Below, in pieces: positions 1 to 64,000 of a DNA stretch of 64,000 nucleotides. Numbering within the stretch: position 1 is the stretch's first letter; each line of letters begins with the position of its first letter. A model generated the notes under the pieces. The model had not been told where the DNA came from. It searched no databases and saw only the letters and a program-made list of their open reading frames with translations. The position numbers and the translations under genes were made by a program. This DNA comes from Blautia sp. SC05B48 (GTDB lineage: Bacteria; Bacillota; Clostridia; Lachnospirales; Lachnospiraceae), in contig NZ_CP040518.1 of assembly GCF_005848555.1 (NCBI RefSeq), forward strand, positions 3,115,501 through 3,179,500, in the 5' to 3' direction.

Positions 1-237
1 CTTACAGGATTTCAGAAGGCCGTCACACAGTGTATCCGTAACAACATAAAGACAGCGGCTCTTGTGATACATGGCGGTACGATCATGAACATTATGGAAG
101 AATATGCGGACAGACCCAGGGCTTTTTATGAATGGCATGTAAAAAACGGCGGTGGTTATCTGGCAGAGCTGGAGCCTGCGCTGTGGCAGAAGGGCCGGAG
201 AGAGCTCTGTGTCCGTGAAGCATATATGGAGGGTTAA
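1..237 (+). CDS. Histidine phosphatase family protein, C-terminal part (cut by window edge)
   Basis: An open frame runs from the first base to a TAA at 235-237 and encodes 78 residues. The segment VIHGGTIMNIMEEYA matches the second conserved histidine region of the phosphoglycerate mutase-like histidine phosphatases (usually a [S/T]HGG turn followed by a helix). The N-terminal RHG catalytic motif lies outside the window, so the substrate cannot be told. Members of this family include alpha-ribazole phosphatase (CobC), and the window carries a B12 operon, but that operon is 45 kb away, so the link is only a possibility. The DUF975 gene starts three bases after the stop, which suggests cotranscription. 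Confidence 0.75.
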   Translation, partial: LTGFQKAVTQCIRNNIKTAALVIHGGTIMNIMEEYADRPRAFYEWHVKNGGGYLAELEPALWQKGRRELCVREAYMEG

Positions 238-240
238 GTT

Positions 241-1056
241 ATGAATGAGCAGAAGATCAGCTGGAAACGCAGTGACTTGAAATGGCGTGGAAAACAGGCA
301 TTCAAAAAAAATTACTGGTCAGCAGTGCTGGTAAGTCTGGTGCTGGCTATTGTGCTGGCAACCGGCGGAAGCGGTGCGGCCACAGGCAGTGCCGGAAATG
401 TGGCAAGTCCGGATTGCGGTGTTACAACGTATCGTTTGGGTACGGATATCAATGGTGTTACTTCTTATGTCAGCCATGTATTTCGCTCCCCACTGGCAGT
501 GCTTTTTGCGCTTCTGAGTGCCAGTGCCGTGGTAGCTGTGGCTCTGATCGGAATCCTTTTCCATTTTTTTGTGGGAAATGTTCTGGAGGTAGGCGGAAGA
601 GATTTTTACATTGAGAACCTTTATTCTGTACCCGGGCCCGGAAAGCTCCTCAGTGTATTTCGTTCAGGGAATTACGGTAATATCGTAAAAACCATGTTTT
701 TACGGGACCTGTATCTTGTATTGTGGACACTGCTTTTCATTATTCCCGGAGTGGTAAAATCCTACGAATATAAGATGATACCTTATCTTCTTGCGGAATA
801 TCCGGATATGAGCACAAAGGAAGTATTTGCAAAAAGCCGTGAGATGATGGACGGACAGAAGATGGATACCTTTATCCTGGATCTTTCCTTTATTCCCTGG
901 TCTGTCCTTTCGGCAATCACGGCAGGGATCGTGGGACTCTTTTATGTATCCCCGTATAAGGATGCAACCTATGCGGAACTTTATGATACTCTTGCGGCAG
1001 GAATGCCGGGAAACGGACAGCAGGTGTATGAAGATGAAAACAGCGGTATTTACTGA
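241..1056 (+). CDS. DUF975 family integral membrane protein
   Basis: This 271-residue protein begins with the segment SDLKWRGKQAFKKNYW, typical of DUF975 (YciC-like) membrane proteins, in which a short amphipathic N-terminus precedes several transmembrane helices. Hydrophobic stretches are visible near residues 27-42, 83-110, 155-175 and 215-235. The function of the family is not established. The ATG follows the preceding stop by three bases, and the next gene starts five bases after this stop, so it sits inside a tight cluster. No catalytic residues can be recognised. Confidence 0.8.
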   Translation: MNEQKISWKRSDLKWRGKQAFKKNYWSAVLVSLVLAIVLATGGSGAATGSAGNVASPDCGVTTYRLGTDINGVTSYVSHVFRSPLAVLFALLSASAVVAVALIGILFHFFVGNVLEVGGRDFYIENLYSVPGPGKLLSVFRSGNYGNIVKTMFLRDLYLVLWTLLFIIPGVVKSYEYKMIPYLLAEYPDMSTKEVFAKSREMMDGQKMDTFILDLSFIPWSVLSAITAGIVGLFYVSPYKDATYAELYDTLAAGMPGNGQQVYEDENSGIY

Positions 1057-1060
1057 TAAA

Positions 1061-1891
1061 ATGATTCTTGTGCGCGGTGGCGGAGACCTGGCCACCGGAG
1101 TGATCCACAAGCTTCATCAGAGTGGTTATCAGATCCTGATCCTGGAATGTGACCGTCCAAGTGCCATCCGCCGTCATGTGGCTTTCTGTGAAGCCGTTTA
1201 TGACGGAACTGCAGAGGTAGAAGGCGTTGTGTGCAGGAGGGTCACGGAGGACGATATCCGGACCCAGTGCAGGAAATGCTGGGCCCAGGGAGAGATCCCC
1301 CTTCTGACAGATACCGATGGAAAACATATCCGCGAACTGGAGCCGGAGGCAGTGATCGATGCCATCCTTGCAAAAAAGAATCTTGGGACCAGCAGGGACA
1401 TGGCTCCACTGACTGTGGGACTTGGCCCGGGCTTTACCGCAGGGGAGGATGTGGATTATGTGATCGAGACCATGCGTGGACATAACTTGGGAAGGATCAT
1501 AAAAAAAGGCAGTGCTCTGCCGAATACCGGAGTGCCGGGACTGATCGCGGGGATAGGAAAGGAACGTGTGATCCATTCACCGGCAGCCGGTAACATGAAA
1601 AACATCTGTCAGATCGCAGATCTTGTTGAAAAAGACCAGGTGATCGCCATGGTAGGTGATACGCCGGTGAAGGCTACTATTTCCGGCGTGATCCGTGGGC
1701 TGATCCGGGACGGTTATCCTGTTTTTGCGGGAATGAAGATCGCGGACATTGACCCAAGGGCAGAACAGAAGAAAAACTGTTTTACGATCTCAGACAAGGC
1801 AAGGTGTATCGCAGGGGGAGTACTGGAGGTGCTGCTTTCCTGCGGAGTGCTTCCGGGAAAAGAGAAAGCTGTAAAGAATGAGGAACTGTGA
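1061..1891 (+). CDS. yqeB: Selenium-dependent molybdenum hydroxylase maturation protein, YqeB family
   Basis: The protein starts MILVRGGGDLATGVIHKLH, a Rossmann-type nucleotide binding motif, and continues with AIRRHVAFCEAVYDG, KKNLGTSRDMAPLTVGLGPGF and RGHNLGRIIKKG, all characteristic of the YqeB/EF2563 family. This family is encoded with selenium-dependent molybdenum hydroxylases and is thought to help mature them; its exact reaction is unknown. I chose the ATG at 1061, five bases after the upstream stop, because it places the Rossmann motif at the N-terminus as usual. An in-frame ATG at 1028 inside the upstream gene is possible. The gene is followed by yqeC and mocA, the expected partners. 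Confidence 0.85.
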   Translation: MILVRGGGDLATGVIHKLHQSGYQILILECDRPSAIRRHVAFCEAVYDGTAEVEGVVCRRVTEDDIRTQCRKCWAQGEIPLLTDTDGKHIRELEPEAVIDAILAKKNLGTSRDMAPLTVGLGPGFTAGEDVDYVIETMRGHNLGRIIKKGSALPNTGVPGLIAGIGKERVIHSPAAGNMKNICQIADLVEKDQVIAMVGDTPVKATISGVIRGLIRDGYPVFAGMKIADIDPRAEQKKNCFTISDKARCIAGGVLEVLLSCGVLPGKEKAVKNEEL

Positions 1892-1944
1892 CCGATACAG
1901 AGCTTTTTTCCTCTGAAGAAGTACGAGAATAAATGGAGTGTGTC

Positions 1945-2661
1945 ATGAAGAAAAATGAAAAAGCGCTTACTGTGGCATTCACAGGAGGAGGCGGAAAGAC
2001 CAGTCTGATCCTTGGACTGGCAGAAAAATTTTCCGGACAGGGAAAACGGGTGATCGTGACCACAACCACACATATGGCATGGGAACCGGAACATCCCTTT
2101 GCAGAAGCAGAGGATGTTTCGGGAGCATGCCGGCTTATAGAACAATACGGATACGTTATCGCGGCACATCATAAGGCCGGGCAGCCCAAGATTTCCGGCC
2201 CTGAAAAGGAGATCCTGGAAAAGCTGCCCGGCTTTTGTGATCTTCTTCTTGTGGAAGCTGACGGATCCAGGCGCCGGCCGCTTAAAGTGCCGGCTGTTCA
2301 TGAGCCGGTGATCCCTTCTTTTGCAGATATGGTAGTAGGAGTGATAGGTCTTGACTGCATCGGCAAAAAGATCTGCGATACGGCACACCGTCCGGATGAT
2401 ATGGCGGGATTTCTGGGAAAGCGTACAGATGAGCCTGTGACATGGATGGATGTGTGGAAGATCATCCGGTCTGAAGCCGGATTGCAAAAAGGCGTGGACG
2501 GGCGAAGATTTCTCGCGTATCTGAACAAGGCAGATACTCTGGAGGATCCCGGTATGGCGGAGAAGCTTATGGCACAAGGTCGGGAGGCTGGAATCATGGT
2601 GATCTGCGGCAGCCTGCAGAGAAGTGTAAACAACTGGAATCGAAAGGAAGAGGAGCGGTGA
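1945..2661 (+). CDS. yqeC: Selenium-dependent hydroxylase accessory protein YqeC
   Basis: A P-loop, AFTGGGGKTSLILGL, lies near residues 10-24 and is followed by TTTTHM and the acidic signature LVEADGSRRRPLK, which is diagnostic of the YqeC family. These putative ATP/GTP-binding proteins accompany selenium-dependent molybdenum hydroxylases and have no proven reaction. An upstream in-frame ATG at 1933 exists, but the ATG at 1945 has GGAG six bases before it and is preferred. The stop is separated by one base from the mocA start, so the two genes are very likely translated together. Confidence 0.85.
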   Translation: MKKNEKALTVAFTGGGGKTSLILGLAEKFSGQGKRVIVTTTTHMAWEPEHPFAEAEDVSGACRLIEQYGYVIAAHHKAGQPKISGPEKEILEKLPGFCDLLLVEADGSRRRPLKVPAVHEPVIPSFADMVVGVIGLDCIGKKICDTAHRPDDMAGFLGKRTDEPVTWMDVWKIIRSEAGLQKGVDGRRFLAYLNKADTLEDPGMAEKLMAQGREAGIMVICGSLQRSVNNWNRKEEER

Positions 2662-2662
2662 T

Positions 2663-3247
2663 ATGAAACTGGGACTGATCATGCTGGCAGCAGGAAACAG
2701 CCGGCGGTTTGGAAGCAATAAGCTGCTGTATAGTATAGACGGAATGCCGATGTACAGACATATTCTTCTGGAACTGAAAAAAGTGAAGGAGGCACTGGAG
2801 GCACAGGGACATAAATGTGAGATCACAGTTGTCACCCAGTATGAGGAGATCGCACAGGAAGCAGAGAAGCTTGGCGAACGGTTTCTTTACAATCTGCATC
2901 CGGATGAGGGGATATCTTCCTCACTGAAGATCGGGCTGCGGGTCAACCGGGAGATGGATGCGTGCCTGCTTACGGTGGCAGATCAGCCGTGGTTACGGTG
3001 GAAGACGGTTTTTGGACTGGTGGATGTGTTTTTGAGAGATGGGAAGGGGATCGCCTGTGTGGAGCATGATGGGAAGACCGGGAATCCCTGTGTTTTTTCG
3101 AAGAAGTATTATGAGGAACTGATGAAGCTTTCCGGTGATGTCGGAGGGAAGAGAGTGGTTGTGGCACATCGGGAGGATGTGGCTGTGATGAAGGTGGAAG
3201 ATGGAAGGGAGATGGTGGATGTGGATTTTTCGGACGGACGCCGGTGA
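2663..3247 (+). CDS. mocA: Molybdenum cofactor cytidylyltransferase (MocA family)
   Basis: This is a 194-residue nucleotidyltransferase with the N-terminal motif LAAGNSRRFGSNKLL, the LxAGxSxRxGxxK signature of the MobA/MocA fold. GNPCVFSKKYYEEL and the DEGISSSLKIGL segment fit MocA, which attaches CMP to molybdopterin to give molybdopterin cytosine dinucleotide for xanthine dehydrogenase-type hydroxylases. Its position directly after yqeB and yqeC supports that role. The C-terminal codons and the stop lie inside the left arm of a long palindrome (3239-3445), so the mRNA end is probably folded and may act as a terminator or stabiliser. The protein is close to the usual family length. Confidence 0.85.
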   Translation: MKLGLIMLAAGNSRRFGSNKLLYSIDGMPMYRHILLELKKVKEALEAQGHKCEITVVTQYEEIAQEAEKLGERFLYNLHPDEGISSSLKIGLRVNREMDACLLTVADQPWLRWKTVFGLVDVFLRDGKGIACVEHDGKTGNPCVFSKKYYEELMKLSGDVGGKRVVVAHREDVAVMKVEDGREMVDVDFSDGRR

Positions 3248-3445
3248 GGTACCGTCTGGTTTGTGCTGGGGCTTCGTCGGGGACTGGCTTCTAAGACGCC
3301 GGAAATCTGCTAAAACCGCTGAAAAGAATCCAGAACTCGCTCCTGCGTCGCTCAAACAGCTGGATTTTTTCCAGCAACGCAGATTCCCACCGCCTAAGAA
3401 GCGCACCCCTCCTGCAGAGCCAGCACAAACCAGACGGTACCTCGC
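3239..3445 (+). repeat. Long palindromic repeat, copy A
   Basis: A perfect 24-bp inverted repeat (3246-3269 against 3420-3443, beginning GAGGTACCGTCTGG) encloses further imperfect arms, for example CTTCTAAGACGCC against GCCTAAGAAG and CTGGATTTTTTCCAG. The whole of about 200 bp can fold into one long hairpin. Its inner part is homologous to the reverse complement of 5629-5790 on the far side of the transposon: both contain GGCTTCGTCG, CTGGCTTCTAAG, CTGCTAAAACC and AACTCGC in that order. It starts in the stop codon of mocA. It resembles a MITE or large REP-like element; I see no protein in it. Confidence 0.75.
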
Positions 3446-3555
3446 CGGCTGACGTGCGAAAGGGGAGATAGGCTAGAGTGAAAGTGTGAAGTTTGTAGAA
3501 GCAGAGCATCAATGACGAAATCACCGTGTCTGAGGCAATTTTCACGCATACAAAA

Positions 3556-3600
3556 GCCAGCAGGGAACCGCCCTGGCGTGGCGGGATGCTCTGCAGGAGT
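3556..3600 (+). repeat. Palindromic repeat family, detached fragment
   Basis: The segment CAGGGAACCGCCCTGGCGTG followed by GCGGGA is nearly identical to the reverse complement of 5757-5782 (CAGGGAACCGCTCTGGCGTA then GCGGGA). In the downstream copy this block directly adjoins the GGCTTCGTCG part. Here it is separated from copy A by about 110 bp, as if a larger repeat had been rearranged. It contains its own short inverted repeat (CCGCCCTGGCGTGGCGG). Confidence 0.6.
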
Positions 3601-3768
3601 CCTGCTGATTCTTAGGACAATAAGCGGGAATTCTCGGCAATTCAATTACCGAGATGAAAGCGCAGGATTGTGCATATCTTCACATTGAAATAATATAATA
3701 ATCTCCCAATCCCTTGATATTAATGCCGTAACCGGCATATAATCAACCGAAAATATGTTCGATTTTTG

Positions 3769-3797
3769 TTGCGCATTTCTACTTGTTATGTTATACA
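3769..3797 (+). promoter_or_regulatory. Predicted tnpA promoter, possibly giving a leaderless transcript
   Basis: TTGCGC (3769-3774) and TATACA (3792-3797) are separated by 17 bp. A start about seven bases after the -10 box would fall on or next to the tnpA ATG at 3805. No Shine-Dalgarno sequence is visible before that ATG, so a leaderless mRNA is likely if this promoter is real. Confidence 0.45.
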
Positions 3798-3804
3798 TAT
3801 ATGT

Positions 3805-4215
3805 ATGAAAGAAAATCTAATACATTACAGAACTTGTGTGTGTAATATTAATTACCATATGGTGTGGTCGGTGAAATACCGGCGGAAGATATTAAACCCA
3901 GAAATTGAGGAATACCTAAAGGAACTGGTGCAGCAGATCGCTGAGGATAAAGGTTTTACCGTTCATTTATTTGAATGTGGTGAAGGTGATCATGTCCACT
4001 GTTTTGTATCAGCTCCACCAAAGCTGTCCATAACAGCAATCGTCAAGTATCTGAAGGGAATCACCGGCAGAAAACTGTTCGAACGTTTTCCGGAAATAAG
4101 AGACCAGCTATGGAAGGGAGAGCTGTGGAACCATTCCTATTATGTGGAAACGATCGGATCTGTATCTGAGGAGAATATCCGCCGTTATATTGAGCATCAG
4201 AGCAAGTCGTATTAA
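3805..4215 (+). CDS. tnpA: IS200/IS605 family Y1 transposase TnpA
   Basis: From the ATG at 3805 the protein has 136 residues. It contains YHMVWSVKYRRKIL near the N-terminus, the HUH metal motif HVHCFV, and a late tyrosine in the segment NHSYYVETIG that would attack single-stranded DNA. These are the hallmarks of IS200/IS605 single-strand transposases, which excise and insert circular single-stranded intermediates. The frame is open upstream to 3766, but the first in-frame ATG with a family-like N-terminus is at 3805. All catalytic elements are present, so the protein may be active. Confidence 0.9.
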   Translation: MKENLIHYRTCVCNINYHMVWSVKYRRKILNPEIEEYLKELVQQIAEDKGFTVHLFECGEGDHVHCFVSAPPKLSITAIVKYLKGITGRKLFERFPEIRDQLWKGELWNHSYYVETIGSVSEENIRRYIEHQSKSY

Positions 4216-4269
4216 ATCAAGGTGGAGTGTAGATCTCTATCTGCATAGCTGTCCAAAGGGGGAAGAGGA

Positions 4270-5526
4270 ATGCTGCTGTCACACAGAACATCTGTAAAGA
4301 TCCGGCCGGAATATTCCAATATCATAGGGCATATGTGTTATGCAGCTTCCAAACTCTGGAATGTCTGCAACTACGAACGTCATCATTATAAAGAGCTGGG
4401 ACTGGAAAAGTATCCTGATTGGTATTATCAGAAAAAAGCGCATAAAGGAGATCTGTGGTACAGACAGCTTCCATCACAGACAGCACAGGAGACCTGCAAG
4501 CAGCTGGACAAAGCATGGAGATCTTTCTATGTCCTGAAAAAGACTAGAGGGATCAAAGATCCAAATCCGCCCCGTTTTAAGCAGGACAATATCCCGGTCA
4601 CATACATGCAGATGGGAATCCGGCATGAGAAAGGTTCAGACCAGCTACGCCTGTCTCTGCCAAAGGATCTGAAAAGCTATATGGAAGAAACCTACGGGAT
4701 CCATGAAAAATTTCTATATCTTGAAAATAAGATTTTCAGGGACATGGATCATATAAAACAATTGCAGATCTATCCGCCGGAAAACGGAAAATGTGACCTT
4801 ATCGTTACCTATGAGATTGAAGGACCAGAGCAGCTTTCCCAGAATGGACATTATTTATCTATTGATCCTGGACTTCATAATCTTATGACCTGTTATGATT
4901 CCGGAAACGGCCGGACTTTTATCCTTGGAAGGAGATATCTTTCATTGGAAAGATATTTTCATAAAGGGATCGCCAGAGTGCAGTCTGTCTGGTATGCGCA
5001 GCAATCGGAAAGAGGGATAAAATATCCAAGATCATCGAAACATATCCAGAGACTTTACAGAAAAAAGCAGAATGCAGTGAAGGATTATCTTCACAAAGTA
5101 ACCAGATGGATTGCAGAATACTGCAGAAAAGAAGATATCCGTTGTGTGGTTGTGGGAGATGTCCGAAATATCCGTAAAGAGAAAGATATGGGGCATAAGA
5201 CCAACCAGAAGTTTCACGGACTGCCATATAACAGGCTGTATATCATGCTGGGATATAAGCTGAAACTGTATGGGATCCAATTGATAAAACAGGAGGAAAG
5301 CTATACCAGCCAGTGCAGTCCATTATCACCGGAAGTATCAAAAAGATATGCAGAAGCATTAAACCGAAAAGAACGGGGTATGTATATAACTGACGGAGTA
5401 AGCTACAATGCAGATGCAGTAGGCGCATTTAATATCCTGCGGAAATATCTTTCCGTATCCGGAAAAGAGAAGACACTGTCCGTAACCGGACTAAAAAATC
5501 CAGAAATAATAAAAGTAGCTGTATAG
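4270..5526 (+). CDS. tnpB: IS605-type TnpB, RNA-guided nuclease with rearranged RuvC-II glutamate
   Basis: A 418-residue TnpB with a good ribosome binding site (GGAAGAGG) before the ATG. RuvC-I is LSIDPGL with Asp199 and RuvC-III is YNADAVGAFNIL with Asp382. The usual RuvC-II Glu is replaced in VVVGDV (Gly296-Asp297), but a Glu in the segment KQEESYTSQCSP (about residue 343) lies where some TnpB subfamilies carry a relocated catalytic Glu. The zinc ribbon is reduced to a single Cys in SQCSP. TnpB proteins use an RNA from the transposon right end to cut target DNA and help keep the element in place. I infer a possibly active nuclease of the rearranged type. Confidence 0.85.
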   Translation: MLLSHRTSVKIRPEYSNIIGHMCYAASKLWNVCNYERHHYKELGLEKYPDWYYQKKAHKGDLWYRQLPSQTAQETCKQLDKAWRSFYVLKKTRGIKDPNPPRFKQDNIPVTYMQMGIRHEKGSDQLRLSLPKDLKSYMEETYGIHEKFLYLENKIFRDMDHIKQLQIYPPENGKCDLIVTYEIEGPEQLSQNGHYLSIDPGLHNLMTCYDSGNGRTFILGRRYLSLERYFHKGIARVQSVWYAQQSERGIKYPRSSKHIQRLYRKKQNAVKDYLHKVTRWIAEYCRKEDIRCVVVGDVRNIRKEKDMGHKTNQKFHGLPYNRLYIMLGYKLKLYGIQLIKQEESYTSQCSPLSPEVSKRYAEALNRKERGMYITDGVSYNADAVGAFNILRKYLSVSGKEKTLSVTGLKNPEIIKVAV

Positions 5527-5628
5527 CCGAAAGGCAAGCAGTATTGGTGTCATGGACGCACCCTGAAAAAAGGCGGTATCCCGCCGGATTTCAGATACTC
5601 TGGTAACTAAGTTGCCGAGTAGTTCACG
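5480..5628 (+). ncRNA. Candidate guide RNA (omega/reRNA) scaffold of the first IS605 element
   Basis: In IS605 elements the TnpB guide RNA covers the 3' end of tnpB and the right end, and its guide lies just outside the element. Here the stretch after the stop has compact hairpins (GCCGAAAGGC, GGCGGTATCCCGCC) and no open frame of note. Placement rests on family knowledge and foldability; the exact ends are not determined. Confidence 0.35.
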
Positions 5629-5790
5629 TGGTGTGGTTTCTGCGTTATTCCAAAAAGTTCTGCTGTCTGAGCGTCTGGACGCGAGTTCAGAACTTTTTGG
5701 AATGGTTTTAGCAGAAGCCGCAGCACCTTAGAAGCCAGCGGACGACGAAGCCCTTCCCGCTACGCCAGAGCGGTTCCCTGCGTACGTTCG
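5629..5790 (-). repeat. Long palindromic repeat, copy B (inverted relative to copy A)
   Basis: This copy holds a strong hairpin, CCAAAAAGTTCTG (5650-5662) against CAGAACTTTTTGG (5688-5700). Its reverse complement matches copy A at 3266-3350 in order: GGCTTCGTCG, CTGGCTTCTAAG, CTGCTAAAACC, AACTCGC. It also holds the GGGAACCGC-CTGGCGT block also seen at 3556-3600. The two copies sit on either side of the IS200/IS605 element in opposite orientation. The element therefore may have inserted inside or between such repeats. No coding potential is visible. Confidence 0.7.
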
Positions 5791-5821
5791 TTATAATTTA
5801 TAATTATAAGGTAGACAAATC

Positions 5822-6112
5822 TCAAATAAAATGATTCTTAGCCGCTTCTTCCTCAGCCAGACGAACCGTCTCACCGGAAGGATTGGAGATCACTGCTGAA
5901 GCTACGATCTCACAAGGCGGGTTCCCCTTTACACTGTCAACGGCAGCCGTAACAGCAGAAACATCACCAGTCAGAAAAACAGTGGCATGACCACCACACT
6001 TCGTCTGCCAGGTAAGAAAAGAAACATCAGAAGTCTTCAGCATCTGGTCGATCACCAGGATCGCATTACTGCTGCCAACAACCTCAACTAAACCAAAAGC
6101 ACCATAATTCAT
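5822..6112 (-). CDS. Bacterial microcompartment (BMC) domain shell protein
   Basis: This 96-residue protein reads MNYGAFGLVEVVGSSNAILV at its start, the typical beta strand and helix entry of a single BMC domain (compare the G.VE..G...A....D pattern of EutM/PduA proteins). GDVSAVTAAVDSVKG fits the second half of the domain. Such proteins form the hexagonal tiles of microcompartment shells. It is the second gene of a two-gene minus-strand operon with another BMC protein. No enzyme, encapsulation or other shell gene is near, so what it encloses, if anything, is unknown. The length matches BMC-H proteins. Confidence 0.85.
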   Translation of the reverse strand: MNYGAFGLVEVVGSSNAILVIDQMLKTSDVSFLTWQTKCGGHATVFLTGDVSAVTAAVDSVKGNPPCEIVASAVISNPSGETVRLAEEEAAKNHFI

Positions 6113-6128
6113 AAATCTGTCGCCCCCT

Positions 6129-6428
6129 TTATTTATTGATCGTCATCTTCAGTGCGATCTCAGTATCCTCAGAAGGAGAAGCGATCACAGTATGAGAAAC
6201 AACCTTACCAAGAGGTTTGGCTGCCTCCAGCGCAACCTCCATAGCTGCATTAACGTCAGAAACAGAACCACGCATCTTGACACAGGCGCCACTCTTCAGA
6301 CGGTTACGTTCAACACTCTGGATCTTGACATTGGCTGCCTTGGAAGCAGCATCAAGAGCAACAAAACAGGCAACCAGGTTATCCAGCTCAAAAACACCTA
6401 CAGCCATGCCCTTATAATTATTATCCAT
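6129..6428 (-). CDS. Bacterial microcompartment (BMC) domain shell protein
   Basis: A 99-residue single BMC domain: GMAVGVFELDNLVACFVALD, then KIQSVERNRLKSGACVKMRG and VSDVNAAMEVALEAA, which follow the pattern of hexameric shell proteins. The ATG at 6428 (minus strand) has GGAGG eight bases upstream and is preferred over an in-frame start at 6494. A promoter lies upstream (6513-6541) and the second BMC gene follows after 16 bp. It is an orphan pair with no signature enzyme beside it. Whether the two proteins form a compartment or a sheet, or complement a locus elsewhere, cannot be told here. Confidence 0.85.
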   Translation of the reverse strand: MDNNYKGMAVGVFELDNLVACFVALDAASKAANVKIQSVERNRLKSGACVKMRGSVSDVNAAMEVALEAAKPLGKVVSHTVIASPSEDTEIALKMTINK

Positions 6429-6512
6429 AAAAATACCTCCATGCGGAACAGATTCCAGTAATGTGGTTTTTTGACCGGTTTTACGTGAAATCATTACCGT
6501 TTTTATGGCTTT

Positions 6513-6541
6513 ATTATAACTTTTTTAGACAAAAATAGCAA
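6513..6541 (-). promoter_or_regulatory. Predicted promoter of the BMC pair
   Basis: On the minus strand TTGCTA (6541-6536) and TATAAT (6518-6513) are exactly 17 bp apart. The leader to the first BMC start is about 80 nt long. I see no riboswitch-like fold in it. Confidence 0.6.
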
Positions 6542-6564
6542 GGAATAAATACACAGATAACAAA

Positions 6565-6632
6565 GTATTACTGAGAACGGAGTGAACAATAGCTCACGAA
6601 GAGAACAGCAACGCAAAGTTTACTTTGGACGC
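6565..6632 (+). repeat. Short dispersed repeat (second family), copy 1
   Basis: TTACTGAGAACGGAGTGAAC followed by AATAGCTC, and then GCAAAGTTTACTTT, closely matches 23607-23664, where the same order is TTACTGAGAACAAAATGAAC, AGTAACTC and GCAAAGTTGACTTT. Both lie between genes. The pairings TTACTG/CAGTAA and AAAGT/ACTTT suggest small hairpins, as in REP elements. Confidence 0.55.
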
Positions 6633-6681
6633 CGGATATAGTATATTAATTAAATAAGAAATAGCAGGAAGGTGTAAAGAA

Positions 6682-8052
6682 ATGCAGACACATCAGACAG
6701 ACTTTTCAACAGGAAATGTCTATCGCAACATTATGGAGGTAGCTGTGCCGATGATCATTGCACAGATCCTGAACCTCCTTTACAACATTGTAGACCGGAT
6801 CTATATCGGAAGGATCCCCGAGATCGGAGCCACCGCACTGACAGGAGTGGGACTATGTTTTCCCATTATCAGTCTGATCACTGCATTTACCTATCTTTTT
6901 GGAAATGGAGGAGCACCGCTTTGCTCCATGGAACGAGGAAGAGGACACCAGGAAGAAGCAGAAATGCTCATGGGAAACACCTTTGTGATGCTGATCGGCA
7001 CAGGAGTGATCCTGACAGCCATTGGCCTTATCTTTTACAGACCGATCCTCTATGCCTTTGGCGCCAGTGATGTAACCTTTTCCTATGCGGCAGACTACAT
7101 AAGGATCTATCTTCTGGGAACCCTGTTTGTGATGATCACTCTGGGAATGAACCCGTTTATAAACAGCCAGGGCTTTGGAAACACCGGAATGCTTACGATA
7201 CTGATCGGTGCAGTACTGAACATCCTTCTGGATCCCCTATTTATCTTTGGAATGCACATGGGAGTCCGTGGAGCAGCTTTGGCGACCATTATATCCCAGC
7301 TCTGCTCCGCAATCTGGGTCTTGCGCTTTCTCACAGGAAAAAAGGCGATCCTGAACCTGAAAAAAAGTGCCATGAAGATTTCCTGGAAAAGAGTGGGCAG
7401 TATCGTAAGCCTTGGTATGTCCGGTTTTTTTATGGCATTTACAAACAGTCTTGTGCAGGTGGTATGCAATGCCACACTCCAGACCTGGGGCGGTGATATC
7501 TACGTTGGTGTCATGACAGTTTTAAATTCTGTCCGTGACATTTTCACCATGCCGGTCCATGGGCTTACCACAGGTGCTTCTCCGGTCATGAGCTTCAATT
7601 ATGGAGAAAAAGCATACGACAGAGTCAAAAAAGCAATTAAATTTATTACAGCTGTCTGTGTGATCTATACCCTGGCAGGCTGGGGGATCCTGAAGCTGCT
7701 TCCGGAATTTTTCATCCGGATCTTTAACAGCGATCCCGGGCTTCTGGAAAAGGGAGTTCCCGCCCTTCATATTTACTTTTTCGGCTTCTGCTTTATGGCC
7801 TTGCAGTTTACCGGACAAAGCGTGTTCGTAGCACTTGGAAAGGCAAAAAAGGCCACCTTTTTTTCTCTGTTCCGAAAGGTAGTGATCGTAGTACCGCTGA
7901 CGCTCCTGCTGCCTCATGTGAATGGCCTGGGAACAGATGGCGTGTTCTGGGCGGAACCGGTTTCCAACCTTGTAGGCGGCTGTGCATGCTTTTTTACCAT
8001 GCTGGCGACAGTACTGCCGGAGTTGAACAGTGACCTCAAACGGGCCGGATAA
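6682..8052 (+). CDS. MATE family efflux transporter
   Basis: A 456-residue polytopic membrane protein with about 12 hydrophobic segments in two similar halves. It begins FSTGNVYRNIMEVAVPMIIAQILNLLYNIVDRIYIG, the typical N-terminal MATE helix with the VDR..IG motif. The second half repeats the pattern (SWKRVGSIVSLGMSGFFMAFTNSLVQVV; GLTTGASPVMSFNYG). MATE proteins export cationic drugs or metabolites using sodium or proton gradients; the substrate cannot be predicted. The start has AGGAAGGTG upstream. It stands alone between the divergent BMC pair and a DUF1015 gene and differs from the second MATE at 44049. Confidence 0.88.
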   Translation: MQTHQTDFSTGNVYRNIMEVAVPMIIAQILNLLYNIVDRIYIGRIPEIGATALTGVGLCFPIISLITAFTYLFGNGGAPLCSMERGRGHQEEAEMLMGNTFVMLIGTGVILTAIGLIFYRPILYAFGASDVTFSYAADYIRIYLLGTLFVMITLGMNPFINSQGFGNTGMLTILIGAVLNILLDPLFIFGMHMGVRGAALATIISQLCSAIWVLRFLTGKKAILNLKKSAMKISWKRVGSIVSLGMSGFFMAFTNSLVQVVCNATLQTWGGDIYVGVMTVLNSVRDIFTMPVHGLTTGASPVMSFNYGEKAYDRVKKAIKFITAVCVIYTLAGWGILKLLPEFFIRIFNSDPGLLEKGVPALHIYFFGFCFMALQFTGQSVFVALGKAKKATFFSLFRKVVIVVPLTLLLPHVNGLGTDGVFWAEPVSNLVGGCACFFTMLATVLPELNSDLKRAG

Positions 8053-8168
8053 AGGTTTGCGGGAAATTTTGATATGTGTTAGAATGGACAGGACGATTTT
8101 TCTGCAGACTAAGCAGAAATATTAAGAAAGGCCGGCGTATGGCCGGACAGGAATGAGAGGAAAACACA

Positions 8169-9416
8169 ATGGCTTTATTTCAGGCATTTCGGGCAGTAAG
8201 ACCTGCTTCGGAAAAAGCAGAAAAGGTGGCGGCACTTCCTTATGACGTAGTCAGCAGAGAGGAAGCGAGAGAGATCGGGGAAACAAATCCGGAATCTTTT
8301 CTACATATAGACCGTGCAGAGATGGATCTGGATCCGGAAACAGATATTTATGATCCGATGGTTTATCAGAAGGCAAGGGAAAATCTGGATCGTTTCCAGA
8401 AAGAAGGGATCCTGATCCAGGATGAGAAACCGAACTATTATCTGTATGAACTGATTCGTAAGGGAAAATCCCAGACAGGGATCGTAGGTGTCAGCTCCAT
8501 TGATGATTACATGAATGGTGTGATCAAAAAGCATGAGCTTACAAGAGAGGATAAGGAGCAGGACCGCATCCGTCACGTGGATGTCTGTGATGCCAACACA
8601 GGCCCTATTTTTCTGGCGTGCAGATATCCGGCAGAGCTTCTTACTCTTATGGAAGAATGGAAAGATACACATGTTCTGGTGTATGATTTTACTTCCGATG
8701 ACGAGATCACACATCGTGTATGGATCGTAGATGAGGAAGAAACGATTCGGACCATAGACAGCCTTTTTGGCGGGATCTCATCTATCTATATTGCGGATGG
8801 CCACCACAGAGCAGCCTCCGCAGTAAAGGTGGGACTGAAGAAAAGAGCGGAGCATTCGGACTACACCGGAAAAGAAGAATTTAACTTTTTCCTGTCAGTG
8901 GTATTTCCGTATGACCAGCTGACCATTCTTCCGTACCACAGGATCGTAAAGGATATCAAAGGCATGGAACCCAAAGCCTTCATCGGAAGTATGAAGTTTA
9001 ATTTTGAGCTGATGGCAATGCCGGGCTTTCCATGTAAACCGGTAGAGAAACACTGCTTTGGGCTGTATGTAGACGGAGAATGGTTCCATCTGAAGGCATA
9101 TCCGGATATCTATGCGGGAAAAGACAGCGTAGGTCAGCTGGATGTGTCTGTTCTTCAGGATAAGGTCCTGGGTCCGGTTCTGGGGATCAGTGATCCGCGT
9201 ACCGATGAGAGGATCCGCTTTATGGGAGGAAATCACCGGCTGAAGGATCTGGCAGCAGCTGCAGATGAGACAGGAGGAGCTGCCTTTGCCATGTATCCTA
9301 CATCTATGGAGGAGCTGATGACGATCGCAGACGAGGGTAAGCTTATGCCGCCAAAGAGCACCTGGTTTGAGCCGAAGCTCCGCAGTGGTCTTTTTATCCA
9401 TAAGCTTTCAGACTGA
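8169..9416 (+). CDS. DUF1015 family protein
   Basis: A soluble protein of 415 residues with the N-terminal segment FQAFRAVRPASEKAEKVAALPYDVVSREEA and the internal IADGHHRAASAV, both hallmarks of DUF1015. The histidine-rich IADGHHR motif resembles that of ParB-like nucleotide-binding folds, but the family's reaction is not established. In related bacteria DUF1015 genes often sit beside serine biosynthesis genes; here it is alone, between a MATE transporter and an alarmone synthetase. The ATG is preceded by GAATGAGAGGAAAA, which supplies a GAGG ribosome binding site. Confidence 0.85.
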   Translation: MALFQAFRAVRPASEKAEKVAALPYDVVSREEAREIGETNPESFLHIDRAEMDLDPETDIYDPMVYQKARENLDRFQKEGILIQDEKPNYYLYELIRKGKSQTGIVGVSSIDDYMNGVIKKHELTREDKEQDRIRHVDVCDANTGPIFLACRYPAELLTLMEEWKDTHVLVYDFTSDDEITHRVWIVDEEETIRTIDSLFGGISSIYIADGHHRAASAVKVGLKKRAEHSDYTGKEEFNFFLSVVFPYDQLTILPYHRIVKDIKGMEPKAFIGSMKFNFELMAMPGFPCKPVEKHCFGLYVDGEWFHLKAYPDIYAGKDSVGQLDVSVLQDKVLGPVLGISDPRTDERIRFMGGNHRLKDLAAAADETGGAAFAMYPTSMEELMTIADEGKLMPPKSTWFEPKLRSGLFIHKLSD

Positions 9417-9538
9417 TGCCGGAGACTTTATAGAATTTTAATAAAATGGTCAGGGAAATCTTAGGAAATTAATACAGATCGCTCACATTTGTCAGGTAAT
9501 ATATAATATAGTTGAGCAAATGAGAAAGAGGGGGTTTC

Positions 9539-10183
9539 ATGACAAACGAACAGTATTACGATTGCATCCGGCCATACCAGAATGCATGCCAGATCATGCG
9601 CGCCAAGCTTGAAGTGCTCAACGGAAGTCTGTATCAGAAATCTTCCGTATCTCCGATCCACAATATCCAGGAACGGATCAAATCCAAGAGGAGCATCGAA
9701 AAGAAGCTGGAGAAGCTGGGGCATTCGGACAGTGTGCAGAACGCCAAGGATCATCTCCGGGATATCGCCGGGATCCGTGTGATTTGCTACTTTATTGATG
9801 ATATATATAATCTTGTAAATGCGCTGAAACGGCAGAGTGAGCTGATTTTTATCAGAGAGAAGGATTACATACAGAATCCAAAGCCCAACGGATACCGCAG
9901 CTTTCATGTGATCATCGCAGTTCCGGTATACTATCTGGATACCATGGAGTATTTTCCGGTGGAGATCCAGCTGAGGACGATGACCATGGATCTCTGGGCA
10001 AGCATGGAGCACCGTGTCTGCTACAAGAAGCTTCCGGAACACAGGGATGAGCTGGCGGAGGCCTTCCGTCAGTATGCAGATATCCTCGGAAAGATCGAGG
10101 AACAGTTTGAAGCCTACAATGAAACAGGAATGCTGGAGGAGATCGCATCGGCCCAGATTGCTGAGAATCCGTCGGAGGGATAA
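9539..10183 (+). CDS. Small alarmone synthetase (GTP pyrophosphokinase family, RelQ/YjbM-like)
   Basis: The 214-residue protein carries the RelA/SpoT synthetase core without hydrolase or regulatory domains: SIEKKLEKLG, DIAGIRVICYFIDDIYNLV, NPKPNGYRSFHVIIAVP and VEIQLRTMTMDLWASMEHRVCYKK. NGYRSFH and the EIQLRT strand are the nucleotide binding and catalytic signatures. Such enzymes make (p)ppGpp or related alarmones from ATP and GDP or GTP during stress. GAGGGGG lies just before the ATG. A 63-residue Cys-rich protein starts two bases after the stop and is probably cotranslated. Confidence 0.88.
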   Translation: MTNEQYYDCIRPYQNACQIMRAKLEVLNGSLYQKSSVSPIHNIQERIKSKRSIEKKLEKLGHSDSVQNAKDHLRDIAGIRVICYFIDDIYNLVNALKRQSELIFIREKDYIQNPKPNGYRSFHVIIAVPVYYLDTMEYFPVEIQLRTMTMDLWASMEHRVCYKKLPEHRDELAEAFRQYADILGKIEEQFEAYNETGMLEEIASAQIAENPSEG

Positions 10184-10185
10184 AA

Positions 10186-10377
10186 ATGGAGATTGAAGAG
10201 GAATTTGTATCCGGTTTCTGCCGTACCATGAACGGGGGCGAAACCGTCTGCTGTGAGTATACACGGCAGGAGGACGGGAGCAGGAAGCTGACTTTTATGG
10301 ACTGCGCGCATGAGAGATGTGTAAATACAGGCGCCTGTGAGATCTTCAAACAGGCCCATGAGCTGGAGCAGAAATAA
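10186..10377 (+). CDS. Small Cys-rich protein of unknown function, coupled to the alarmone synthetase
   Basis: A 63-residue protein that begins two bases after the alarmone synthetase stop. It has six cysteines, arranged C, CC, C, C and C (FCRTMNGGETVCCEY, MDCAHERCVNTGACEIF), which could bind a metal or form disulfides. No family is recognised with confidence. The coupling to the upstream gene and the absence of shadow-like composition argue that it is a real gene. A role connected to alarmone synthesis would be inference from position only. Confidence 0.6.
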   Translation: MEIEEEFVSGFCRTMNGGETVCCEYTRQEDGSRKLTFMDCAHERCVNTGACEIFKQAHELEQK

Positions 10378-10477
10378 AAGATCAAAGAAAAGAAAACGGC
10401 GAAAATGCATAATGATCAAAAATAATAATGATAAAAAAACAATTATAAAAAAATCACAGAAAACAGGAGGAGTAGGT

Positions 10478-11089
10478 ATGAAGCACACAGTAGATGCGAT
10501 GGGAAAGCAGTGTCCGATCCCGGTGGTGATGACCAAGAAGATTCTTGACAAGGCAGAGCAGGGAGACGAGATCTTAATACTGGTAGACAACGAAACGGCG
10601 GTAAACAACTTAAGCAGACTTGCCGGAAGTACCGGATGCAGCTTCGTATCCAGAAAAACAGAAGGTGGTTATGAGATCAATATGACAGTAAAATCAGATT
10701 CTGCTGCAAGAAGTCAGGCAGAGCCTGAGATCGTCTGCACACCGGCTGTTCCTAAGGGAGATTATACAGTTGCCATCACTTCTGATAAGATGGGAGACGG
10801 AGATCCGGAGCTTGGTGCGATCCTGATCAAGGGATTTGTGTATGCGCTGACACAGCTGGAGACACCGCCGTCAGTTATGCTGTTTTATAATGGCGGAGCC
10901 AGACTTACTGCACAGGATTCACCATGTATCGAAGACCTTAAGACCTTACAGGAACAGGGAACAGAGATCCTGACTTGCGGAACCTGTGTGAACTTCTATG
11001 GACTGAAGGAACCGGCAGTGGGAACCGTAACAAATATGTATACCATAGCGGAAAAGCTCACAAAAGCAGGAAAAGTGATCCGCCCGTAA
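10478..11089 (+). CDS. yedF: Selenium metabolism protein YedF (TusA-like sulfurtransferase domain plus DsrE-like domain)
   Basis: Residues 1-70 are a TusA/SirA-like domain (MKHTVDAMGKQCPIPVVMTKKI) with the CPxP cysteine. The remainder (DYTVAITSDKMGDGDPELGAILIKGF, TCGTCVNFYGL) is a DsrE-like domain with conserved cysteines. This two-domain build is the YedF family, encoded alongside selenium-dependent molybdenum hydroxylase genes and selD in Firmicutes. I start it at the ATG at 10478 because AGGAGGAG lies directly upstream; the open frame extends further 5' without a start of similar quality. Sulfur or selenium transfer is inferred from the family. Confidence 0.85.
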   Translation: MKHTVDAMGKQCPIPVVMTKKILDKAEQGDEILILVDNETAVNNLSRLAGSTGCSFVSRKTEGGYEINMTVKSDSAARSQAEPEIVCTPAVPKGDYTVAITSDKMGDGDPELGAILIKGFVYALTQLETPPSVMLFYNGGARLTAQDSPCIEDLKTLQEQGTEILTCGTCVNFYGLKEPAVGTVTNMYTIAEKLTKAGKVIRP

Positions 11090-11131
11090 ACAGAGAAACA
11101 TATAGAAACAACAAAAGTATATAGAAACTTA

Positions 11132-11191
11132 CAGAAGCAGACAAAAACTTACAGAAGCAGACAAAAACATATAGAAGCAGACAGAAACAAA
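11132..11191 (+). repeat. Three tandem 20-bp repeats
   Basis: CAGAAGCAGACAAAAACTTA is followed at once by CAGAAGCAGACAAAAACATA and TAGAAGCAGACAGAAACAAA. Weaker TAGAAAC units extend on both sides (about 11090-11200). The run lies between yedF and its terminator hairpin. There are no spacers, so it is not a CRISPR array. Confidence 0.7.
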
Positions 11192-11202
11192 TAGAAATAC
11201 AC

Positions 11203-11242
11203 AGAAATGCCGCAGAGCCATTTTGAAGCCTGCGGCATTTCT
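11203..11242 (+). terminator. Terminator-like hairpin after yedF
   Basis: AGAAATGCCGCAG (11203-11215) pairs perfectly with CTGCGGCATTTCT (11230-11242) over a 14-nt loop. The downstream T tract is short, so termination may be inefficient. Confidence 0.55.
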
Positions 11243-11365
11243 GACATCCAGTTGGTATCTGGTTGATATCCACTTAATGTCTTCTATGTGAAAAGATTTT
11301 AATGAAAAACTGCACATCCTACGCAGATAACATGATAATTTTATGAAAAGCGAAAGGAAATCATT

Positions 11366-11542
11366 ATGAAAATCGAATACACAAAAGTGGGAGACTATTA
11401 TTTACCGAATCTTTAAAAAGATAATGATATGGCAGTAGCAAGATATATACTTGCGGTAAATAGAAGATATAAACGTGACGGAGAACAGGAAGCAGATTTT
11501 ATCTCCTGTGTCACATTTGGAAAGAGTGCGGAATTTGTATAG
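11366..11542 (+). pseudogene. Remnants of transposon genes: tnpV start fused to an ssb fragment
   Basis: An ATG at 11366 with AAAGGA upstream opens MKIEYTKVGDYYLPNL and stops at 11414-11416. This resembles the N-terminus of the TnpV protein of conjugative transposons. In the same frame, 11417-11539 continues with AVARYILAVNRRYKRDG and ADFISCVTFGKSAEFV before a stop; this is the core of a single-stranded DNA binding protein. Both are too short to work. They show that an integrative element once lay here and was mostly lost, next to the radical SAM mobile pair. Confidence 0.6.
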
Positions 11543-11674
11543 AAATAGATTGCACCACGAGATTTATATGTCTGATGCAAGAAAGGTTGCTCCAGATAAA
11601 TGGAAAACTGTAATTAGACATCCGATTAAGAAAGCGTAAAATCGGGATTTACTTCTACTTAGACATACAAACTG

Positions 11675-11729
11675 TTGACAGTAAAACTCCTATATAGTAT
11701 TATTTGATAAAATACTATATAGGAGTTTT
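11675..11729 (+). promoter_or_regulatory. Promoter of the MarR/radical SAM operon with an overlapping perfect palindrome (putative operator)
   Basis: TTGACA (11675-11680) and TATTAT (11698-11703) are 17 bp apart, a near-consensus promoter. A perfect inverted repeat with 18-bp arms (AAAACTCCTATATAGTAT at 11683-11700, complement at 11712-11729) covers the spacer, part of the -10 box and the TAGGAG ribosome binding site of the MarR gene. The symmetrical design fits an operator bound by the MarR product itself; in RNA it could also hide the ribosome binding site. Confidence 0.7.
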
Positions 11730-11732
11730 TGT

Positions 11733-12170
11733 ATGAAAATGAATGGCGGATTTCTTGTTACCAAAATAAAACAACTTGGAGATCGAATCTTTGAGAAGAT
11801 TCTCAGCGAAAAGAATATTGATGCGTTTAACGGAGCCCAGGGGCGTATTCTTTATGTACTGTGGCAGGAAGATGGAATCTCAATCAGGTCACTCTCGATT
11901 AAATGTGGATTAGCGATAACTTCTCTTACTACGATGCTGGAAAGAATGGAAAATCAAGGGCTGATAAGACGCGTTCAGTCTGAAACGGACAAAAGGAAAA
12001 CACTTCTGTTTCTGACTGAAAAAGCACATGCCTTAAAGGACGAATACGATTCTGTATCTGATAAAATGGGCAGTATTTACTACAAAGGTTTTTCGGAGGA
12101 AGAAATTACCCAGTTTGAGGAATACCTCGACCGTATCAGAAAGAATCTTGAGGAGTGGCAGAAATCATGA
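11733..12170 (+). CDS. MarR family transcriptional regulator of a radical SAM mobile pair system
   Basis: This 145-residue protein has the winged-helix core ISIRSLSIKCGLAITSLTTMLERMENQGLIRRVQSETDKRKTLLFLTE, with the DxRxxx wing typical of MarR (here DKRKTL). It starts four bases after a large palindrome that overlaps its promoter. Its stop overlaps the next start by four bases (ATGA), so it is translationally coupled to the first of two radical SAM proteins. A MarR gene plus two adjacent radical SAM genes is the known but uncharacterised radical SAM mobile pair arrangement. Autoregulation is inferred from the palindrome; the ligand is unknown. Confidence 0.85.
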   Translation: MKMNGGFLVTKIKQLGDRIFEKILSEKNIDAFNGAQGRILYVLWQEDGISIRSLSIKCGLAITSLTTMLERMENQGLIRRVQSETDKRKTLLFLTEKAHALKDEYDSVSDKMGSIYYKGFSEEEITQFEEYLDRIRKNLEEWQKS

Positions 12171-12856
12171 GTATTTGTATCAAAGATCAGATTCAAAACA
12201 TGAATATCGTCATCGGATGTACAGTGGGGTGTGCATATTGCTATGCTCGCAATAATGTGAAACGCTGGCATATGATTGATGACTTTGCTGACCCTGAATT
12301 CTTTCCGGGTAAGCTCAAGATGATGGAAAAGAAACGTCCGCAGAACTTTCTTCTTACCGGCATGAGCGATCTTTCCGGCTGGAAGTCAGAATGGAGAGAC
12401 GAGGTATTTGCAAAGATCCGTGAAAATCCACAGCATCAGTTCCTGTTCCTTACCAAGCGACCTGATTTGCTGGATTTTGATACCGATCTGGAAAACGCAT
12501 GGTTTGGCGTTACGGTGACGAGGAAAGCAGAACTGTGGCGTATCGACGCCCTTCGGAAAAACGTCAGAGCAAAACATTACCATGTTACCTTTGAGCCGTT
12601 ATTCGACGATCCCGGCACAGTTGACCTTTCCGGAATCAATTGGATCGTTGTGGGCACCATGACCGGAGCTCAGAGCAGGAAGGTTCATACGGAGCCGGAG
12701 TGGGCATGGTCTCTGACAGATCAGGCGCATATGCTTGACATTCCGGTATTTATGAAGGAAGATCTTGTCCCTATCATAGGGAATGAAAATATGATTCAGG
12801 AAATGCCGGATGAATTCAATAAAGTGTTGGAGGTACAGAGATCATGGCAGAAGTAA
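12167..12856 (+). CDS. Radical SAM mobile pair protein A
   Basis: The 229-residue protein has the CxxxCxxC cluster at Cys18, Cys22 and Cys25 (GCTVGCAYCYAR), which would bind a 4Fe-4S cluster and S-adenosylmethionine. The remainder (FLFLTKRPDLLDF, AWFGVTVTRKAELWRI, HVTFEPLFDD, WIVVGTMTG) resembles the phage/DUF5131-type radical SAM branch. I start it at the ATG at 12167, which overlaps the MarR stop, with AGGAG upstream, rather than at an in-frame GTG at 12155. It is always found beside protein B and a MarR regulator in this system; the substrate is not known. Confidence 0.85.
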   Translation: MSICIKDQIQNMNIVIGCTVGCAYCYARNNVKRWHMIDDFADPEFFPGKLKMMEKKRPQNFLLTGMSDLSGWKSEWRDEVFAKIRENPQHQFLFLTKRPDLLDFDTDLENAWFGVTVTRKAELWRIDALRKNVRAKHYHVTFEPLFDDPGTVDLSGINWIVVGTMTGAQSRKVHTEPEWAWSLTDQAHMLDIPVFMKEDLVPIIGNENMIQEMPDEFNKVLEVQRSWQK

Positions 12857-13752
12857 TAAATGGAATCCTCATTAATGAGGCGGAAACAAAGAACATCATG
12901 ACCAAGTCCAGTCTGCCTGTAGGCGGTTACTCGGTCAATCCATATGTAGGCTGTACACACGCCTGTAAGTATTGCTATGCTTCTTTTATGAAGCGCTTTA
13001 CCGGACACAAGGAGGAATGGGGCGCTTTCCTTGATGTGAAGCATTGGCCGGAAATTAAGAATCCGAAGAAATATGCCGGACAGCGGGTGGTCATCGGTTC
13101 TGTGACAGATGGCTACAATCCACAGGAGGAGCAATTCGGGAATACCAGAAAACTTCTGGAGCAGCTGATCGGCAGTGACGCAGATATTCTGATCTGCACA
13201 AAGTCGGATCTTGTGGTACGAGATATTGATCTGCTGAAGAAGCTTGGACATGTAACCGTTTCATGGTCGATCAACACACTAGATGAAAATTTCAAGAACG
13301 ATATGGACTCTGCTTCTAGCATTGAGCGCCGTATCGCTGCTATGAAGCAGGTATATGAAGCAGGTATCCGTACAGTCTGTTTCGTATCTCCGGTATTCCC
13401 CGGTATCACGGATTTTGAAGCAATCTTTGAGCGGGTAAAGGATCAGTGCGATCTGTTCTGGCTCGAAAATCTCAATCTTCGAGGCGGTTTCAAAAAGACA
13501 ATTATGGATTATATCGCCGGAAAATATCCTGATCTTGTACCACTTTACGACGAGATCTATAACAAGCATAACCGCAGCTACTTTGAAGCACTTGAAGTAA
13601 AAGCTGAGGAAATGGCTAAGAAGTATGATTGCCCATTTGTGGATAATGAAATGCCTTATGGCAGAGTCCCGCAGGGACATCCGGTGATCGTAGATTATTT
13701 CTATCATGAGGAAATCCGAGGGACAGAGAATACAGGAAAAAGAAATCGTTAA
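12844..13752 (+). CDS. Radical SAM mobile pair protein B
   Basis: A 302-residue radical SAM protein with Cys37, Cys41 and Cys44 (GCTHACKYCYASF). The segments VVIGSVTDGYNPQEE, DADILICTKSDLVVRD and VTVSWSINTLDE resemble the SplB/Rv2578c-type radical SAM branch. It overlaps protein A by 13 bases and has GGAGG before its ATG, so the two are made together. The paired radical SAM enzymes may act in sequence or as a heterodimer, but no substrate or product is known. A perfect terminator hairpin follows at 13861. Confidence 0.85.
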   Translation: MAEVINGILINEAETKNIMTKSSLPVGGYSVNPYVGCTHACKYCYASFMKRFTGHKEEWGAFLDVKHWPEIKNPKKYAGQRVVIGSVTDGYNPQEEQFGNTRKLLEQLIGSDADILICTKSDLVVRDIDLLKKLGHVTVSWSINTLDENFKNDMDSASSIERRIAAMKQVYEAGIRTVCFVSPVFPGITDFEAIFERVKDQCDLFWLENLNLRGGFKKTIMDYIAGKYPDLVPLYDEIYNKHNRSYFEALEVKAEEMAKKYDCPFVDNEMPYGRVPQGHPVIVDYFYHEEIRGTENTGKRNR

Positions 13753-13860
13753 TCTAAACGAAAATTAAACTGATGATGGTGGAGAGATTTATTTATCGCC
13801 ATTTGAAATCGAGAAGTTCTTGTTTGAAAAATAGAGAAATTGTAAAATTGAAGAAAAAAG

Positions 13861-13903
13861 AAATGCACAGTTCTTAGCTTATCGAGAACTGTGCATTTTT
13901 GTA
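13861..13903 (+). terminator. Bidirectional intrinsic terminator
   Basis: AAATGCACAGTTCT (13861-13874) pairs perfectly with AGAACTGTGCATTT (13885-13898) over a 10-nt loop, with T or A tracts on both sides. It serves the radical SAM operon (+) and the cupin gene (-). Confidence 0.8.
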
Positions 13904-13918
13904 AATAAATACTTTTAA

Positions 13919-14272
13919 TTAGCCGATTACGGCGTCCTCTGCTGTAAAATGTTCCAGAGAATTTTCTTTTACCTGAATGCAGATATAAGTAATTCCGGAA
14001 ATATCGGATGCAAAAAACTGACGCTTTGCAGCAGGTGCGATTTTTAGCCAGTCTCCAGTTGAAAGGCTGATTTCTTCTCCATCAATTATGGCTTTGCCGT
14101 TACCTGAAAGAATTCCATAGATTTCCTCATTTTCTTTATGAGAATGAACAAATGGGACATTTGCTCCTGCAGGTAGTTCGTTTAAACTGATTTCTGCACC
14201 TGTTAAAGACAATTTTTCATGCAGCTCAATTCGGTTTTCCTTTCCAATAGTTGTTTTTGTGTAATTTGTCAT
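13919..14272 (-). CDS. Cupin domain protein
   Basis: A 117-residue single cupin domain. The first cupin motif is visible as PFVHSHKENEEIYGILSGNGKAII (the H.H....E......G pattern) and the second as GDWLKIAPAAKRQFFA. The histidines and glutamate would bind a metal. Small cupins of this kind are enzymes or sensors of varied substrates, so the role is open. It is transcribed away from an HxlR-type regulator across a 142-bp intergenic region, a layout that suggests that the regulator controls it. Confidence 0.85.
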   Translation of the reverse strand: MTNYTKTTIGKENRIELHEKLSLTGAEISLNELPAGANVPFVHSHKENEEIYGILSGNGKAIIDGEEISLSTGDWLKIAPAAKRQFFASDISGITYICIQVKENSLEHFTAEDAVIG

Positions 14273-14414
14273 AATAATACCTCCATAGTTGATTTGTAGT
14301 TTCTAATTACATGGCATTAGTATAGTGTGAGACACATACAAAAACAAGTACGCACCTTTTTGTAACTGTGCACTCAAAATTGAATGTGTTACAATAGACT
14401 CGGAGGTGAGAATT

Positions 14415-14747
14415 ATGCGAGCAAAAGAAGAATTACCGGAATGCCCAGTTGCAACAGCGGTATCTCTCATCGGAGGAAAATGGAAACTGCTGATTTTGCG
14501 TAACTTGAAAGAGCGCCCATGGAGATTCAATGAGCTACAACGAAGTATAGAGGGTATTTCACAAAAGGTTTTGACAGATAGTTTAAGACAAATGATGAGT
14601 GATGGACTGGCATATCGCCACGATTACCATGAGCAGCCACCGAGAGTTGAATACGGATTAACGGAACTCGGAACAAAAATGCTTCCAATTGTTAATTCAC
14701 TTGCTGACTTTGGTAACTACTATAAATCACTTATTGAACAGAAATAA
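14415..14747 (+). CDS. HxlR family winged-helix transcriptional regulator
   Basis: The 110-residue protein begins MRAKEELPECPVATAVSLIGGKWKLLILRNL, the HxlR signature with an N-terminal Cys before the helix, and continues RFNELQRSIEGISQKVLTDSLRQM and VEYGLTELG. The ATG at 14415 has GGAGGTGAG just upstream; an in-frame GTG at 14406 lies inside that ribosome binding site and is unlikely. HxlR proteins respond to redox or electrophiles, often through the conserved Cys (here PECPVA). The divergent cupin gene is its probable target. A terminator follows at 14770. Confidence 0.87.
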   Translation: MRAKEELPECPVATAVSLIGGKWKLLILRNLKERPWRFNELQRSIEGISQKVLTDSLRQMMSDGLAYRHDYHEQPPRVEYGLTELGTKMLPIVNSLADFGNYYKSLIEQK

Positions 14748-14769
14748 GTACGTTAGTATTTGAATAACT

Positions 14770-14820
14770 GTGCGTCGCATTCTCGTTACTTCAGTGATGA
14801 GTTAGACGCACTATTTTTTT
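14770..14820 (+). terminator. Intrinsic terminator after the HxlR gene
   Basis: GTGCGTC (14770-14776) pairs with GACGCAC (14805-14811), with inner pairing around TTACTTCAGTGA, and is followed by TATTTTTTT. Confidence 0.6.
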
Positions 14821-14837
14821 GGACGGGGAACAAATGT

Positions 14838-14866
14838 TTGTAAATTCTTCTCGAATATGGTACAAT
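14838..14866 (+). promoter_or_regulatory. Predicted tnpA promoter of the second IS element
   Basis: TTGTAA (14838-14843) and TACAAT (14861-14866) are 17 bp apart. A transcript would begin about at the ATG (14873), and there is no ribosome binding site before it, so a leaderless message is again predicted. Confidence 0.5.
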
Positions 14867-14872
14867 AAAAAC

Positions 14873-15310
14873 ATGGATAAAAATATATTTAATATCAATA
14901 ATAATGAGCTTTCATATGGTAGAGGATATGTGTATTCCCTGCAGTACCATCTTGTATGGTGTACAAAATACCGGAAAAAGGTTTTAAAGGATGGTATTGA
15001 TGCAGAATGCAAGGAAATGCTCTATGACCTTGCAGAAGAATATAAATTTCAGATCCTGGCAATGGAGGTTATGCCGGATCATATCCATCTGCTTGTAGAT
15101 TGCAGACCACAGTTTTATATCTCTGATATGATCAAGACCATGAAGGGGAACATTGCCCGGCAGATGTTTCTTGCGCATCCGGAACTGAAGAAGGAACTTT
15201 GGGGAGGGCATCTGTGGAATCCATCTTATTGTGCAGTAACGGTAAGTGACAGGAGCAGGGAACAGGTATGTTCTTACATCGAAGGGCAAAAAGAAAAAAC
15301 AGAAACCTGA
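14873..15310 (+). CDS. tnpA: IS200/IS605 family Y1 transposase TnpA
   Basis: The 145-residue protein has YSLQYHLVWCTKYRKKVLK, the HUH motif HIHLLV (after VMPD) and the catalytic tyrosine region NPSYCAVTVSD. These features define the IS200/IS605 single-strand transposase. I take the ATG at 14873, directly after the predicted promoter; an in-frame ATG at 14819 lies upstream of that promoter. The gene ends 42 bp before the tnpB start. All key residues are present. Confidence 0.9.
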   Translation: MDKNIFNINNNELSYGRGYVYSLQYHLVWCTKYRKKVLKDGIDAECKEMLYDLAEEYKFQILAMEVMPDHIHLLVDCRPQFYISDMIKTMKGNIARQMFLAHPELKKELWGGHLWNPSYCAVTVSDRSREQVCSYIEGQKEKTET

Positions 15311-15351
15311 AAGAAGCAGTTTTTAAAAATGTAAGCAGAAAGAGGAAAAAG

Positions 15352-16680
15352 ATGAAGACAGTATCCAGTTATGGCGTAGAACTGCGAAAACAGAATATCC
15401 CGATTCGCCAGACACTGGATATCTATCGCTCTGCGGTCAGCTGTCTGATCGAGATCTATGCCCGGACATGGGATGAACTGGCAGTGATCACGGAACCTAA
15501 AAAACGTTTCAATACTGCAGAACATCTGGTGCATACCACAAAAAAGAATCAGGCAAGGTTTGATTTTGACCTGCGATTTCCAAAGATGCCTTCTTATCTC
15601 AGAAGGGCAGCTATCCAGCATGCCCTGGGAAGCGTATCCTCATATAAGACAAGGCTGGAACTGTGGGAAAAAGTGGATCAGAAAGGCAGCACGCCGAAGC
15701 TGGTGTGTGGTAATCATGCTATGCCGGTATTTTACCGTGATGTGATGTACCGTGAAGATACTGAGGAAAAAGATGGAGCGTACCTGAAACTTTATGACGG
15801 CCACGACTGGAAATGGTTCCGTGTCAGTCTCAGCCATACAGATATGGAATATCTGAGGAAATACTGGGCGGGAAAAAGAGCAGCAGCACCCGTGCTGGAA
15901 AAAAGGCATCGTAAATACTTCCTGCGTTTTTCTTATACAGAAGAGGTGCCGCTTACAAAGACACCTGTAAAAGAACAGGTCATCTGCAGTGTGGATTTAG
16001 GGATCAATACGGATGCAGTCTGTACCATCATGCGGCCAGATGGAACTGTCCTGGGAAGAAAATTTATTGATTTTCCCAGTGAAAAAGACCGGATGTACCG
16101 TGTGCTGGGACGGATAAGCAGGTTCCAGCGGGAACATGGTTCTGTACAGGTGAAAAGCAGATGGGCTTACGCGAAGCGTCTTAACACAGAGCTCGGAAGG
16201 AAGATCGCAGGGGCAGTTACAGGATATGCGGAAGAAAACCACGCGGATGTGATCGTGTTTGAGTATCTGGAAACAAAAGGAAAGATATCCGGGAGAAAGA
16301 AACAGAAGCTGCATCTGTGGAGGAAAAGGGATATCCAGAAAAGATGTGAACATCAGGCGCATAGAAGAGGGATGCGGATATCCAGGATTTGTGCGTGGAA
16401 TACCAGCAGGCTTGCCTGTGATGGATCGGGAACAGTTGTCCGTGATCCAGACAATCACAGTTTATGTACATTCCAGAATGGAAAAAGATATAACTGTGAT
16501 CTTTCGGCGTCCTATAATATTGGAGCAAGATATTTTATACGTGAACTCTTAAAACCCCTTCCGGCAACGGAAAGGTCTTTGCTGGAGGCAAAAGTCCCTT
16601 CAGTAAAGCGTAGGATCTCATGTGTATATGCGGACTTAAGAGAACTATTTTTAGAAATGGAACTTTTAAGCGCTGCATAA
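15352..16680 (+). CDS. tnpB: IS605-type TnpB, RNA-guided nuclease with complete RuvC site
   Basis: From the ATG at 15352 (AGAGG upstream) the protein has 442 residues. The RuvC acids are in place: Asp215 in CSVDLGIN, Glu304 in VIVFEYLE and Asp383 in YNCDLSASYNIGARY. A Cys-containing segment (ACDGSGTV, SLCTFQNGKRYNCD) sits where the zinc ribbon is expected, though it is not a perfect CxxC pair. The protein should be a nuclease guided by an RNA from the element's right end. The frame is open 84 bases further 5' but has no better start. It is a useful reference for the degenerate homologue at 28986, with which it shares the CSV..NTD.AVCT stretch. Confidence 0.87.
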   Translation: MKTVSSYGVELRKQNIPIRQTLDIYRSAVSCLIEIYARTWDELAVITEPKKRFNTAEHLVHTTKKNQARFDFDLRFPKMPSYLRRAAIQHALGSVSSYKTRLELWEKVDQKGSTPKLVCGNHAMPVFYRDVMYREDTEEKDGAYLKLYDGHDWKWFRVSLSHTDMEYLRKYWAGKRAAAPVLEKRHRKYFLRFSYTEEVPLTKTPVKEQVICSVDLGINTDAVCTIMRPDGTVLGRKFIDFPSEKDRMYRVLGRISRFQREHGSVQVKSRWAYAKRLNTELGRKIAGAVTGYAEENHADVIVFEYLETKGKISGRKKQKLHLWRKRDIQKRCEHQAHRRGMRISRICAWNTSRLACDGSGTVVRDPDNHSLCTFQNGKRYNCDLSASYNIGARYFIRELLKPLPATERSLLEAKVPSVKRRISCVYADLRELFLEMELLSAA

Positions 16681-16853
16681 ACACAGGCAGATATACAGTG
16701 GATTACCTGCAGTGTGGGAACCTGCCATATCTGGCATGGAAAAAGCGCATGACTGCGCATATCCTAAGCTACAGGCGTATCCGCCGATATTTAGCCTTGT
16801 CGCTTAAAGCGACTGAGGAGCATGTGACTTTAGTCATGTGAGATCCACAAGCT
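16600..16853 (+). ncRNA. Candidate guide RNA scaffold of the second IS605 element
   Basis: The end of tnpB and the following 170 bases fold into several hairpins (around 16725-16770, 16799-16813 and 16821-16840) and contain no gene. By analogy with known TnpB systems this would be the scaffold, with the guide starting just beyond the right end near ATCCACAAGC. The boundaries are not proven. Confidence 0.35.
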
Positions 16854-16887
16854 CGAACAATCGGTATTTAACGAGGAGGTAATGCTT

Positions 16888-17109
16888 ATGAGTAGAAATA
16901 TAAAAGGTGGTTTTTTAACATTAAGTGGTGTTGTTGGTATTGTAGGAATGATAATAGTGGCAATGCAAAATCCAGCAACTGCATGGGTAACGCCACCTGG
17001 AAGAATGATTATAAGTATTTTAGAAAATGGATTATTGATTCCTACGGTTTTATTCCTTGTTCTTTTTATTTATGGATTGTATATTCTCCTAACGGAGAAA
17101 AACGATTGA
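16888..17109 (+). CDS. Small two-helix membrane protein of unknown function
   Basis: A 73-residue protein with two hydrophobic helices (about residues 9-25, LTLSGVVGIVGMIIVAM, and 44-66, ENGLLIPTVLFLVLFIYGLYIL) joined by a short loop with TPPG. GAGGAGGT lies seven bases before the ATG at 16888, so that start is chosen over the ATG at 16882. No family is recognised. It precedes a methyltransferase by 56 bp in the same direction and may share its transcript. Confidence 0.6.
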   Translation: MSRNIKGGFLTLSGVVGIVGMIIVAMQNPATAWVTPPGRMIISILENGLLIPTVLFLVLFIYGLYILLTEKND

Positions 17110-17165
17110 GCAATACCGGTTTGTCGAATTAAGAAAACCGGTATTTGTGGAGGAGGAATTCTGTA

Positions 17166-17777
17166 ATGATATTTTTTGAAAATACCCGTAAGCCACAAGG
17201 CTTCGGCGGAAAATTGATGACGAAGATGATGAACAGCGGTCACGCCAAATTATCGCAATGGGGATTCTCAAATATCTCCGCGAAGTCTGATGCTGAAGTT
17301 CTGGACGTCGGCTGTGGCGGCGGAGCAAATATTGCGGTCTGGCTTGATAGATGTAGAAATGGCTACGTGACAGGAATGGATTATTCTGAGGTTAGTGTGG
17401 CAGAATCTCAAAAATTGAACGCCCTCGCCATTAAACAAGGGAAATGTAATGTAGTTCAAGGAGATGTATCTGCCATACCCTTTTCTGACGCGACTTTTGA
17501 TTATGTTTCTGCCTTCGAAACAGTTTACTTTTGGCCAGGATTAGTAAAATGCTTTTCCGAGGTCAACCGTGTGCTGAAAAGCGAAGGCATATTCCTGATT
17601 TGTAACGAGAGTGACGGAACGAATGCCGCAGATGAAAAATGGACAAAGATGATCAATGGTATGAAGATTTACACATCTAAACAACTTGTTGCTGCTTTGA
17701 AAGAAGCGGGTTTTACAGAGATCAAAACGTATTCAAATGCAAAAAATCATTGGATAAGTATTGTTGCAACGAAATAG
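17166..17777 (+). CDS. Class I SAM-dependent methyltransferase
   Basis: This 203-residue protein has the SAM-binding motif I VLDVGCGGGANIAVW, motif II around GMDYSEVSV, and the motif NVVQGDVSAIPFSDATFDYVSAFETVYFW typical of Methyltransf_11 small-molecule methyltransferases. The N-terminus (FFENTRKPQGFGGKLMTKMMNSGHAKLSQWG) matches a widespread group of Firmicute methyltransferases of unknown substrate. GGAGGAGG precedes the ATG at 17166. It belongs to the accessory zone between the IS element and the crcB debris. Confidence 0.85.
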   Translation: MIFFENTRKPQGFGGKLMTKMMNSGHAKLSQWGFSNISAKSDAEVLDVGCGGGANIAVWLDRCRNGYVTGMDYSEVSVAESQKLNALAIKQGKCNVVQGDVSAIPFSDATFDYVSAFETVYFWPGLVKCFSEVNRVLKSEGIFLICNESDGTNAADEKWTKMINGMKIYTSKQLVAALKEAGFTEIKTYSNAKNHWISIVATK

Positions 17778-17888
17778 CCAAATTCCAGTTTTTCGGAAAT
17801 GTTAGTGCCAGGCACCATAAACTCATGGCATCGCATATTATAAAAAGGACTGCAGGGTTGTGGTTGGAGAGTAGAAAGGAACAGTCGA

Positions 17889-18215
17889 ATGATTATTGAC
17901 GGAAACGAAACAGAAAAACATGCAATGCAGGAATTTCATAAAGGTAACCGTGCGGAGGGGCTTCGGATTCAGGAAGAATTTGCCAGTGCGTTTCGGACAG
18001 AATATGCAGACAAAGATCACTGCCCATGTCAGAAAGCCTGCCGTTATCATGGCAACTGTAAAGAATGTGTTGCCATTCACCGGGCACATCAGGAGCATGT
18101 ACCGAACTGCATGCGTCCGATGATCAATGCCAAATTGCGCATCCTTTCAGAACTGACAGAGCATACGATCGCCAATGAGATCGAACCGCCAAAAGAAATC
18201 CTGCGGAAAAGGTAA
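17889..18215 (+). CDS. Cys/His-rich small protein of unknown function
   Basis: A 108-residue protein with an N-terminal helical part and a central metal-binding-like cluster CPCQKACRYHGNCKECVAIHRAHQEHVPNC, giving seven cysteines and several histidines within about 35 residues. A ribosome binding site AAAGGA lies eight bases before the ATG. I do not recognise a named family; the spacing looks like a zinc or iron-sulfur binding motif. It lies alone between the methyltransferase and a stretch of gene debris. Confidence 0.65.
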   Translation: MIIDGNETEKHAMQEFHKGNRAEGLRIQEEFASAFRTEYADKDHCPCQKACRYHGNCKECVAIHRAHQEHVPNCMRPMINAKLRILSELTEHTIANEIEPPKEILRKR

Positions 18216-18230
18216 GGAGCATAAAAACGT

Positions 18231-18340
18231 ATGATTAATTGCATAATTGTAGGTCTTGGTGGTTTTTTAGGCGCGTGCTGCGCTATCTGATCGGGTTGCT
18301 TCCGCAGAAGAGACGGGCAAGGACAGAAAAGAGGTATTGA
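18231..18340 (+). pseudogene. Fluoride channel CrcB/FluC fragment with frameshift
   Basis: The ATG at 18231, with AGGAG upstream, opens MINCIIVGLGGFLGA. One frame change near 18274 is needed to continue VLRYLIGLLPQK, the expected CrcB/FluC N-terminus (GG.LG...RY). The frame ends at 18340, far short of the usual 120 or so residues. It is a dead fragment. Confidence 0.6.
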
Positions 18341-18717
18341 CAGATTTTCTATGTTCAAAGACAGGAAAAGCACTGTATGATGAGAAAACAAAGCTGTGGT
18401 GTAATGGTCCGGCATATATAGCTGAATTGTATAGGGAAGAATTAAAAAAAACAGGATATCATATTTGAAATGAATGCATATCCGGATGGTGTTGAATATT
18501 GGAACACAGAGAACGTTCCCACCGGCTGAACAGTAAAATCGTTATCTCAGAACCGCAGGAGAAAGACGGAACAGAAAATTACCGCCGTACTCCTGAAACG
18601 GTCACAATGGAAATTCATCTCGAGCCAGTATTTTCTCATAAAAGACATAAAACAGTTGATATCCGGTTATGAGCAAGCAACGAAGCGGATCGGATCGCAA
18701 ATATCCGCCTGACTTAG
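18341..18717 (+). other. Degraded coding debris, no intact gene
   Basis: Short open stretches in shifting frames are visible, for example KEVLTDFLCSKTGKALYDEK then AYIAELYREELKKTG ending at 18468, and YRRTPETVTMEIHLEPVF ending near 18672. Each looks like protein sequence but none has a start, a ribosome binding site and a sensible length together. I could not assign them to a family. Together with the crcB piece they mark a decayed region before the symporter gene. Confidence 0.45.
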
Positions 18718-18725
18718 CTCCGAAC

Positions 18726-19946
18726 TTACAATTCTACGTCAAGTTGCTGCTCCTCAATATGATGGCGCTTTGCATAGCCGGTGAGCATCAGTGTCAGCGC
18801 ACCGTCGCCGGTCACGTTGCATGCAGTTCCGAAGCTGTCCTGCAGTGCAAAGATGGTAAGCATCAGTGCAGTGCCGGAGCTGTCGAATTTCAGTATTCCG
18901 GTGATGATACCAAGGGATGCCATGACGGTTCCGCCGGGAACGCCGGGAGCTCCGATGGCAAAGATACCCAGAAGAAGGCAGAACAGAACCATGGTACCCG
19001 GTGTGGGAACGGAGCCGTACAGGATCTTTGAAATCGCCATACAGAAGAAAACCTCTGTCAGGACGGAACCACAGAGATGGATGTTTGCAAAAAGAGGGAT
19101 CCCGAAGCTGACAAGATCCTTGCGGAGCGGTTTGGCTTTGGAGGCACACTGCAGTGCAACGGCCAGTGTGGCAGCAGAGGACATGGTCCCTACGGCAGTC
19201 AGATAGGCAGGACCATAATGGCGGACAACCTCCAGAGGATTTTCTCCGGAATAGATTCCTGCAAGGATGTAAAGAAGAGCCATCCAGATAAAATGCCCGG
19301 CAAGCACCAGTACGATGATCTTCAGAAAAACAGGCAGCTGTCTGGTGATGGTTCCCTCGTAGGCAAGGCTGCAGAAGGTAGTGCCGATGAACAGCGGAAG
19401 AATGGGGATGATGATCCGTGCAACCAGAGAAAGAACGATCTTCTGAAATTCATCCAGAAGTCCTGTGATCAGCTTCGCTTTTGTCCAGGTGGCGGCAAGG
19501 CCCAGCATCATTGCAAACACAAGAGCACTCATAACGGACATGATCTGCGGGATCTCCAGTTCAAAGATCACCTCCGGCAGCTGCTTCAGTCCTGCAGCAT
19601 AGGAATGGATGGACAGATGTGGAATGATCAGAAAGCCGGAGGCTGTAGAAAAAAGCGCTGCGCCAACAGAGGAGCCGTAAGCGAGGACAACCGCAACTCC
19701 CAGCATCAGCGAAGCATTTTTGCCAAGCCGGGTAATGGACGGAGCGATAAATCCCAGCACGATCAGCGGTACGCAGAAGGTAATGATCTGGCCCAGAATG
19801 TACTTGATAGTAACTGTGATATTGAGAACTGCCATGGAGATTCCGTTGGTGCTGTACCGGTTCAGGATAAGCCCGGCCATGATCCCCAGGATCACAGCAA
19901 CCAGCAGCTTAAATGGCAGACTGTTGAAAAAAGATGTTTTTTTCAT
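18726..19946 (-). CDS. Dicarboxylate/amino acid:cation symporter (DAACS family)
   Basis: A 406-residue membrane protein starting KKTSFFNSLPFKLLVAVILGIMAGLILNR and containing ILGQIITFCVPLIVLGFIAPSI. The C-terminal part holds the conserved hairpin and substrate region (TMSSAATLAVALQCA, GAPGVPGGTVMASLGIITGIL, DSFGTACNVTGDGALTLMLTGY). These correspond to the GltPh-like fold with HP1, HP2 and the NVTGD variant of the TM8 motif. It should import a dicarboxylate or amino acid with sodium or protons. It is transcribed divergently from the cysteine desulfurase gene across 80 bp. Confidence 0.88.
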   Translation of the reverse strand: MKKTSFFNSLPFKLLVAVILGIMAGLILNRYSTNGISMAVLNITVTIKYILGQIITFCVPLIVLGFIAPSITRLGKNASLMLGVAVVLAYGSSVGAALFSTASGFLIIPHLSIHSYAAGLKQLPEVIFELEIPQIMSVMSALVFAMMLGLAATWTKAKLITGLLDEFQKIVLSLVARIIIPILPLFIGTTFCSLAYEGTITRQLPVFLKIIVLVLAGHFIWMALLYILAGIYSGENPLEVVRHYGPAYLTAVGTMSSAATLAVALQCASKAKPLRKDLVSFGIPLFANIHLCGSVLTEVFFCMAISKILYGSVPTPGTMVLFCLLLGIFAIGAPGVPGGTVMASLGIITGILKFDSSGTALMLTIFALQDSFGTACNVTGDGALTLMLTGYAKRHHIEEQQLDVEL

Positions 19947-20026
19947 TGGAAAACCTCCTCGGATAGTATAAAATAAAGCCAGAGTTTATTATAAAGGTAT
20001 TTGATAAAAATCACAAGGAGAATGAA

Positions 20027-21172
20027 ATGATTTATCTGGATAACGCGGCTACAAGCTTTCATAAGCCGGACTGTGTGCCTCGTGCTGTGGTGGAAGCCAT
20101 GCAGCATGCAGGAAACAGCGGAAGAGGCAGCAGCGGAGAAGCAATGGCAGCCTCAAGGCTTATTTTTAATACAAGATGCCAGATTGCAGAGATGTTTGAC
20201 ATATGGGGACCGGAATGTGTGGCCTTTACATCCAATGACACGGAAGCGCTCAATATCGCCCTGCAGGGAACACTTCATCCGGAGGAAGAAACTATCCATG
20301 CGATCTGTACGGAGATGGATCACAACAGTGTGCTCCGTCCACTGTACCGCCTGGAAAAAAACGGCATGAAGCTTACGATCCTGCCGGCAGACCGCAAGGG
20401 ACGGATCTCCCTTACGGAGCTTGAAGCAGCCATCCGTCCGGAGACGAAGGTGATCGTCTGTACCCACGCTTCCAATCTGACAGGAAATCTCAATGATATC
20501 TACGCCATCGGTGAGATCGCACAGAAGCACCAGAAGCTTTTTATTGTGGATGCTGCTCAGACAGCAGGAGTATTTCCGATTTCCATGAAAAAAGATCATA
20601 TAGATATTCTTTGCTTTTCCGGACATAAGGGCCTTATGGGACCTCAGGGCACAGGAGCCATCTGTGTTCGGCCGGGGGTAGCTGTGGAGCCTCTGAAGGT
20701 AGGCGGAAGCGGCGTCCTCACCTTTCAGAGGGAGCATCCGCAGGATATGCCGGAGGCACTGGAGGCCGGAACCCTGAATAGCCACGGGATCGCAGGCCTT
20801 GGCGCAGCAATCAGCTGGATCAGGGAAACCGGGACAGAACAGATCCGAAAAAGAGAGCAGCAGCTGATGTGGCGTTTTTATGACCAGGTAAAGGAAATTC
20901 CGGGAGTCACCCTGTACGGAGATTTTTCCGGAGAAGAACGCTCCCCTGTGGTGACTCTGAATATTGCAGGGATGGACTCGGCAGAAGTGGCCATGATCCT
21001 TGATGAAGAGTACGGGATCAGTGTAAGAGCCGGCGGCCACTGTGCACCGCTGATGCATAAAGCACTTGGAACCGAAAAAACAGGAGCCGTCCGCTTCAGC
21101 TTTTCTTATTTTAATACGGAAGAAGAGGTGGATGTGGCTGCCAGAGCGGTAAAAGAGCTTGCCCTGGAATAA
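20027..21172 (+). CDS. Cysteine desulfurase-like aminotransferase class V (EF2568 family)
   Basis: A 381-residue PLP enzyme that begins MIYLDNAATSFHKPD. The PLP lysine is in DILCFSGHKGLMGPQGTGA and the reactive Cys in VRAGGHCAPLMHKALGT. This matches the EF2568-type cysteine desulfurase family found in selenium-dependent molybdenum hydroxylase clusters, where it may supply sulfur or selenium. It is followed after 32 bp by an XdhC-type maturation factor, which agrees with that role. AAGGAG lies before the ATG. Confidence 0.85.
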   Translation: MIYLDNAATSFHKPDCVPRAVVEAMQHAGNSGRGSSGEAMAASRLIFNTRCQIAEMFDIWGPECVAFTSNDTEALNIALQGTLHPEEETIHAICTEMDHNSVLRPLYRLEKNGMKLTILPADRKGRISLTELEAAIRPETKVIVCTHASNLTGNLNDIYAIGEIAQKHQKLFIVDAAQTAGVFPISMKKDHIDILCFSGHKGLMGPQGTGAICVRPGVAVEPLKVGGSGVLTFQREHPQDMPEALEAGTLNSHGIAGLGAAISWIRETGTEQIRKREQQLMWRFYDQVKEIPGVTLYGDFSGEERSPVVTLNIAGMDSAEVAMILDEEYGISVRAGGHCAPLMHKALGTEKTGAVRFSFSYFNTEEEVDVAARAVKELALE

Positions 21173-21204
21173 GCGGCGAAAGACGGACAGAAAGGACACA
21201 AGAC

Positions 21205-22209
21205 ATGTATCAGACAATATATGATGTGGTAGAAAAAAGAGGGCGTGTAAAAACAGGAATCCTTCTGAACGGAAAGGATGCCGGGCTGAAATATCTTTCG
21301 GAAGAAGGCGGCTTTTTTTATCCGGAGGGAGCAGAAAGAAATAAAGAAGCAGAAGAATTCCTGAAGGCTTCCGTGGAAGCAGCCGTGGAAACCGGCGTTG
21401 TGAAAAACGGAGATAGGGAGATATTTGTGGAAACCTACGAGAAGAATCCCAGGCTGATCATACTGGGTGGCGGCCATGTTTCTCTTCCGGTAGCAGAGAT
21501 TGGCAGGATGCTGGGCTTTCATGTAACAGTCATGGATGACCGGGAGGAATTTGTGACGGAGGAAAGATTTCCCATGGCAGATGAGAGGATCTTTGGAGAG
21601 TTTGATACCCTGTCCGACAGGATTCCTCCCTATGAAAATGCCTACTATGTAGTGGTGACACGAGGCCATCTGGGAGATTCCGCCTGTGCAAGAGCGATCC
21701 TTAAGAGACCCTTTGCATATTTCGGAATGATCGGAAGCAGGACAAAGGTGCGGATCACCAGGGAAAAGCTCCTAAAAGAGGGCTTTACGGAGGAACAGCT
21801 GGATCAGATCCATGCCCCCATCGGACTTCCCATCGGAGGACAGATGCCGGCTGAGATCGCCGTGAGCATCATGGCAGAGATCGTGCAGGAAAAGAACCGG
21901 CATTTCCGCACCTACTGTGATGAGGAGGTGGAGGCAGCAGTACGCCGCAGGACACCGGGAACCATGGTCACGATCATCGAGAAGAAGGGCTCCTCACCAA
22001 GAGGAACTGGGAGCAAGATGTTCGTATTCCGGGACGGAAGCACGGCAGGAAGCATCGGCGGCGGAAAAGTGGAGTTTGAAGCCGGAAAACACGCAGTAAA
22101 TATCCGAAATACGGAAACAAAGGTTTACGAGCTGGGACAGGGGGCAGGAGATCTGGGAATGATCTGCGGCGGAACTGTCCGGGTGCTTTTTGAGCCGGTA
22201 AATATGTGA
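21205..22209 (+). CDS. XdhC/CoxI family molybdenum hydroxylase maturation factor, unusual domain order
   Basis: The 334-residue protein contains a Rossmann domain typical of XdhC C-termini (RLIILGGGHVSLPVAEIGRMLGFHVTVMDD, from about residue 83) followed by a CoxI/XdhC N-terminal-type domain (GTMVTIIEKKGSSPRGTGSK, GSIGGGKVE, LGMICGGTVRVLFEP) at residues 235-334. Normally the CoxI domain comes first. The first 80 residues may be a degenerate CoxI copy, as they also end with a EIFVETY strand. XdhC proteins insert the sulfurated cofactor into xanthine dehydrogenase-type enzymes. It is the downstream neighbour of the EF2568-type desulfurase. Confidence 0.83.
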   Translation: MYQTIYDVVEKRGRVKTGILLNGKDAGLKYLSEEGGFFYPEGAERNKEAEEFLKASVEAAVETGVVKNGDREIFVETYEKNPRLIILGGGHVSLPVAEIGRMLGFHVTVMDDREEFVTEERFPMADERIFGEFDTLSDRIPPYENAYYVVVTRGHLGDSACARAILKRPFAYFGMIGSRTKVRITREKLLKEGFTEEQLDQIHAPIGLPIGGQMPAEIAVSIMAEIVQEKNRHFRTYCDEEVEAAVRRRTPGTMVTIIEKKGSSPRGTGSKMFVFRDGSTAGSIGGGKVEFEAGKHAVNIRNTETKVYELGQGAGDLGMICGGTVRVLFEPVNM

Positions 22210-22299
22210 AAGAACCGGCCAGGACTTGCATAATATTGCAGAATCGTGTATATTGGACGCAGAGAATTTTTACCGGCGTATAAGGAGGAATCAGATAAA

Positions 22300-22827
22300 A
22301 TGAAGAAAAAATGTATTATGGCTTTGATAATAGGCGCGGCTTTCCTTGCACAGGGCTGTGGATATGAGGAAGGAACCGATGCAGTGGTAACAGTAGTAGA
22401 TTCCACACCGACGCCGGAGCCCACAGAGAAGCCGAAGGCAACTGCAACACCTACACCGAAGGCAGCAGCAGATTCCACAGCAGACGGAGCAGCAGCGGCG
22501 GCAGACTCCACCACAGCTGGGGCAGCAGATCCCGCAGCACAGACAGCAGCTACGGAGCAGACCCCAAGCGGCATCAACGTACAGGCTCAGGATGCCACCT
22601 ACTATGCAGTGGAGGGTGTGAATTTACGTTCTGACGCCAATGCAGAGGCAGAGTTTGTGGCAGGTGTCCTTTCCGGAGAATCCCTGAAGTGTACCGGTGT
22701 CTGTGACAATGGATGGATCCGTGTGGATTATAATGGCCAGACCTGCTACGCATCCGGCGATTACGTCAGCACAACCCCGCCGGTAGGAGCAGTGGCAGCA
22801 GATACTACCGCAGAAGCAGCACAGTAG
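22300..22827 (+). CDS. SH3-domain lipoprotein
   Basis: From the ATG at 22300 (AAGGAGG upstream) the protein has 175 residues. A signal peptide MKKKCIMALIIGAAFLAQGC ends in a plausible lipobox Cys. A long Ala/Thr/Pro-rich linker follows (about residues 30-95), then an SH3b-type domain (YYAVEGVNLRSDANAEAEFVAG through CYASGDYV). Such proteins are anchored on the outer face of the membrane, and SH3b domains often touch cell wall. A low-complexity Ala-rich tail closes it. A terminator follows at 22909. Confidence 0.78.
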   Translation: MKKKCIMALIIGAAFLAQGCGYEEGTDAVVTVVDSTPTPEPTEKPKATATPTPKAAADSTADGAAAAADSTTAGAADPAAQTAATEQTPSGINVQAQDATYYAVEGVNLRSDANAEAEFVAGVLSGESLKCTGVCDNGWIRVDYNGQTCYASGDYVSTTPPVGAVAADTTAEAAQ

Positions 22828-22908
22828 AGCACAGACTACAGGCTTTTGACCAGATCAGGGAAATCCTGATCCTGCTTTAATTGCAGATATCTCCTTGATA
22901 TAATAAAA

Positions 22909-22962
22909 AACAGGCAGCTGTATTCGATGAAATACATCGATACAGGCAGCCTGTTTTTTTGT
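22909..22962 (+). terminator. Intrinsic terminator
   Basis: AAACAGGCAGCTGTAT pairs with ATACAGGCAGCCTGTTT (about 22909-22956) around an inner GATG/CATC stem, followed by a T run. It lies between the convergent SH3 lipoprotein and luxS genes and may serve both. Confidence 0.75.
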
Positions 22963-23019
22963 TTCGGCATATAGTCCGTTCAGAACACAAGGATCATGCC
23001 AGCGGATCGTACCCGCAGA

Positions 23020-23499
23020 TCATTCCGGATAAACAAGACGGTCCGGCTTGATATCGTAGAGAACTTCGTTTAGGAATTTCTTTGCCAGATATTTTGCCAT
23101 GCCAAGGTTCATATCCAGATAATTTCCGCAGTCCTTGGGAGAAGCTCCCGGGATCTCACCCTCAAAATCGCGGATAAATTCAAACATCTCGATCATCAGC
23201 GGAACGATATCTCTGGATTCATAATCCCCGTTAAGAAGAAGATAATTTCCGGTACGGCAGCCCATAGGACCCCAGTAAATGACCTTCGGGCCAAACTCCT
23301 TATGGTTTCGCAGGAAGGTAGCTGCCAGATGCTCCATGGCGTGAAGCTCGGCTGTGTTCATAACAGGCTCCTCATTGGGAGAAGTCATACGGATATCGAA
23401 GGTAGTGATCACCTGATCTCCAACCGGATCCTTACGTGAAACGTATACGCCAGGCTGAAGCTTGATATGGTCAATGGTAAAACTTGTGATCTTTTCCAT
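23020..23499 (-). CDS. luxS: S-ribosylhomocysteine lyase LuxS
   Basis: A 159-residue protein of standard LuxS length. The metal site HxxEH is visible as HAMEH (His53, Glu56, His57) with the third ligand Cys in SPKDCGNY, and the conserved GPMGCRTG carries the active-site Cys81. LuxS splits S-ribosylhomocysteine into homocysteine and the autoinducer-2 precursor DPD in the activated methyl cycle. It is monocistronic here, with its own 270-bp upstream region that contains a short dispersed repeat. Confidence 0.96.
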   Translation of the reverse strand: MEKITSFTIDHIKLQPGVYVSRKDPVGDQVITTFDIRMTSPNEEPVMNTAELHAMEHLAATFLRNHKEFGPKVIYWGPMGCRTGNYLLLNGDYESRDIVPLMIEMFEFIRDFEGEIPGASPKDCGNYLDMNLGMAKYLAKKFLNEVLYDIKPDRLVYPE

Positions 23500-23606
23500 G
23501 TTGATTCCTCACTTTCTTATATGTACGGAGCCCATAATAAGCTCCATACATGATTTTAGCAGAGAACCGGAAGAGATACAAGGCAAAACAAAGGGAATCC
23601 TGCACG

Positions 23607-23667
23607 TTACTGAGAACAAAATGAACAGTAACTCCTGCACCTGGTTCCGTGCAAAGTTGACTTTATG
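23607..23667 (+). repeat. Short dispersed repeat (second family), copy 2
   Basis: GTTACTGAGAAC through CAGTAACTC forms a hairpin (GTTACTG/CAGTAAC), and GCAAAGTTGACTTT follows. The same order and nearly the same bases occur at 6565-6632. It lies between the luxS and cyclophilin genes. Confidence 0.55.
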
Positions 23668-23773
23668 AAAAGATGATGTTAAACTGAGAAAAGCTTACAG
23701 GGGGAGAGTGAAAAGCTCACCTGAAAATGCCGGAACAGGCGTTTTCGGGATCTGATAAGGAGGACTTATAAAT

Positions 23774-24673
23774 ATGAAACGTAAGGTTTTAGCCGTATTA
23801 TTTGCGACAGCTCTTACCGCAGGAATGCTTTCCGGATGCGGAAGCACAGACAGTACTTCTGACAAAGCAGACCAGAAGGAAGAATCTCTGGAGAAAGAAA
23901 CCTCAGAAGGACAGACAGGCGTAGATGAAGAGACAGCAGCCAATGCAGTATCCGAGGAGGAGGCTGAGGCGGCAGGCTTTTCAGACCATGAAGAAAGCGC
24001 CGATGATCAGGAGGCTTCCGGTGATGCAGAGGACACCTCACATGAAACCGAAGCTTCTGCAGACAGCTCCGCAGACAGTACAGAGGATACAGACAGCGCA
24101 GACGGAGAATTTTCCGATGGTTCCGAGGATGCACAAATGGCAGGAACAACTGTGATCGATACCAGCCAGCAGCTGACAGGAACCCATCATGCTGCCATCA
24201 CCGTAAAGGACTATGGTGAGATTGATGTAGAGTTGGATGCAGACACTGCACCCATCACAGTCACAAATTTTGTAAAGCTGGTACAGGACAATTATTATGA
24301 CGGTCTGACCTTCCACCGGATCATTGACGGATTTATGATCCAGGGCGGAGATCCAAACGGAGACGGAACCGGCGGAGCAGAGGACACCATCAAGGGCGAA
24401 TTTTCCAGCAATGGAGTGAAGAACGATATTTCTCATGTAAGAGGAACCATTTCCATGGCCCGCAGCACAGATCCGGACAGCGCAAGCTCTCAGTTCTTTA
24501 TCGTACAGTCCGATTCCACACATCTGGATGGCGACTATGCTGCATTTGGACACGTGACCTCCGGGATGGACATTGTAGATCAGATCTGCAAGGATGCCAA
24601 GCCGACAGACGGCAACGGAACCATTGCAAAGGACCAGCAGCCGGTGATTGAGAGTATCCGTATGGTTGACTGA
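23774..24673 (+). CDS. Lipoprotein peptidyl-prolyl isomerase, cyclophilin type
   Basis: The 299-residue protein has a lipoprotein signal (MKRKVLAVLFATALTAGMLSGC) and a very acidic Ser/Glu/Asp-rich linker (about residues 25-130). The cyclophilin domain that follows contains APITVTNFVKLV, DGLTFHRIIDGFMIQGGDP, GTISMARSTDPDSASSQFFI and AAFGHVTSGMDIVD, which include the catalytic Arg (HR) and Gln (FMIQGG). It should fold or isomerise exported proteins outside the membrane. GGAGG precedes the ATG. It is followed after 14 bp by coaBC, though a functional link is not evident. Confidence 0.9.
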   Translation: MKRKVLAVLFATALTAGMLSGCGSTDSTSDKADQKEESLEKETSEGQTGVDEETAANAVSEEEAEAAGFSDHEESADDQEASGDAEDTSHETEASADSSADSTEDTDSADGEFSDGSEDAQMAGTTVIDTSQQLTGTHHAAITVKDYGEIDVELDADTAPITVTNFVKLVQDNYYDGLTFHRIIDGFMIQGGDPNGDGTGGAEDTIKGEFSSNGVKNDISHVRGTISMARSTDPDSASSQFFIVQSDSTHLDGDYAAFGHVTSGMDIVDQICKDAKPTDGNGTIAKDQQPVIESIRMVD

Positions 24674-24687
24674 CAGGAGGGACAGGG

Positions 24688-25923
24688 ATGCTGAAAGGGA
24701 AAACAGTGCTTCTTGGCATCACAGGAAGTATTGCTGCGTACAAGATCGCATATCTGACAAGTGCATTACATAAGCTTCATGCAGATGTTCATGTACTGAT
24801 GACAGAGAATGCAACGAACTTTATCAATCCGATCACATTTGAAACACTGACTGGGAATAAATGCCTGGTGGATACCTTTGACCGGAACTTTCAGTTCCAG
24901 GTAGAGCACGTATCCATTGCCAAGAAGGCAGATGTTGTGATGATCGCACCAGCCAGTGCAAACGTGATCGGAAAGCTGGCCAATGGCCTTGCGGATGATA
25001 TGCTCACCACTACGGTAATGGCCTGCAGATGTCAGAAAATTCTTTCACCGGCCATGAATACCGCCATGTATGAGAATCCCGTGGTACAGGACAATATCCG
25101 GAAGCTGAAAACCTACGGATATGAGGTGATCACACCGGCCAGCGGCTACCTGGCATGCGGAGACACCGGAGCCGGAAAAATGCCGGAACCGGAAACCCTT
25201 CTGGAATATATCCTGAAGGAAGCCGCCTTCCAGAAAGACCTTGCCGGCAAAAAGCTCCTGGTAACGGCCGGACCTACCCAGGAGGCCATCGACCCGGTCC
25301 GCTGTCTCACCAACCATTCATCCGGAAAGATGGGATACGCCATTGCAAAAATGGCCATGCTCAGAGGAGCAGAGGTTACGCTGGTAAGCGGACCTACTGC
25401 TATTGAGCCGCCCCTTTTTGTGAAGGTCGTACCTGTGACATCTGCCAGAGATATGTTCGAGGCAGTGACCGGCTTAAGTGATGAACAGGACATCATCATC
25501 AAGGCTGCCGCAGTGGCAGACTACCGTCCGAAGCAGGTCAGTGAAGACAAGGTTAAGAAAAAAGACGATCAGGCTTCCATAGAGCTCGAGAGGACAGACG
25601 ACATTCTGAAATATCTGGGCCAGCACAAAAAGCAGGGCCAGTTCCTCTGCGGATTTTCCATGGAGACCAGAGACATGCTCCGTAATTCCAGAGCCAAGCT
25701 TGAGAAGAAAAACCTGGATATGGTGGCAGCCAACAACCTGAAGGTAGAAGGCGCCGGATTCCAGGGAGATACCAATGTCCTGACTCTGATCACACAGGAT
25801 GAAGAAGTGTCACTCCCGCTTATGAGCAAGGAGGATGCAGCGTTAAAGATCCTGGATCAGATCCTTCTGCTTACCACAAAGGCAGAAGCATATCTACAGA
25901 GCCGGTCAGAGAGCCGGTTTTAA
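24688..25923 (+). CDS. coaBC: Bifunctional phosphopantothenoylcysteine decarboxylase / phosphopantothenate-cysteine ligase
   Basis: A 411-residue fusion. The N-terminal CoaC flavoprotein part has GITGSIAAYK, PASANVIGKLANGLADD, the PAMNTAMY signature and the GYLACGDTGAGKMPEPE flap with its Cys. The CoaB part starts near residue 190 with KKLLVTAGPTQEAIDPVRCLTNHSSGKMGYAIA and includes AAAVADYRPK and SMETRDM. The enzyme turns phosphopantothenate into phosphopantetheine. It heads a coenzyme A module with a pantothenate transporter and pantothenate kinase downstream. Confidence 0.95.
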   Translation: MLKGKTVLLGITGSIAAYKIAYLTSALHKLHADVHVLMTENATNFINPITFETLTGNKCLVDTFDRNFQFQVEHVSIAKKADVVMIAPASANVIGKLANGLADDMLTTTVMACRCQKILSPAMNTAMYENPVVQDNIRKLKTYGYEVITPASGYLACGDTGAGKMPEPETLLEYILKEAAFQKDLAGKKLLVTAGPTQEAIDPVRCLTNHSSGKMGYAIAKMAMLRGAEVTLVSGPTAIEPPLFVKVVPVTSARDMFEAVTGLSDEQDIIIKAAAVADYRPKQVSEDKVKKKDDQASIELERTDDILKYLGQHKKQGQFLCGFSMETRDMLRNSRAKLEKKNLDMVAANNLKVEGAGFQGDTNVLTLITQDEEVSLPLMSKEDAALKILDQILLLTTKAEAYLQSRSESRF

Positions 25924-26047
25924 CAACGAAAAGCGGAACAAAAAGATCACCGCTTTCCATCACCGTATTGTATCCGCAGAAAACGCCGGGAAATGCTGTA
26001 TTTCCGGAAATATTCACAGAGCGGAACGGTAACAAGGAGGAGAAGAA

Positions 26048-26686
26048 ATGAAAAACAACAAATTTACAACAGCACAGCTTACATTACTCGGCCTGATGGC
26101 AGCAATCCTTCTGCTGATGGCCTACACACCACTGGGATATCTGAACATCGGGCCACTGGCCATTTCCTTTAACGTGATCCCGGTAGCCATCAGTGCAGTC
26201 GTCCTCGGACCCGTAGGAGGAGCCGTGGCAGGTGCGATCTTCGGCCTGACCAGCTTTCTCCAGTGCATAGGAGTAGGCGGCTCCAGTGCAATGGGAGTTG
26301 TGCTTTTCGGTATCAATCCGGTATTTGCCTTTATCCAGCGCTTCATCCCACGTCTTCTGGACGGTATCTGCCTCGGATATATTTTTAAAGGCATGCGAAA
26401 GGTCAGCAATACCTATGTGGCATGTGCAGTAACCGGATTCTTTTCCGCATTCCTGAATACACTGTTCTTCATGGCGGCACTTGTAGGACTGTTCGGAAAT
26501 ACCGATTATGTAAAAAATCTGATGGGCGGTCATAACATCATCATCGGCTGCTGTCTCATGGTAGGGATCAACGCAGTATGCGAAATGATTTCCTCCACAG
26601 TGATCACAGGAGCAGTGGGAGCCGCACTTTCCAAGGCACATCTGATCCCATCCGCACAGATCAGCCGTGAGAAGACAAAAGCATAA
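26048..26686 (+). CDS. panT: ECF transporter S component, predicted pantothenate-specific (PanT-like)
   Basis: A 212-residue hydrophobic protein with about six helices and a typical S-component N-terminus (TAQLTLLGLMAAILLLMAYTPLGYLNIGPLAISFNVIPVAIS). The GPVGGAVAGAIFGLTSF turn fits the ECF S fold. Its place between coaBC and the pantothenate kinase coaX points to pantothenate as substrate; specificity is therefore inferred from context. The energising EcfA/EcfT proteins are expected elsewhere. AAGGAGGAGAAG precedes the ATG. Confidence 0.82.
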   Translation: MKNNKFTTAQLTLLGLMAAILLLMAYTPLGYLNIGPLAISFNVIPVAISAVVLGPVGGAVAGAIFGLTSFLQCIGVGGSSAMGVVLFGINPVFAFIQRFIPRLLDGICLGYIFKGMRKVSNTYVACAVTGFFSAFLNTLFFMAALVGLFGNTDYVKNLMGGHNIIIGCCLMVGINAVCEMISSTVITGAVGAALSKAHLIPSAQISREKTKA

Positions 26687-26705
26687 AGACAGGGAAAATA
26701 AAATT

Positions 26706-27470
26706 ATGATATTAGCAATTGATATTGGAAATACCAACATAGTCGTGGGCTGCATCGATGACAAAAAAACATATTTCATCGAGAGACTTTCTACCGTAAG
26801 AACAAAAACAGAACTGGAATATGCCGTAGACCTGAAAACCTTACTGGAAATCTACCACATCAAAAAGGCAGACATAGAAGGCTGTATCATTTCATCTGTA
26901 GTCCCGCAGATCACCAACATTGCCAAGCTGGCAGCAGAAAAGATCCTCAAAAAAGAAGTCATGGTCCTGGGACCAGGAGTAAAAACAGGTCTGAACATCA
27001 TGATGGACAACCCCGGACAGCTGGGCGCGGATCTTGTGGCAGACGCTGTGGCAGGATTAAATGAATATCCGGTTCCGTTTATTGTGATCGATATGGGAAC
27101 CGCCACTACAGTTTCGGTTGTCAACAGCAAAAAGCAATACATTGGCGGAATGATCCTTCCTGGCATCGGAATATCCCTGGATGCACTGACAGCCAGAGCA
27201 TCCCAGCTCAGCGGGATCAGCATTGATGCCCCGAAGCATGTGATCGGGCGCAATACCATCGAATGCATGAAAAGTGGCGTGCTCTACAGCAACGCAGCAG
27301 CTATCGACGGGATCATTGACCGGGTGGAAGAAGAACTTGGTGAGAAAACAACCGTGATCGCAACAGGTGGTCTTGCAAAAAAGATCATTTCTCATTGTAA
27401 GAAAGAAATCATTCTGGATGAGGACCTTCTGCTCAAAGGACTCCTTGTGATCTACAAAAAAAATAAATAA
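26706..27470 (+). CDS. coaX: Type III pantothenate kinase
   Basis: The 254-residue protein begins MILAIDIGNTNIVVGCID, the acetate/sugar kinase-like phosphate motif of CoaX, and continues with GADLVADAVAG, VIDMGTATTVSVV and GGMILPGIGISLDAL. These are diagnostic of type III pantothenate kinases, which use a monovalent cation and are not feedback-inhibited by CoA. I start it at the ATG at 26706, although the frame is open further upstream. It is the last gene of the CoA module and is closed by a bidirectional terminator. Confidence 0.95.
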   Translation: MILAIDIGNTNIVVGCIDDKKTYFIERLSTVRTKTELEYAVDLKTLLEIYHIKKADIEGCIISSVVPQITNIAKLAAEKILKKEVMVLGPGVKTGLNIMMDNPGQLGADLVADAVAGLNEYPVPFIVIDMGTATTVSVVNSKKQYIGGMILPGIGISLDALTARASQLSGISIDAPKHVIGRNTIECMKSGVLYSNAAAIDGIIDRVEEELGEKTTVIATGGLAKKIISHCKKEIILDEDLLLKGLLVIYKKNK

Positions 27471-27477
27471 AAACAAC

Positions 27478-27531
27478 AAAAAAATCAGCTGCCGGTGCAG
27501 AAAACACGTACCGGACAGCTGATTTTTTTAC
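27478..27531 (+). terminator. Bidirectional intrinsic terminator
   Basis: AAAAAATCAGCTG pairs with CAGCTGATTTTTT (about 27478-27529) with an inner CCGGT/ACCGG stem. It separates the convergent coaX and pseudouridine synthase genes. Confidence 0.82.
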
Positions 27532-28424
27532 TGTGCAAATGCTCTGCGGAAATCCTCAGGCACAGGTGCCAGGAAACACATCGGTTCCCCGGTGATCGGG
27601 TGGGCAAATTCCAGCTGGAAGGAATGCAGGGCCTGGCGTCCGATCCGGTCAAAAACCGGATGATACAGAAAATCCCCTGGCAGCGGACAGCCGATATACT
27701 TCATATGCACCCGGATCTGATGGGTCCTCCCCGTATCCAGATGCAACTCCACAAGAGCATATCCGTTGTTGACAGCAAGACGCTCATAATGAGTTACAGC
27801 AGTCTCCCCACGCTCAAAATTAACCTCCCTTGTGATCACAGAAGCATCCATTCTGGCAACAGGAGCGGAGATCGTCCCCCTTTCCGGTGGGATCCCGTCA
27901 GTAAGTGCAAGATAGGTACGCCGGATCTGGCGCTGCTTCATCTGGGCCGAGAGAAGAGCCCCGCTCAGAGGGTTCTTGGCCAGCACCAGCACCCCCGTGG
28001 TATCCCTGTCCAGCCGGTTGATGCAACGGTAGACAAAAGCCTTCCCCTGTTGCTTATAATACCAGGCAACACCGTTGGCAAGAGTATTCTCATAGTTCCC
28101 CGCAGAGGGATGCACAGGCATATCAGCAGGCTTGTTCAGCACAAGGATATCCTCATCCTCATACAGGATATCCAGAGGCAGCGGCACCGGAATAATGGAA
28201 GACTCCGATCCGTCCCCGACTTCCTCCGGAACAAGGATGCGGAGAACATCCCTCTCCCTCAGGATCGTTCTGCCAAAAGCCGGTTCTCCGTTCAGCAGGA
28301 TCGCATGCTCTGCACGCTTCATAGTCGTCAATATATGTTTGGAAAAACCCTTCTTCCGAAGAAAACCAAGAACATTTTCCCCGGACTCCCCGGTTGAGAT
28401 CGTATAAGTAATAATTCTCTCCAT
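27528..28424 (-). CDS. RluA family pseudouridine synthase
   Basis: The protein has 298 residues from the ATG at 28424. It has an S4-like N-terminus (GENVLGFLRKKGFSKHILTTM) and the catalytic motif INRLDRDTTGVLVLAK with the nucleophilic Asp. DTGRTHQIRVHMKYIGCPLPGD completes the RluA signature. It converts specific uridines in rRNA or tRNA to pseudouridine; which one cannot be read from sequence alone. An in-frame start at 28601 would add 59 residues unlike the family, so I reject it. Confidence 0.9.
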   Translation of the reverse strand: MERIITYTISTGESGENVLGFLRKKGFSKHILTTMKRAEHAILLNGEPAFGRTILRERDVLRILVPEEVGDGSESSIIPVPLPLDILYEDEDILVLNKPADMPVHPSAGNYENTLANGVAWYYKQQGKAFVYRCINRLDRDTTGVLVLAKNPLSGALLSAQMKQRQIRRTYLALTDGIPPERGTISAPVARMDASVITREVNFERGETAVTHYERLAVNNGYALVELHLDTGRTHQIRVHMKYIGCPLPGDFLYHPVFDRIGRQALHSFQLEFAHPITGEPMCFLAPVPEDFRRAFAQ

Positions 28425-28985
28425 AGAAAAAAATCCTTTTCTGAAATTTAGCAGGCCAAAAGCCAGATCAGGCGGCCTGCGGGTATAGTATAGCATTTGG
28501 GCATGGAAATGTCGATTAGGCATAAAAAAAGAGCTGGTACAAGAGGAAACATCCTTGGACAGCTCGTGGATTATGGGGATTGTGTCGCTTATTATCTTCA
28601 TAAGTCACAGACCTAAAAAGACATATTTCACAGCCATTTTAAAGGATACCATTGATATTTTCCTTTGTCAAGGCGTGCCAAGGTATGCAGCATGCTAATA
28701 ATGTCACTTTTTAAGCGAGATATGCAGCATTTATGTATCAAAAAGTGAATAAATCGTCTGAGAATCATCGAAATCTAACATTAGTGGTCACAAAAAGTGG
28801 TCACTTTTTTCTTACGCAAATCCGCGTAAAATCAATACTTTTCAGGTATTTTTTCTTTTTTCTTTCCAATGATTAGTGGTCAAAATCGTGGTCAGCTGTG
28901 CCAGAAAAGCCAGCATTTAACAGTGTTATAAGTTTTTTTCGCTAATGAAGATATTAAGCGATACCTGACAGCAGAAAGAGATGCC
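28425..28985. other. Long intergenic region with paired TGGTCA repeats
   Basis: No gene is visible. Two similar blocks are seen: TTAGTGGTCA at 28781-28790 with a second GTGGTCA at 28797-28803, and TTAGTGGTCA at 28873-28882 with GTGGTCA at 28888-28894. The first block is followed by a T run. The stretch is AT-rich near 28820-28870 and must hold the promoters of the pseudouridine synthase gene (minus) and of the degenerate tnpB gene (plus). The repeats could be binding sites or an old attachment region. Confidence 0.4.
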
Positions 28986-30167
28986 ATGAAAACAGGATAC
29001 AGTATCAAAACATGGAAAATGCGGCTCTTTTGTCCGGAAAAGCAGATGATCGAAACAACAGAAGCCCTGTATCGGGAAGCCGTAGCCTTTTACTATGAGC
29101 TCCTGAAAGAAAGAGAAGAACTCTGGGCCGAAAATCTGCTGACCATCCAGGGACATCTGGAAAAGCTTACCGTTCCCGGAAGAGACGGAAGAGAACCAAA
29201 GTACATCCCGCCAGGCGGAAAGCTCCCCGTTTACTTTCGGAGATCTGCCATGAACAAAGCTGCAATGGCAGTAAAGACCGCAGCAAGCGCAGAAAGCTTC
29301 CCCGAAAAGATCGATGCCAACATCACCTTTTTCAAGGGAATGTACAGAGACCTGACAGACACCTCCGTAGTGCTGAAGCTCTGGAACGGAAAGAAATGGA
29401 TCTGGGTACCCTGTGGACTTACAGGACGCCCCTTCCCGAAGGAAGCAGCAATCCTGTCACCGACATTGGTCCATGAGGAAAAATGGCTCATGTTCCATGT
29501 ACCTGTCAAGCAGGAAAACTCCGATGCCCGGACAGCAAAGGAACGAATGCAGGAAGGCGCCAGAGTATGCAGCGTCCGCTTTACCAATACGGACAGCTTT
29601 GCAGTATGCACAGTTCTGGATGAAGAATCCAGACAGCTGGCTGTAAAAAACTGCAGAGGCGGAAATGCATACCGACATCATTGCAGAGCTTTGCTGAAAA
29701 AAGTAGAAGCATCCAGGGCATTTACCGATAAAGACAACGTCAGTCAGCCAAACAGGAAATATTACATGCATCTCAAGCACCTGAATGAACATTACGCACA
29801 TCAGGTCAGCAAGGAGATCATGGATTTCTGCAAAGAAAATCAGACCGGGATACTAGTACTGCCGGAGTATGATGAAGATTTTTCCAGGATATCCATGTAC
29901 AGAAGCGGCAATTATTCGCCTCTTCACTTAAGTATCCGCATCCGGAATTATCTGAAATACAAGGCCTGGGCAGAAGGAATCCTGGTACTTGAGCTGCGCG
30001 CCGACGGAACAGAAAAGCAATGTTCCATCTGCGGAGCCACCGGAAAAAAACAAGGCAGTGTATTCATCTGCCAGAACGGCCATCAGGTCAACCGCTTCCT
30101 GAACGGCGCCCGAAACCTGGGCCGCAAATGCCAGGAAAGCTTCCGGAAAAACAACAAATCAAGTTAA
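28986..30167 (+). CDS. Nuclease-dead TnpB homologue (TldR-like candidate)
   Basis: A 393-residue TnpB relative with an intact reading frame. Aligned with the active TnpB at 15352, RuvC-I VDLG is VRFT (Arg198 for Asp). RuvC-II FEYL is LPEYD (Pro293, with a Glu at 294 one place on). RuvC-III CDLSASYNI is RFLNGARNL (Phe371 for Asp). The zinc ribbon is kept: Cys346, Cys349, Cys362 and His366 (CSICG, ICQNGH). No tnpA lies beside it. Loss of the catalytic acids with preservation of the rest is the pattern of TnpB-derived RNA-guided repressors. It sits 232 bp upstream of, and points into, a surface polysaccharide locus. A regulatory role is inferred. Confidence 0.75.
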   Translation: MKTGYSIKTWKMRLFCPEKQMIETTEALYREAVAFYYELLKEREELWAENLLTIQGHLEKLTVPGRDGREPKYIPPGGKLPVYFRRSAMNKAAMAVKTAASAESFPEKIDANITFFKGMYRDLTDTSVVLKLWNGKKWIWVPCGLTGRPFPKEAAILSPTLVHEEKWLMFHVPVKQENSDARTAKERMQEGARVCSVRFTNTDSFAVCTVLDEESRQLAVKNCRGGNAYRHHCRALLKKVEASRAFTDKDNVSQPNRKYYMHLKHLNEHYAHQVSKEIMDFCKENQTGILVLPEYDEDFSRISMYRSGNYSPLHLSIRIRNYLKYKAWAEGILVLELRADGTEKQCSICGATGKKQGSVFICQNGHQVNRFLNGARNLGRKCQESFRKNNKSS

Positions 30168-30346
30168 TAAGCGGCAGAAATGCCTCTTATATATAAATGC
30201 TGAGCAATCAGCAAGAGAGGAAGCGCCAGTGACGCCTCCTTTCCGGTTGAATACCGCCAGGTGGCCCAACGCAGGCGTCGCCAAAGAACTGTGCCTTGTG
30301 GGTGCGGGGTGTATTCGAAGTTATAAGAATGTGAACGTATAGGATT
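30130..30346 (+). ncRNA. Candidate guide RNA region downstream of the dead TnpB
   Basis: Between the dead tnpB stop and the glycosyltransferase gene lie small stems (GGCAGAAATGCC, GCTGAGCAATCAGC at 30200-30213, and paired GCGCC/GGCG stretches to about 30290) and no reading frame. In TnpB and TldR systems the guide RNA scaffold overlaps the 3' end of the gene, with a short guide after it. Here a scaffold could end around GTGAACG (30333-30339), leaving TATAGGATTAATTAA as guide. The position is by analogy; the ends are not known. Confidence 0.3.
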
Positions 30347-30399
30347 AATTAAAAATATTAGTAAGAAGATGCGAGCATCTTCTGTAAGGATGGAAAGTA

Positions 30400-31548
30400 T
30401 TGAGAGAAAAAAAGGTTAAAGAGCCGCTACGGATAGCGATGTTTGGGCATAAGAGAATACCTAGTCGGGAGGGTGGCGTGGAAATTGTTGTCGAAGAACT
30501 GTGTACCCGTCTGGTGAGAGACGGACATACAGTTGTTTGTTACAACAGAGCTGGACATCATGTAAGTGGCGCAGAATATGATGCAAAAATTAAAAACCAA
30601 TATAAGGGGATAAAACTGAAAACAGTTCCCACTATTGAAAAAAAGGGACTGGCAGCAGTTAGTTCTTCTTTTTTTGCGGCTCTATGCTGTGCATTAGGAA
30701 GATACGACGTAGTACATATTCATGCTGAAGGACCAGCATTTTTTGCGTGGTTGCCCAAATTATTTGGGAAAAAAGTTGTAGTGACCATACATGGAATCGA
30801 TTGGCAAAGAGAAAAATGGAAAAATGGATTTGGTTCAAAATTTATCCGTCAGGGAGAACGAAATGCAGTGAAATATGCTGATGAAATAATCGTTCTGAGC
30901 AAAGGTGTTCAGGATTATTTTCAGGAAACATATGGTAGAAAAACACATTTTATTCCTAATGGAGTGAATCGTCCAGCTATTAAAAACGCAGAAATCATTA
31001 CAGAAAAATATGGTCTTACAAAAGATTCATATTTTCTCTTTCTTGGCCGGTTGGTACCTGAGAAGGGGATTCGGTATCTGGTGGAAGCGTTCAAACAGAT
31101 AAAAACAGATAAGAAACTGGTAATCGCTGGAGGCTCTAGTGATACAGATGAATTTGCCTGCAAACTGAAAGAGTTATCTAAAAGTGACAGTAGGATTATC
31201 TTTACTGGATTTGTACAGGGAGAGATATTAGATGAATTATATAGTAATGCATACGTTTATACTCTCCCGTCAGATTTGGAAGGAATGCCGTTAAGTTTGC
31301 TAGAAGCAATGAGCTATGGGAATTGTTGCCTGGTTTCGGACATTCCTGAATGTACGGAAGTGGTGGAAAATAAGGCAGTAATTTTCAAGAAATCGAATGT
31401 GAGTGAATTAGTTCGTAAGCTTCAAGAGAATTGTGATAATTCAAGAAAAGTTCGGGAATTGAAGAAAGTAGCGTCGAATTTTATTTTAAATAAATATAAT
31501 TGGGATGATGTAGTTAAGAAAACAGAAATAATATATGAAAATAAATGA
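30400..31548 (+). CDS. Glycosyltransferase family 4 (DUF1972-type N-terminus)
   Basis: A 382-residue GT-B enzyme with the N-terminal segment IAMFGHKRIPSREGGVEIVVEELCTRLV and the C-terminal donor-binding part FLFLGRLVPEKGIRYLVEAFKQI, SDLEGMPLSLLEAMSYG (the E..G.....EAM.YG motif) and CLVSDIPECTEVV. It starts at a TTG with AAGGATGG nine bases upstream; no better ATG exists near the family N-terminus. It is the first gene of the polysaccharide locus and has less extreme AT content than the genes after it. It probably adds an early sugar to a lipid-linked repeat unit; donor and acceptor are unknown. Confidence 0.87.
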   Translation: MREKKVKEPLRIAMFGHKRIPSREGGVEIVVEELCTRLVRDGHTVVCYNRAGHHVSGAEYDAKIKNQYKGIKLKTVPTIEKKGLAAVSSSFFAALCCALGRYDVVHIHAEGPAFFAWLPKLFGKKVVVTIHGIDWQREKWKNGFGSKFIRQGERNAVKYADEIIVLSKGVQDYFQETYGRKTHFIPNGVNRPAIKNAEIITEKYGLTKDSYFLFLGRLVPEKGIRYLVEAFKQIKTDKKLVIAGGSSDTDEFACKLKELSKSDSRIIFTGFVQGEILDELYSNAYVYTLPSDLEGMPLSLLEAMSYGNCCLVSDIPECTEVVENKAVIFKKSNVSELVRKLQENCDNSRKVRELKKVASNFILNKYNWDDVVKKTEIIYENK

Positions 31549-31587
31549 AAGCGAAATTTAAAATAAAAAGATTGAGGTATTAAAGGA

Positions 31588-32769
31588 ATGTCTAATAATA
31601 GTGAAAAAAAATTAAATGGTACAGTTATTGTTACTTATCGTTGTAATGCACGATGCTCTATGTGTAATCGTTATAAAGCTCCTTCGAAACCGGAGGAAGA
31701 AATCAGTATTGAAACTATTAAGAAATTACCCAAGATGTATTTTACAAATATTACGGGTGGAGAGCCATTTATTCGGAGTGATTTGAAGGATATTGTTCGC
31801 GAATTGTATAAGAAGTCTGATCGCATTGTTATTTCTACAAATGGATTTTTTACAGATCGTATTGTTGATCTTTGTAAAGAGTTTCCTCAGATTGGTATTC
31901 GCATTTCTATTGAAGGATTAGAACAGACCAATAATGAAATTCGTGGTTTGCAGAACGGATATCAGAGAGGCTATAGTACATTAAAAAAACTTCGAGAAAT
32001 GGGTATGAAAGATGTTGGATTTGGTATGACAGTACAAGATAAAAATGCTTCTGATTTGGTTCCGCTATATAAAATATCTGATGAAATGGGAATGGAGTTT
32101 GCAACTGCATCTTTACATAACAGTTTCTATTTTGTAGAAGCTAAAAATATTATTCATAATCGCCCAATGGTTGCAAAAAATTTTGAAAATTTAGTAAATG
32201 AGTTGCTTCGTAGCAATAGCCCTAAAAAATGGTTTAGGGCGTATTTTAACCATGGTTTGATTAATTATATTTATGGCCAAAAACGTTTATTACCTTGTGA
32301 TATGAGTTTTGATACATTTTTCATTGATCCGTATGGTGATGTTATGCCATGCAATGGAACAAAGGATAAAGAAGTTATGGGCAATTTGAATGTTCAGACT
32401 TGGAATGAGTTATGGAATAGCCCAGAAGCTGAGTCTGTTAGAAAAAAAGTTCGCCATTGTGATAGAAATTGCTGGATGATTGGATCTGTTTCCCCAGCGA
32501 TGCACAAATATATTTGGAAACCTGCAATTTGGGTTATCGTTCATAAGTTAAAAGCTCTGTTTTCAAAACATCCATATAGTATGTATGAGAACAAAATTTG
32601 TTGTGAATATCGCGATGGAAGGGTGTCAAAAGAGGAACTGGACAAATGTAGTACATGTGATAACAATTGTGTGGTCAATAATGGTTTGAGTGAAGCATCC
32701 CAGGAGCAGTTAAAACATAAAAGCGGTGAGGAAATAGTAAATGAAGATATTGCCAAACAGTTTAGATAA
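31588..32769 (+). CDS. Radical SAM/SPASM domain protein in the polysaccharide locus
   Basis: The 393-residue protein has the radical SAM cluster Cys19, Cys23, Cys26 (YRCNARCSMC), the ITGGEPF motif and a SPASM-like region with several cysteines (FFIDPYGDVMPCNG, CDRNC, CCEYRDG, CSTCDNNC). SPASM proteins hold extra iron-sulfur clusters and modify peptides, enzymes or sugars. Its place between two glycosyltransferases suggests a radical modification of a sugar or of the lipid carrier, but this is inference. It overlaps the next gene by 29 bases. The coding sequence is strongly AT-rich. Confidence 0.82.
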   Translation: MSNNSEKKLNGTVIVTYRCNARCSMCNRYKAPSKPEEEISIETIKKLPKMYFTNITGGEPFIRSDLKDIVRELYKKSDRIVISTNGFFTDRIVDLCKEFPQIGIRISIEGLEQTNNEIRGLQNGYQRGYSTLKKLREMGMKDVGFGMTVQDKNASDLVPLYKISDEMGMEFATASLHNSFYFVEAKNIIHNRPMVAKNFENLVNELLRSNSPKKWFRAYFNHGLINYIYGQKRLLPCDMSFDTFFIDPYGDVMPCNGTKDKEVMGNLNVQTWNELWNSPEAESVRKKVRHCDRNCWMIGSVSPAMHKYIWKPAIWVIVHKLKALFSKHPYSMYENKICCEYRDGRVSKEELDKCSTCDNNCVVNNGLSEASQEQLKHKSGEEIVNEDIAKQFR

Positions 32770-33712
32770 TAGTGTAGAGAATGTTGCTGTTATAATGTCC
32801 ACATATAATGGAGAGCGATATATTCGGGAACAAATAGAATCTATTCTAAACCAAAAAAAAGTTTCTGTATTATTGTTTATTAGAGATGATGGATCAAAAG
32901 ATAATACAAGAAAAATCATAAAAGAATATTGTACAAATTATAGGAATGTTATATGGATTGATGAGCTTAAAAAAGAGAATTTAGGAGTTAGAGATAGTTT
33001 TTTGCGTTCGCTTACTTTTGTATATAAGAATTATCCGGATATTCATTATTTTTCATTCTCAGATCAAGATGATTACTGGATGGAGGATAAATTATTTGAG
33101 GGCGTATGTAGATTAGAGAAATCAAAAAATACAAAAGGTGCTCTTTATTATACAAATAAAATATTTGTGGATAAAAATCTCAATGAAATAAAAAAAGAAA
33201 ATATTGTCTACTACAATGATTATATGGAAATATTGTGGCCATCATTAGCTTCAGGATGCACCATGATTTTTAATCGTAGCTTAGTATATTTTACATTGAA
33301 AAATTACCCTAAAATAAATTGTATACATGATTCATGGATATATCGACTTGCGAAATGTATAGGCTCAGATATCTATTTTGATGAAAAACCATTAATTTTA
33401 TATCGGCAGCATGATATGAATGTGTGTGGAATGAAAACAACAATTCTTCACCATGATTTACGATATATGTTGAATAATATGTTTAAAAATATTTTTTCTT
33501 CGCGAGAACATATTATTCAAAATTTTGTAAAAGAATTATATCTAGCGAAAGAAGATATGACGTCAGAATCTAAATATTATTCAGAAATAATTATAGATTA
33601 TAACTATAATATAAAACATAAATTTAAACTTATGTTTATCAAAGGATTTTCGAAACGAAAAATAAAAACGCGCATGGTATGGATTTATAAAGTTATATTT
33701 AATATGATTTAA
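32741..33712 (+). CDS. Glycosyltransferase family 2
   Basis: The 323-residue protein has a GT-A N-terminus (VAVIMSTYNGERYIREQIESILNQ, LFIRDDGSKDNT) and the metal-binding region SFSDQDDYWMEDKL, the DQDDxW signature of rhamnosyltransferase-like GT2 enzymes. GCTMIFNRSL and HDSWIYRLA are further family segments. The ATG lies inside the end of the radical SAM gene with GGTGAGGA eight bases before it. It probably extends the repeat unit on the cytoplasmic face; the donor is not known. Confidence 0.87.
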   Translation: MKILPNSLDNSVENVAVIMSTYNGERYIREQIESILNQKKVSVLLFIRDDGSKDNTRKIIKEYCTNYRNVIWIDELKKENLGVRDSFLRSLTFVYKNYPDIHYFSFSDQDDYWMEDKLFEGVCRLEKSKNTKGALYYTNKIFVDKNLNEIKKENIVYYNDYMEILWPSLASGCTMIFNRSLVYFTLKNYPKINCIHDSWIYRLAKCIGSDIYFDEKPLILYRQHDMNVCGMKTTILHHDLRYMLNNMFKNIFSSREHIIQNFVKELYLAKEDMTSESKYYSEIIIDYNYNIKHKFKLMFIKGFSKRKIKTRMVWIYKVIFNMI

Positions 33713-33731
33713 TAGAAAAGAGGAATGTTTG

Positions 33732-34583
33732 ATGAAACAGAAAAATAATTTTCAAATACAAGAAATTTTTAATGAAGATTTGAAAATATTACAGTCATGT
33801 GAATTAGAAAATTTTAAACTTTTTAAAAAAATATGTGATGACAATAATCTTAGATATTATATGATAGGGGGAACATTAATCGGTGTAGTTAGACATAATG
33901 GTTTTATACCATGGGATGACGATATTGATATTGGTTTGCCAAGACCGGATTACAATAAATTTTTGGAAATTGCACCTAAGTATCTACCTGAATATATGGA
34001 GATTGTAACAAAATCTTCAGATCCTAATTTCAAATGTTATTTTACAAGAATGATTAATAACAAAAAGAAAATATATTGGGATCAGGGAGGGTACAAAGCA
34101 AAAATAGGTGTTTGGATGGATGTTTTTCCTATAGATGGCTTGCCAGATAATAGAATTTTAAGAAAACTACAAGTTTTTAAAGTGCTTTGGTGGAAAATGC
34201 TATATAAGTTTACACAAATTGATTATGTAATGACCAACCGTGAACGAAGCAAAATGGAATGGTTAATAATTAAGTTTGCACAAATTACTCATATTGGAAA
34301 AATACTTTCGGCTGAAAAAACATTAGATAAATTAGATAAACAACTTCAGAAATATGACTTTGATAAGGTGAATTATGCATGGAATTTTTCAGGTGGACAT
34401 GGTTTAAAAGAAATAATGCCGAAACGCTTATGGGATGGAAAACGAACAGGACTATTTGAAGGACTTAAAGTATCAATTCCGGAAAATACAGAGGAACATC
34501 TTTCATATATTTTTGGGGATTATATGACTCTTCCTCCGGAAAATGAGAGGGTAACTCATTCAATTCAATTTGTCGAGGATTAA
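33732..34583 (+). CDS. LicD family phosphotransferase
   Basis: This 283-residue protein carries the LicD signature YYMIGGTLIGVVRHNGFIPWDDDIDIGLPRPDY, a nucleotidyltransferase-like fold with the WDDDID metal site. LicD enzymes move a phospho-alcohol (such as phosphocholine or a polyol phosphate) from a CDP-linked donor onto a surface glycan. The cytidylyltransferase encoded next door would supply a CDP donor, which supports the call. I start it at the ATG at 33732 with AGAGGA upstream, not at the TTG three bases before. Confidence 0.9.
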   Translation: MKQKNNFQIQEIFNEDLKILQSCELENFKLFKKICDDNNLRYYMIGGTLIGVVRHNGFIPWDDDIDIGLPRPDYNKFLEIAPKYLPEYMEIVTKSSDPNFKCYFTRMINNKKKIYWDQGGYKAKIGVWMDVFPIDGLPDNRILRKLQVFKVLWWKMLYKFTQIDYVMTNRERSKMEWLIIKFAQITHIGKILSAEKTLDKLDKQLQKYDFDKVNYAWNFSGGHGLKEIMPKRLWDGKRTGLFEGLKVSIPENTEEHLSYIFGDYMTLPPENERVTHSIQFVED

Positions 34584-34607
34584 AAAAGTAATTCGAGGAG
34601 AAATAAA

Positions 34608-35333
34608 ATGAATATTGGAGTGATTTTTGCAGGTGGAGTAGGAAGCCGTATGCATAGTAAAGATCGACCGAAACAATTTCTTGATATTTATAATAAGCCA
34701 ATAATAGTTCACACAATTGAACATTTTCAGAATAGTGAAGATATAGATTCAATAGTTGTTGTTTGCATTGAAGGATGGATCGATTATATGAATCAACTTG
34801 TTTATCAATATAGATTAAATAAGGTGAAGAAAATTGTTCCAGGCGGAAAAACAGGACAACTATCTATTTATAATGGATTGATTGCTGCACAAGAAATTGC
34901 AAGAGATGAAGAGAATATTGTGCTTATTCACGATGGTGTAAGACCGTTGATCAATGAGGAATTGATAAAAAGAAATATTCAAGATGTTAAAGATTATGGA
35001 AGCTCAATTACAAGTGGGATAGTAAAAGAAACTATTGTTGAAATATATGATAACAACGATATAAAATTAGTTCCGGATCGTGCACACTCTCGAGTAGCAA
35101 AAGCTCCTCAGTGTTTTTGGCTGAAAGATATACTAAGCGCACATAAAAAGGCAATGAATGAACAAAGTTTTAATTTTATTGATTCATGTAGTATGATGAA
35201 ATATTATGGATATAAACTCCATATGACAGATGGACCATATGAAAACATAAAAATTACTACGCCCGATGACTTTTATATGATGAGAGCAGTTTTGCAAGCT
35301 AAAGAAGATGCTCAGTTATATACACCTTATTAA
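34608..35333 (+). CDS. IspD/TarI-family cytidylyltransferase
   Basis: A 241-residue nucleotidyltransferase with IFAGGVGSRMHSKDRPKQFLDIYNKPIIVHTIEHFQ, the G.GxR......PKQF motif of IspD and TarI, and VLIHDGVRPLI. In a glycan locus such enzymes make a CDP-polyol (for example CDP-ribitol) rather than the isoprenoid precursor made by IspD. With LicD upstream and an NAD-dependent epimerase/reductase in the same locus, synthesis and transfer of a CDP-activated alcohol is the natural reading. The exact substrate cannot be deduced. Confidence 0.85.
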   Translation: MNIGVIFAGGVGSRMHSKDRPKQFLDIYNKPIIVHTIEHFQNSEDIDSIVVVCIEGWIDYMNQLVYQYRLNKVKKIVPGGKTGQLSIYNGLIAAQEIARDEENIVLIHDGVRPLINEELIKRNIQDVKDYGSSITSGIVKETIVEIYDNNDIKLVPDRAHSRVAKAPQCFWLKDILSAHKKAMNEQSFNFIDSCSMMKYYGYKLHMTDGPYENIKITTPDDFYMMRAVLQAKEDAQLYTPY

Positions 35334-35367
35334 AACGGTGATTAATTCAAAATAAGGAGTTGAAACG

Positions 35368-36738
35368 ATGCTTTATTTATTGCTTTTATTTCTGATATTA
35401 TTAATGTTATTGACGTTAATGATATTAGATAAAGATATATTTTCTCCATCATTTATAGTTTGTGCTGTTTTTTTTCTGAGCACGCTAGGATGTATTGTTA
35501 ACGCTAGGTACTGGAAAACTGAAATAAGTATGGCAACAATATTAGTAATTGTTGGTGGATGTCTGGTTTTTTCTGTTATAGGTATAGTATGTAATAGTTG
35601 TTGTAAAAACATTTATGGGAAAAGAAATGCAAATGAAATATTTGAATTAAAACTAATAAAAGTTGATAATTGGAAAATCGTATTGATTTTATTAGTAAAT
35701 TTAGTATTGATTTATTTACAGATAAAATTTGTAAATAATGTCATTGCAATGGCTTCTTCGAAATCCCTTTTATCGTGGGGAATGAAGATGGAATACTATA
35801 GAAATATAGTAAGTTATGACTCCTCAAATCTTCATATAGTTATTCCTTCTTATATAAATATTTTAAATAAAGCATCTATGATTCTTTCTTATATATTTGT
35901 ATATATATGTGTTAATAATTTTTTAGTAAAAAAAGACTTTAAACTAATAAAAAGGTTTAATGTTATGGAAATGTTGCCAGTTATAGCGTACATATTATTT
36001 AACTTAGTATGCTCATCCAGGGGAGCTATTCTTCAAATATTTATAGCAACTATGGTCATGTATCATTTACTTTACCATAAACAAAATGGATGGAATAAAC
36101 ACTATAATATAAAAGCTTTAGTCAAAATAGTAGTAATTGCAACAGTTTTACTTATCATATTTGTGGAATTGAGAGATATTGTTGGAAGAAATTACTCAGA
36201 AACAGCCAAAAGTCCATTGTATTATATATGTTGCTATATTGGAGGGTCTATCCATTTATTAGATGATTTTATTAAAAAACCTATAGATGGATCTCAAATA
36301 TGGGGAAAAGAAACATTTTATTCTATTATTCGATTCATTGGACAAAGATTTAATATTAAAGATTGGATATATATTTCGCATCTTGAATTTAGATATTCGA
36401 ATGGCCTGAATGTTGGAAATATATATACAGCTTTTAGAAAGTATATTTATGATTTTGGGTACTTTGGTGTGATTTGGTGTACTGCGCTTGTTTCATTTAT
36501 ATATAATCAAATATATTACACCATAAAATATAGTAAAAAAAGAAGTGTATTGTATGATATTTCTATTATATTTTTTGGATATATTGCTTATGGATATTTT
36601 TATATGTCAATACAGGAGCAACCACTATCTGCCATTCTTTGTACAACTACTATTATTATGCCTATATTATTTATGTTGGTTGTTTATTGTTTGAAATTAA
36701 AAGTTAGATTTTTAAAAATTAGATTTTGTAGGAGATGA
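35368..36738 (+). CDS. Oligosaccharide repeat-unit polymerase (Wzy-like)
   Basis: A 456-residue, very hydrophobic protein with about a dozen membrane helices and a larger loop in the second half (IVGRNYSETAKSPLYYICCYIGGSIHLLDDFI). This general architecture, together with its place beside a flippase, fits the O-antigen/capsule polymerase family, whose members share little sequence. It would join repeat units on the outer face of the membrane. The gene is extremely AT-rich. The call rests on topology and context. Confidence 0.78.
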   Translation: MLYLLLLFLILLMLLTLMILDKDIFSPSFIVCAVFFLSTLGCIVNARYWKTEISMATILVIVGGCLVFSVIGIVCNSCCKNIYGKRNANEIFELKLIKVDNWKIVLILLVNLVLIYLQIKFVNNVIAMASSKSLLSWGMKMEYYRNIVSYDSSNLHIVIPSYINILNKASMILSYIFVYICVNNFLVKKDFKLIKRFNVMEMLPVIAYILFNLVCSSRGAILQIFIATMVMYHLLYHKQNGWNKHYNIKALVKIVVIATVLLIIFVELRDIVGRNYSETAKSPLYYICCYIGGSIHLLDDFIKKPIDGSQIWGKETFYSIIRFIGQRFNIKDWIYISHLEFRYSNGLNVGNIYTAFRKYIYDFGYFGVIWCTALVSFIYNQIYYTIKYSKKRSVLYDISIIFFGYIAYGYFYMSIQEQPLSAILCTTTIIMPILFMLVVYCLKLKVRFLKIRFCRR

Positions 36739-36743
36739 AAAAA

Positions 36744-38144
36744 ATGAAAAAAGGATTAGCACAAGTCCTTTTTGCAAATATTATTTTTTTACTTGTTGGA
36801 ATTGTAAGTAATTTTTTATTACCTAAATATTTATCTATAGAATCGTATTCGTATATAAAAACGTATGCTTTATATATTTCTTATGCCGGTTTTTTCCATT
36901 TAGGATACAATGATGGAATGTACTTAAAATATGGTGGAAAAAAAATAGAAAATATATCAAAAAAGGATTTAAGTACAAATTTTTTGAATTATATTTTTGT
37001 ACTATTGATTGCATCAATTGGTTTAGTAATATTTGGTGGAATAAGAAAGAGTTTCATAATGTATGCTTTTGCGGTTGGAGTATTTGCTACAAATTTCATA
37101 GGATATTTTAAAAGTTTCGCCCAGGCAACTGGGGAGTATAATTTATATGGAAAAGCATTAAATTATGAAAAAATTCTAGTCTTGATATTTGATCTTTTGC
37201 TCATTTTTCTGTGTAATACAGATAATTATAAACTCTATTTAAGCGTTCAAGTTTTGGCAAGTATAATTATAGCTGTCATTTTATGTTATGGAGTCAGTAG
37301 AAAAACTGGGATATTAAAAGGTGGAAAATTCTCTATTTCGGAAATAATAATTAATATCAGGCAAGGATTTATTTTGATGTTAGGGAATTTTTCAAGTTCT
37401 ATATTTACAGGAATGGATCGTTGGTTTGTAAAAATATTGATGAATTCATTTTATTTTGCACAATATTCATTTGCGGTAAGTGTTGAACAGATTATCAATG
37501 TCTTTATTACACCAATTACTGTATCCATGTATAACTATTTTTGTAGAGAAACGAATATAGATAATATCAAAAAAATCAAAAAATTTGTATTAATTTGGGG
37601 TTGTTTGATTATTGGAGGCGCATTTCCATTAAAGTTCATTATTGAATGGATTTTACCCAAATATAAAGAAAGTTCAGGATTAATATTTATTTTATTTGCG
37701 GCACATGCATTTTATACCGTTATAAAGGGTATTTATGTCAATTATTATAAATCAAAATTATTACAAAAAATATATTTTTGGCAATTAAGTGGAATGACAG
37801 TAGTTGCTTTTGTGACGAATTGCATAGCATATTATTTGCTTAAATCTATGTATTCATTTGCTTTTGCAACTTTATTAACAGCACTGTTGTGGTATATTGT
37901 ATGTGAAATTTTAACTAAAGAATTACGAGCGGATATTAGAGAAAATATTGCATTTGCTTTAATGGTATCCATGTATTTGGTATGTGGATTAAAAATGAGT
38001 GCAATTATAGGATGTATTTGTTATGTAATTGCATTTGGTCTTATTTTGATTTTTTTAATGAGAGATACATTAATGGAGATTATAAAAGAAATTAAAATGA
38101 TATGTAATAAATTACTTAAAAAAAAGGAAAATGGATATGAATGA
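36744..38144 (+). CDS. Polysaccharide repeat-unit flippase (Wzx-like)
   Basis: The protein has 466 residues and roughly 12-14 hydrophobic helices starting GLAQVLFANIIFLLVGIVSNFLLPKYLS, the beginning typical of polysaccharide transport proteins in the MOP superfamily. I use the ATG at 36744 because AGGAGATG is seven bases before it; the ATG at 36735 overlaps the polymerase stop and has no spacing for a ribosome. It would flip lipid-linked repeat units across the membrane. It overlaps the epimerase gene by eight bases. Confidence 0.82.
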   Translation: MKKGLAQVLFANIIFLLVGIVSNFLLPKYLSIESYSYIKTYALYISYAGFFHLGYNDGMYLKYGGKKIENISKKDLSTNFLNYIFVLLIASIGLVIFGGIRKSFIMYAFAVGVFATNFIGYFKSFAQATGEYNLYGKALNYEKILVLIFDLLLIFLCNTDNYKLYLSVQVLASIIIAVILCYGVSRKTGILKGGKFSISEIIINIRQGFILMLGNFSSSIFTGMDRWFVKILMNSFYFAQYSFAVSVEQIINVFITPITVSMYNYFCRETNIDNIKKIKKFVLIWGCLIIGGAFPLKFIIEWILPKYKESSGLIFILFAAHAFYTVIKGIYVNYYKSKLLQKIYFWQLSGMTVVAFVTNCIAYYLLKSMYSFAFATLLTALLWYIVCEILTKELRADIRENIAFALMVSMYLVCGLKMSAIIGCICYVIAFGLILIFLMRDTLMEIIKEIKMICNKLLKKKENGYE

Positions 38145-39111
38145 TTTAAAAGAAAAGACAATATTAATAACAGGTGCAACGGGGCTTATTGGACAAGCAG
38201 TAATAAAAGAACTTTTAAAAACAAATAATCATATAAAAATTATTGCTTTGGTAAGAAATAAGGAAAAAGCATATCAAATATTAGGAAAAGAAACAGAAAA
38301 TCTTGAATTTTATTTTGGAAATGTTGAAACAATTACTCCTCAAAAAATGAATGTTGATTATATCATTCATGCTGCTAGTCAAACATCAAGTAAATTATTT
38401 GTTGCAAATCCAGTTGAAACATCTTTGACAGCGCTTATTGGAACAAAAAATATGCTTGATATTGCAAGACTTAGCTCTGTTGAGGGATTTGTATATCTAT
38501 CAAGTATGGAGGTATACGGAGCACCAACAACTGATGACAAAATATTTGAAAATTACAATACAAATATAGATACAATGAAAGTTCGCTCATGTTATCCTGA
38601 AAGCAAAAGAATGTGTGAAAATTTATGTGTATCTTATGCATCAGAATATAATGTGCCAGCAAAGGTAATTAGGCTTACGCAAACTTTTGGACCCGGTGTA
38701 AGATATGATGATGGAAGAGTTTTTGCTGAATTTGCAAGATGCGTTATAGAGAAAAAAGATATTATTCTTAATACTAAAGGTGAAACTAAGCGGAGCTATT
38801 TGTATACAGAAGATGCAGCAAAAGCTATTTTGACTATTTTGAAAGAGGGAATTGCTGGCGAGGCATATAATGTGGCAAATGAAGATACGTATTGTTCTAT
38901 TTATGAAATGGCACTGTTAGTTGCTCAAAAATGTGCGCATAACAATATTTCAGTAAGAATTAAAGAAAATATGAATGAAAATTTGGGATATGCGCCAGTT
39001 CTCCATATGAATCTGGATACGTCAAAAATCAGGAAACTCGGATGGAAGCCTTTATATGGCCTTGAAGAAATGTTCAAAAAAATGATTGATTCGATGAAAA
39101 CATTGATTTAA
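38137..39111 (+). CDS. NAD-dependent epimerase/dehydratase family protein
   Basis: A 324-residue short-chain dehydrogenase-type protein with the Rossmann motif TILITGATGLIGQAVIKELL, VDYIIHAASQTS, and the catalytic region YLSSMEVYGAP followed by SCYPESKRMCE (the YxxxK pair). It belongs to the extended SDR sugar-nucleotide epimerases. With the IspD-like enzyme it may make or modify a nucleotide-activated sugar or polyol. I choose the ATG at 38137, nine bases after AAAAAGGA, rather than that at 38131. Confidence 0.85.
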   Translation: MNDLKEKTILITGATGLIGQAVIKELLKTNNHIKIIALVRNKEKAYQILGKETENLEFYFGNVETITPQKMNVDYIIHAASQTSSKLFVANPVETSLTALIGTKNMLDIARLSSVEGFVYLSSMEVYGAPTTDDKIFENYNTNIDTMKVRSCYPESKRMCENLCVSYASEYNVPAKVIRLTQTFGPGVRYDDGRVFAEFARCVIEKKDIILNTKGETKRSYLYTEDAAKAILTILKEGIAGEAYNVANEDTYCSIYEMALLVAQKCAHNNISVRIKENMNENLGYAPVLHMNLDTSKIRKLGWKPLYGLEEMFKKMIDSMKTLI

Positions 39112-39131
39112 GATGCAGGGAAAAATAATAA

Positions 39132-40130
39132 ATGAACAAAAAGGCAAGAATTATTGAATTAGATTATTTAAAAGGAATAGGAATTTTTTTAGTGGTATTA
39201 GGACACACTATTTTACTTCAGAATGCGTTATCTACAAAGTATGTAATTTTGGCTAGATTTATTTATTCTTTTCATATGCCACTTTTTTTCATAGCAAGTG
39301 GTATTATTTCTGGTTTACAAAGAAATTTACAATGTAATATAGTCAAAACAGCTAAAAAACTTCTGATTCCTTATTTTTTCTGGAGCTTTGTATATATAAT
39401 TTTGTTTGCAATACAAAACAAGGTTTCATTATTGGAAAGAGTATATGCAACAATAACATGTCGTGGAATTGCACCACTTTGGTTTCTTGCAACACTGTTT
39501 GTAACTAAGATCTTTCTTTCTGAATATGAAAAAAGAATAGAAAACTTCATTACTTCAAAAGTAAAGAGACAAATATTATTGATTCTTATTTGCTTGGTAT
39601 TAGCATTAGCTTTAAAAGTGCTTGTAAAAAATATACAAAGCCCGATTATATGCTATCCAATAATATCAGTTGCCAGAGTGTTTCTAGCTACAATATTTGA
39701 GTCAATGGGATATTTAATAGGACTAAATTGGAAAAGTATATGTCAGTATAAAAAAGCCTTTTTTATGATATCAGGGTTATGTTTTTTTATAGTGCAAAGC
39801 ATAACACAAAATACTGTTAATATGCATACATATACTTTTGATTCTTTAGTAATTTTTATTATTACTGGTTTAACGGGGACATTATTTTTATTAGAAACTT
39901 GTTTAATGCTACCAAGAAACATTAAAGTTTTAAGTGAAATTGGAAAATCTTCTATGGATATTATGATTTTGCATTATCCACCTATGCCAATTTTGAAGGT
40001 ATGTATAATAGTCGGTACATTATTGAAAAATGATGTAGCAATTGTCCTGATTACTATAATGGCGCTTTTTATTACATTCGAAATTCATAAATTATTCTTG
40101 GAACCTATACGAAAAAGATATTTATTATGA
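39132..40130 (+). CDS. Acyltransferase family 3 membrane protein
   Basis: This 332-residue protein begins RIIELDYLKGIGIFLVVLGHTILL, with the D..K.....VV.GH pattern of the acyltransferase 3 (OafA/NodX) family, followed by about ten membrane helices (FIYSFHMPLFFIASGI is a second family segment). Such enzymes O-acetylate surface polysaccharides. It is the last gene of the AT-rich locus. A terminator-like hairpin is found about 320 bp downstream. Confidence 0.87.
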   Translation: MNKKARIIELDYLKGIGIFLVVLGHTILLQNALSTKYVILARFIYSFHMPLFFIASGIISGLQRNLQCNIVKTAKKLLIPYFFWSFVYIILFAIQNKVSLLERVYATITCRGIAPLWFLATLFVTKIFLSEYEKRIENFITSKVKRQILLILICLVLALALKVLVKNIQSPIICYPIISVARVFLATIFESMGYLIGLNWKSICQYKKAFFMISGLCFFIVQSITQNTVNMHTYTFDSLVIFIITGLTGTLFLLETCLMLPRNIKVLSEIGKSSMDIMILHYPPMPILKVCIIVGTLLKNDVAIVLITIMALFITFEIHKLFLEPIRKRYLL

Positions 40131-40447
40131 AATTGAGAGGAATTCCATGTAAATATATAAGTGCCTCAAAACCTTGTGTAGTGACTAATGCATTTCTTCC
40201 TGTTTACTGTAAAAACATGATATTAATGAGGTAATGCTTATGACCAGAACAAATCAAGAATCAGTAGCAACTTTTGGAGAGTTCCTTTGATCTACACCTT
40301 AGACTTATTCCTGGGCTTAACAGAATCGTACCATATTCAACGATAATCGACTTTCAATCTTAATATATATATGCCAGAAGATTTTAACTCTGCTACATTC
40401 AGAAACTTTTGTAGATACTAAAACAGTTATGATGCGGCGTATTGCAG

Positions 40448-40471
40448 AAGGATTCACCCGAATCCTTTTTT
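40448..40471 (+). terminator. Intrinsic terminator
   Basis: GGATTC and GAATCC enclose a four-base loop (ACCC) and are followed by TTTTTT. It could end the polysaccharide transcript or belong to debris upstream of the glmS remnant. The 310 bp before it (40131-40447) hold no gene that I can support. Confidence 0.55.
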
Positions 40472-40506
40472 CTGTGAAGCAAAGGGTTTCTGAAAATAGA
40501 CTCTAG

Positions 40507-40677
40507 GAGATTGAGGATCAGGTGAACTTCACTGTGTATGTACCGAAGGTAGATGAGCATTTTGTGGGCAGTCTGGCAGTTATTCCTCTGCAGCTTCTGG
40601 GTTATTATGTTTCTGTTGCTAAGGGTCTGGATGTCGATAAGCCGAGAAATCTTGCAAAGAGTGTTACAGTGGAGTAA
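40507..40677 (+). pseudogene. glmS: glmS 3' remnant (C-terminus of glucosamine-6-phosphate synthase)
   Basis: This frame, preceded by an in-frame TAG at 40504, encodes 56 residues ending with [20 protein letters not shown] and then [12 protein letters not shown], the near-invariant C-terminus of GlmS. The amidotransferase and most of the two SIS domains are absent, so it is not functional. It marks the far end of the polysaccharide locus. It may be a displaced 3' end from integration into, or recombination at, a glmS gene. Confidence 0.8.
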
Positions 40678-40757
40678 AAAATACGTGTACAAGGCTGATT
40701 TATTTGCAGATTTGTGATATACTAAAATGCGAGTGAAAGACTGAAATAAAAATAATG

Positions 40758-40810
40758 CCGTGTGTGAAACACATGCTCCTTCAGAGCCAAAGCACACACG
40801 GTATATTTTA
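40758..40810 (+). terminator. Hairpin after the glmS remnant
   Basis: CCGTGTGTG (40758-40766) pairs with CACACACGG (40793-40801), followed by an AT-rich stretch with TTTTA. It may be the original glmS terminator carried along with the remnant, or a leader hairpin for the next gene. Confidence 0.5.
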
Positions 40811-40867
40811 AATACCGCTATATAGTTTATAACGAAAATAAGACAAACTAAAAAGGAGTACAAAAAA

Positions 40868-41251
40868 ATGAACTTATCTAAAATACACCACATCGCCATC
40901 ATCGTATCCAACTACGAAGCCGCCAAAGATTTCTACGTAAACAAGCTTGGCTTCTCCGTTATCAGAGAAAACTATCGTTCAGAGCGCAGGGACTGGAAGC
41001 TGGATCTACGTGTGGATGAGCATGCGGAGCTGGAGATTTTTGCAGAACCAAATCCACCGAAGCGGGTGAGCCGTCCGGAGGCTTGTGGCCTGCGTCATCT
41101 TGCTTTCTGTGTGGAGAGTGTGGAGCAGACGGTGAAAGAACTGGCGGAGGTCGGAATTGAATGTGAGCCGATCCGTGTGGATGATTTTACCGGTAAGAAG
41201 ATGACGTTTTTTCATGACCCGGACGGATTGCCACTGGAGCTGCATGAGTAA
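40868..41251 (+). CDS. VOC family protein (glyoxalase-like, YaeR/SMU1112c type)
   Basis: A 127-residue vicinal oxygen chelate protein: SKIHHIAIIVSNYEAAKDFYVNKLGFSV, then ELEIFAEPN, GLRHLAFCVESVE and FFHDPDGLPLELHE. The first His, Glu and last Glu positions fit VOC metal ligands in two beta-alpha-beta-beta-beta modules. It resembles the small glyoxalase I-like proteins whose substrate is not known. AAGGAG precedes the ATG. The gene lies just after the glmS scar and before a truncated acetyltransferase. Confidence 0.88.
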   Translation: MNLSKIHHIAIIVSNYEAAKDFYVNKLGFSVIRENYRSERRDWKLDLRVDEHAELEIFAEPNPPKRVSRPEACGLRHLAFCVESVEQTVKELAEVGIECEPIRVDDFTGKKMTFFHDPDGLPLELHE

Positions 41252-41256
41252 GGGGG

Positions 41257-41637
41257 ATGGAACAAATAATGTTTCGTAAAGCAGTAAAAGATGATTTTGA
41301 CAACATAAAATCTCTGTACTGGGAGCTGATCGACCAGGAGCAGGGTGATCCATCGTTTCCACATTGGAAGAAGGGTATCCATCCTTCTGATGAAATGCTA
41401 CGTAACAGTATTGGTAAGGAAGAGCTGTATGTTCTGGCAGATGGCAGCGAGATTGCGGCCTGTGCGATAGTTAATGATGAAAAGGTGGATGGCTACGCAG
41501 ATGTGCCGTGGCAGATCGATTCGGATGAGGTTATGGTCGTTCATGTTCTGGCAGTGCATCCGGAGCAGCGTGGTAAGGGTCTGGCCCGGAATTTGATGGA
41601 GCACATTGTAGAATCGGAAAGAAAAGCCGGAGTATGA
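41257..41637 (+). pseudogene. GNAT acetyltransferase, truncated at the C-terminus
   Basis: The frame encodes FRKAVKDDFDNIKSLYWELIDQ and the acetyl-CoA binding motif VMVVHVLAVHPEQRGKGLARNLMEHIV (R-G-x-G-x-A), then stops after 126 residues. Normal GNATs carry another 40-50 residues with the last strands. The sequence after about 41612 belongs, in another frame, to an unrelated helix-turn-helix protein, so the 3' part was lost by recombination. The start is either 41257 or the ATG at 41269. Confidence 0.7.
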
Positions 41638-41662
41638 TGCCGGGAAGATCCTTAAGGAACTG

Positions 41663-42064
41663 ATGAATCCGTCTGTTGTGCTTTATGAAGAGGGGATGTC
41701 TTTGCAGGCCATTGCTGATGAGCTGGGTCTGAACCCGATCAAGGTTCGGAAGCTGCTTATCACGGCTGGTGTGTATGCATCGGATGTGGCGGAGAAGGTG
41801 CAGGAAACCTTTGATGATTTCAGAAAAACACAGGATCATAAAGCTGCTGTCCTTTCAACTGCAAATGCTCTTGGCCTGTCCAGGTCCTCTGTTACCTCAT
41901 ATCTTCCGTACAAAAAGGGTGTGTATTTTCCATGCACAGCACCGACAGATAAGATCAGTGTTGGAGCCGAGCGGCAGCGGAGGTACAGAGCGATGAAGCG
42001 TTGGAGGAATGCCCCAACAGAAGAAGGATCAGCAGATGTTCGTATAACAGCGAGATCAAAATGA
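41663..42064 (+). CDS. Helix-turn-helix protein, probably missing its N-terminus
   Basis: Residues LYEEGMSLQAIADELGLNPIKVRKLLITAGVY form a clear helix-turn-helix, and a second one (LSTANALGLSRSSVTSYLPY) follows. The C-terminus, GAERQRRYRAMKRWR, is basic. The frame is open upstream to 41612 and reads KPEYDAGKILKEL before the ATG, which looks like natural protein, so the original start was probably lost at the junction with the GNAT gene. An AAGGA lies four bases before the ATG at 41663, and translation from there is possible. The role is unknown; DNA binding is likely. Confidence 0.5.
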   Translation: MNPSVVLYEEGMSLQAIADELGLNPIKVRKLLITAGVYASDVAEKVQETFDDFRKTQDHKAAVLSTANALGLSRSSVTSYLPYKKGVYFPCTAPTDKISVGAERQRRYRAMKRWRNAPTEEGSADVRITARSK

Positions 42065-42241
42065 AATAATGGTTGACAGAACCGGGAAAGAGCGTACTGT
42101 TCGAGTGGGATTTGCATATGTTGCACAAAGTAAAACAGCCATCAACTTGTTATTTGCTCTGTGAAATGATAAAATCAAAATAAAACAGGTGAGTTGTAAC
42201 CTCGTGCTTGAGGAACAGCTTCAGAAAGGAGTCTGAAAAGC

Positions 42242-43831
42242 ATGGGAAGATTTGTGAACCCGGACAACAGTGCATTTCAGGTTGCCCTTAACTCCAGAAT
42301 ATATGTGGATAAGACTGGCCTGATCGAGTACACAAACAGTGTTCTTGATACAACAAATGCCTATATCTGCAATAGTCGGCCGCGTCGGTTCGGAAAATCT
42401 TATGCGGCTAATATGTTGGCTGCGTATTATAGTAAAGGCGCAGATTCTGAGCAGATGTTTTCTGGATTGCAGATAAGCAGGGCGGCCGACTTTAAAAAGC
42501 ATCTTAACAAGTATGATGTGATCCATATCGATATTCAGTGGTTTCTGGCAAACTGTGATGATGCGGATAATATAGTGAAGCATGTCACGGAGGCGGTTCT
42601 GGATGAATTGCGGGAAGTTTATCCGGATGTTCTGCCACTTGAAGTATCTGGCTTGCCGGATGCACTTTCAAGAATCAAAGATAAGGTGGGACAGAAGTTT
42701 ATCGTCATCATTGATGAATGGGACGTACTGATTCGTGATGAGGCGGCCAATAAAAAAGCACAGGAAGATTATATAAATTTCCTGCGAGGAATGTTCAAAG
42801 GAATAGAACCTACAAAGTATATTCAACTGGCGTACCTTACAGGTATTCTTCCCATAAAGAAGGAAAAAACACAGTCAGCTCTGAATAACTTTGATGAGTT
42901 TTCTATGCTGAGCCCAGGCAGTCTCGCACCGTATGTCGGTTTTACTGAGAATGAAGTGCAGAAACTGGCAGAAGAATATCATCAGGATTTTGATGAGGTA
43001 AAGCGTTGGTATGATGGATATCTGCTGAATGGTCATCAGGTTTATAATCCTCGAGCAGTTGTTGGCGTGATGCTTCGGGGAGAATTCAAGAGCTATTGGT
43101 CAGAAACAGCTTCTTATGATGCCATTGTTCCGCTGATCAACATGAATTATGGCGGCTTGAAAACAGCTATTATTGAAATGATCTCTGGCGCAGAGGTTAA
43201 AGTAAACACAGCAACCTTTAAGAACGATACGGTAAGCATCAAAAGTAAGGATGATGTGTTAACATACATGATTCACCTGGGTTATTTTGGATATAACCCC
43301 AAATTAAAGACTGCCTTTGTGCCGAATGAAGAGATTCGACAAGAACTTACAGCTGCTGTTGAAAGTAAGCAGTGGAATGAGATGCTGGAATTCCAGAAAA
43401 ATTCGGAACATTTACTTGATGCTACGTTGGACATGGATGGAGTAGAAGTTGCTGCACAGATTGAAAAAATCCACAACGAGTATGCGTCTTCCATTCAATA
43501 TAACAATGAGAATTCACTGAGCAGTGTTTTGGCAATTGCATATTTAAGTGCAATGCAGTACTATTTTAAACCTGTCCGGGAACTGCCGACAGGCCGTGGA
43601 TTTGCTGATTTTGTGTTTATCCCAAAGATAGAGTACTGTTCATCTTATCCGGCGTTGATCGTAGAGCTGAAGTGGAATCAAAATGCCCAGACTGCCGTGA
43701 TGCAGATTAAAGATAAAAAATATCCTTCTTCAATTCTGGATTACACAGGTGAAATCCTGCTTGTTGGGATCAACTATGATAAAACCAGTAAGGAACATCA
43801 ATGTTTGATCGAAAAATATGAAAAAGAGTGA
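42242..43831 (+). CDS. AAA-ATPase-like / PD-(D/E)XK nuclease superfamily protein
   Basis: A 529-residue protein of a family common in gut anaerobes. The N-terminus (FVNPDNSAFQVALNSRIYVDKTGLIEYTN, then CNSRPRRFGKSYAANMLAAYYSKG) has the RPRRFGKS form of the Walker A loop, and KFIVIIDEWDVLIRD is the Walker B region. The C-terminal part (GRGFADFVFIPK then PALIVELKWNQNAQTAVMQIKDKKY) matches the PD-(D/E)XK nuclease pattern D...ELK. Members often occur in many copies and have been suggested to be mobile or linked to defence; function is unknown. Confidence 0.85.
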   Translation: MGRFVNPDNSAFQVALNSRIYVDKTGLIEYTNSVLDTTNAYICNSRPRRFGKSYAANMLAAYYSKGADSEQMFSGLQISRAADFKKHLNKYDVIHIDIQWFLANCDDADNIVKHVTEAVLDELREVYPDVLPLEVSGLPDALSRIKDKVGQKFIVIIDEWDVLIRDEAANKKAQEDYINFLRGMFKGIEPTKYIQLAYLTGILPIKKEKTQSALNNFDEFSMLSPGSLAPYVGFTENEVQKLAEEYHQDFDEVKRWYDGYLLNGHQVYNPRAVVGVMLRGEFKSYWSETASYDAIVPLINMNYGGLKTAIIEMISGAEVKVNTATFKNDTVSIKSKDDVLTYMIHLGYFGYNPKLKTAFVPNEEIRQELTAAVESKQWNEMLEFQKNSEHLLDATLDMDGVEVAAQIEKIHNEYASSIQYNNENSLSSVLAIAYLSAMQYYFKPVRELPTGRGFADFVFIPKIEYCSSYPALIVELKWNQNAQTAVMQIKDKKYPSSILDYTGEILLVGINYDKTSKEHQCLIEKYEKE

Positions 43832-43876
43832 CTTTGGAACATAATTGTATAATAAAAAAACACAAAATAGAAAGAC

Positions 43877-43905
43877 TGCCGCAGGTTTCGCGCCTGCGGC
43901 ATTTT
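43877..43905 (+). terminator. Terminator-like hairpin
   Basis: TGCCGCAGG (43877-43885) pairs with CCTGCGGCA (43893-43901) over a 7-nt loop, followed by TTTT. It separates the ATPase gene from the cobalamin operon promoter. Confidence 0.6.
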
Positions 43906-43935
43906 GCAGTTTGTACAAAAAACACAGAAAATATA

Positions 43936-43964
43936 TTGGAAAAAGAGCGGGAAAAGGGTATAAT
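43936..43964 (+). promoter_or_regulatory. Predicted promoter of the MATE-cbi operon
   Basis: TTGGAA (43936-43941) and TATAAT (43959-43964) are 17 bp apart. The leader to the MATE start is about 80 nt. I found no B12-box or other cobalamin riboswitch core in the 217-bp gap, so the usual B12 control of cbi genes is not visible here. Confidence 0.65.
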
Positions 43965-44048
43965 GTCAGAGAAAGTGTGATTGATAAAATACAGACGTTT
44001 TTTTTCTGCTTTGTCAGGTCATAAATAAGTGAGGCGGGGGATGTAACA

Positions 44049-45389
44049 ATGGAACAGCAGCATATGTTTACCAATCGGATGATCCGTAATCTTCTGGTGC
44101 CGGTAGTGCTGGAACAGATTTTGAATTCGATAATGGGAACCGCAGATACCATGATGGTCAGCAATGTGGGATCTGCGGCTCTTTCTGCGGTATCGCTGGT
44201 GGATTCCATCAATGTGCTTCTGATCCAGGCTTTTTCGGCGCTGGCAGCGGGAGGCGCCATTGTCTGCGCCCAGTATATCGGACAGAGGAATTATGAGAAG
44301 GCGAACATGTCTGCCAGGCAGGTGCTTTTTATCATCACAGCGATCTCTGTAGTGGTGTCTGCAGTCTGTCTGATCTTTCAGAAGCCGCTTTTGAGGCTGA
44401 TCTTCGGTGCAGTGGATGCGGATGTTATGCGTGCATCGGAAACCTATTTCTTTTTTACGGCATTGTCATTCCCCTTTATTGCGGCTTATGATTCTGCGGC
44501 TTCGATCTTTCGTGCCCAGGAGAATACCAAGGGGCCTATGACGATCTCCATGATCTCCAATATTATGAACATTGGCGGAAATGCGGTTCTGATCTGGGTT
44601 TTCCACCTTGGTGTTGCAGGAGCGGCGATCTCCACACTGGTTTCCCGTATTTTCTGTGCAGTGGTTGTTCTCTGGCAGCTGCGTAAGGATCGCCAGCCTG
44701 TCGTTGTGAAGGATTATCTGAAGATCCGTCCGGACTGGAGCATGATCGGACGTATTCTGGGACTTGGGATCCCTTCGGGAATTGAGAACAGCATGTTTCA
44801 GCTTGGAAAACTTGCCATCCAGTCTACGGTTTCCACACTGGGAACAGCAGCTATCGCAGCGCAGGCAATGACCAATATCCTTGAGAACCTGAATGGTATC
44901 GCAGCCATCGGAGTAGGTGTGGGCCTGATGACTATCGTAGGCCAGTGTCTTGGTGCCGGTCGAAAGGATGAGGCGGTCTATTACATAAAAAAACTCTGCG
45001 TCATTGCAGAGGCAGTTATTATCGTAAGCTGTCTGAGTGTGTATGCTTTGGTCAGACCAGTGACGATCCTTGGCGGAATGGAGAGTACCAGTGCGGAAAT
45101 GTGCATCCACATGATGACATGGATCACCATCGTAAAGCCTGTGGTATGGACAATGGCGTTCGTGCCTGGGTATGGTCTTCGTGCAGCCGGTGATGTGAAG
45201 TTTTCCATGATCACCTCCTGCTGTACCATGTGGGCGTGCAGGTTCTGTCTCTGTGTTTTCCTGATCCGTGTCCTGGGCTTCGGGCCTATGGGTGTCTGGA
45301 TCGGAATGTTTGCGGACTGGACTGTTCGTGGGATTATTTTCACCTGGCGTTTCCACAGCCGCAAATGGCTGGAGCACAAGGTAATTTAA
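44049..45389 (+). CDS. MATE family efflux transporter heading the cobalamin operon
   Basis: The 446-residue protein has the MATE N-terminus MIRNLLVPVVLEQILNSIMGTADTMMVS and repeated halves of six helices (second half from about IGRILGLGIPSGIENSMFQLGKL). GGCGGGGG lies before the ATG. Only 19 bp separate its stop from cbiD, so the two are very likely cotranscribed. The substrate is unknown; a link to cobalamin intermediates or to a competing compound is only suggested by position. Confidence 0.87.
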   Translation: MEQQHMFTNRMIRNLLVPVVLEQILNSIMGTADTMMVSNVGSAALSAVSLVDSINVLLIQAFSALAAGGAIVCAQYIGQRNYEKANMSARQVLFIITAISVVVSAVCLIFQKPLLRLIFGAVDADVMRASETYFFFTALSFPFIAAYDSAASIFRAQENTKGPMTISMISNIMNIGGNAVLIWVFHLGVAGAAISTLVSRIFCAVVVLWQLRKDRQPVVVKDYLKIRPDWSMIGRILGLGIPSGIENSMFQLGKLAIQSTVSTLGTAAIAAQAMTNILENLNGIAAIGVGVGLMTIVGQCLGAGRKDEAVYYIKKLCVIAEAVIIVSCLSVYALVRPVTILGGMESTSAEMCIHMMTWITIVKPVVWTMAFVPGYGLRAAGDVKFSMITSCCTMWACRFCLCVFLIRVLGFGPMGVWIGMFADWTVRGIIFTWRFHSRKWLEHKVI

Positions 45390-45408
45390 AAAGGAGGGCG
45401 TCGCATAT

Positions 45409-46626
45409 ATGAAGAACGGACTGGAAGACCAGTATGTCATAAAAAACAACAAGCGCCTCCGCTACGGCTACACAACAGGCTCCTGTGCAGCCGGGGCAGC
45501 CAGGGGTGCAGTCCGGATGCTGCTTTCGGGAGAGTCTCTTTCAGAGGTAGAGCTTGATACCCCGAAGGGGATCACCCTTACATTACAGCTTCACGATATT
45601 ACCCGGGGCGAAACGTATGTCTCCTGTGCTGTACAGAAGGATGCAGGTGATGATCCGGATACCACCAACGGGATCCTGGTCTATGTAAAAGCGGAGAAGT
45701 TTTCTATTTCAGCGTCAGAACAGGCCGGGCAGCAGCGGAAAACAGAGAACTCCCGGCCTCAGATCATCCTGGACGGAGGGATCGGGGTGGGTCGTGTCAC
45801 CAAGCCGGGACTTTCCCAGAAAGTGGGCGAGGCGGCGATCAATCCGGTTCCCAGAGCTATGATCCTGCGGGAGGCCGAAGAGGCAGCCCAGGAATATGAC
45901 TACGAGGGCGGTCTGAAGCTTACCGTATCCGTTCCCCAGGGGGAGGAGATCGCCAAAAAAACCTTTAATCCCCGTCTTGGCATTCTTGGCGGGATCTCCA
46001 TACTTGGAACCAGCGGGATCGTAGAGCCCATGAGTGAGAAGGCTCTGATCGAAAGCATCCATGTGGAGATGAAGCAGCATTTCTGCCAGGGAGAAGATTT
46101 TATCCTGGTGACACCGGGGAATTACGGTGCGGATTATCTCAGGGAGCATATGTCCATTCCCTTTGAGAACAATATCAAGTGTAGCAATTATGTAGGAGAG
46201 ACCATTGACATGGCCATTGATATGGGCGTAAAGGGCATTCTTTTTGTGGCTCATATCGGTAAGTTTGTAAAGGTTGCCGCCGGGATCATGAATACCCATT
46301 CCCACTGTGCTGACGGAAGGATGGAGGTTCTCTGTGCAAGTGCCATCCGTGCAGGGGGCTCTCTGGAATGTGCCAGAGAGATCCTGGAGGCGGGGACTAC
46401 CGATGAGGCGCTGGCTGTTCTTGACAGCTATGGTATCCTGAAAGAGACTATGGCTGTGGTCATGGAGAAGATCCAGTTTTATCTGGACCACAGGTCCTAT
46501 GAGCAGATCCTTTTGGGCGCTGTGGTGTTTTCCAATGTATACGGACTGCTGGGGCAGACTCGGGATGCAGAAGAGCTGATCCATAAGATACAGGAGCAGG
46601 CAGTCCGGGTGGATGATATTTCATGA
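45409..46626 (+). CDS. cbiD: Cobalt-precorrin-5B (C1)-methyltransferase CbiD
   Basis: A 405-residue protein beginning with the family motif RYGYTTGSCAAGAARGAVRMLL and containing GITLTLQLHD, GVGRVTKPGL, GGISILGTSGIVEPMSE and FVAHIGKFVKVAAGIMNTHS. CbiD methylates C1 of the corrin ring in the anaerobic pathway using SAM. It does not share the fold of the other cbi methyltransferases. A 106-bp gap with a small hairpin separates it from cbiL. Confidence 0.95.
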   Translation: MKNGLEDQYVIKNNKRLRYGYTTGSCAAGAARGAVRMLLSGESLSEVELDTPKGITLTLQLHDITRGETYVSCAVQKDAGDDPDTTNGILVYVKAEKFSISASEQAGQQRKTENSRPQIILDGGIGVGRVTKPGLSQKVGEAAINPVPRAMILREAEEAAQEYDYEGGLKLTVSVPQGEEIAKKTFNPRLGILGGISILGTSGIVEPMSEKALIESIHVEMKQHFCQGEDFILVTPGNYGADYLREHMSIPFENNIKCSNYVGETIDMAIDMGVKGILFVAHIGKFVKVAAGIMNTHSHCADGRMEVLCASAIRAGGSLECAREILEAGTTDEALAVLDSYGILKETMAVVMEKIQFYLDHRSYEQILLGAVVFSNVYGLLGQTRDAEELIHKIQEQAVRVDDIS

Positions 46627-46732
46627 CAGGCCCCCCGGTCCGGATGGAATCTTTAAAGAGCAGGAAAAAATTTGATAAAAATAACAGACAGGTTTTATCC
46701 TGTTTGGAAAATATAGCTAGGAGGAAAGAAAT

Positions 46733-47434
46733 ATGGCAGGTAAATTATATGGTGTAGGTGTAGGACCGGGAGATCCGGAGCTTCTTACCTTAAAAGCACT
46801 TCGTCTTGTAAAGGAGGCAGAGGTGATCGCGCTTCCGGGACAGGTTCCGGAGGATACGGTAGCATTTAAGATCGTGGAGGGTGCTTATCCGGAGCTTGGA
46901 AAGAAGGAGCTTCTTGCAGTTCCTTTTCCAATGTCCAAGGATCCTGAGGTGCTGAAAAGCTATCATGATGCAGGAGCAGAAAAAGTCAAGGCTGTCCTGG
47001 ACCAGGGTAAAGACGTGGTATTTCTCACACTGGGAGATCCTACCGTGTATTCCACATATCTCTATATTCATCACAGACTTGTGGCTCAGGGCTATGAGAC
47101 GGAGATCGTCTGTGGGATCACATCCTTCTGTGCAGTTTCCGCACGTCTGAATACCGGACTTGTGGAGAAGGCAGAGCCTCTTCACGTGATCCCGGCTTCC
47201 TATCAGATCGAGGATGCGCTGAAGCTTTCCGGCACCAAGGTCCTTATGAAGGCCGGAAAGAAAATGAAGGATGTGAAGGCGGAGCTTCTTTCCCAGGGGG
47301 CAGAGGCTATGATGATCGAAAACTGCGGAATGCCGGACGAAAAGATCTACCGGACCGTGGAGGAGATCCCTGAGGATGCAGGATATTATTCCCTGATCAT
47401 TATCAAAGAAAATAAAGACAGAAGAGAGGAATAG
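46733..47434 (+). CDS. cbiL: Cobalt-factor II C20-methyltransferase CbiL
   Basis: The 233-residue protein has the tetrapyrrole methylase N-terminus GKLYGVGVGPGDPELLTLKALRLV and the internal FLTLGDPTVYSTYLYIHHRL and GITSFCAVSARLNTGLVEKAE segments specific to CbiL/CobI. It adds the C20 methyl group early in corrin synthesis. AGGAGGAAAG precedes the ATG. cbiF follows after three bases. Confidence 0.93.
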   Translation: MAGKLYGVGVGPGDPELLTLKALRLVKEAEVIALPGQVPEDTVAFKIVEGAYPELGKKELLAVPFPMSKDPEVLKSYHDAGAEKVKAVLDQGKDVVFLTLGDPTVYSTYLYIHHRLVAQGYETEIVCGITSFCAVSARLNTGLVEKAEPLHVIPASYQIEDALKLSGTKVLMKAGKKMKDVKAELLSQGAEAMMIENCGMPDEKIYRTVEEIPEDAGYYSLIIIKENKDRREE

Positions 47435-47437
47435 ATT

Positions 47438-48196
47438 ATGGTACATTTTGTAGGAGCAGGTCCGGGAGCACCGGATCTTATTACAGTAAGAGGTAAACAG
47501 TATCTGGAAGAGGCAGATGTGATCATCTATGCGGGATCTCTTGTAAATCCCCAGCTTCTGGAGTATTCCAAGGATGTGTGCACCATCCATAACAGTGCAA
47601 AGATGACCCTTGAGGAAGTGATCTCTGTTATGGAGAGAGCAGAGGCTGAGGGTAAGATGACCGTTCGTCTCCACACCGGCGATCCTTGTATCTACGGTGC
47701 AATCCGTGAGCAGATGGATATCCTGGATGAAAAGGGGATCCCCTACGATTCCTGCCCGGGTGTCAGTGCCTTCTGCGGAGCTGCATCTGCACTGAACCTG
47801 GAGTATACACTTCCGGATATTTCCCAGAGTGTGATCATCACAAGAATGGAAGGAAGGACACCGGTGCCGGCAAAAGAGAGCATTCAGTCCTTTGCCGCTC
47901 ATAATGCGACTATGGTCATTTTCCTCAGTACAGGTATGCTGGAGGAGCTGAGCCGCAGACTGGTGGAGGGCGGATACCGTGAGGACACACCGGCAGCTAT
48001 CGTCTACAAGGCAACCTGGCCTGATGAGAAGAAGTTTATCTGTACAGTGGGTACTCTGGCTCAGACAGCAAAAGAGAACAAGATTACAAAAACAGCTCTT
48101 ATGCTGGTAGGTGATGCGGTCAATGCTGCAAGCTATGACAGGTCCAAGCTGTATGATCCGGGCTTTACCACAGAGTTCCGTGAGGCTACGAAATAA
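47438..48196 (+). CDS. cbiF: Cobalt-precorrin-4 C11-methyltransferase CbiF
   Basis: A 252-residue tetrapyrrole methylase: MVHFVGAGPGAPDLITVRGKQYLEEADVIIYAGSLV, then VRLHTGDPCIYGAIREQMDIL and CPGVSAFCGAASALNLEYTLPDISQSVIITR. The YAGSLV and EYTLP segments set CbiF/CobM apart from the related methylases. It methylates C11. The stop is three bases before cbiG. Confidence 0.95.
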   Translation: MVHFVGAGPGAPDLITVRGKQYLEEADVIIYAGSLVNPQLLEYSKDVCTIHNSAKMTLEEVISVMERAEAEGKMTVRLHTGDPCIYGAIREQMDILDEKGIPYDSCPGVSAFCGAASALNLEYTLPDISQSVIITRMEGRTPVPAKESIQSFAAHNATMVIFLSTGMLEELSRRLVEGGYREDTPAAIVYKATWPDEKKFICTVGTLAQTAKENKITKTALMLVGDAVNAASYDRSKLYDPGFTTEFREATK

Positions 48197-48199
48197 AAT

Positions 48200-49288
48200 A
48201 TGAACATTTCCATCATTTGCTTCAGTATGACAGGGCTGGAGACAGGGGAAAGGCTTCAGAGGGCTCTGGAAAAAGAGGGTGAGAGTGTCACCCTTGCAAA
48301 AAAGAGCCGTTACCTTCCGGATCCGATCTCTGTTTCCACCTCTCAGTGGGCAGGGGAACAGTTCCGGGCAGGAAAAGAGGGCGTGATCTTTATTGGCGCC
48401 TGCGGGATCGCAGTGCGCAGTATCGCACCTTACATTGTCGGAAAAAAGACGGATCCGGCTGTGTTGGTGATCGATGAGTGCGGAAAATTTGTCATTGCTC
48501 TTCTTTCCGGACATCTTGGCGGAGCCAATGAGCTGGCACTTCGCTGTGCCGGATATCTTAAGGCAGTGCCGGTTGTGACAACAGCCACAGATCTTCACAG
48601 TCGTTTTGCAGTGGATGTTTTTGCCAAAAAGAATGGCTGTGCTATTTTTCATATGAAGGCTGCGAAGGAGGCTTCTGCGGCCCTTCTTGCAGGAGAGAAC
48701 GTTGGCTTCTACAGTGAGTTTCCATGGGACGGAGAGCTGCCGGAGGGTCTGGTGCTTTGCGGGAAAGACGGAAGGCCCTCAGCAGCAGCGGATCCGGAGA
48801 ATGGTGAGAAAGCCGGTGAGGCACCGGAAACAGGTATTGCAGTGACGATCCACAGAGGCTGTCTGCCCTTTAAAAATACAGTCCATGTGGTGCCGCCCGC
48901 TGCAGTTCTGGGAATGGGCTGCCGCAGGGGAAAGGATGCAGCCTCCATCCAGAAGGCGGCAGAGGAATGTCTGAAGGAATCAGACGTTTACAGAGAAGCA
49001 CTGGGAGCTGTTGCCAGTATTGATCTGAAGAAAGAAGAGGTGGGACTTCTTTCTCTGGCAGAAGCCTGGCAGCTTCCGTTTCTGATCTTTACAGAGGAAG
49101 AGCTGAAGGCAGTGCAGGGTGAATTTACCCCGTCACAATTTGTAAAAAAGATAACAGGTGTAGAGAATGTCTGTGAGAGAAGCGCGGTTCTGGGTTGCGG
49201 ACAGGGTACACTGATCAGAAAAAAAACAGGCCGGGACGGTGTGACCACCGCCCTTGCAGCCGGAAATCGGAGGATACGTTTTGAGTAA
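48200..49288 (+). CDS. cbiG: Cobalt-precorrin-5A hydrolase CbiG
   Basis: A 362-residue protein with the CbiG N-terminal segment FIGACGIAVRSIAPYIVGKKTDPAVLVIDECGKFVIALLSGHLGGANELA and the C-terminal domain GMGCRRGKDAASIQKA. CbiG opens the delta-lactone and releases acetaldehyde, the ring contraction step of the anaerobic route. A Gly/Glu/Ala-rich linker (about residues 190-215) separates the domains. Its end overlaps the cbiH start by eight bases. Confidence 0.93.
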   Translation: MNISIICFSMTGLETGERLQRALEKEGESVTLAKKSRYLPDPISVSTSQWAGEQFRAGKEGVIFIGACGIAVRSIAPYIVGKKTDPAVLVIDECGKFVIALLSGHLGGANELALRCAGYLKAVPVVTTATDLHSRFAVDVFAKKNGCAIFHMKAAKEASAALLAGENVGFYSEFPWDGELPEGLVLCGKDGRPSAAADPENGEKAGEAPETGIAVTIHRGCLPFKNTVHVVPPAAVLGMGCRRGKDAASIQKAAEECLKESDVYREALGAVASIDLKKEEVGLLSLAEAWQLPFLIFTEEELKAVQGEFTPSQFVKKITGVENVCERSAVLGCGQGTLIRKKTGRDGVTTALAAGNRRIRFE

Positions 49289-50012
49289 GATTTATGTTGT
49301 AGGAATTGGCCCGGGTGCGTATGACCAGATGACTGGAAGAGCGATCCGTGCATTAAATGAAAGTGATGTGATCATCGGTTACACCGTATATGTGGATCTT
49401 GTAAAGGAGTATTTTGCAGGTAAAGAGTTCATGACCACGCCGATGAAAAAAGAGGTAGACCGCTGTGTACTTGCTTTTGATGAGGCAAAAAAAGGAAAAA
49501 CCGTTTCCATGATCTGCAGTGGGGATGCCGGTGTTTACGGTATGGCAGGTCTGATGTATGAGGTGGGAGAAAACTATCCGGATGTGGAGCTGATCATTAT
49601 CCCGGGTGTGACAGCAGCTACAGGCGGCGCCGCAGTGCTGGGTGCACCGCTGATCCATGACTTCTGCCTGATCAGCTTAAGTGATCTTCTGACTCCGTGG
49701 GAGAAGATCGAGGCAAGGCTTCTGGCAGCAGCACAGGCGGATTTTGTGGTATGCCTTTACAATCCGTCCAGCAGAAAACGTAAGGATTATCTTCAGAAGG
49801 CCTGTGATCTGATGATGAAATACAAGTCCCCGGACACTGTCTGCGGCACGGTTGCCCAGATCGCACGTGACGGCGAGACTGCACAGGTTATGACACTGAA
49901 GGAGCTTCGTGATACAGAAGTGGATATGTTTACTACCGTATTTGTGGGAAATTCACAGACTAAGAATGTAAACGGCAAGATGGTAACACCAAGGGGATAT
50001 AAGAATGTATAA
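49281..50012 (+). CDS. cbiH: Precorrin-3B/cobalt-factor III C17-methyltransferase CbiH
   Basis: The TTG at 49281 has GGAGGA six bases upstream and gives the family start LSKIYVVGIGPGAYDQMTGRAI; another TTG at 49254 has no ribosome binding site. The 243-residue protein contains VIIGYTVYVDLVKEYF, SGDAGVYGMAGLMYE and PGVTAATGGAAVLGAPLIHDFCLISLSD, which define CbiH/CobJ. It methylates C17 and drives ring contraction together with CbiG. It overlaps cbiG and the next gene by eight bases each, a tightly coupled design. Confidence 0.93.
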   Translation: MSKIYVVGIGPGAYDQMTGRAIRALNESDVIIGYTVYVDLVKEYFAGKEFMTTPMKKEVDRCVLAFDEAKKGKTVSMICSGDAGVYGMAGLMYEVGENYPDVELIIIPGVTAATGGAAVLGAPLIHDFCLISLSDLLTPWEKIEARLLAAAQADFVVCLYNPSSRKRKDYLQKACDLMMKYKSPDTVCGTVAQIARDGETAQVMTLKELRDTEVDMFTTVFVGNSQTKNVNGKMVTPRGYKNV

Positions 50013-51978
50013 AGCCATTGTTTTTGCAGGGACCACCGAGGGCTACGCACTCTGTGAGTTCCTTGCGGAAAATCATGTTCCGGTCTATGCCTGTGCAGCT
50101 ACGGAATATGGCGGATCCCTTCTGAAGGAAAATGAATTTCTCCATGTCAGCGCCGGAAGGCTGAAAACCGAAGATATGGAGGAGCTTTTCCGGAGGGAAG
50201 CGCCAGAGATCGTTCTGGATGCCACTCATCCCTATGCGGCAGAGGTGACAAAAAATATCCGGTCTGCCTGTGAGAACGGAAATATCCGTTATCAGCGTGT
50301 TCTTCGCCCGGCGAGTGAGAAGAACCGTGAAGCCATCTATGTGGAAAGCACGGAGAAGGCGGCAGAATTTCTTTCCGGCACAGAGGGGAACATTTTTCTT
50401 ACCACAGGAAGCAAGGAGCTGTCTAAATTTACAGTGATCCCGGATTACCAGGAGAGGCTTTTTGCCCGGGTGCTGTCCATCCCTTCTGTGATCAGCTCCT
50501 GTGCGGAGCTGGGGATCGAGGGAAAACATCTCATCGGTATGCAGGGGCCATTTTCCACAGAGATCAACGAAGCGATGCTTCGACAGTTCCAGTGCAGCTA
50601 TCTGGTCACCAAGGATACCGGTCTGGCAGGTGGATTCCCGGAAAAGATGGAGGCCTGTCAGCGCTGCGGCGTCACACCTGTGATCATCGGAAGACCTTTG
50701 CGGGAGGAGGGTCTGTCCCTGCCGGAAGCAAGGGTATTTCTGGCAAAGCTGTTCGGCCTTACCCTGTCACAGAGGGTTTCTCTTGTGGGCATCGGCATGG
50801 GCGCGGAAAAAACCCTGACCCTGGAAGGAAAGAAGGCCTTTGATGAGGCGGAGCTTCTGATCGGTGCAAAGCGTATGACAGATGCCGTACAGAGGCCCGG
50901 ACAGGTGGTTCTCCATGAGTACCGCAGTGATAAGATCGTGGAGTATATCAAGGCACATCCGCAGTACCGTACCGTTGCCATTGCCCTTTCCGGAGATGTG
51001 GGCTTCTACAGCGGCGCAAGGAAGCTGATGGATCTTTTGGATGGTGATGTCCAGGTGATCTGTGGGATTTCTTCTGTTGTTTATTTTATGGCGAAGATCG
51101 GTCTTTCCTGGGATGATGCCAGGATCGTCAGCGCTCATGGAAGAGACTGCAATCTGATCTCCCTGATCCGACATAACCCCAAGGTCTTTTCCATTCTGGG
51201 GACAGAGGATGGGGTAGCTCGTCTGGCTTCTCGTCTGGTTGAGTATGGAATGGGGGATGTGACTCTTTATGTAGGCGAAAATCTTTCCTACGAAAATGAA
51301 AAGATCTTTCATGCCAGTGCAGCAGATCTTACAGAATACCGGGGAGATGCATTAAGCGTGGTAACTGCGTGCAATGAAAAGGCATTACCTTTGCCCGCAG
51401 TTCACGGGATCTGTGATGAGGAATTTCTCCGTGGAAAGGCGCCTATGACAAAGGAAGAGGTACGTACGGTTTCGCTGTCCAAGCTTCGCCTTCAGGAGGA
51501 TTCTGTCTGCTATGATGTGGGAGCGGGCACAGGCTCGGTTTCTGTTGAGATGGCACTGCGTGCCTGGAAGGGGCAGGTCTATGCCATTGAGAAAAAGGAG
51601 GATGCCCTTGCTCTTCTTAAGGAGAACAGGCGGAAATTTGCCGCAGATAATCTGGAGATCGTATCGGGTACCGCACCGGAAGCTATGGTGGAGCTGCCTG
51701 CTCCGACGCATGCTTTTATCGGCGGGTCTTCCGGAAACATGAATGAGATCATCCGGCTTCTTCTGGACAAAAATCCGGAAGTACGGATCGTGATCAACTG
51801 TATCACTCTGGAGACCGTGACGGAAGCCATGAATGCCATACGAGATTTCAGCCTGACAGATGTGGATATCGTACAGCTGTCTGCGGCAAGATCAAAATCT
51901 ATCGGAAGGTATCATATGATGATGGGTGAGAATCCGATCTATATCATTTCCTGCAGCGGAAGAGGGGAGGAGATTTAG
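50005..51978 (+). CDS. cbiJET: Triple fusion CbiJ-CbiE-CbiT (precorrin-6A reductase, C5/C15 methyltransferase, C12 decarboxylase)
   Basis: The 657-residue protein has three parts. Residues 1-250 are CbiJ-like (YKAIVFAGTTEGYALCEFL, LDATHPYAAEVTKNI, LTTGSKELSKF, GPFSTEINEAMLRQF). Residues about 255-460 are a CbiE methylase (RVSLVGIGMGAEKTLTLEGKKAFDEAELLIGAKRM, SGDVGFYSGARKLMD). Residues about 470-657 are CbiT (TKEEVRTVSLSKLRLQEDSVCYDVGAGTGSVSVEMAL). CbiE-CbiT fusions are known as CobL; the extra CbiJ in front makes one chain for three successive steps. It starts eight bases inside cbiH and ends right at the GTG of cbiA. Confidence 0.92.
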   Translation: MYKAIVFAGTTEGYALCEFLAENHVPVYACAATEYGGSLLKENEFLHVSAGRLKTEDMEELFRREAPEIVLDATHPYAAEVTKNIRSACENGNIRYQRVLRPASEKNREAIYVESTEKAAEFLSGTEGNIFLTTGSKELSKFTVIPDYQERLFARVLSIPSVISSCAELGIEGKHLIGMQGPFSTEINEAMLRQFQCSYLVTKDTGLAGGFPEKMEACQRCGVTPVIIGRPLREEGLSLPEARVFLAKLFGLTLSQRVSLVGIGMGAEKTLTLEGKKAFDEAELLIGAKRMTDAVQRPGQVVLHEYRSDKIVEYIKAHPQYRTVAIALSGDVGFYSGARKLMDLLDGDVQVICGISSVVYFMAKIGLSWDDARIVSAHGRDCNLISLIRHNPKVFSILGTEDGVARLASRLVEYGMGDVTLYVGENLSYENEKIFHASAADLTEYRGDALSVVTACNEKALPLPAVHGICDEEFLRGKAPMTKEEVRTVSLSKLRLQEDSVCYDVGAGTGSVSVEMALRAWKGQVYAIEKKEDALALLKENRRKFAADNLEIVSGTAPEAMVELPAPTHAFIGGSSGNMNEIIRLLLDKNPEVRIVINCITLETVTEAMNAIRDFSLTDVDIVQLSAARSKSIGRYHMMMGENPIYIISCSGRGEEI

Positions 51979-53382
51979 GTGAAGATCCCGAGAATACTTC
52001 TTGCGGCAGGTGCCAGCGGAAGCGGAAAAACCCTGATCACCTGCGGGCTTCTTCAGGCGCTGGTGAACCGTGGCCTTAAGGTAGCTTCTTTTAAATGCGG
52101 CCCGGATTACATAGATCCCATGTTCCACAGCCGCGTGATTGGTACAAGATCCCGAAACCTGGATACGTTTTTTACAGATGGAGACAGGATCCGGTATCTT
52201 CTGGCAAAGAACGCATCGGACTGTGAAATTGCAGTGATGGAGGGAGTCATGGGGTACTATGACGGTGTAGGAGGGATCACCTCCAGAGCCAGTGCCTATG
52301 ATCTGGCCTCCACCACAGATACACCGGTGATCCTGATCGTAAACAGCCGTGGCATGAGTGTTTCCCTGGCTGCCTATGTAAAGGGCTTTCTGGAATACAA
52401 AAAGGACAGCCATATCTGCGGCGTGATCTTTAACCAGATGTCTCCCATGCTGTATCCCAGAATGAAAAAGCTTCTGGAAGAGGAGCTTTCCGTAAAGGTA
52501 CTGGGATATGTTCCGAAGGTGGAGGACTGTGTGATTGAAAGCCGTCATCTGGGACTGGTGCTTCCGGAGGAGATCCCGGAGCTGAAAAGCCGTCTGCAGA
52601 AGCTTTCCGAGGTGCTGGAGAAAACTTTGGATATCGATGGGATCCTGGAGCTTGCAGGGGGAGCACCGGAGCTTGCGGCGCCGGAGCCGGAAATGCTTAT
52701 ACAGAAGGATACTGCCTTCGGATACCGGACAGAGGAAAAGGTACGGATCGGTGTGGCGGATGATGAAGCCTTTTGCTTTTTCTATGCGGATAATTTAAAT
52801 CTTCTGGAGCAGATGGGAGCGGAGCTGGTGCGTTTTTCACCCATTCATGACAGAGAGCTTCCGGAGGATCTGGACGGGCTTCTTTTAAGCGGCGGTTACC
52901 CGGAATTAAACGGGGAGGCGCTGGAAGATAATCAGGAAATGTGCACCCGGATCCGGGAAGTTATCCTGGACGGAATGCCCTGTCTGGCAGAATGCGGCGG
53001 ATTCATGTATCTTCATCAGGAGATGGAGGATATGGAAGGAAAGCAGCGCAGAGTCTGCGGGGTGATCCCTGGAAGGGCCTACCGGACACCGAAGCTGAAC
53101 CGGTTCGGCTATATCACCCTTACGGAAAAACAGGATACCGGACTTGGTAAGATCCCTGCCCATGAATTCCATTATTTTGATTCCACAGATTGCGGAGAGG
53201 ATTTTCATGCGGCAAAGCCGGCATCTAAAAGAGGATGGGATTGTATCCATGACCGGGGTAGGCTGATGGCAGGATTTCCTCATCTTTATTATTACGGAAA
53301 TCCCAGGGTTCCGGCACGTTTTCTGAAGAACGCACTGGAATATAAGAAGGAACGGAGGCAGAAAAAAGATGCTGAAATATAG
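51979..53382 (+). CDS. cbiA: Cobyrinate a,c-diamide synthase CbiA
   Basis: A 467-residue amidotransferase starting at a GTG with GGGGAGGAG upstream. The N-terminal ATP-binding part begins RILLAAGASGSGKTLITCGLLQAL and has FKCGPDYIDPMFHSRVIGT. The C-terminal glutaminase-like domain has LLLSGGYPELNGEAL and the nucleophile region CLAECGGFMYL. It amidates the a and c side chains using glutamine. It overlaps cbiB by 14 bases. Confidence 0.95.
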   Translation: MKIPRILLAAGASGSGKTLITCGLLQALVNRGLKVASFKCGPDYIDPMFHSRVIGTRSRNLDTFFTDGDRIRYLLAKNASDCEIAVMEGVMGYYDGVGGITSRASAYDLASTTDTPVILIVNSRGMSVSLAAYVKGFLEYKKDSHICGVIFNQMSPMLYPRMKKLLEEELSVKVLGYVPKVEDCVIESRHLGLVLPEEIPELKSRLQKLSEVLEKTLDIDGILELAGGAPELAAPEPEMLIQKDTAFGYRTEEKVRIGVADDEAFCFFYADNLNLLEQMGAELVRFSPIHDRELPEDLDGLLLSGGYPELNGEALEDNQEMCTRIREVILDGMPCLAECGGFMYLHQEMEDMEGKQRRVCGVIPGRAYRTPKLNRFGYITLTEKQDTGLGKIPAHEFHYFDSTDCGEDFHAAKPASKRGWDCIHDRGRLMAGFPHLYYYGNPRVPARFLKNALEYKKERRQKKDAEI

Positions 53383-54346
53383 TCTTCCTGCACTGGTCAT
53401 AGGATTTGTGCTGGATCTTCTGATCGGAGATCCCAGATGGCTTTATCATCCGATCTGCGTCATCGGCAATCTGATCGCAGTGCTGGAAAAGGCGATCCGG
53501 AAGATTTTTCCGAAAAATCACGGTGGTGAGCTGACAGGAGGCTTTCTGATCGTAGTGCTTGTCTGTTTGTTCAGCGGCGGGGTGCCGCTTCTGGTGCTTT
53601 ATTATCTTTACCGGTATCTGCCGGTGGCCGGATTTGTGCTGGAGGTTTTCTGGTGCTATCAGCTTCTTGCCACCCGTTCCCTGAAGGATGAGAGTATGAA
53701 GGTTTATGACCGGCTGAAAAATGGAACTCTGGACGAGGCACGCTATGCGGTGTCCATGATCGTAGGCCGTGATACCCGAGAGCTTACGGAAACCGGCGTG
53801 ACAAAGGCTGCCGTGGAAACCGTTGCGGAAAATGCATCCGACGGCGTGATCGCCCCCATGCTTTATATGGCTATCGGCGGGGTGCCGCTGATGTTTCTGT
53901 ACAAGGGCATCAATACCATGGATTCCATGCTTGGATATAAAAATGACAAATATCTTTATTTCGGCCGTGTTGCGGCAAAGCTGGATGATGTGGCCAATTA
54001 TATCCCTGCCAGAATCTCCGGATGGCTGATGGTGGCAGGAACTGTTTTTACAGGAATGGATATAAAAAACGCGGCAAAGATCTACAAACGTGACCGGAGA
54101 AATCATGCAAGCCCCAACTCAGCCCAGACAGAGGCTGCCATGGCCGGAGCGCTGGATGTACAGCTTGCGGGAAATGCATATTATTTCGGAAAATTATATG
54201 AAAAACCCACGATCGGGGATCCGATCCGTCCTGTGGAGCCGGAGGATATCAAAAGAGCTAACCGGCTGATGTACGCGGCATCCATACTGGGTGTGGTGGC
54301 TTTTGGACTGCTCAGTGCGGGCATCCGGTTCGGGTTATTAAGGTAA
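53369..54346 (+). CDS. cbiB: Adenosylcobinamide-phosphate synthase CbiB
   Basis: A 325-residue membrane protein with GFVLDLLIGDPRWLYHPICVIGNLI, RDTRELTETGVTKAAVETVAENASDGVIAPMLYMAIGG and RRNHASPNSAQTEAAMAGAL, the conserved blocks of CbiB/CobD(Pseudomonas). It attaches the aminopropanol arm to adenosylcobyric acid at the membrane. The pairing with the threonine-phosphate decarboxylase gene that follows is functional: that enzyme makes the aminopropanol phosphate. Confidence 0.95.
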   Translation: MLKYSLPALVIGFVLDLLIGDPRWLYHPICVIGNLIAVLEKAIRKIFPKNHGGELTGGFLIVVLVCLFSGGVPLLVLYYLYRYLPVAGFVLEVFWCYQLLATRSLKDESMKVYDRLKNGTLDEARYAVSMIVGRDTRELTETGVTKAAVETVAENASDGVIAPMLYMAIGGVPLMFLYKGINTMDSMLGYKNDKYLYFGRVAAKLDDVANYIPARISGWLMVAGTVFTGMDIKNAAKIYKRDRRNHASPNSAQTEAAMAGALDVQLAGNAYYFGKLYEKPTIGDPIRPVEPEDIKRANRLMYAASILGVVAFGLLSAGIRFGLLR

Positions 54347-54373
54347 CAATAAATACAGACAGGAGAATGACCA

Positions 54374-55426
54374 ATGACAAAACACATACATGGAGGAGAC
54401 GTATATAAACATAAAGACTGCCTGGATTTTTCGGCAAATCTGAATCCTTTGGGAACACCGGAAAGTGTGAAGCAGGCCATTATCCACAGTCTGGATCATA
54501 TTGCACAGTATCCCCGGGTGGGATGCGGCGTTCTCAGGGAAAGGATCGCAGAATCGGAAGGTGTAAAAGCGGAAGAGGTAATATGCGGTAACGGAGCAGC
54601 AGAAGTGATCTTCACGCTCTGTCACGCAGTAAAGCCAAGGAGGGCTCTGATCCCGGCGCCTACTTTCGCAGAATACGGACAGGCTCTGGTCAGCACAGGC
54701 TGTGAACTGGAATATTACATGCTGACGGAAAATGACGGCTTTGTGCTCAGTGAGGCATATCTGGATATCCTCCATAAGGGACTGGATATGGCCTTCTTAT
54801 GCAACCCCAATAATCCTACCGGCATGCTGATCCCCCACAGGCTTCTGAAAAAGATCCTGGAAAAATGCAGAAAACTGGATATCCTGCTGGTGGTAGATGA
54901 ATGTTTCCTTGATTTTGTAAAGGACCCGGAAGAGTATTCTCTGAAGCGTTCTCTTTCCGGGTTCAATAATCTTTTTATCCTGAAGGCATTTACAAAAAGA
55001 TATGCCATGGCTGGGGTGCGGCTGGGCTATGGCCTCTGTTCTGACAGAAAGCTGATGGAAAGGATGGAGCTTTGTGTTCAGCCATGGAATGTTTCCACCA
55101 TGGCCCAGGCAGCCGGGCTCCAGGCACTTACAGAGACGGAATATGTAGAGGAGGGAAGACAGCTTGTTTTTCGGGAGGCACAGTGGCTGAAGGATGAGCT
55201 GGTCCGCATTGGGTATAAAGTATTTCCGTCGGAAGCAAATTATATTTTCTTTAAAGGACCGGAGGAGCTGTTTGACTTCTGTTTGCGGAAACGGATCCTG
55301 ATCCGTGACTGCAGCAATTATCCGGGACTTACAAAGGGGTATTATCGGATCGCGGTAAAGCGCCATGAAGAAAATGTAAAACTGATCGAAGTACTTGAGG
55401 GAGGTATATTATGGCAAAAGCAATAA
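54374..55426 (+). CDS. cobD: Threonine-phosphate decarboxylase CobD
   Basis: A 350-residue PLP enzyme related to histidinol-phosphate aminotransferase: [30 protein letters not shown] at the N-terminus is specific to CobD, followed by [19 protein letters not shown] and the PLP lysine region [20 protein letters not shown]. It decarboxylates threonine phosphate to (R)-1-amino-2-propanol phosphate. It overlaps the cbiP gene by 16 bases. Confidence 0.92.
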
Positions 55427-56931
55427 TGGTGCAGGGAACCATGTCCAATGCCGGAAAAAGCCTGCTGGCTGCGGGACTTTGCAGGATCTTTAAGCAGGAT
55501 GGATATCGTGTGGCTCCTTTTAAATCACAAAATATGGCACTGAATTCCTTTATCACAGAGGATGGCCTTGAGATGGGGCGGGCCCAGGTCATGCAGGCAG
55601 AGGCAGCCGGGATCAGGCCGTCTGTCCTGATGAATCCGATTCTTCTGAAGCCTACCAATGATGTAGGCTCCCAGGTGATCGTAAACGGAGAAGTTCTTGG
55701 AACTATGAGTGCCAGGGATTATTTCAAATATAAGAAGACCCTGGTTCCGGATGTGATGAAGGCATACAACGCTCTTGCAGCGGAAAATGATATCATTGTC
55801 ATCGAAGGTGCGGGAAGCCCTGCCGAGATCAATCTCAAGGATGAGGATATCGTAAATATGGGGATGGCAAAGATGGCCAAGGCACCGGTCCTTCTTGTGG
55901 GTGATATTGACCGTGGAGGTGTTTTTGCCCAGCTGATCGGTACGGTGGAGCTTCTGGAGGACGATGAGAAGGCTATGGTAAAGGGTCTGATCATCAACAA
56001 ATTCCGCGGAGACAAGACTATCCTGGACCCTGGTGTTGTCATGCTTGAGGAAAGAAGCGGGATCCCGGTGGTGGGTGTGGCGCCTTACCTGGATATCCAG
56101 GTGGAGGATGAGGACAGCCTGACGGAGCGTTTTGACCGGAAGCAGGAAGCCGGTGTCATTGATATCGCGGTGATCCGTACACCAAGGATTTCCAACTTTA
56201 CGGATTTTAATCCTTTTGAGAGCATTCCCGGAGTTTCTCTCCGTTATGTTAAACACCCGAGAGATCTTCACTCTCCGGACATGATCATCCTTCCTGGAAC
56301 CAAGAACACCATGGGTGATCTGATCTGGATGCGGGAAAGCGGAATGGAGGCAGCAGTTCTCAAGGAAGCCTCCAGAGGCAAGCTGATCTTTGGTGTCTGC
56401 GGTGGCTATCAGATGCTGGGTGAAACCTTAAGTGACCCTCATGGAGTTGAAAATGGCGGTTCCATGAAAGGGATGGGACTTCTTCCCATGGAGACGGTAT
56501 TTGCCGAAAAGAAAACCAGGACCAGGGTGCAGGGGCATTTCGGTCAGCTGTCCGGTGTGTTTGCTCCTCTTTCCGGTGCGGAGATCGAGGGCTATGAGAT
56601 CCATATGGGCGAAAGTATCCTGAAGGAGAATGCAGGAACAGCAACGAAGATCACAGACAGCGTCAGCGGTAAGAAAAAAGAAGAGGGTGCTTTTGCGGGA
56701 AATGTGTGCGGAACCTATATCCACGGCGTTTTTGATAAGGAAGCATCTGCAGAGGCGATCATACGCGTGATCGGCGAGAAAAAAGGTATTGATGTGGAAA
56801 ATATGACAGGCGTGGATTTTGCGGCATTTAAGGAACAGCAGTATGATATCCTGGCTGCAGAGCTGCGGAAGCATCTGGATATGAAAAAAATCTATGAGAT
56901 ACTGGAAAATGGGATTACGGAGGAAGAATAG
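55411..56931 (+). CDS. cbiP: Cobyric acid synthase CbiP
   Basis: A 506-residue glutamine amidotransferase. The P-loop region is [24 protein letters not shown], followed by [28 protein letters not shown]. The C-terminal glutaminase domain has [11 protein letters not shown] with its Cys nucleophile and GTYIHGVFD. It amidates the b, d, e and g side chains. GAGGGAGG lies before the ATG inside the end of cobD. cbiC follows after two bases. Confidence 0.96.
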
Positions 56932-56933
56932 AA

Positions 56934-57575
56934 ATGAAAGTAGAGCTTGAAAATGTAAAACCCCTGGAGATCGAAAAAAGAAGCTTTGAGATCATCACAG
57001 AAGAGCTTGGGGATACTCCCCTGATCCCGGGAACCGAGCTGATCGTAAAACGCTGCATCCACACAAGCGCAGATTTTGATTATGCAAAAAATCTCTGCTT
57101 CTCGGAGGGGGCAGTGGAGAAGGCAATGGACGCCATCCGCAACGGTGCCTGCATCGTCACAGATACCCAGATGGCAAAGGCCGGGATCAACAAGCGTGCA
57201 CTTGCCCGCTACGGCGGTGAGGCTTACTGCTTCATGTCCGACGAGGATGTGGCTGCCCTTGCAAAAAAGAACGGGACTACCAGAGCCACAGCCAGCATGG
57301 ACAAGGCAGCAGAGATGGATAAAAAGCTGATCTTTGCCATCGGAAACGCACCTACCGCACTGGTACGTCTTTATGAGCTTATTGAGAACGGAAAGCTTTC
57401 TCCTGAGCTGATCATCGGTGTGCCGGTAGGATTTGTGAATGTTGTGCAGTCAAAGGAGCTGATCATGCACGCAGATGTGCCTTATATTGTGGCAAAAGGA
57501 CGCAAGGGTGGAAGCAACATTGCTGCGTGCATTGTAAATGCCCTGCTCTACATGATCGATAACCGGAGAGATTAG
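56934..57575 (+). CDS. cbiC: Cobalt-precorrin-8 methylmutase CbiC
   Basis: A 213-residue protein with IEKRSFEIITEELG, KRCIHTSADFDYAKNLCF (with the catalytic His), GACIVTDTQMAKAGIN, IGNAPTALVRLYELI and GVPVGFVNVVQSKE. CbiC moves the C11 methyl group to C12 and gives cobyrinic acid. It is the last gene of the operon. Its stop codon overlaps the stop of the convergent MocR-type gene, so there is no room for a separate terminator. Confidence 0.95.
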   Translation: MKVELENVKPLEIEKRSFEIITEELGDTPLIPGTELIVKRCIHTSADFDYAKNLCFSEGAVEKAMDAIRNGACIVTDTQMAKAGINKRALARYGGEAYCFMSDEDVAALAKKNGTTRATASMDKAAEMDKKLIFAIGNAPTALVRLYELIENGKLSPELIIGVPVGFVNVVQSKELIMHADVPYIVAKGRKGGSNIAACIVNALLYMIDNRRD

Positions 57576-58888
57576 GAGCCGATAACCTCCTTCAGAAGCT
57601 GACAGGCAGGCAGAAAATCCTTGGATGGAATGGAGGAGCAGGAGAGGACCAGGGTGACCTCGGCTCCGTTTTCTCTGAGAACCTCCAGTCCCAGACCACG
57701 GTTCCGGGCTCTGTCTGTCAGTTCACTGCCTGTGAGAGAACAGGGGAGAGTAAGGGCAAGGCTGGTTCCTGCGGCTCCTGTCTGGATCTGGCAGTCCTGG
57801 CCGAAGGTCTCCCGGACAGCCTGGGAAAGAGCCTTCAGTTTCTGGGAATAAAGGCGGCGGAGTTTTCTTGTCTGGGAAGCCATATGCCCGTCGCGGATAA
57901 ACTGGCAGAGTGCGATCTGTTCTGCCTTGGAAGCAGTCTGATTATAAAAGGCTGCTTTTTTTGTATATTTTTCCCGGAGAGAGCGTGGCAGTACCATGAA
58001 GCTGACACGGATGGAGGGCAGCAGCAGCCTGGAAAAGGAACCAATATAGACAACGTTTTCACCGCCTGCAAGACCAAAAAGTGAAGGCGTTGGCTTCTGG
58101 AAATAAACAAATTCGTTTTCGAAATCATCCTCAATGATCAGATGGTCATTGATCTCCGCATGACGGATCAGCTCCAGGCGTCGTTTTACCGGCATGATCT
58201 CGCCCCATTTTGTCATGTGAGCAGGAGAAACATAGATCACATCGCAGCTTTTGTCCCGATAATGGACATCAAATCCGTAATCCTGAAAGATGGTGCTGCA
58301 TGCGGTGAAGGACGGTGTAGGGAACGAAACGGTTTTCCGTTCATGGATCAGAGGGCAGAGAATCTGGAGAAGGGGCTGGAGACCGGCCCCTACTACAATG
58401 TCATCCGGGGAGCAGATCACATTTCTGCGTTCCCGGATATAGTCTGCGAGAACCTCCCGGAAATCGCTTTCGCCCTGGGGTTCGCCATAAGAAAGCATAC
58501 GGTCGCCCTGGCGGAGGGCGCTTTTGATGTAACGCTGCCACAGATCAAAACGAAAGCTTTCCCGGTCAACACCGGAAGAGGCAAAATCGTATAGATAGGG
58601 CGTGATATCCTTATCCTGTTTTTTGGGGGTGAGCAGATGCTGCCTGGAAGCAATGCCGGTGACATAATAGCCGCTCTGTGCCCTGGCGATGATATAGCCG
58701 TCTGCTGCCAGCAGAAGATAGGCATTTTCGATGGTGGTACGGCTCAGCTTCAGCTCCTGGGCGCATTTGCGGAGGGAGGGCATTTTGCTTCCGGGAAGGA
58801 GACGGCCTTCCATGATCAGCTTCCGGTAATAGTGATAAACCTCCAGATATAGGTGTTCTTTTTTGTGTTCTGCAGATATATTTAACAT
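57572..58888 (-). CDS. MocR/PdxR-type regulator (GntR HTH plus aminotransferase-like domain) lacking the PLP lysine
   Basis: The 438-residue protein has a GntR winged helix at residues 10-75 (YHYYRKLIMEGRLLPGSKMPSLRKCAQELKLSRTTIENAY), then a fold-type I aminotransferase domain (LSYGEPQGESDFREVLADYI, VVGAGLQPLLQIL, LIIEDDFENEF). Where MocR proteins have a PLP-binding GTFSK, this one has GSFSRLLLPSIRVSF with Arg287. It is divergent from the pyridoxal kinase gene pdxY across 92 bp, so control of vitamin B6 salvage is likely. Direct PLP sensing by a Schiff base would not be possible if the Arg is real. Confidence 0.87.
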   Translation of the reverse strand: MLNISAEHKKEHLYLEVYHYYRKLIMEGRLLPGSKMPSLRKCAQELKLSRTTIENAYLLLAADGYIIARAQSGYYVTGIASRQHLLTPKKQDKDITPYLYDFASSGVDRESFRFDLWQRYIKSALRQGDRMLSYGEPQGESDFREVLADYIRERRNVICSPDDIVVGAGLQPLLQILCPLIHERKTVSFPTPSFTACSTIFQDYGFDVHYRDKSCDVIYVSPAHMTKWGEIMPVKRRLELIRHAEINDHLIIEDDFENEFVYFQKPTPSLFGLAGGENVVYIGSFSRLLLPSIRVSFMVLPRSLREKYTKKAAFYNQTASKAEQIALCQFIRDGHMASQTRKLRRLYSQKLKALSQAVRETFGQDCQIQTGAAGTSLALTLPCSLTGSELTDRARNRGLGLEVLRENGAEVTLVLSCSSIPSKDFLPACQLLKEVIGS

Positions 58889-58916
58889 AAGTATGATGAT
58901 TTCCTTCCAAAAATGA

Positions 58917-58946
58917 TTGCGTAAACCTGACAGTTCATTCTATAAT
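58917..58946 (+). promoter_or_regulatory. Predicted pdxY promoter
   Basis: TTGCGT (58917-58922) and TATAAT (58941-58946) are 18 bp apart in the 92-bp divergent region shared with the MocR-type regulator. Confidence 0.5.
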
Positions 58947-58980
58947 ATTACAGAAAAAAACTCAAGACTGGAGAATTACC

Positions 58981-59847
58981 ATGAAAAAAATAGCAGTGAT
59001 CAATGATCTTTCCGGGCTGGGGAAATGTTCACTGACAGCAGCGATCCCGGTGATCTCGGTGATGGGAGTCCAGGCGTGTCCACTTCCCACCGCTGTTTTA
59101 AGCAACCAGACCGGTTATGAAAGTTATTTCTGTGAGGATTTCACAGAGCATATGGAACTATATATGGAGCAGTGGAAAAAAAGAGGATTTTTTCCGGATG
59201 GGATCTATACAGGATTTCTTTCTGATGATAAGCAGGCAGACAGGATCCTGAAATTTATGGATGCGTTTGCAGGGAAGGATACTCTGATCCTTACAGACCC
59301 GGTGATGGGGGATGACGGCGCGGTTTATCCAATCTATACAGAAGAGCTCCGCAGCCGGTTCTGCGAACTGACACACCGTTCCTATGTGATCACACCGAAC
59401 CTTACGGAAGCCCTCCTTCTTCTCTACGGAAAAGAAAAAATGGAGGAGATCTGGAATAAACTGCAAAAGGCATCAGAGGCCCGGCGGATGGAAGAGATCC
59501 GGGAGATCGGGTGCGGACTTGCCCGGAAATTTTCACTTCCTGCCGTTGTGATCACCGGAGTGGATCACAGGGAGGAGGGGCAGCCTCTGAAAATGGGGAA
59601 TCTTGTCCTGGAAAACGGAAACAGCTCCTGGGTATTTGCAGAGAAATCAGGAGGAAGCTATTCCGGGACAGGAGATCTTTTTGCATCCGTGCTCAGTGCA
59701 GGGCTGGTAAAAAGATATTCCATGAAAACCTGTGCAGAGCTGGCCGTGGACTTTATCTCGGCATCGATCCGGGATGCGGTGGAGGAAGGAACAGACCGTA
59801 ACGATGGTGTATGCTTTGAACAGCATCTTGGCATGCTGCTTCCATAA
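58981..59847 (+). CDS. pdxY: Pyridoxal/pyridoxamine kinase (PdxY-like)
   Basis: The 288-residue ribokinase-fold protein has KIAVINDLSGLGKCSLTAAIPVISVMGVQACPLPTAVLSNQTGY, FLSDDKQADRILKF, LTDPVMGDDGAVYP and the anion-hole/catalytic motif GGSYSGTGDLFASVL with the base Asp. These point to a pyridoxamine kinase, which phosphorylates B6 vitamers. The divergent MocR-type gene is its probable regulator. CTGGAG lies before the ATG. Confidence 0.9.
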   Translation: MKKIAVINDLSGLGKCSLTAAIPVISVMGVQACPLPTAVLSNQTGYESYFCEDFTEHMELYMEQWKKRGFFPDGIYTGFLSDDKQADRILKFMDAFAGKDTLILTDPVMGDDGAVYPIYTEELRSRFCELTHRSYVITPNLTEALLLLYGKEKMEEIWNKLQKASEARRMEEIREIGCGLARKFSLPAVVITGVDHREEGQPLKMGNLVLENGNSSWVFAEKSGGSYSGTGDLFASVLSAGLVKRYSMKTCAELAVDFISASIRDAVEEGTDRNDGVCFEQHLGMLLP

Positions 59848-59876
59848 AAACATAAGGGAATAAAAAGAGCTGACCG

Positions 59877-61793
59877 TCAGGCCAGCTCTTCCCATTTTTC
59901 ATAAAGCTCTTCCAGTTCTTCAGCGATAGCTGCTTTTTCGCGGCTCAGCTTTGTACATTCCGCTACATTGGTGCAGACATCCGGAAGGACCATGGTTTCG
60001 TCGATCTCACTGTCTCTTGTTTCCAGCTCTTCGATACGGGCTTCGACTTTTTTCAGCTCGGCTTCTCGTTTTCGTTTCTTTGCCTGTTCTTCCTTCATCT
60101 GCTGCCAGGAAAGCTTGTTCTCGGAAACCGCTTTTTCTTCGGCAGGTGCCTCCGGAGAAGTGCTTCCCGGTGCATAGGTACTGGTCAGCTCCTCCTTCTT
60201 TTCCAGATAGTAATCATAATCACCGATGTAATTTACCACTGCCTGGTTTGTCAGCTCCATGATCCTGGTCGCAGTCTGATTGATAAAGTAACGGTCATGG
60301 GATACATAAAGGACTGTACCGGTGTAGCTGACCAGTGCTTCCTCCAGGATCTCCTTGGAGGCAATATCCAGATGGTTGGTAGGCTCGTCAAGGATCAGGA
60401 AGTTGGCTTCGGAAAGCATCAGCTTTGCAAGGGAAACACGGCCTCTTTCTCCACCGGAAAGTGCGGAGATCTCCTTGAAAACATCATCTCCGGTAAAAAG
60501 AAATGCAGCAAGCATATTTCGGATCTCGGTCTCTGTGAGAGTCGGATAAGTATCGGAGATCTCCTGGAAAATTGTCTTGTCCATATGCAGAACATGATGT
60601 TCCTGATCGTAATAACCGATCTGCACCTTGGAACCAAGGGAAAATTTGCCGGCATCTGCCTCAATAAGACCGTTGATGATCTTCAGCATGGTGGTCTTTC
60701 CGGTTCCGTTGTTTCCAATCAGTGCCACACGCTCGCCGCGTTTGATATCAAAGGAGATATCGGAGAACAGGGTCTGTCCCGGAAAGGCCTTGGAAAGCGC
60801 TTCCACGTGGAGCACATCGTTTCCGCTTAACACCCGTGGTTCCAGCGAGATACGCATCCGGTCCTGGAGCTCAAGAGGCTTTTCGATCCTCTGTACACGG
60901 TCCAGCATTTTTTCACGGCTTTCCGCACGCTTGATGGATTTTTCACGGTTAAAGGATTTCAGCTTGGCGATAACGGCTTCCTGATGCTTGATATCCCGCT
61001 GCTGATTTAAGTATGCCTTGTACTGTGCGTCACGAAGCTGAGCCTTCTTGAGAGCATAGGCAGAGTAGTTGCCGCTGTATACGCGGGTCTGTCCGGCTTC
61101 GATCTCAATGACCTTGGTGACCACCTTATCCAGAAAATAACGGTCATGGGAGACGATAAAAACAGCTCCCGGATAATTCAGAAGATAAGTTTCCAGCCAG
61201 GAGATGCTTTCCATATCCAGGTGATTGGTTGGCTCATCCAGAAGCAGGATATCCGGCTTGGAAAGAAGCATCTTGCCCAGCGCCACGCGTGTTTTCTGAC
61301 CGCCGGAAAGAGTTTCGATCTGCTTGTCATAATCTTCCTCCGTGAAGCCGAGACCCTTTAAGACACCGGTCAGCTCACTTTTGTAAGCGTATCCGTTCTC
61401 CAGCTCAAACTGATGGGTCAGGCGGGTATAGGTTTCCATCAGACGGTTCAGCTCATCACCGGTCACCGTGTTCATTTCCTGTTCCATATTGCGGATACGG
61501 CGTTCCATATCGATGATGTGCTGCTTGGTGGTAAGAAGCTCCTCGTAGATGGTATGATGTCCGTGGATATCTTGGTACTGGGCAAGATAGCCGATATTTT
61601 TATCCCGGGCAAGCACCACGGTACCGGAATCAGCAGAAAGCTCCTGCATGATGATCCGCAGCAGTGTGGTCTTTCCTGCACCGTTGCAGCCGATCAGAGC
61701 AGCCTTTTCACGGTCTTCAATGTGAAAGGATGCATCATTTAAAATTACTTTTTCGCCAAAGGCCTTGCATATATTCTGACATGATAAAATCAT
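59877..61793 (-). CDS. ABC-F family ATPase
   Basis: A 638-residue protein with two ABC domains and no membrane segments. Walker A motifs are GCNGAGKTTLL and GNNGTGKTTML; signature motifs are LSGGQKTRVALGKMLL and LSGGERGRVSLAKLML; both Walker B regions read LLDEPTNHLD or LILDEPTNHLD. The interdomain linker is charged (about residues 240-310), and a C-terminal coiled coil rich in Glu and Lys follows (about 560-638). ABC-F proteins act on the ribosome, either in normal translation or antibiotic protection. The presence of the long C-terminal coil resembles the YdiF/Uup group. Confidence 0.92.
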   Translation of the reverse strand: MILSCQNICKAFGEKVILNDASFHIEDREKAALIGCNGAGKTTLLRIIMQELSADSGTVVLARDKNIGYLAQYQDIHGHHTIYEELLTTKQHIIDMERRIRNMEQEMNTVTGDELNRLMETYTRLTHQFELENGYAYKSELTGVLKGLGFTEEDYDKQIETLSGGQKTRVALGKMLLSKPDILLLDEPTNHLDMESISWLETYLLNYPGAVFIVSHDRYFLDKVVTKVIEIEAGQTRVYSGNYSAYALKKAQLRDAQYKAYLNQQRDIKHQEAVIAKLKSFNREKSIKRAESREKMLDRVQRIEKPLELQDRMRISLEPRVLSGNDVLHVEALSKAFPGQTLFSDISFDIKRGERVALIGNNGTGKTTMLKIINGLIEADAGKFSLGSKVQIGYYDQEHHVLHMDKTIFQEISDTYPTLTETEIRNMLAAFLFTGDDVFKEISALSGGERGRVSLAKLMLSEANFLILDEPTNHLDIASKEILEEALVSYTGTVLYVSHDRYFINQTATRIMELTNQAVVNYIGDYDYYLEKKEELTSTYAPGSTSPEAPAEEKAVSENKLSWQQMKEEQAKKRKREAELKKVEARIEELETRDSEIDETMVLPDVCTNVAECTKLSREKAAIAEELEELYEKWEELA

Positions 61794-61945
61794 AAAAACT
61801 GTCCTCCTGTATAAAGAATCACCCCTGTTTATGTCTGAACAGGGAAAAATCCTCCACCTATTATAACGGAAACTGCCGGGATTTCAAAGAAAAAATCAAT
61901 TATTAGAAAAAATATAAAGAAATTTGTACAGAATAGACAACTTTA

Positions 61946-61975
61946 ATTGACAGGAAAATGTCAATTCGTTATAAT
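61946..61975 (+). promoter_or_regulatory. rex promoter with palindrome over the -35 box
   Basis: TTGACA (61947-61952) and TATAAT (61970-61975) are 17 bp apart, a consensus promoter. The -35 box is one arm of ATTGACA-N6-TGTCAAT (61946-61965). This palindrome resembles, but does not match, the Rex box TTGTGAA-N4-TTCACAA type, so autoregulation by Rex is possible. Confidence 0.6.
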
Positions 61976-62007
61976 TAACCTAGTGTAAGGTAAGGAGGAA
62001 AACTATC

Positions 62008-62655
62008 GTGGAGACAAAACAAATCTCGAAAGCGGTGATTAAGCGTCTGCCACGCTATTACCGCTACTTAGGAGAGCTGATGGAAGATAATGTAGAACGT
62101 ATTTCTTCCAATGAATTAAGTAAGAAGATGCATACCACAGCTTCTCAGATCCGTCAGGATCTTAATAATTTCGGCGGTTTTGGGCAGCAGGGGTATGGCT
62201 ATAATGTACACTATCTTTATACAGAGATCGGTAAGATCCTGGGACTGGATACTGTTCATCCGATGATCATCCTGGGAGCCGGTAATCTGGGACAGGCACT
62301 TGCCAATTATGTGGATTTTGAGAAGCGCGGGTTCAGGCTTGTTGGTATCTTTGACGTAAATCCTGTGCTTGAGGGCATCGCAGTCCGTGGACTTGAGATC
62401 CAGATGCTCAGTGAGCTTCCGTTTTTCCTGAGAGAGAATAACGTGGAGATCGCGATCCTGACACTTCCCAAGAATAAAGCCAAGGAAATGGCAGATATTC
62501 TGGTGGAGAACGGAATCAAGGCAATCTGGAATTTTGCACATCTTGATCTTGAGACACCGGATGATGTGATCGTAGAGAACGTTCATCTTTCCGAGAGTCT
62601 GATGACACTGTCTTATAATCTCAGCAAATACAGGCAGGAACATGTGGATAAGTAA
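62008..62655 (+). CDS. rex: Redox-sensing transcriptional repressor Rex
   Basis: A 215-residue protein starting at GTG with AAGGAGG upstream. The N-terminal winged helix includes KAVIKRLPRYYRYLGELMEDNVERISSNELSKKMHTTASQIRQDLNNFGGFGQQGYGY, which is diagnostic of Rex. The C-terminal Rossmann domain has IILGAGNLGQALANYVDFEKRGFRLVGIFD. Rex senses the NADH/NAD+ ratio and represses fermentation and anaerobic respiration genes. An NAD(P)HX repair gene follows. Confidence 0.96.
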   Translation: METKQISKAVIKRLPRYYRYLGELMEDNVERISSNELSKKMHTTASQIRQDLNNFGGFGQQGYGYNVHYLYTEIGKILGLDTVHPMIILGAGNLGQALANYVDFEKRGFRLVGIFDVNPVLEGIAVRGLEIQMLSELPFFLRENNVEIAILTLPKNKAKEMADILVENGIKAIWNFAHLDLETPDDVIVENVHLSESLMTLSYNLSKYRQEHVDK

Positions 62656-62716
62656 GAATTGTTAAGCTGCCGGAAACGGCAGCTTTCTCTATGACAGAGG
62701 GGAGGCAGAAGACAGA

Positions 62717-64000
62717 ATGAAGAAGCTTGTTACCTGCGCAGAAATGAAGGATCTGGACTCCACAACGATCCGTGAGATCGGAGTTCCCTCCGAGGTTCTG
62801 ATGGAGCGGGCAGCACTGAAGGTGGTAGAGGAAACAGAAAAGTATCTCCAGAAGGACGAAAGGATCCTGGTAGTTTGCGGAAGCGGAAATAATGGCGGTG
62901 ACGGTATCGCTGTTGCCAGATTGTTCCATCTGAAGGGAATCCGGGCAGAGTTTTATATGGTCGGAAACAAAGATAAAATGACCAGAGAGACAGCTCTTCA
63001 GTATAAGATCGCTTCCGGTTATCGTGTCCCTGAGGTGAATAACCCGCAGTGGAGTGAATATACTACTATAGTAGATGCCGTGTTTGGGGTAGGCCTGACG
63101 CGTCCGATCGAGGGGCATTATGCTGATATCATCCATGAGATGAACAGTGCGAGGGCCAAAAAGATCGCAGTTGACATCCCGTCAGGAGTGAACGGAGATA
63201 CTGGCCTGGAAATGGGAATTGCCTTCAGCGCCGATCTGACTGTTACATTTGCCTACCGGAAAAGAGGTCTTTGCTTTTATCCGGGAAGACTGTATGCAGG
63301 AAGGATCGTTACCGCCGATATCGGGATCTATGAACAGGAAGCTGTGACTGCATCTGCCGCCTGTCTGGAAAATAAAGATCTGAAGCTGTTTCCGGAACGT
63401 GATCCCGGCGGAAACAAGGGTACCTTCGGAAAAGTGCTCTTTGTGACCGGAAGTGAGGGAATGTGCGGAGCCGCTTATTTAAGCGCCAGTGCAGCACTTC
63501 GTGCCGGTGCGGGAATGGTAAAGATCCAGACTGTGGAAGCCAACAGGATCCCACTGCAGATACTCCTTCCGGAGGCTATGGTCTGCAGCCGCTTTGATCA
63601 GGAATCCAATGAACAGCTTCTATCCTGGTGTGATGTGATCGTGATCGGACCGGGACTTGGAACATCAGTGGCCAGCCGTGAGAGAGAACAGTGGTTTCTC
63701 ACGGCGGCTGCCCGGGAGAAAAAGCCGCTGATCCTGGATGCGGACGGCCTGAACCTTCTGGCTGCACATCCACAATGGTATCAGTATCTGGGAGAGCATG
63801 TAGTCCTGACACCGCATATCGGAGAAATGAGCCGGCTCAGTGGCAGAACGATCCAGGAGATTCAGCATGAGATCGCAGATACTGCACTGAAATGTGCTGC
63901 GGAAACAGGCTCTGTGTGCGTATTGAAGGATGCATGTACGGTGATCGCAGATGAAAAAGGCCAGATGTATCTGAATCTTTCCGGTAATTCCGGAATGGCA
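62717..64000 (+). CDS. nnr: Bifunctional NAD(P)HX epimerase/dehydratase Nnr, cut by the window end
   Basis: The frame opens at the ATG at 62717 (GGGGAGG upstream) and stays open to the last base (428 codons). The N-terminal epimerase domain has VLMERAALKVV, VCGSGNNGGDGIAVARLF and VDIPSGVNGD. The C-terminal dehydratase domain has GNKGTFGKVLFVTGSEGMCGAAYLSASAALRAGAGMVKI and VIGPGLGTS, LDADGLNLL and LTPHIGEMSRL. It repairs hydrated NADH and NADPH. Its position behind rex links two NADH-related genes. About 70-80 residues are missing at the C-terminus. Confidence 0.93.
   Translation, partial: MKKLVTCAEMKDLDSTTIREIGVPSEVLMERAALKVVEETEKYLQKDERILVVCGSGNNGGDGIAVARLFHLKGIRAEFYMVGNKDKMTRETALQYKIASGYRVPEVNNPQWSEYTTIVDAVFGVGLTRPIEGHYADIIHEMNSARAKKIAVDIPSGVNGDTGLEMGIAFSADLTVTFAYRKRGLCFYPGRLYAGRIVTADIGIYEQEAVTASAACLENKDLKLFPERDPGGNKGTFGKVLFVTGSEGMCGAAYLSASAALRAGAGMVKIQTVEANRIPLQILLPEAMVCSRFDQESNEQLLSWCDVIVIGPGLGTSVASREREQWFLTAAAREKKPLILDADGLNLLAAHPQWYQYLGEHVVLTPHIGEMSRLSGRTIQEIQHEIADTALKCAAETGSVCVLKDACTVIADEKGQMYLNLSGNSGMA

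Follow-up and report, generated by a model that had tools for sequence, protein, structure and literature searches.

A nuclease-dead TnpB linked to surface-glycan operons in Blautia and relatives: a candidate RNA-guided, TldR-like silencer of competing loci

The dead tnpB and the operon that follows it

The window analyzed here, 64,000 nucleotides of Blautia sp. SC05B48 (C1:3115501-3179500 of a 3.73-Mb genome), carries a TnpB homologue of 393 aa at 28986..30167 on the + strand, the intact open reading frame of 393 codons that a sequence-only reading had described. Full-length alignment with Cas12f1/TnpB proteins places the fold across residues 5-390, the AF2 model has a pLDDT of 91.6, and profile comparison matches solved Cas12f/TnpB sequences with a best E of 2.7e-16. 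In Pfam the C-terminus is Cas12f1-like_TNB (43.4 bits against a cut-off of 26.3), and the guided_TnpB model is matched at 52.9 bits, below its cut-off of 100. PADLOC reports Cas12f/Cas12u-type similarity together with a weak Csx1 match; the Pfam and NCBIfam matches of the protein, taken up to E 1, include no NusG-type family. The closest named homologue, from B. massiliensis GD8, is 99% identical, and two paralogues, 44 and 45% identical, lie elsewhere in the genome at C1:544916-546103 (-) and C1:3657845-3659029 (-).

At the three RuvC columns, where active sister TnpBs carry D, E, and D, the window protein has Arg198, Pro293, and Phe371; the zinc ribbon (Cys346/Cys349/Cys362/His366) is intact, as had been claimed. 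The earlier reading gave these residues correctly, including the pair Pro293-Glu294, but it took the third acid to be displaced. That acid is lost, because Pro293 replaces the Glu and position 294 is E or D in 14 of 67 clade members; Glu294 as a displaced RuvC-II acid was accordingly rejected. Tested as an active TnpB, the gene shows neither a D-E-D triad nor a neighboring TnpA (Y1), the latter sought with one TnpA query. The reported lack of tnpA extends to the clade in a tblastn search of 66 loci, again with the window's own TnpA as single query. IS200/IS605-type tnpB elements may themselves lack tnpA.

Next on the same strand, at 30400..40130 (+), is a surface-glycan operon encoding GT4, radical SAM/SPASM, GT2, LicD, an IspD-like cytidylyltransferase, two membrane proteins, an epimerase, and an acyltransferase. 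Seven of the nine genes have Pfam matches, one of them radical SAM/SPASM, and most are glycan genes, so the glycan functions first assigned to this strand hold. The two membrane proteins are without a Pfam match and resemble a polymerase or flippase by appearance.

A clade without catalytic acids, kept under selection

One scan of a species-level genome collection returned 71 loci, two of which (L103 and L105) are active sisters. Hosts include Blautia, Coprococcus comes, Lachnospiraceae MAGs, Eubacterium callanderi, an Acetivibrio MAG, Anaerotruncus colihominis, and others. Within the genus Blautia, 25 of 64 genomes have a TnpB match; reading the table by eye, 15 of these are strong for the dead-TnpB clade and the remainder are other TnpBs. 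Carriage by phages was considered and rejected, since none of 47 candidate stretches drawn from viral contigs is related to the dead TnpB.

Loss of the acids is common to close homologues, as the sequence-only reading had asked of its own idea: the ancestral residue is retained in 0/67, 0/67, and 0/65 members at the three columns, and the Glu column is Pro in 63 of 67, Ala in 3, and Thr in 1. The clade diverges to about 30% identity, and dN/dS is 0.06-0.17 across it (15 of 16 pairs yielding a value). Because the whole clade has lost the acids under such dN/dS values, the loss goes beyond chance. Homologues that keep the acids, or scattered and frameshifted copies, had been named as outcomes that would speak against a function; neither is the rule, and internal stops within the match occur in 5 of 71 loci (L055, L072, L096, L102, and L104). 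These comparisons show computationally that the catalytic acids are lost clade-wide, with a predicted RNA/DNA-binding fold kept.

Glycan neighbors, too, are common to the homologues. Neighbor sets were sampled from 62 loci (4 without a downstream gene) using mechanically chosen ORFs. Sugar-nucleotide, sugar-transfer, and polysaccharide families prevail in the first two downstream genes: among 112 proteins, there are 21 epimerases, 17 Polysacc_synt_2, 13 GT2, and 12 bacterial sugar transferases, and 100 of the 112 are encoded on the same strand as tnpB. The first two upstream genes (109 proteins) scatter over 141 families, with the exception of 13 phage-integrase-type (tyrosine) recombinases. 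On this gene-order evidence, a link between dead TnpB and surface-glycan operons across the clade is firm.

An invertible promoter upstream of tnpB

Upstream of tnpB, inverted pairs of recombinase-type sites are a family trait, present in 48 of 65 regions as against 0 of 53 control regions further upstream and 0 of 55 downstream. Many of the sites are themselves dyads with a short center, in the style of tyrosine-recombinase core sites, and the segment between them usually has a promoter-like site such as TTGACA-17-TATCAT. Seventeen of the 65 regions scored below 17, including several deep members and the window, whose score was 0 with no pair found; the arms of its pair are too dissimilar for the 10-nt seed of the scan, and the pair was recognized by eye and through the orthologue L035 (pair score 17). 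The left core site, TGTCGCTTAT-TATCTTC-ATAAGTCACA, lies at 28583..28609 (+). The right one, at 28938..28963 (-), is inverted, with a spacer, GAAGATA, that is the reverse complement of the left spacer and with 20 of 26 positions matching. Together they would delimit an inverton at 28583..28963, called from the family pattern and L035.

Inside it, at 28643..28671 (-), is a putative sigma-70-type promoter, TTGACA-17-TATCCT with TG, that points away from the dead tnpB, the OFF state in this assembly. Promoter-like sites are not enriched across 28500-30600 (2, against 2.8 in shuffles), and the call at the window therefore rests on the family pattern. Related loci hold the segment in opposite orientations: the C1:544 kb locus and L044 are 91.5% identical over 1446 bp in inverted orientation, and L051 and L064, both of B. 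schinkii DSM 10518, are 97.0% identical over 371 bp, likewise inverted. The promoter is therefore invertible. Judged by the way the promoter points, C1:544 kb looks ON in the assembly, whereas the window locus and C1:3657 kb both look OFF. It is shown computationally that a recombinase-type inverton can turn a promoter toward the dead tnpB.

A structured RNA partner

Starting 46 nt past the tnpB stop codon, a structured RNA at 30214..30324 (+) consists of a hairpin followed by a three-way junction closed by GAATAC/GTATTC; it is a candidate reRNA or guide-RNA scaffold (covariance-model match of 91.7 bits) and its 3' end is AAGTTAT. Such a location and general build match TnpB guide-RNA scaffolds. 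Across 34 relatives of 104-168 nt, 25 of 26 pairs have compensatory changes, and pairing cells reach 89.9%, as against 65.0% in shuffles (0/500) and at most 51% with partners slid. Rfam gave nothing at gathering score in the window and nothing up to E 5 across 30100-30420.

Searched with the covariance model built on these relatives, with 150 of 375 first-look candidates scored, the genome gave three matches, all adjoining a dead tnpB. Applied to 35 sources, mostly deep members outside the model, the covariance model matched 25 (weakest E 0.02), plus a second, chance-level match in L065. It found nothing in the other ten (L067, L068, L070, L073, L074, L082, L087, L096, L097, and L099), which include three E. 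callanderi loci; inspection by eye shows tail-like motifs in some of them. The RNA usually lies downstream of the gene, and in L079, L081, and L092 it lies 5' of it, in the leader. A conserved structured RNA partner of the dead TnpB is thereby shown computationally.

A shared tail and the GAT-AAGTTAT box

The window's RNA tail, AAGTTATAAGAATGTG (30318..30333, +), begins with a 7-nt seed candidate typical of the clade and continues, by tail comparison, into locus-specific sequence that may be a guide. Of 57 located tails, 40 begin AAGTTAT, 3 AAGATAT, 3 AAGTAAT, and 11 GAG, with variable sequence after; because the motifs and the model used to locate them came from AAGTTAT-type RNAs, the count is biased toward AAGTTAT. 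Letter counts used 46 tails preselected for an AAG start, to which the 11 starting with GAG are additional, so agreement at positions 1-3 is uninformative.

The seed recurs outside the RNA. The 66 loci hold 19 sense and 5 antisense occurrences of GATAAGTTA. Ten non-coding sense sites and one scored as coding fall in the tnpB leader, six non-coding ones fall in the gap separating tnpB from the first glycan gene, and the remaining two lie elsewhere; all five antisense sites are coding. With located RNA tails excluded and GAT not presupposed, GAT precedes AAGTTAT at 14 of 22 non-coding sense occurrences in the tnpB-leader and tnpB-glycan zones, at 0 of 8 antisense occurrences, and at 1 of 168 elsewhere.

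Across the genome, GATAAGTTAT has nine sites, compared with one for the reversed control. Two are the leaders of the two paralogous dead-tnpB loci, and three lie in one glycan region (C1:224078, 226563, and 239225), followed directly by phosphoglucomutase-family, VanZ-family, and Polysacc_synt_2 genes; the remaining four are in other places, and at least two of these fall within ORFs. No box is present in the tnpB leader of the window. G048 has a box directly ahead of a GT4 gene that resembles the first gene of the window's glycan operon.

Variants of the seed may be matched by variant boxes. In the clade with GAGTTGT tails, the L086 leader has GAT-GAGTTGT, tail and box having changed together; a search of three genomes for the variant box gave two sites, both in one genome (the L086 leader and, by estimate, the inside of a gene), against two for the reversed control. 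Nothing clear was seen in Eubacterium callanderi, 1XD42-1, or Anaerotruncus. In deep clades, inspection by eye gives near matches to variant boxes for L078 and L089, L086 being the single exact leader match.

At genus scale, by our own sums, the 15 genomes with a strong dead-TnpB match have 27 box sites against 9 for the control, and the 49 genomes without such a match have 18 against 14. Once boxes at the dead-tnpB loci are removed, 16 sites remain in the 15 genomes with the gene, compared with 18 in the 49 without (reversed controls 9 and 14), a small excess. G007 and G017, Blautia genomes in which dead TnpB was undetected, have boxes before glycan genes (named by eye), and the box may therefore have another reader. 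A general Lachnospiraceae element was considered and discarded at 62 sites against 45 for the reversed control in 397 genomes, counted by eye.

Beyond the seed, agreement is slight. Tails taken as 20-mers have no convincing target site in their own loci for a 20-nt guide; tail and target agree over 7-12 nt beside the GAT motif, weakly past the 7-nt seed. In a comparison that left out the C1:544 kb locus as a near duplicate of L044 and used 18 box-less tails, with five Acetivibrio tails, L052, and one duplicate set aside, the tail-box match past 7 nt was modest, at 9.1 compared with 8.5+-0.3 for composition-matched random tails. The pattern can be read as GAT serving as a target-adjacent motif and AAGTTAT as seed, and it is likely that a dead-TnpB RNP would recognize GAT-AAGTTAT boxes.

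Own tail and own box out of register

Among the 47 loci with an AAG-start tail, 16 have their own leader box just upstream of tnpB, and 25, the window included, are box-less; L052 was counted with the latter, its leader holding a box-like site outside the pattern. Of the 22 loci that have a box of their own, 21 have a tail agreeing with that box over at most 7 nt, compared with agreement over at least 8 nt with the consensus box in 20 of the 25 loci without one. The contrast has a Fisher P of about 1e-7, or 1e-4 with both groups set against the consensus, which was derived from the boxes themselves. Shuffled pairing within the box loci gives weak evidence that a tail avoids its own box (P=0.04), and tail-box agreement past 7 nt is little above chance for AT-rich sequence. 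Some mismatches lie in the tail (AAGATAT in L076, L085, and L088; the tail is AAGTTATTA at the five loci of the same Acetivibrio genome that lack a box) and some in the box (AAGTAA in L062 and L066); elsewhere, the break is a G, T, or C at tail position 8. The distribution of the box tracks the tree, with a single large clade, and we read from that tree a minimum of six gains (or losses). Such self-sparing, if real, would argue that binding is repressive and is aimed at other loci.

Proposed mechanism and its alternatives

We place a probability of about 0.52 on the reading that a domesticated, nuclease-dead TnpB acts in trans as the silencer of a phase-variable surface-glycan system, an RNA-guided, TldR-like repressor of competing loci when its own is ON. 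When the segment flips to ON, the protein and RNA would be made together with the operon. The protein would hold the RNA, whose 3' tail begins AAGTTAT, and the complex could bind GAT|AAGTTAT(A...) boxes within other glycan operons or in their leaders, blocking RNA polymerase in TldR fashion. One surface glycan would then be expressed with its rivals held down, the logic of UpxZ reached by an RNA-guided route. Candidate targets in this genome are a second glycan locus at C1:224-239 kb, where three boxes lie, and the leader regions of both sister dead-tnpB loci. The RNA-guided glycan regulator proposed from sequence gains support from the lost acids and glycan neighbors that homologues have in common; DNA targeting and repression by the RNP are the steps we infer. 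We are less sure that the RNP would repress rivals instead of working on the operon it heads. The boxes of G007 and G017 and the box-less window leader fall outside this account, although the latter would fit a locus that silences others while itself unsilenced.

More tentative, and somewhat short of even odds in our view, is the extension to a widespread Clostridial system of RNA-guided glycan exclusion, in which every phase-variable glycan locus would have a dead TnpB and an RNA, and one shared seed (mostly AAGTTAT, with covarying variants in some clades) would be guided by GAT to rival boxes, a mismatch between own tail and own box protecting the ON locus from itself. If this is true, a common seed would allow all-against-all mutual silencing without the learning of new guides, in contrast to the TldRs of the published text available.

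Three other functions deserve weighing, each of them unlikely. The best placed is antitermination in cis, in which dead TnpB would bind its own leader RNA and aid polymerase through a long operon, as UpxY or LoaP do, and the box would have no part in it. The gene does sit at the operon head; the RNA, where found, precedes the glycan genes in sense orientation, also in the three loci that have it 5' of tnpB; and glycan operons use antiterminators, UpxY among them according to the available text of PMC7315117, as well as LoaP. Against this, a simple scan of the + strand from 30167 to 30400 found nothing resembling a terminator, the protein aligns over its full length with Cas12f/TnpB and matches no NusG family, and both the boxes at other glycan loci and the early mismatch of own tail and own box would go unexplained.

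A shade less probable is a footprint of past transposition: a tnpB-RNA cassette once inserted by GAT|AAGTTATAAA would leave tail-box identity as a relic, and the protein would do something else, such as helping the recombinase. In IS200/IS605 elements, the guide is the sequence adjoining the insertion, TTGA(A) precedes the insertions of a sister IS found in the window, and the G048 box stands directly before its GT4 gene. A relic is unlikely, however, to keep AAGTTAT in 40 of 57 located tails in a clade diverged as far as about 30% identity, and in L086 tail and leader box have changed together.

Autoregulation, the RNP binding its own leader box and tuning its own locus alone, we consider slightly less probable again: the 16 leader boxes just upstream of tnpB invite it, yet more than half of the 47 loci, the window among them, have no own box, nearly all that do mismatch by position 8 (21/22), and boxes are present at stand-alone glycan genes too. 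A decaying, functionless transposase gene, for which the stops in 5 of 71 loci speak, is highly improbable and was rejected on the low dN/dS, the compensated RNA pairs, and the conserved synteny.

If the trans-silencing reading is true, RNA-guided transcription control would extend from flagella to surface polysaccharides, which are what phages, the immune system, and other microbes see. Through exaptation of a transposon nuclease, gut Firmicutes would have a counterpart of the capsule switch known in Bacteroides. The choice among several glycan loci in Blautia and relatives becomes testable, since a shared seed predicts targets from sequence.

Relation to known systems

The clade is like the TnpB/Cas12f nucleases in fold and in its TNB zinc ribbon; unlike them, it is without D/E/D in all readable members and without a transposase (by the window TnpA query). 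The dCas12f of an RNA-guided transcription system has been solved (PDB 9n9c/9n9m). Unlike that system, no sigma-factor family is among the 25 commonest families in either neighbor set.

Published TldRs include fliC-, oppF-, and csrA-linked clades. As a class, TldRs are said to be TnpB-like nuclease-dead repressors, reportedly the subject of Wiegand 2024. In the available text of PMC13418256, a 6-nt guide is reported as sufficient for TldR repression, and csrA-linked TldR loci have an invertase gene and upstream promoter inversion. Comparison with that text points to TnpB descent, lost RuvC acids, a gene-adjacent RNA, and coupling to surface-antigen genes as shared traits (PMC13418256). By its features, the Blautia clade resembles TldRs in TnpB homology, lost acids, a stable non-transposon link with no transposase, and an adjacent structured RNA, a likeness read from sequence. 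Unlike the flagellin-coupled TldRs, the Blautia gene is coupled to glycan operons; the clade also differs in its AAGTTAT tail shared at many loci, in the tyrosine-recombinase-type inverton sites of most loci, in an RNA that can be 5' of the gene, and in having no long guide match. A literature search returned no link between TnpB and glycan loci, and Wiegand 2024 and Altae-Tran 2023 could mention the clade.

UpxY/UpxZ stand at the head of Bacteroides capsule operons, some behind invertible promoters, and UpxZ represses non-adjacent capsule loci by acting through UpxY, according to the part of PMC7315117 available. By analogy, the dead TnpB may work like TldR in its biochemistry and like UpxZ in its logic. 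To our knowledge, UpxY/UpxZ are not of TnpB fold and are not known to use a guide RNA. Like them, the dead tnpB heads a glycan operon behind an invertible promoter.

Mobile and invertible elements

The sister of the nuclease-dead TnpB (dead TnpB) clade in the tree is the TnpB of an intact-looking IS200/IS605-type element at window 14765-16848, preceded by TTGA(A), with a TnpA-like ORF (14819-15310) and a TnpB-like ORF (15268-16680). The latter has D/E/D present, without a Cys ribbon or a Pfam match; from match coordinates, a paralogous empty site lies at 1543238-1543654 of the genome contig (C1). A further, unrelated TnpB-like ORF (418 aa) occupies window 4270-5526.

Within the promoter-bearing invertible segment upstream of dead tnpB lies a terminator-like hairpin that is oriented towards that gene and is formed by two AGTGGTCA repeats (window 28783-28805). 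Several relatives have repeats of the AGTGGTCA type upstream as well; these may serve as arm sites for the recombinase. At the relatives' loci L041, L043, L044, L046, L050, and L053, and at the paralogous locus of the same genome (C1:544 kb), the invertible segments are longer (~1.4-1.5 kb) and enclose an ORF, in most apparently a tyrosine recombinase.

Neighboring regulators and genes

At three loci, including L062 (12161-12724), a NusG-like gene, LoaP/UpxY-looking when named by eye, lies downstream of dead TnpB, so a single operon may use both kinds of regulator. In Bacterium 1XD42-1 (L079, L081, L092), the conserved structured RNA, a guide-RNA scaffold candidate, is located 5' of dead tnpB, which puts the RNA's tail over the ribosome-binding region of that gene.

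AAA-ATPase_like/PDDEXK_9 proteins make up 5 of the 109 proteins encoded upstream of dead tnpB in the sampled loci (e.g., L052 5489-7249); an ORF at window 42242-43831 resembles them by look. Downstream of the glycan locus runs a long series of genes (window 45409-56931) that are, by appearance, cobalamin-biosynthesis-like.
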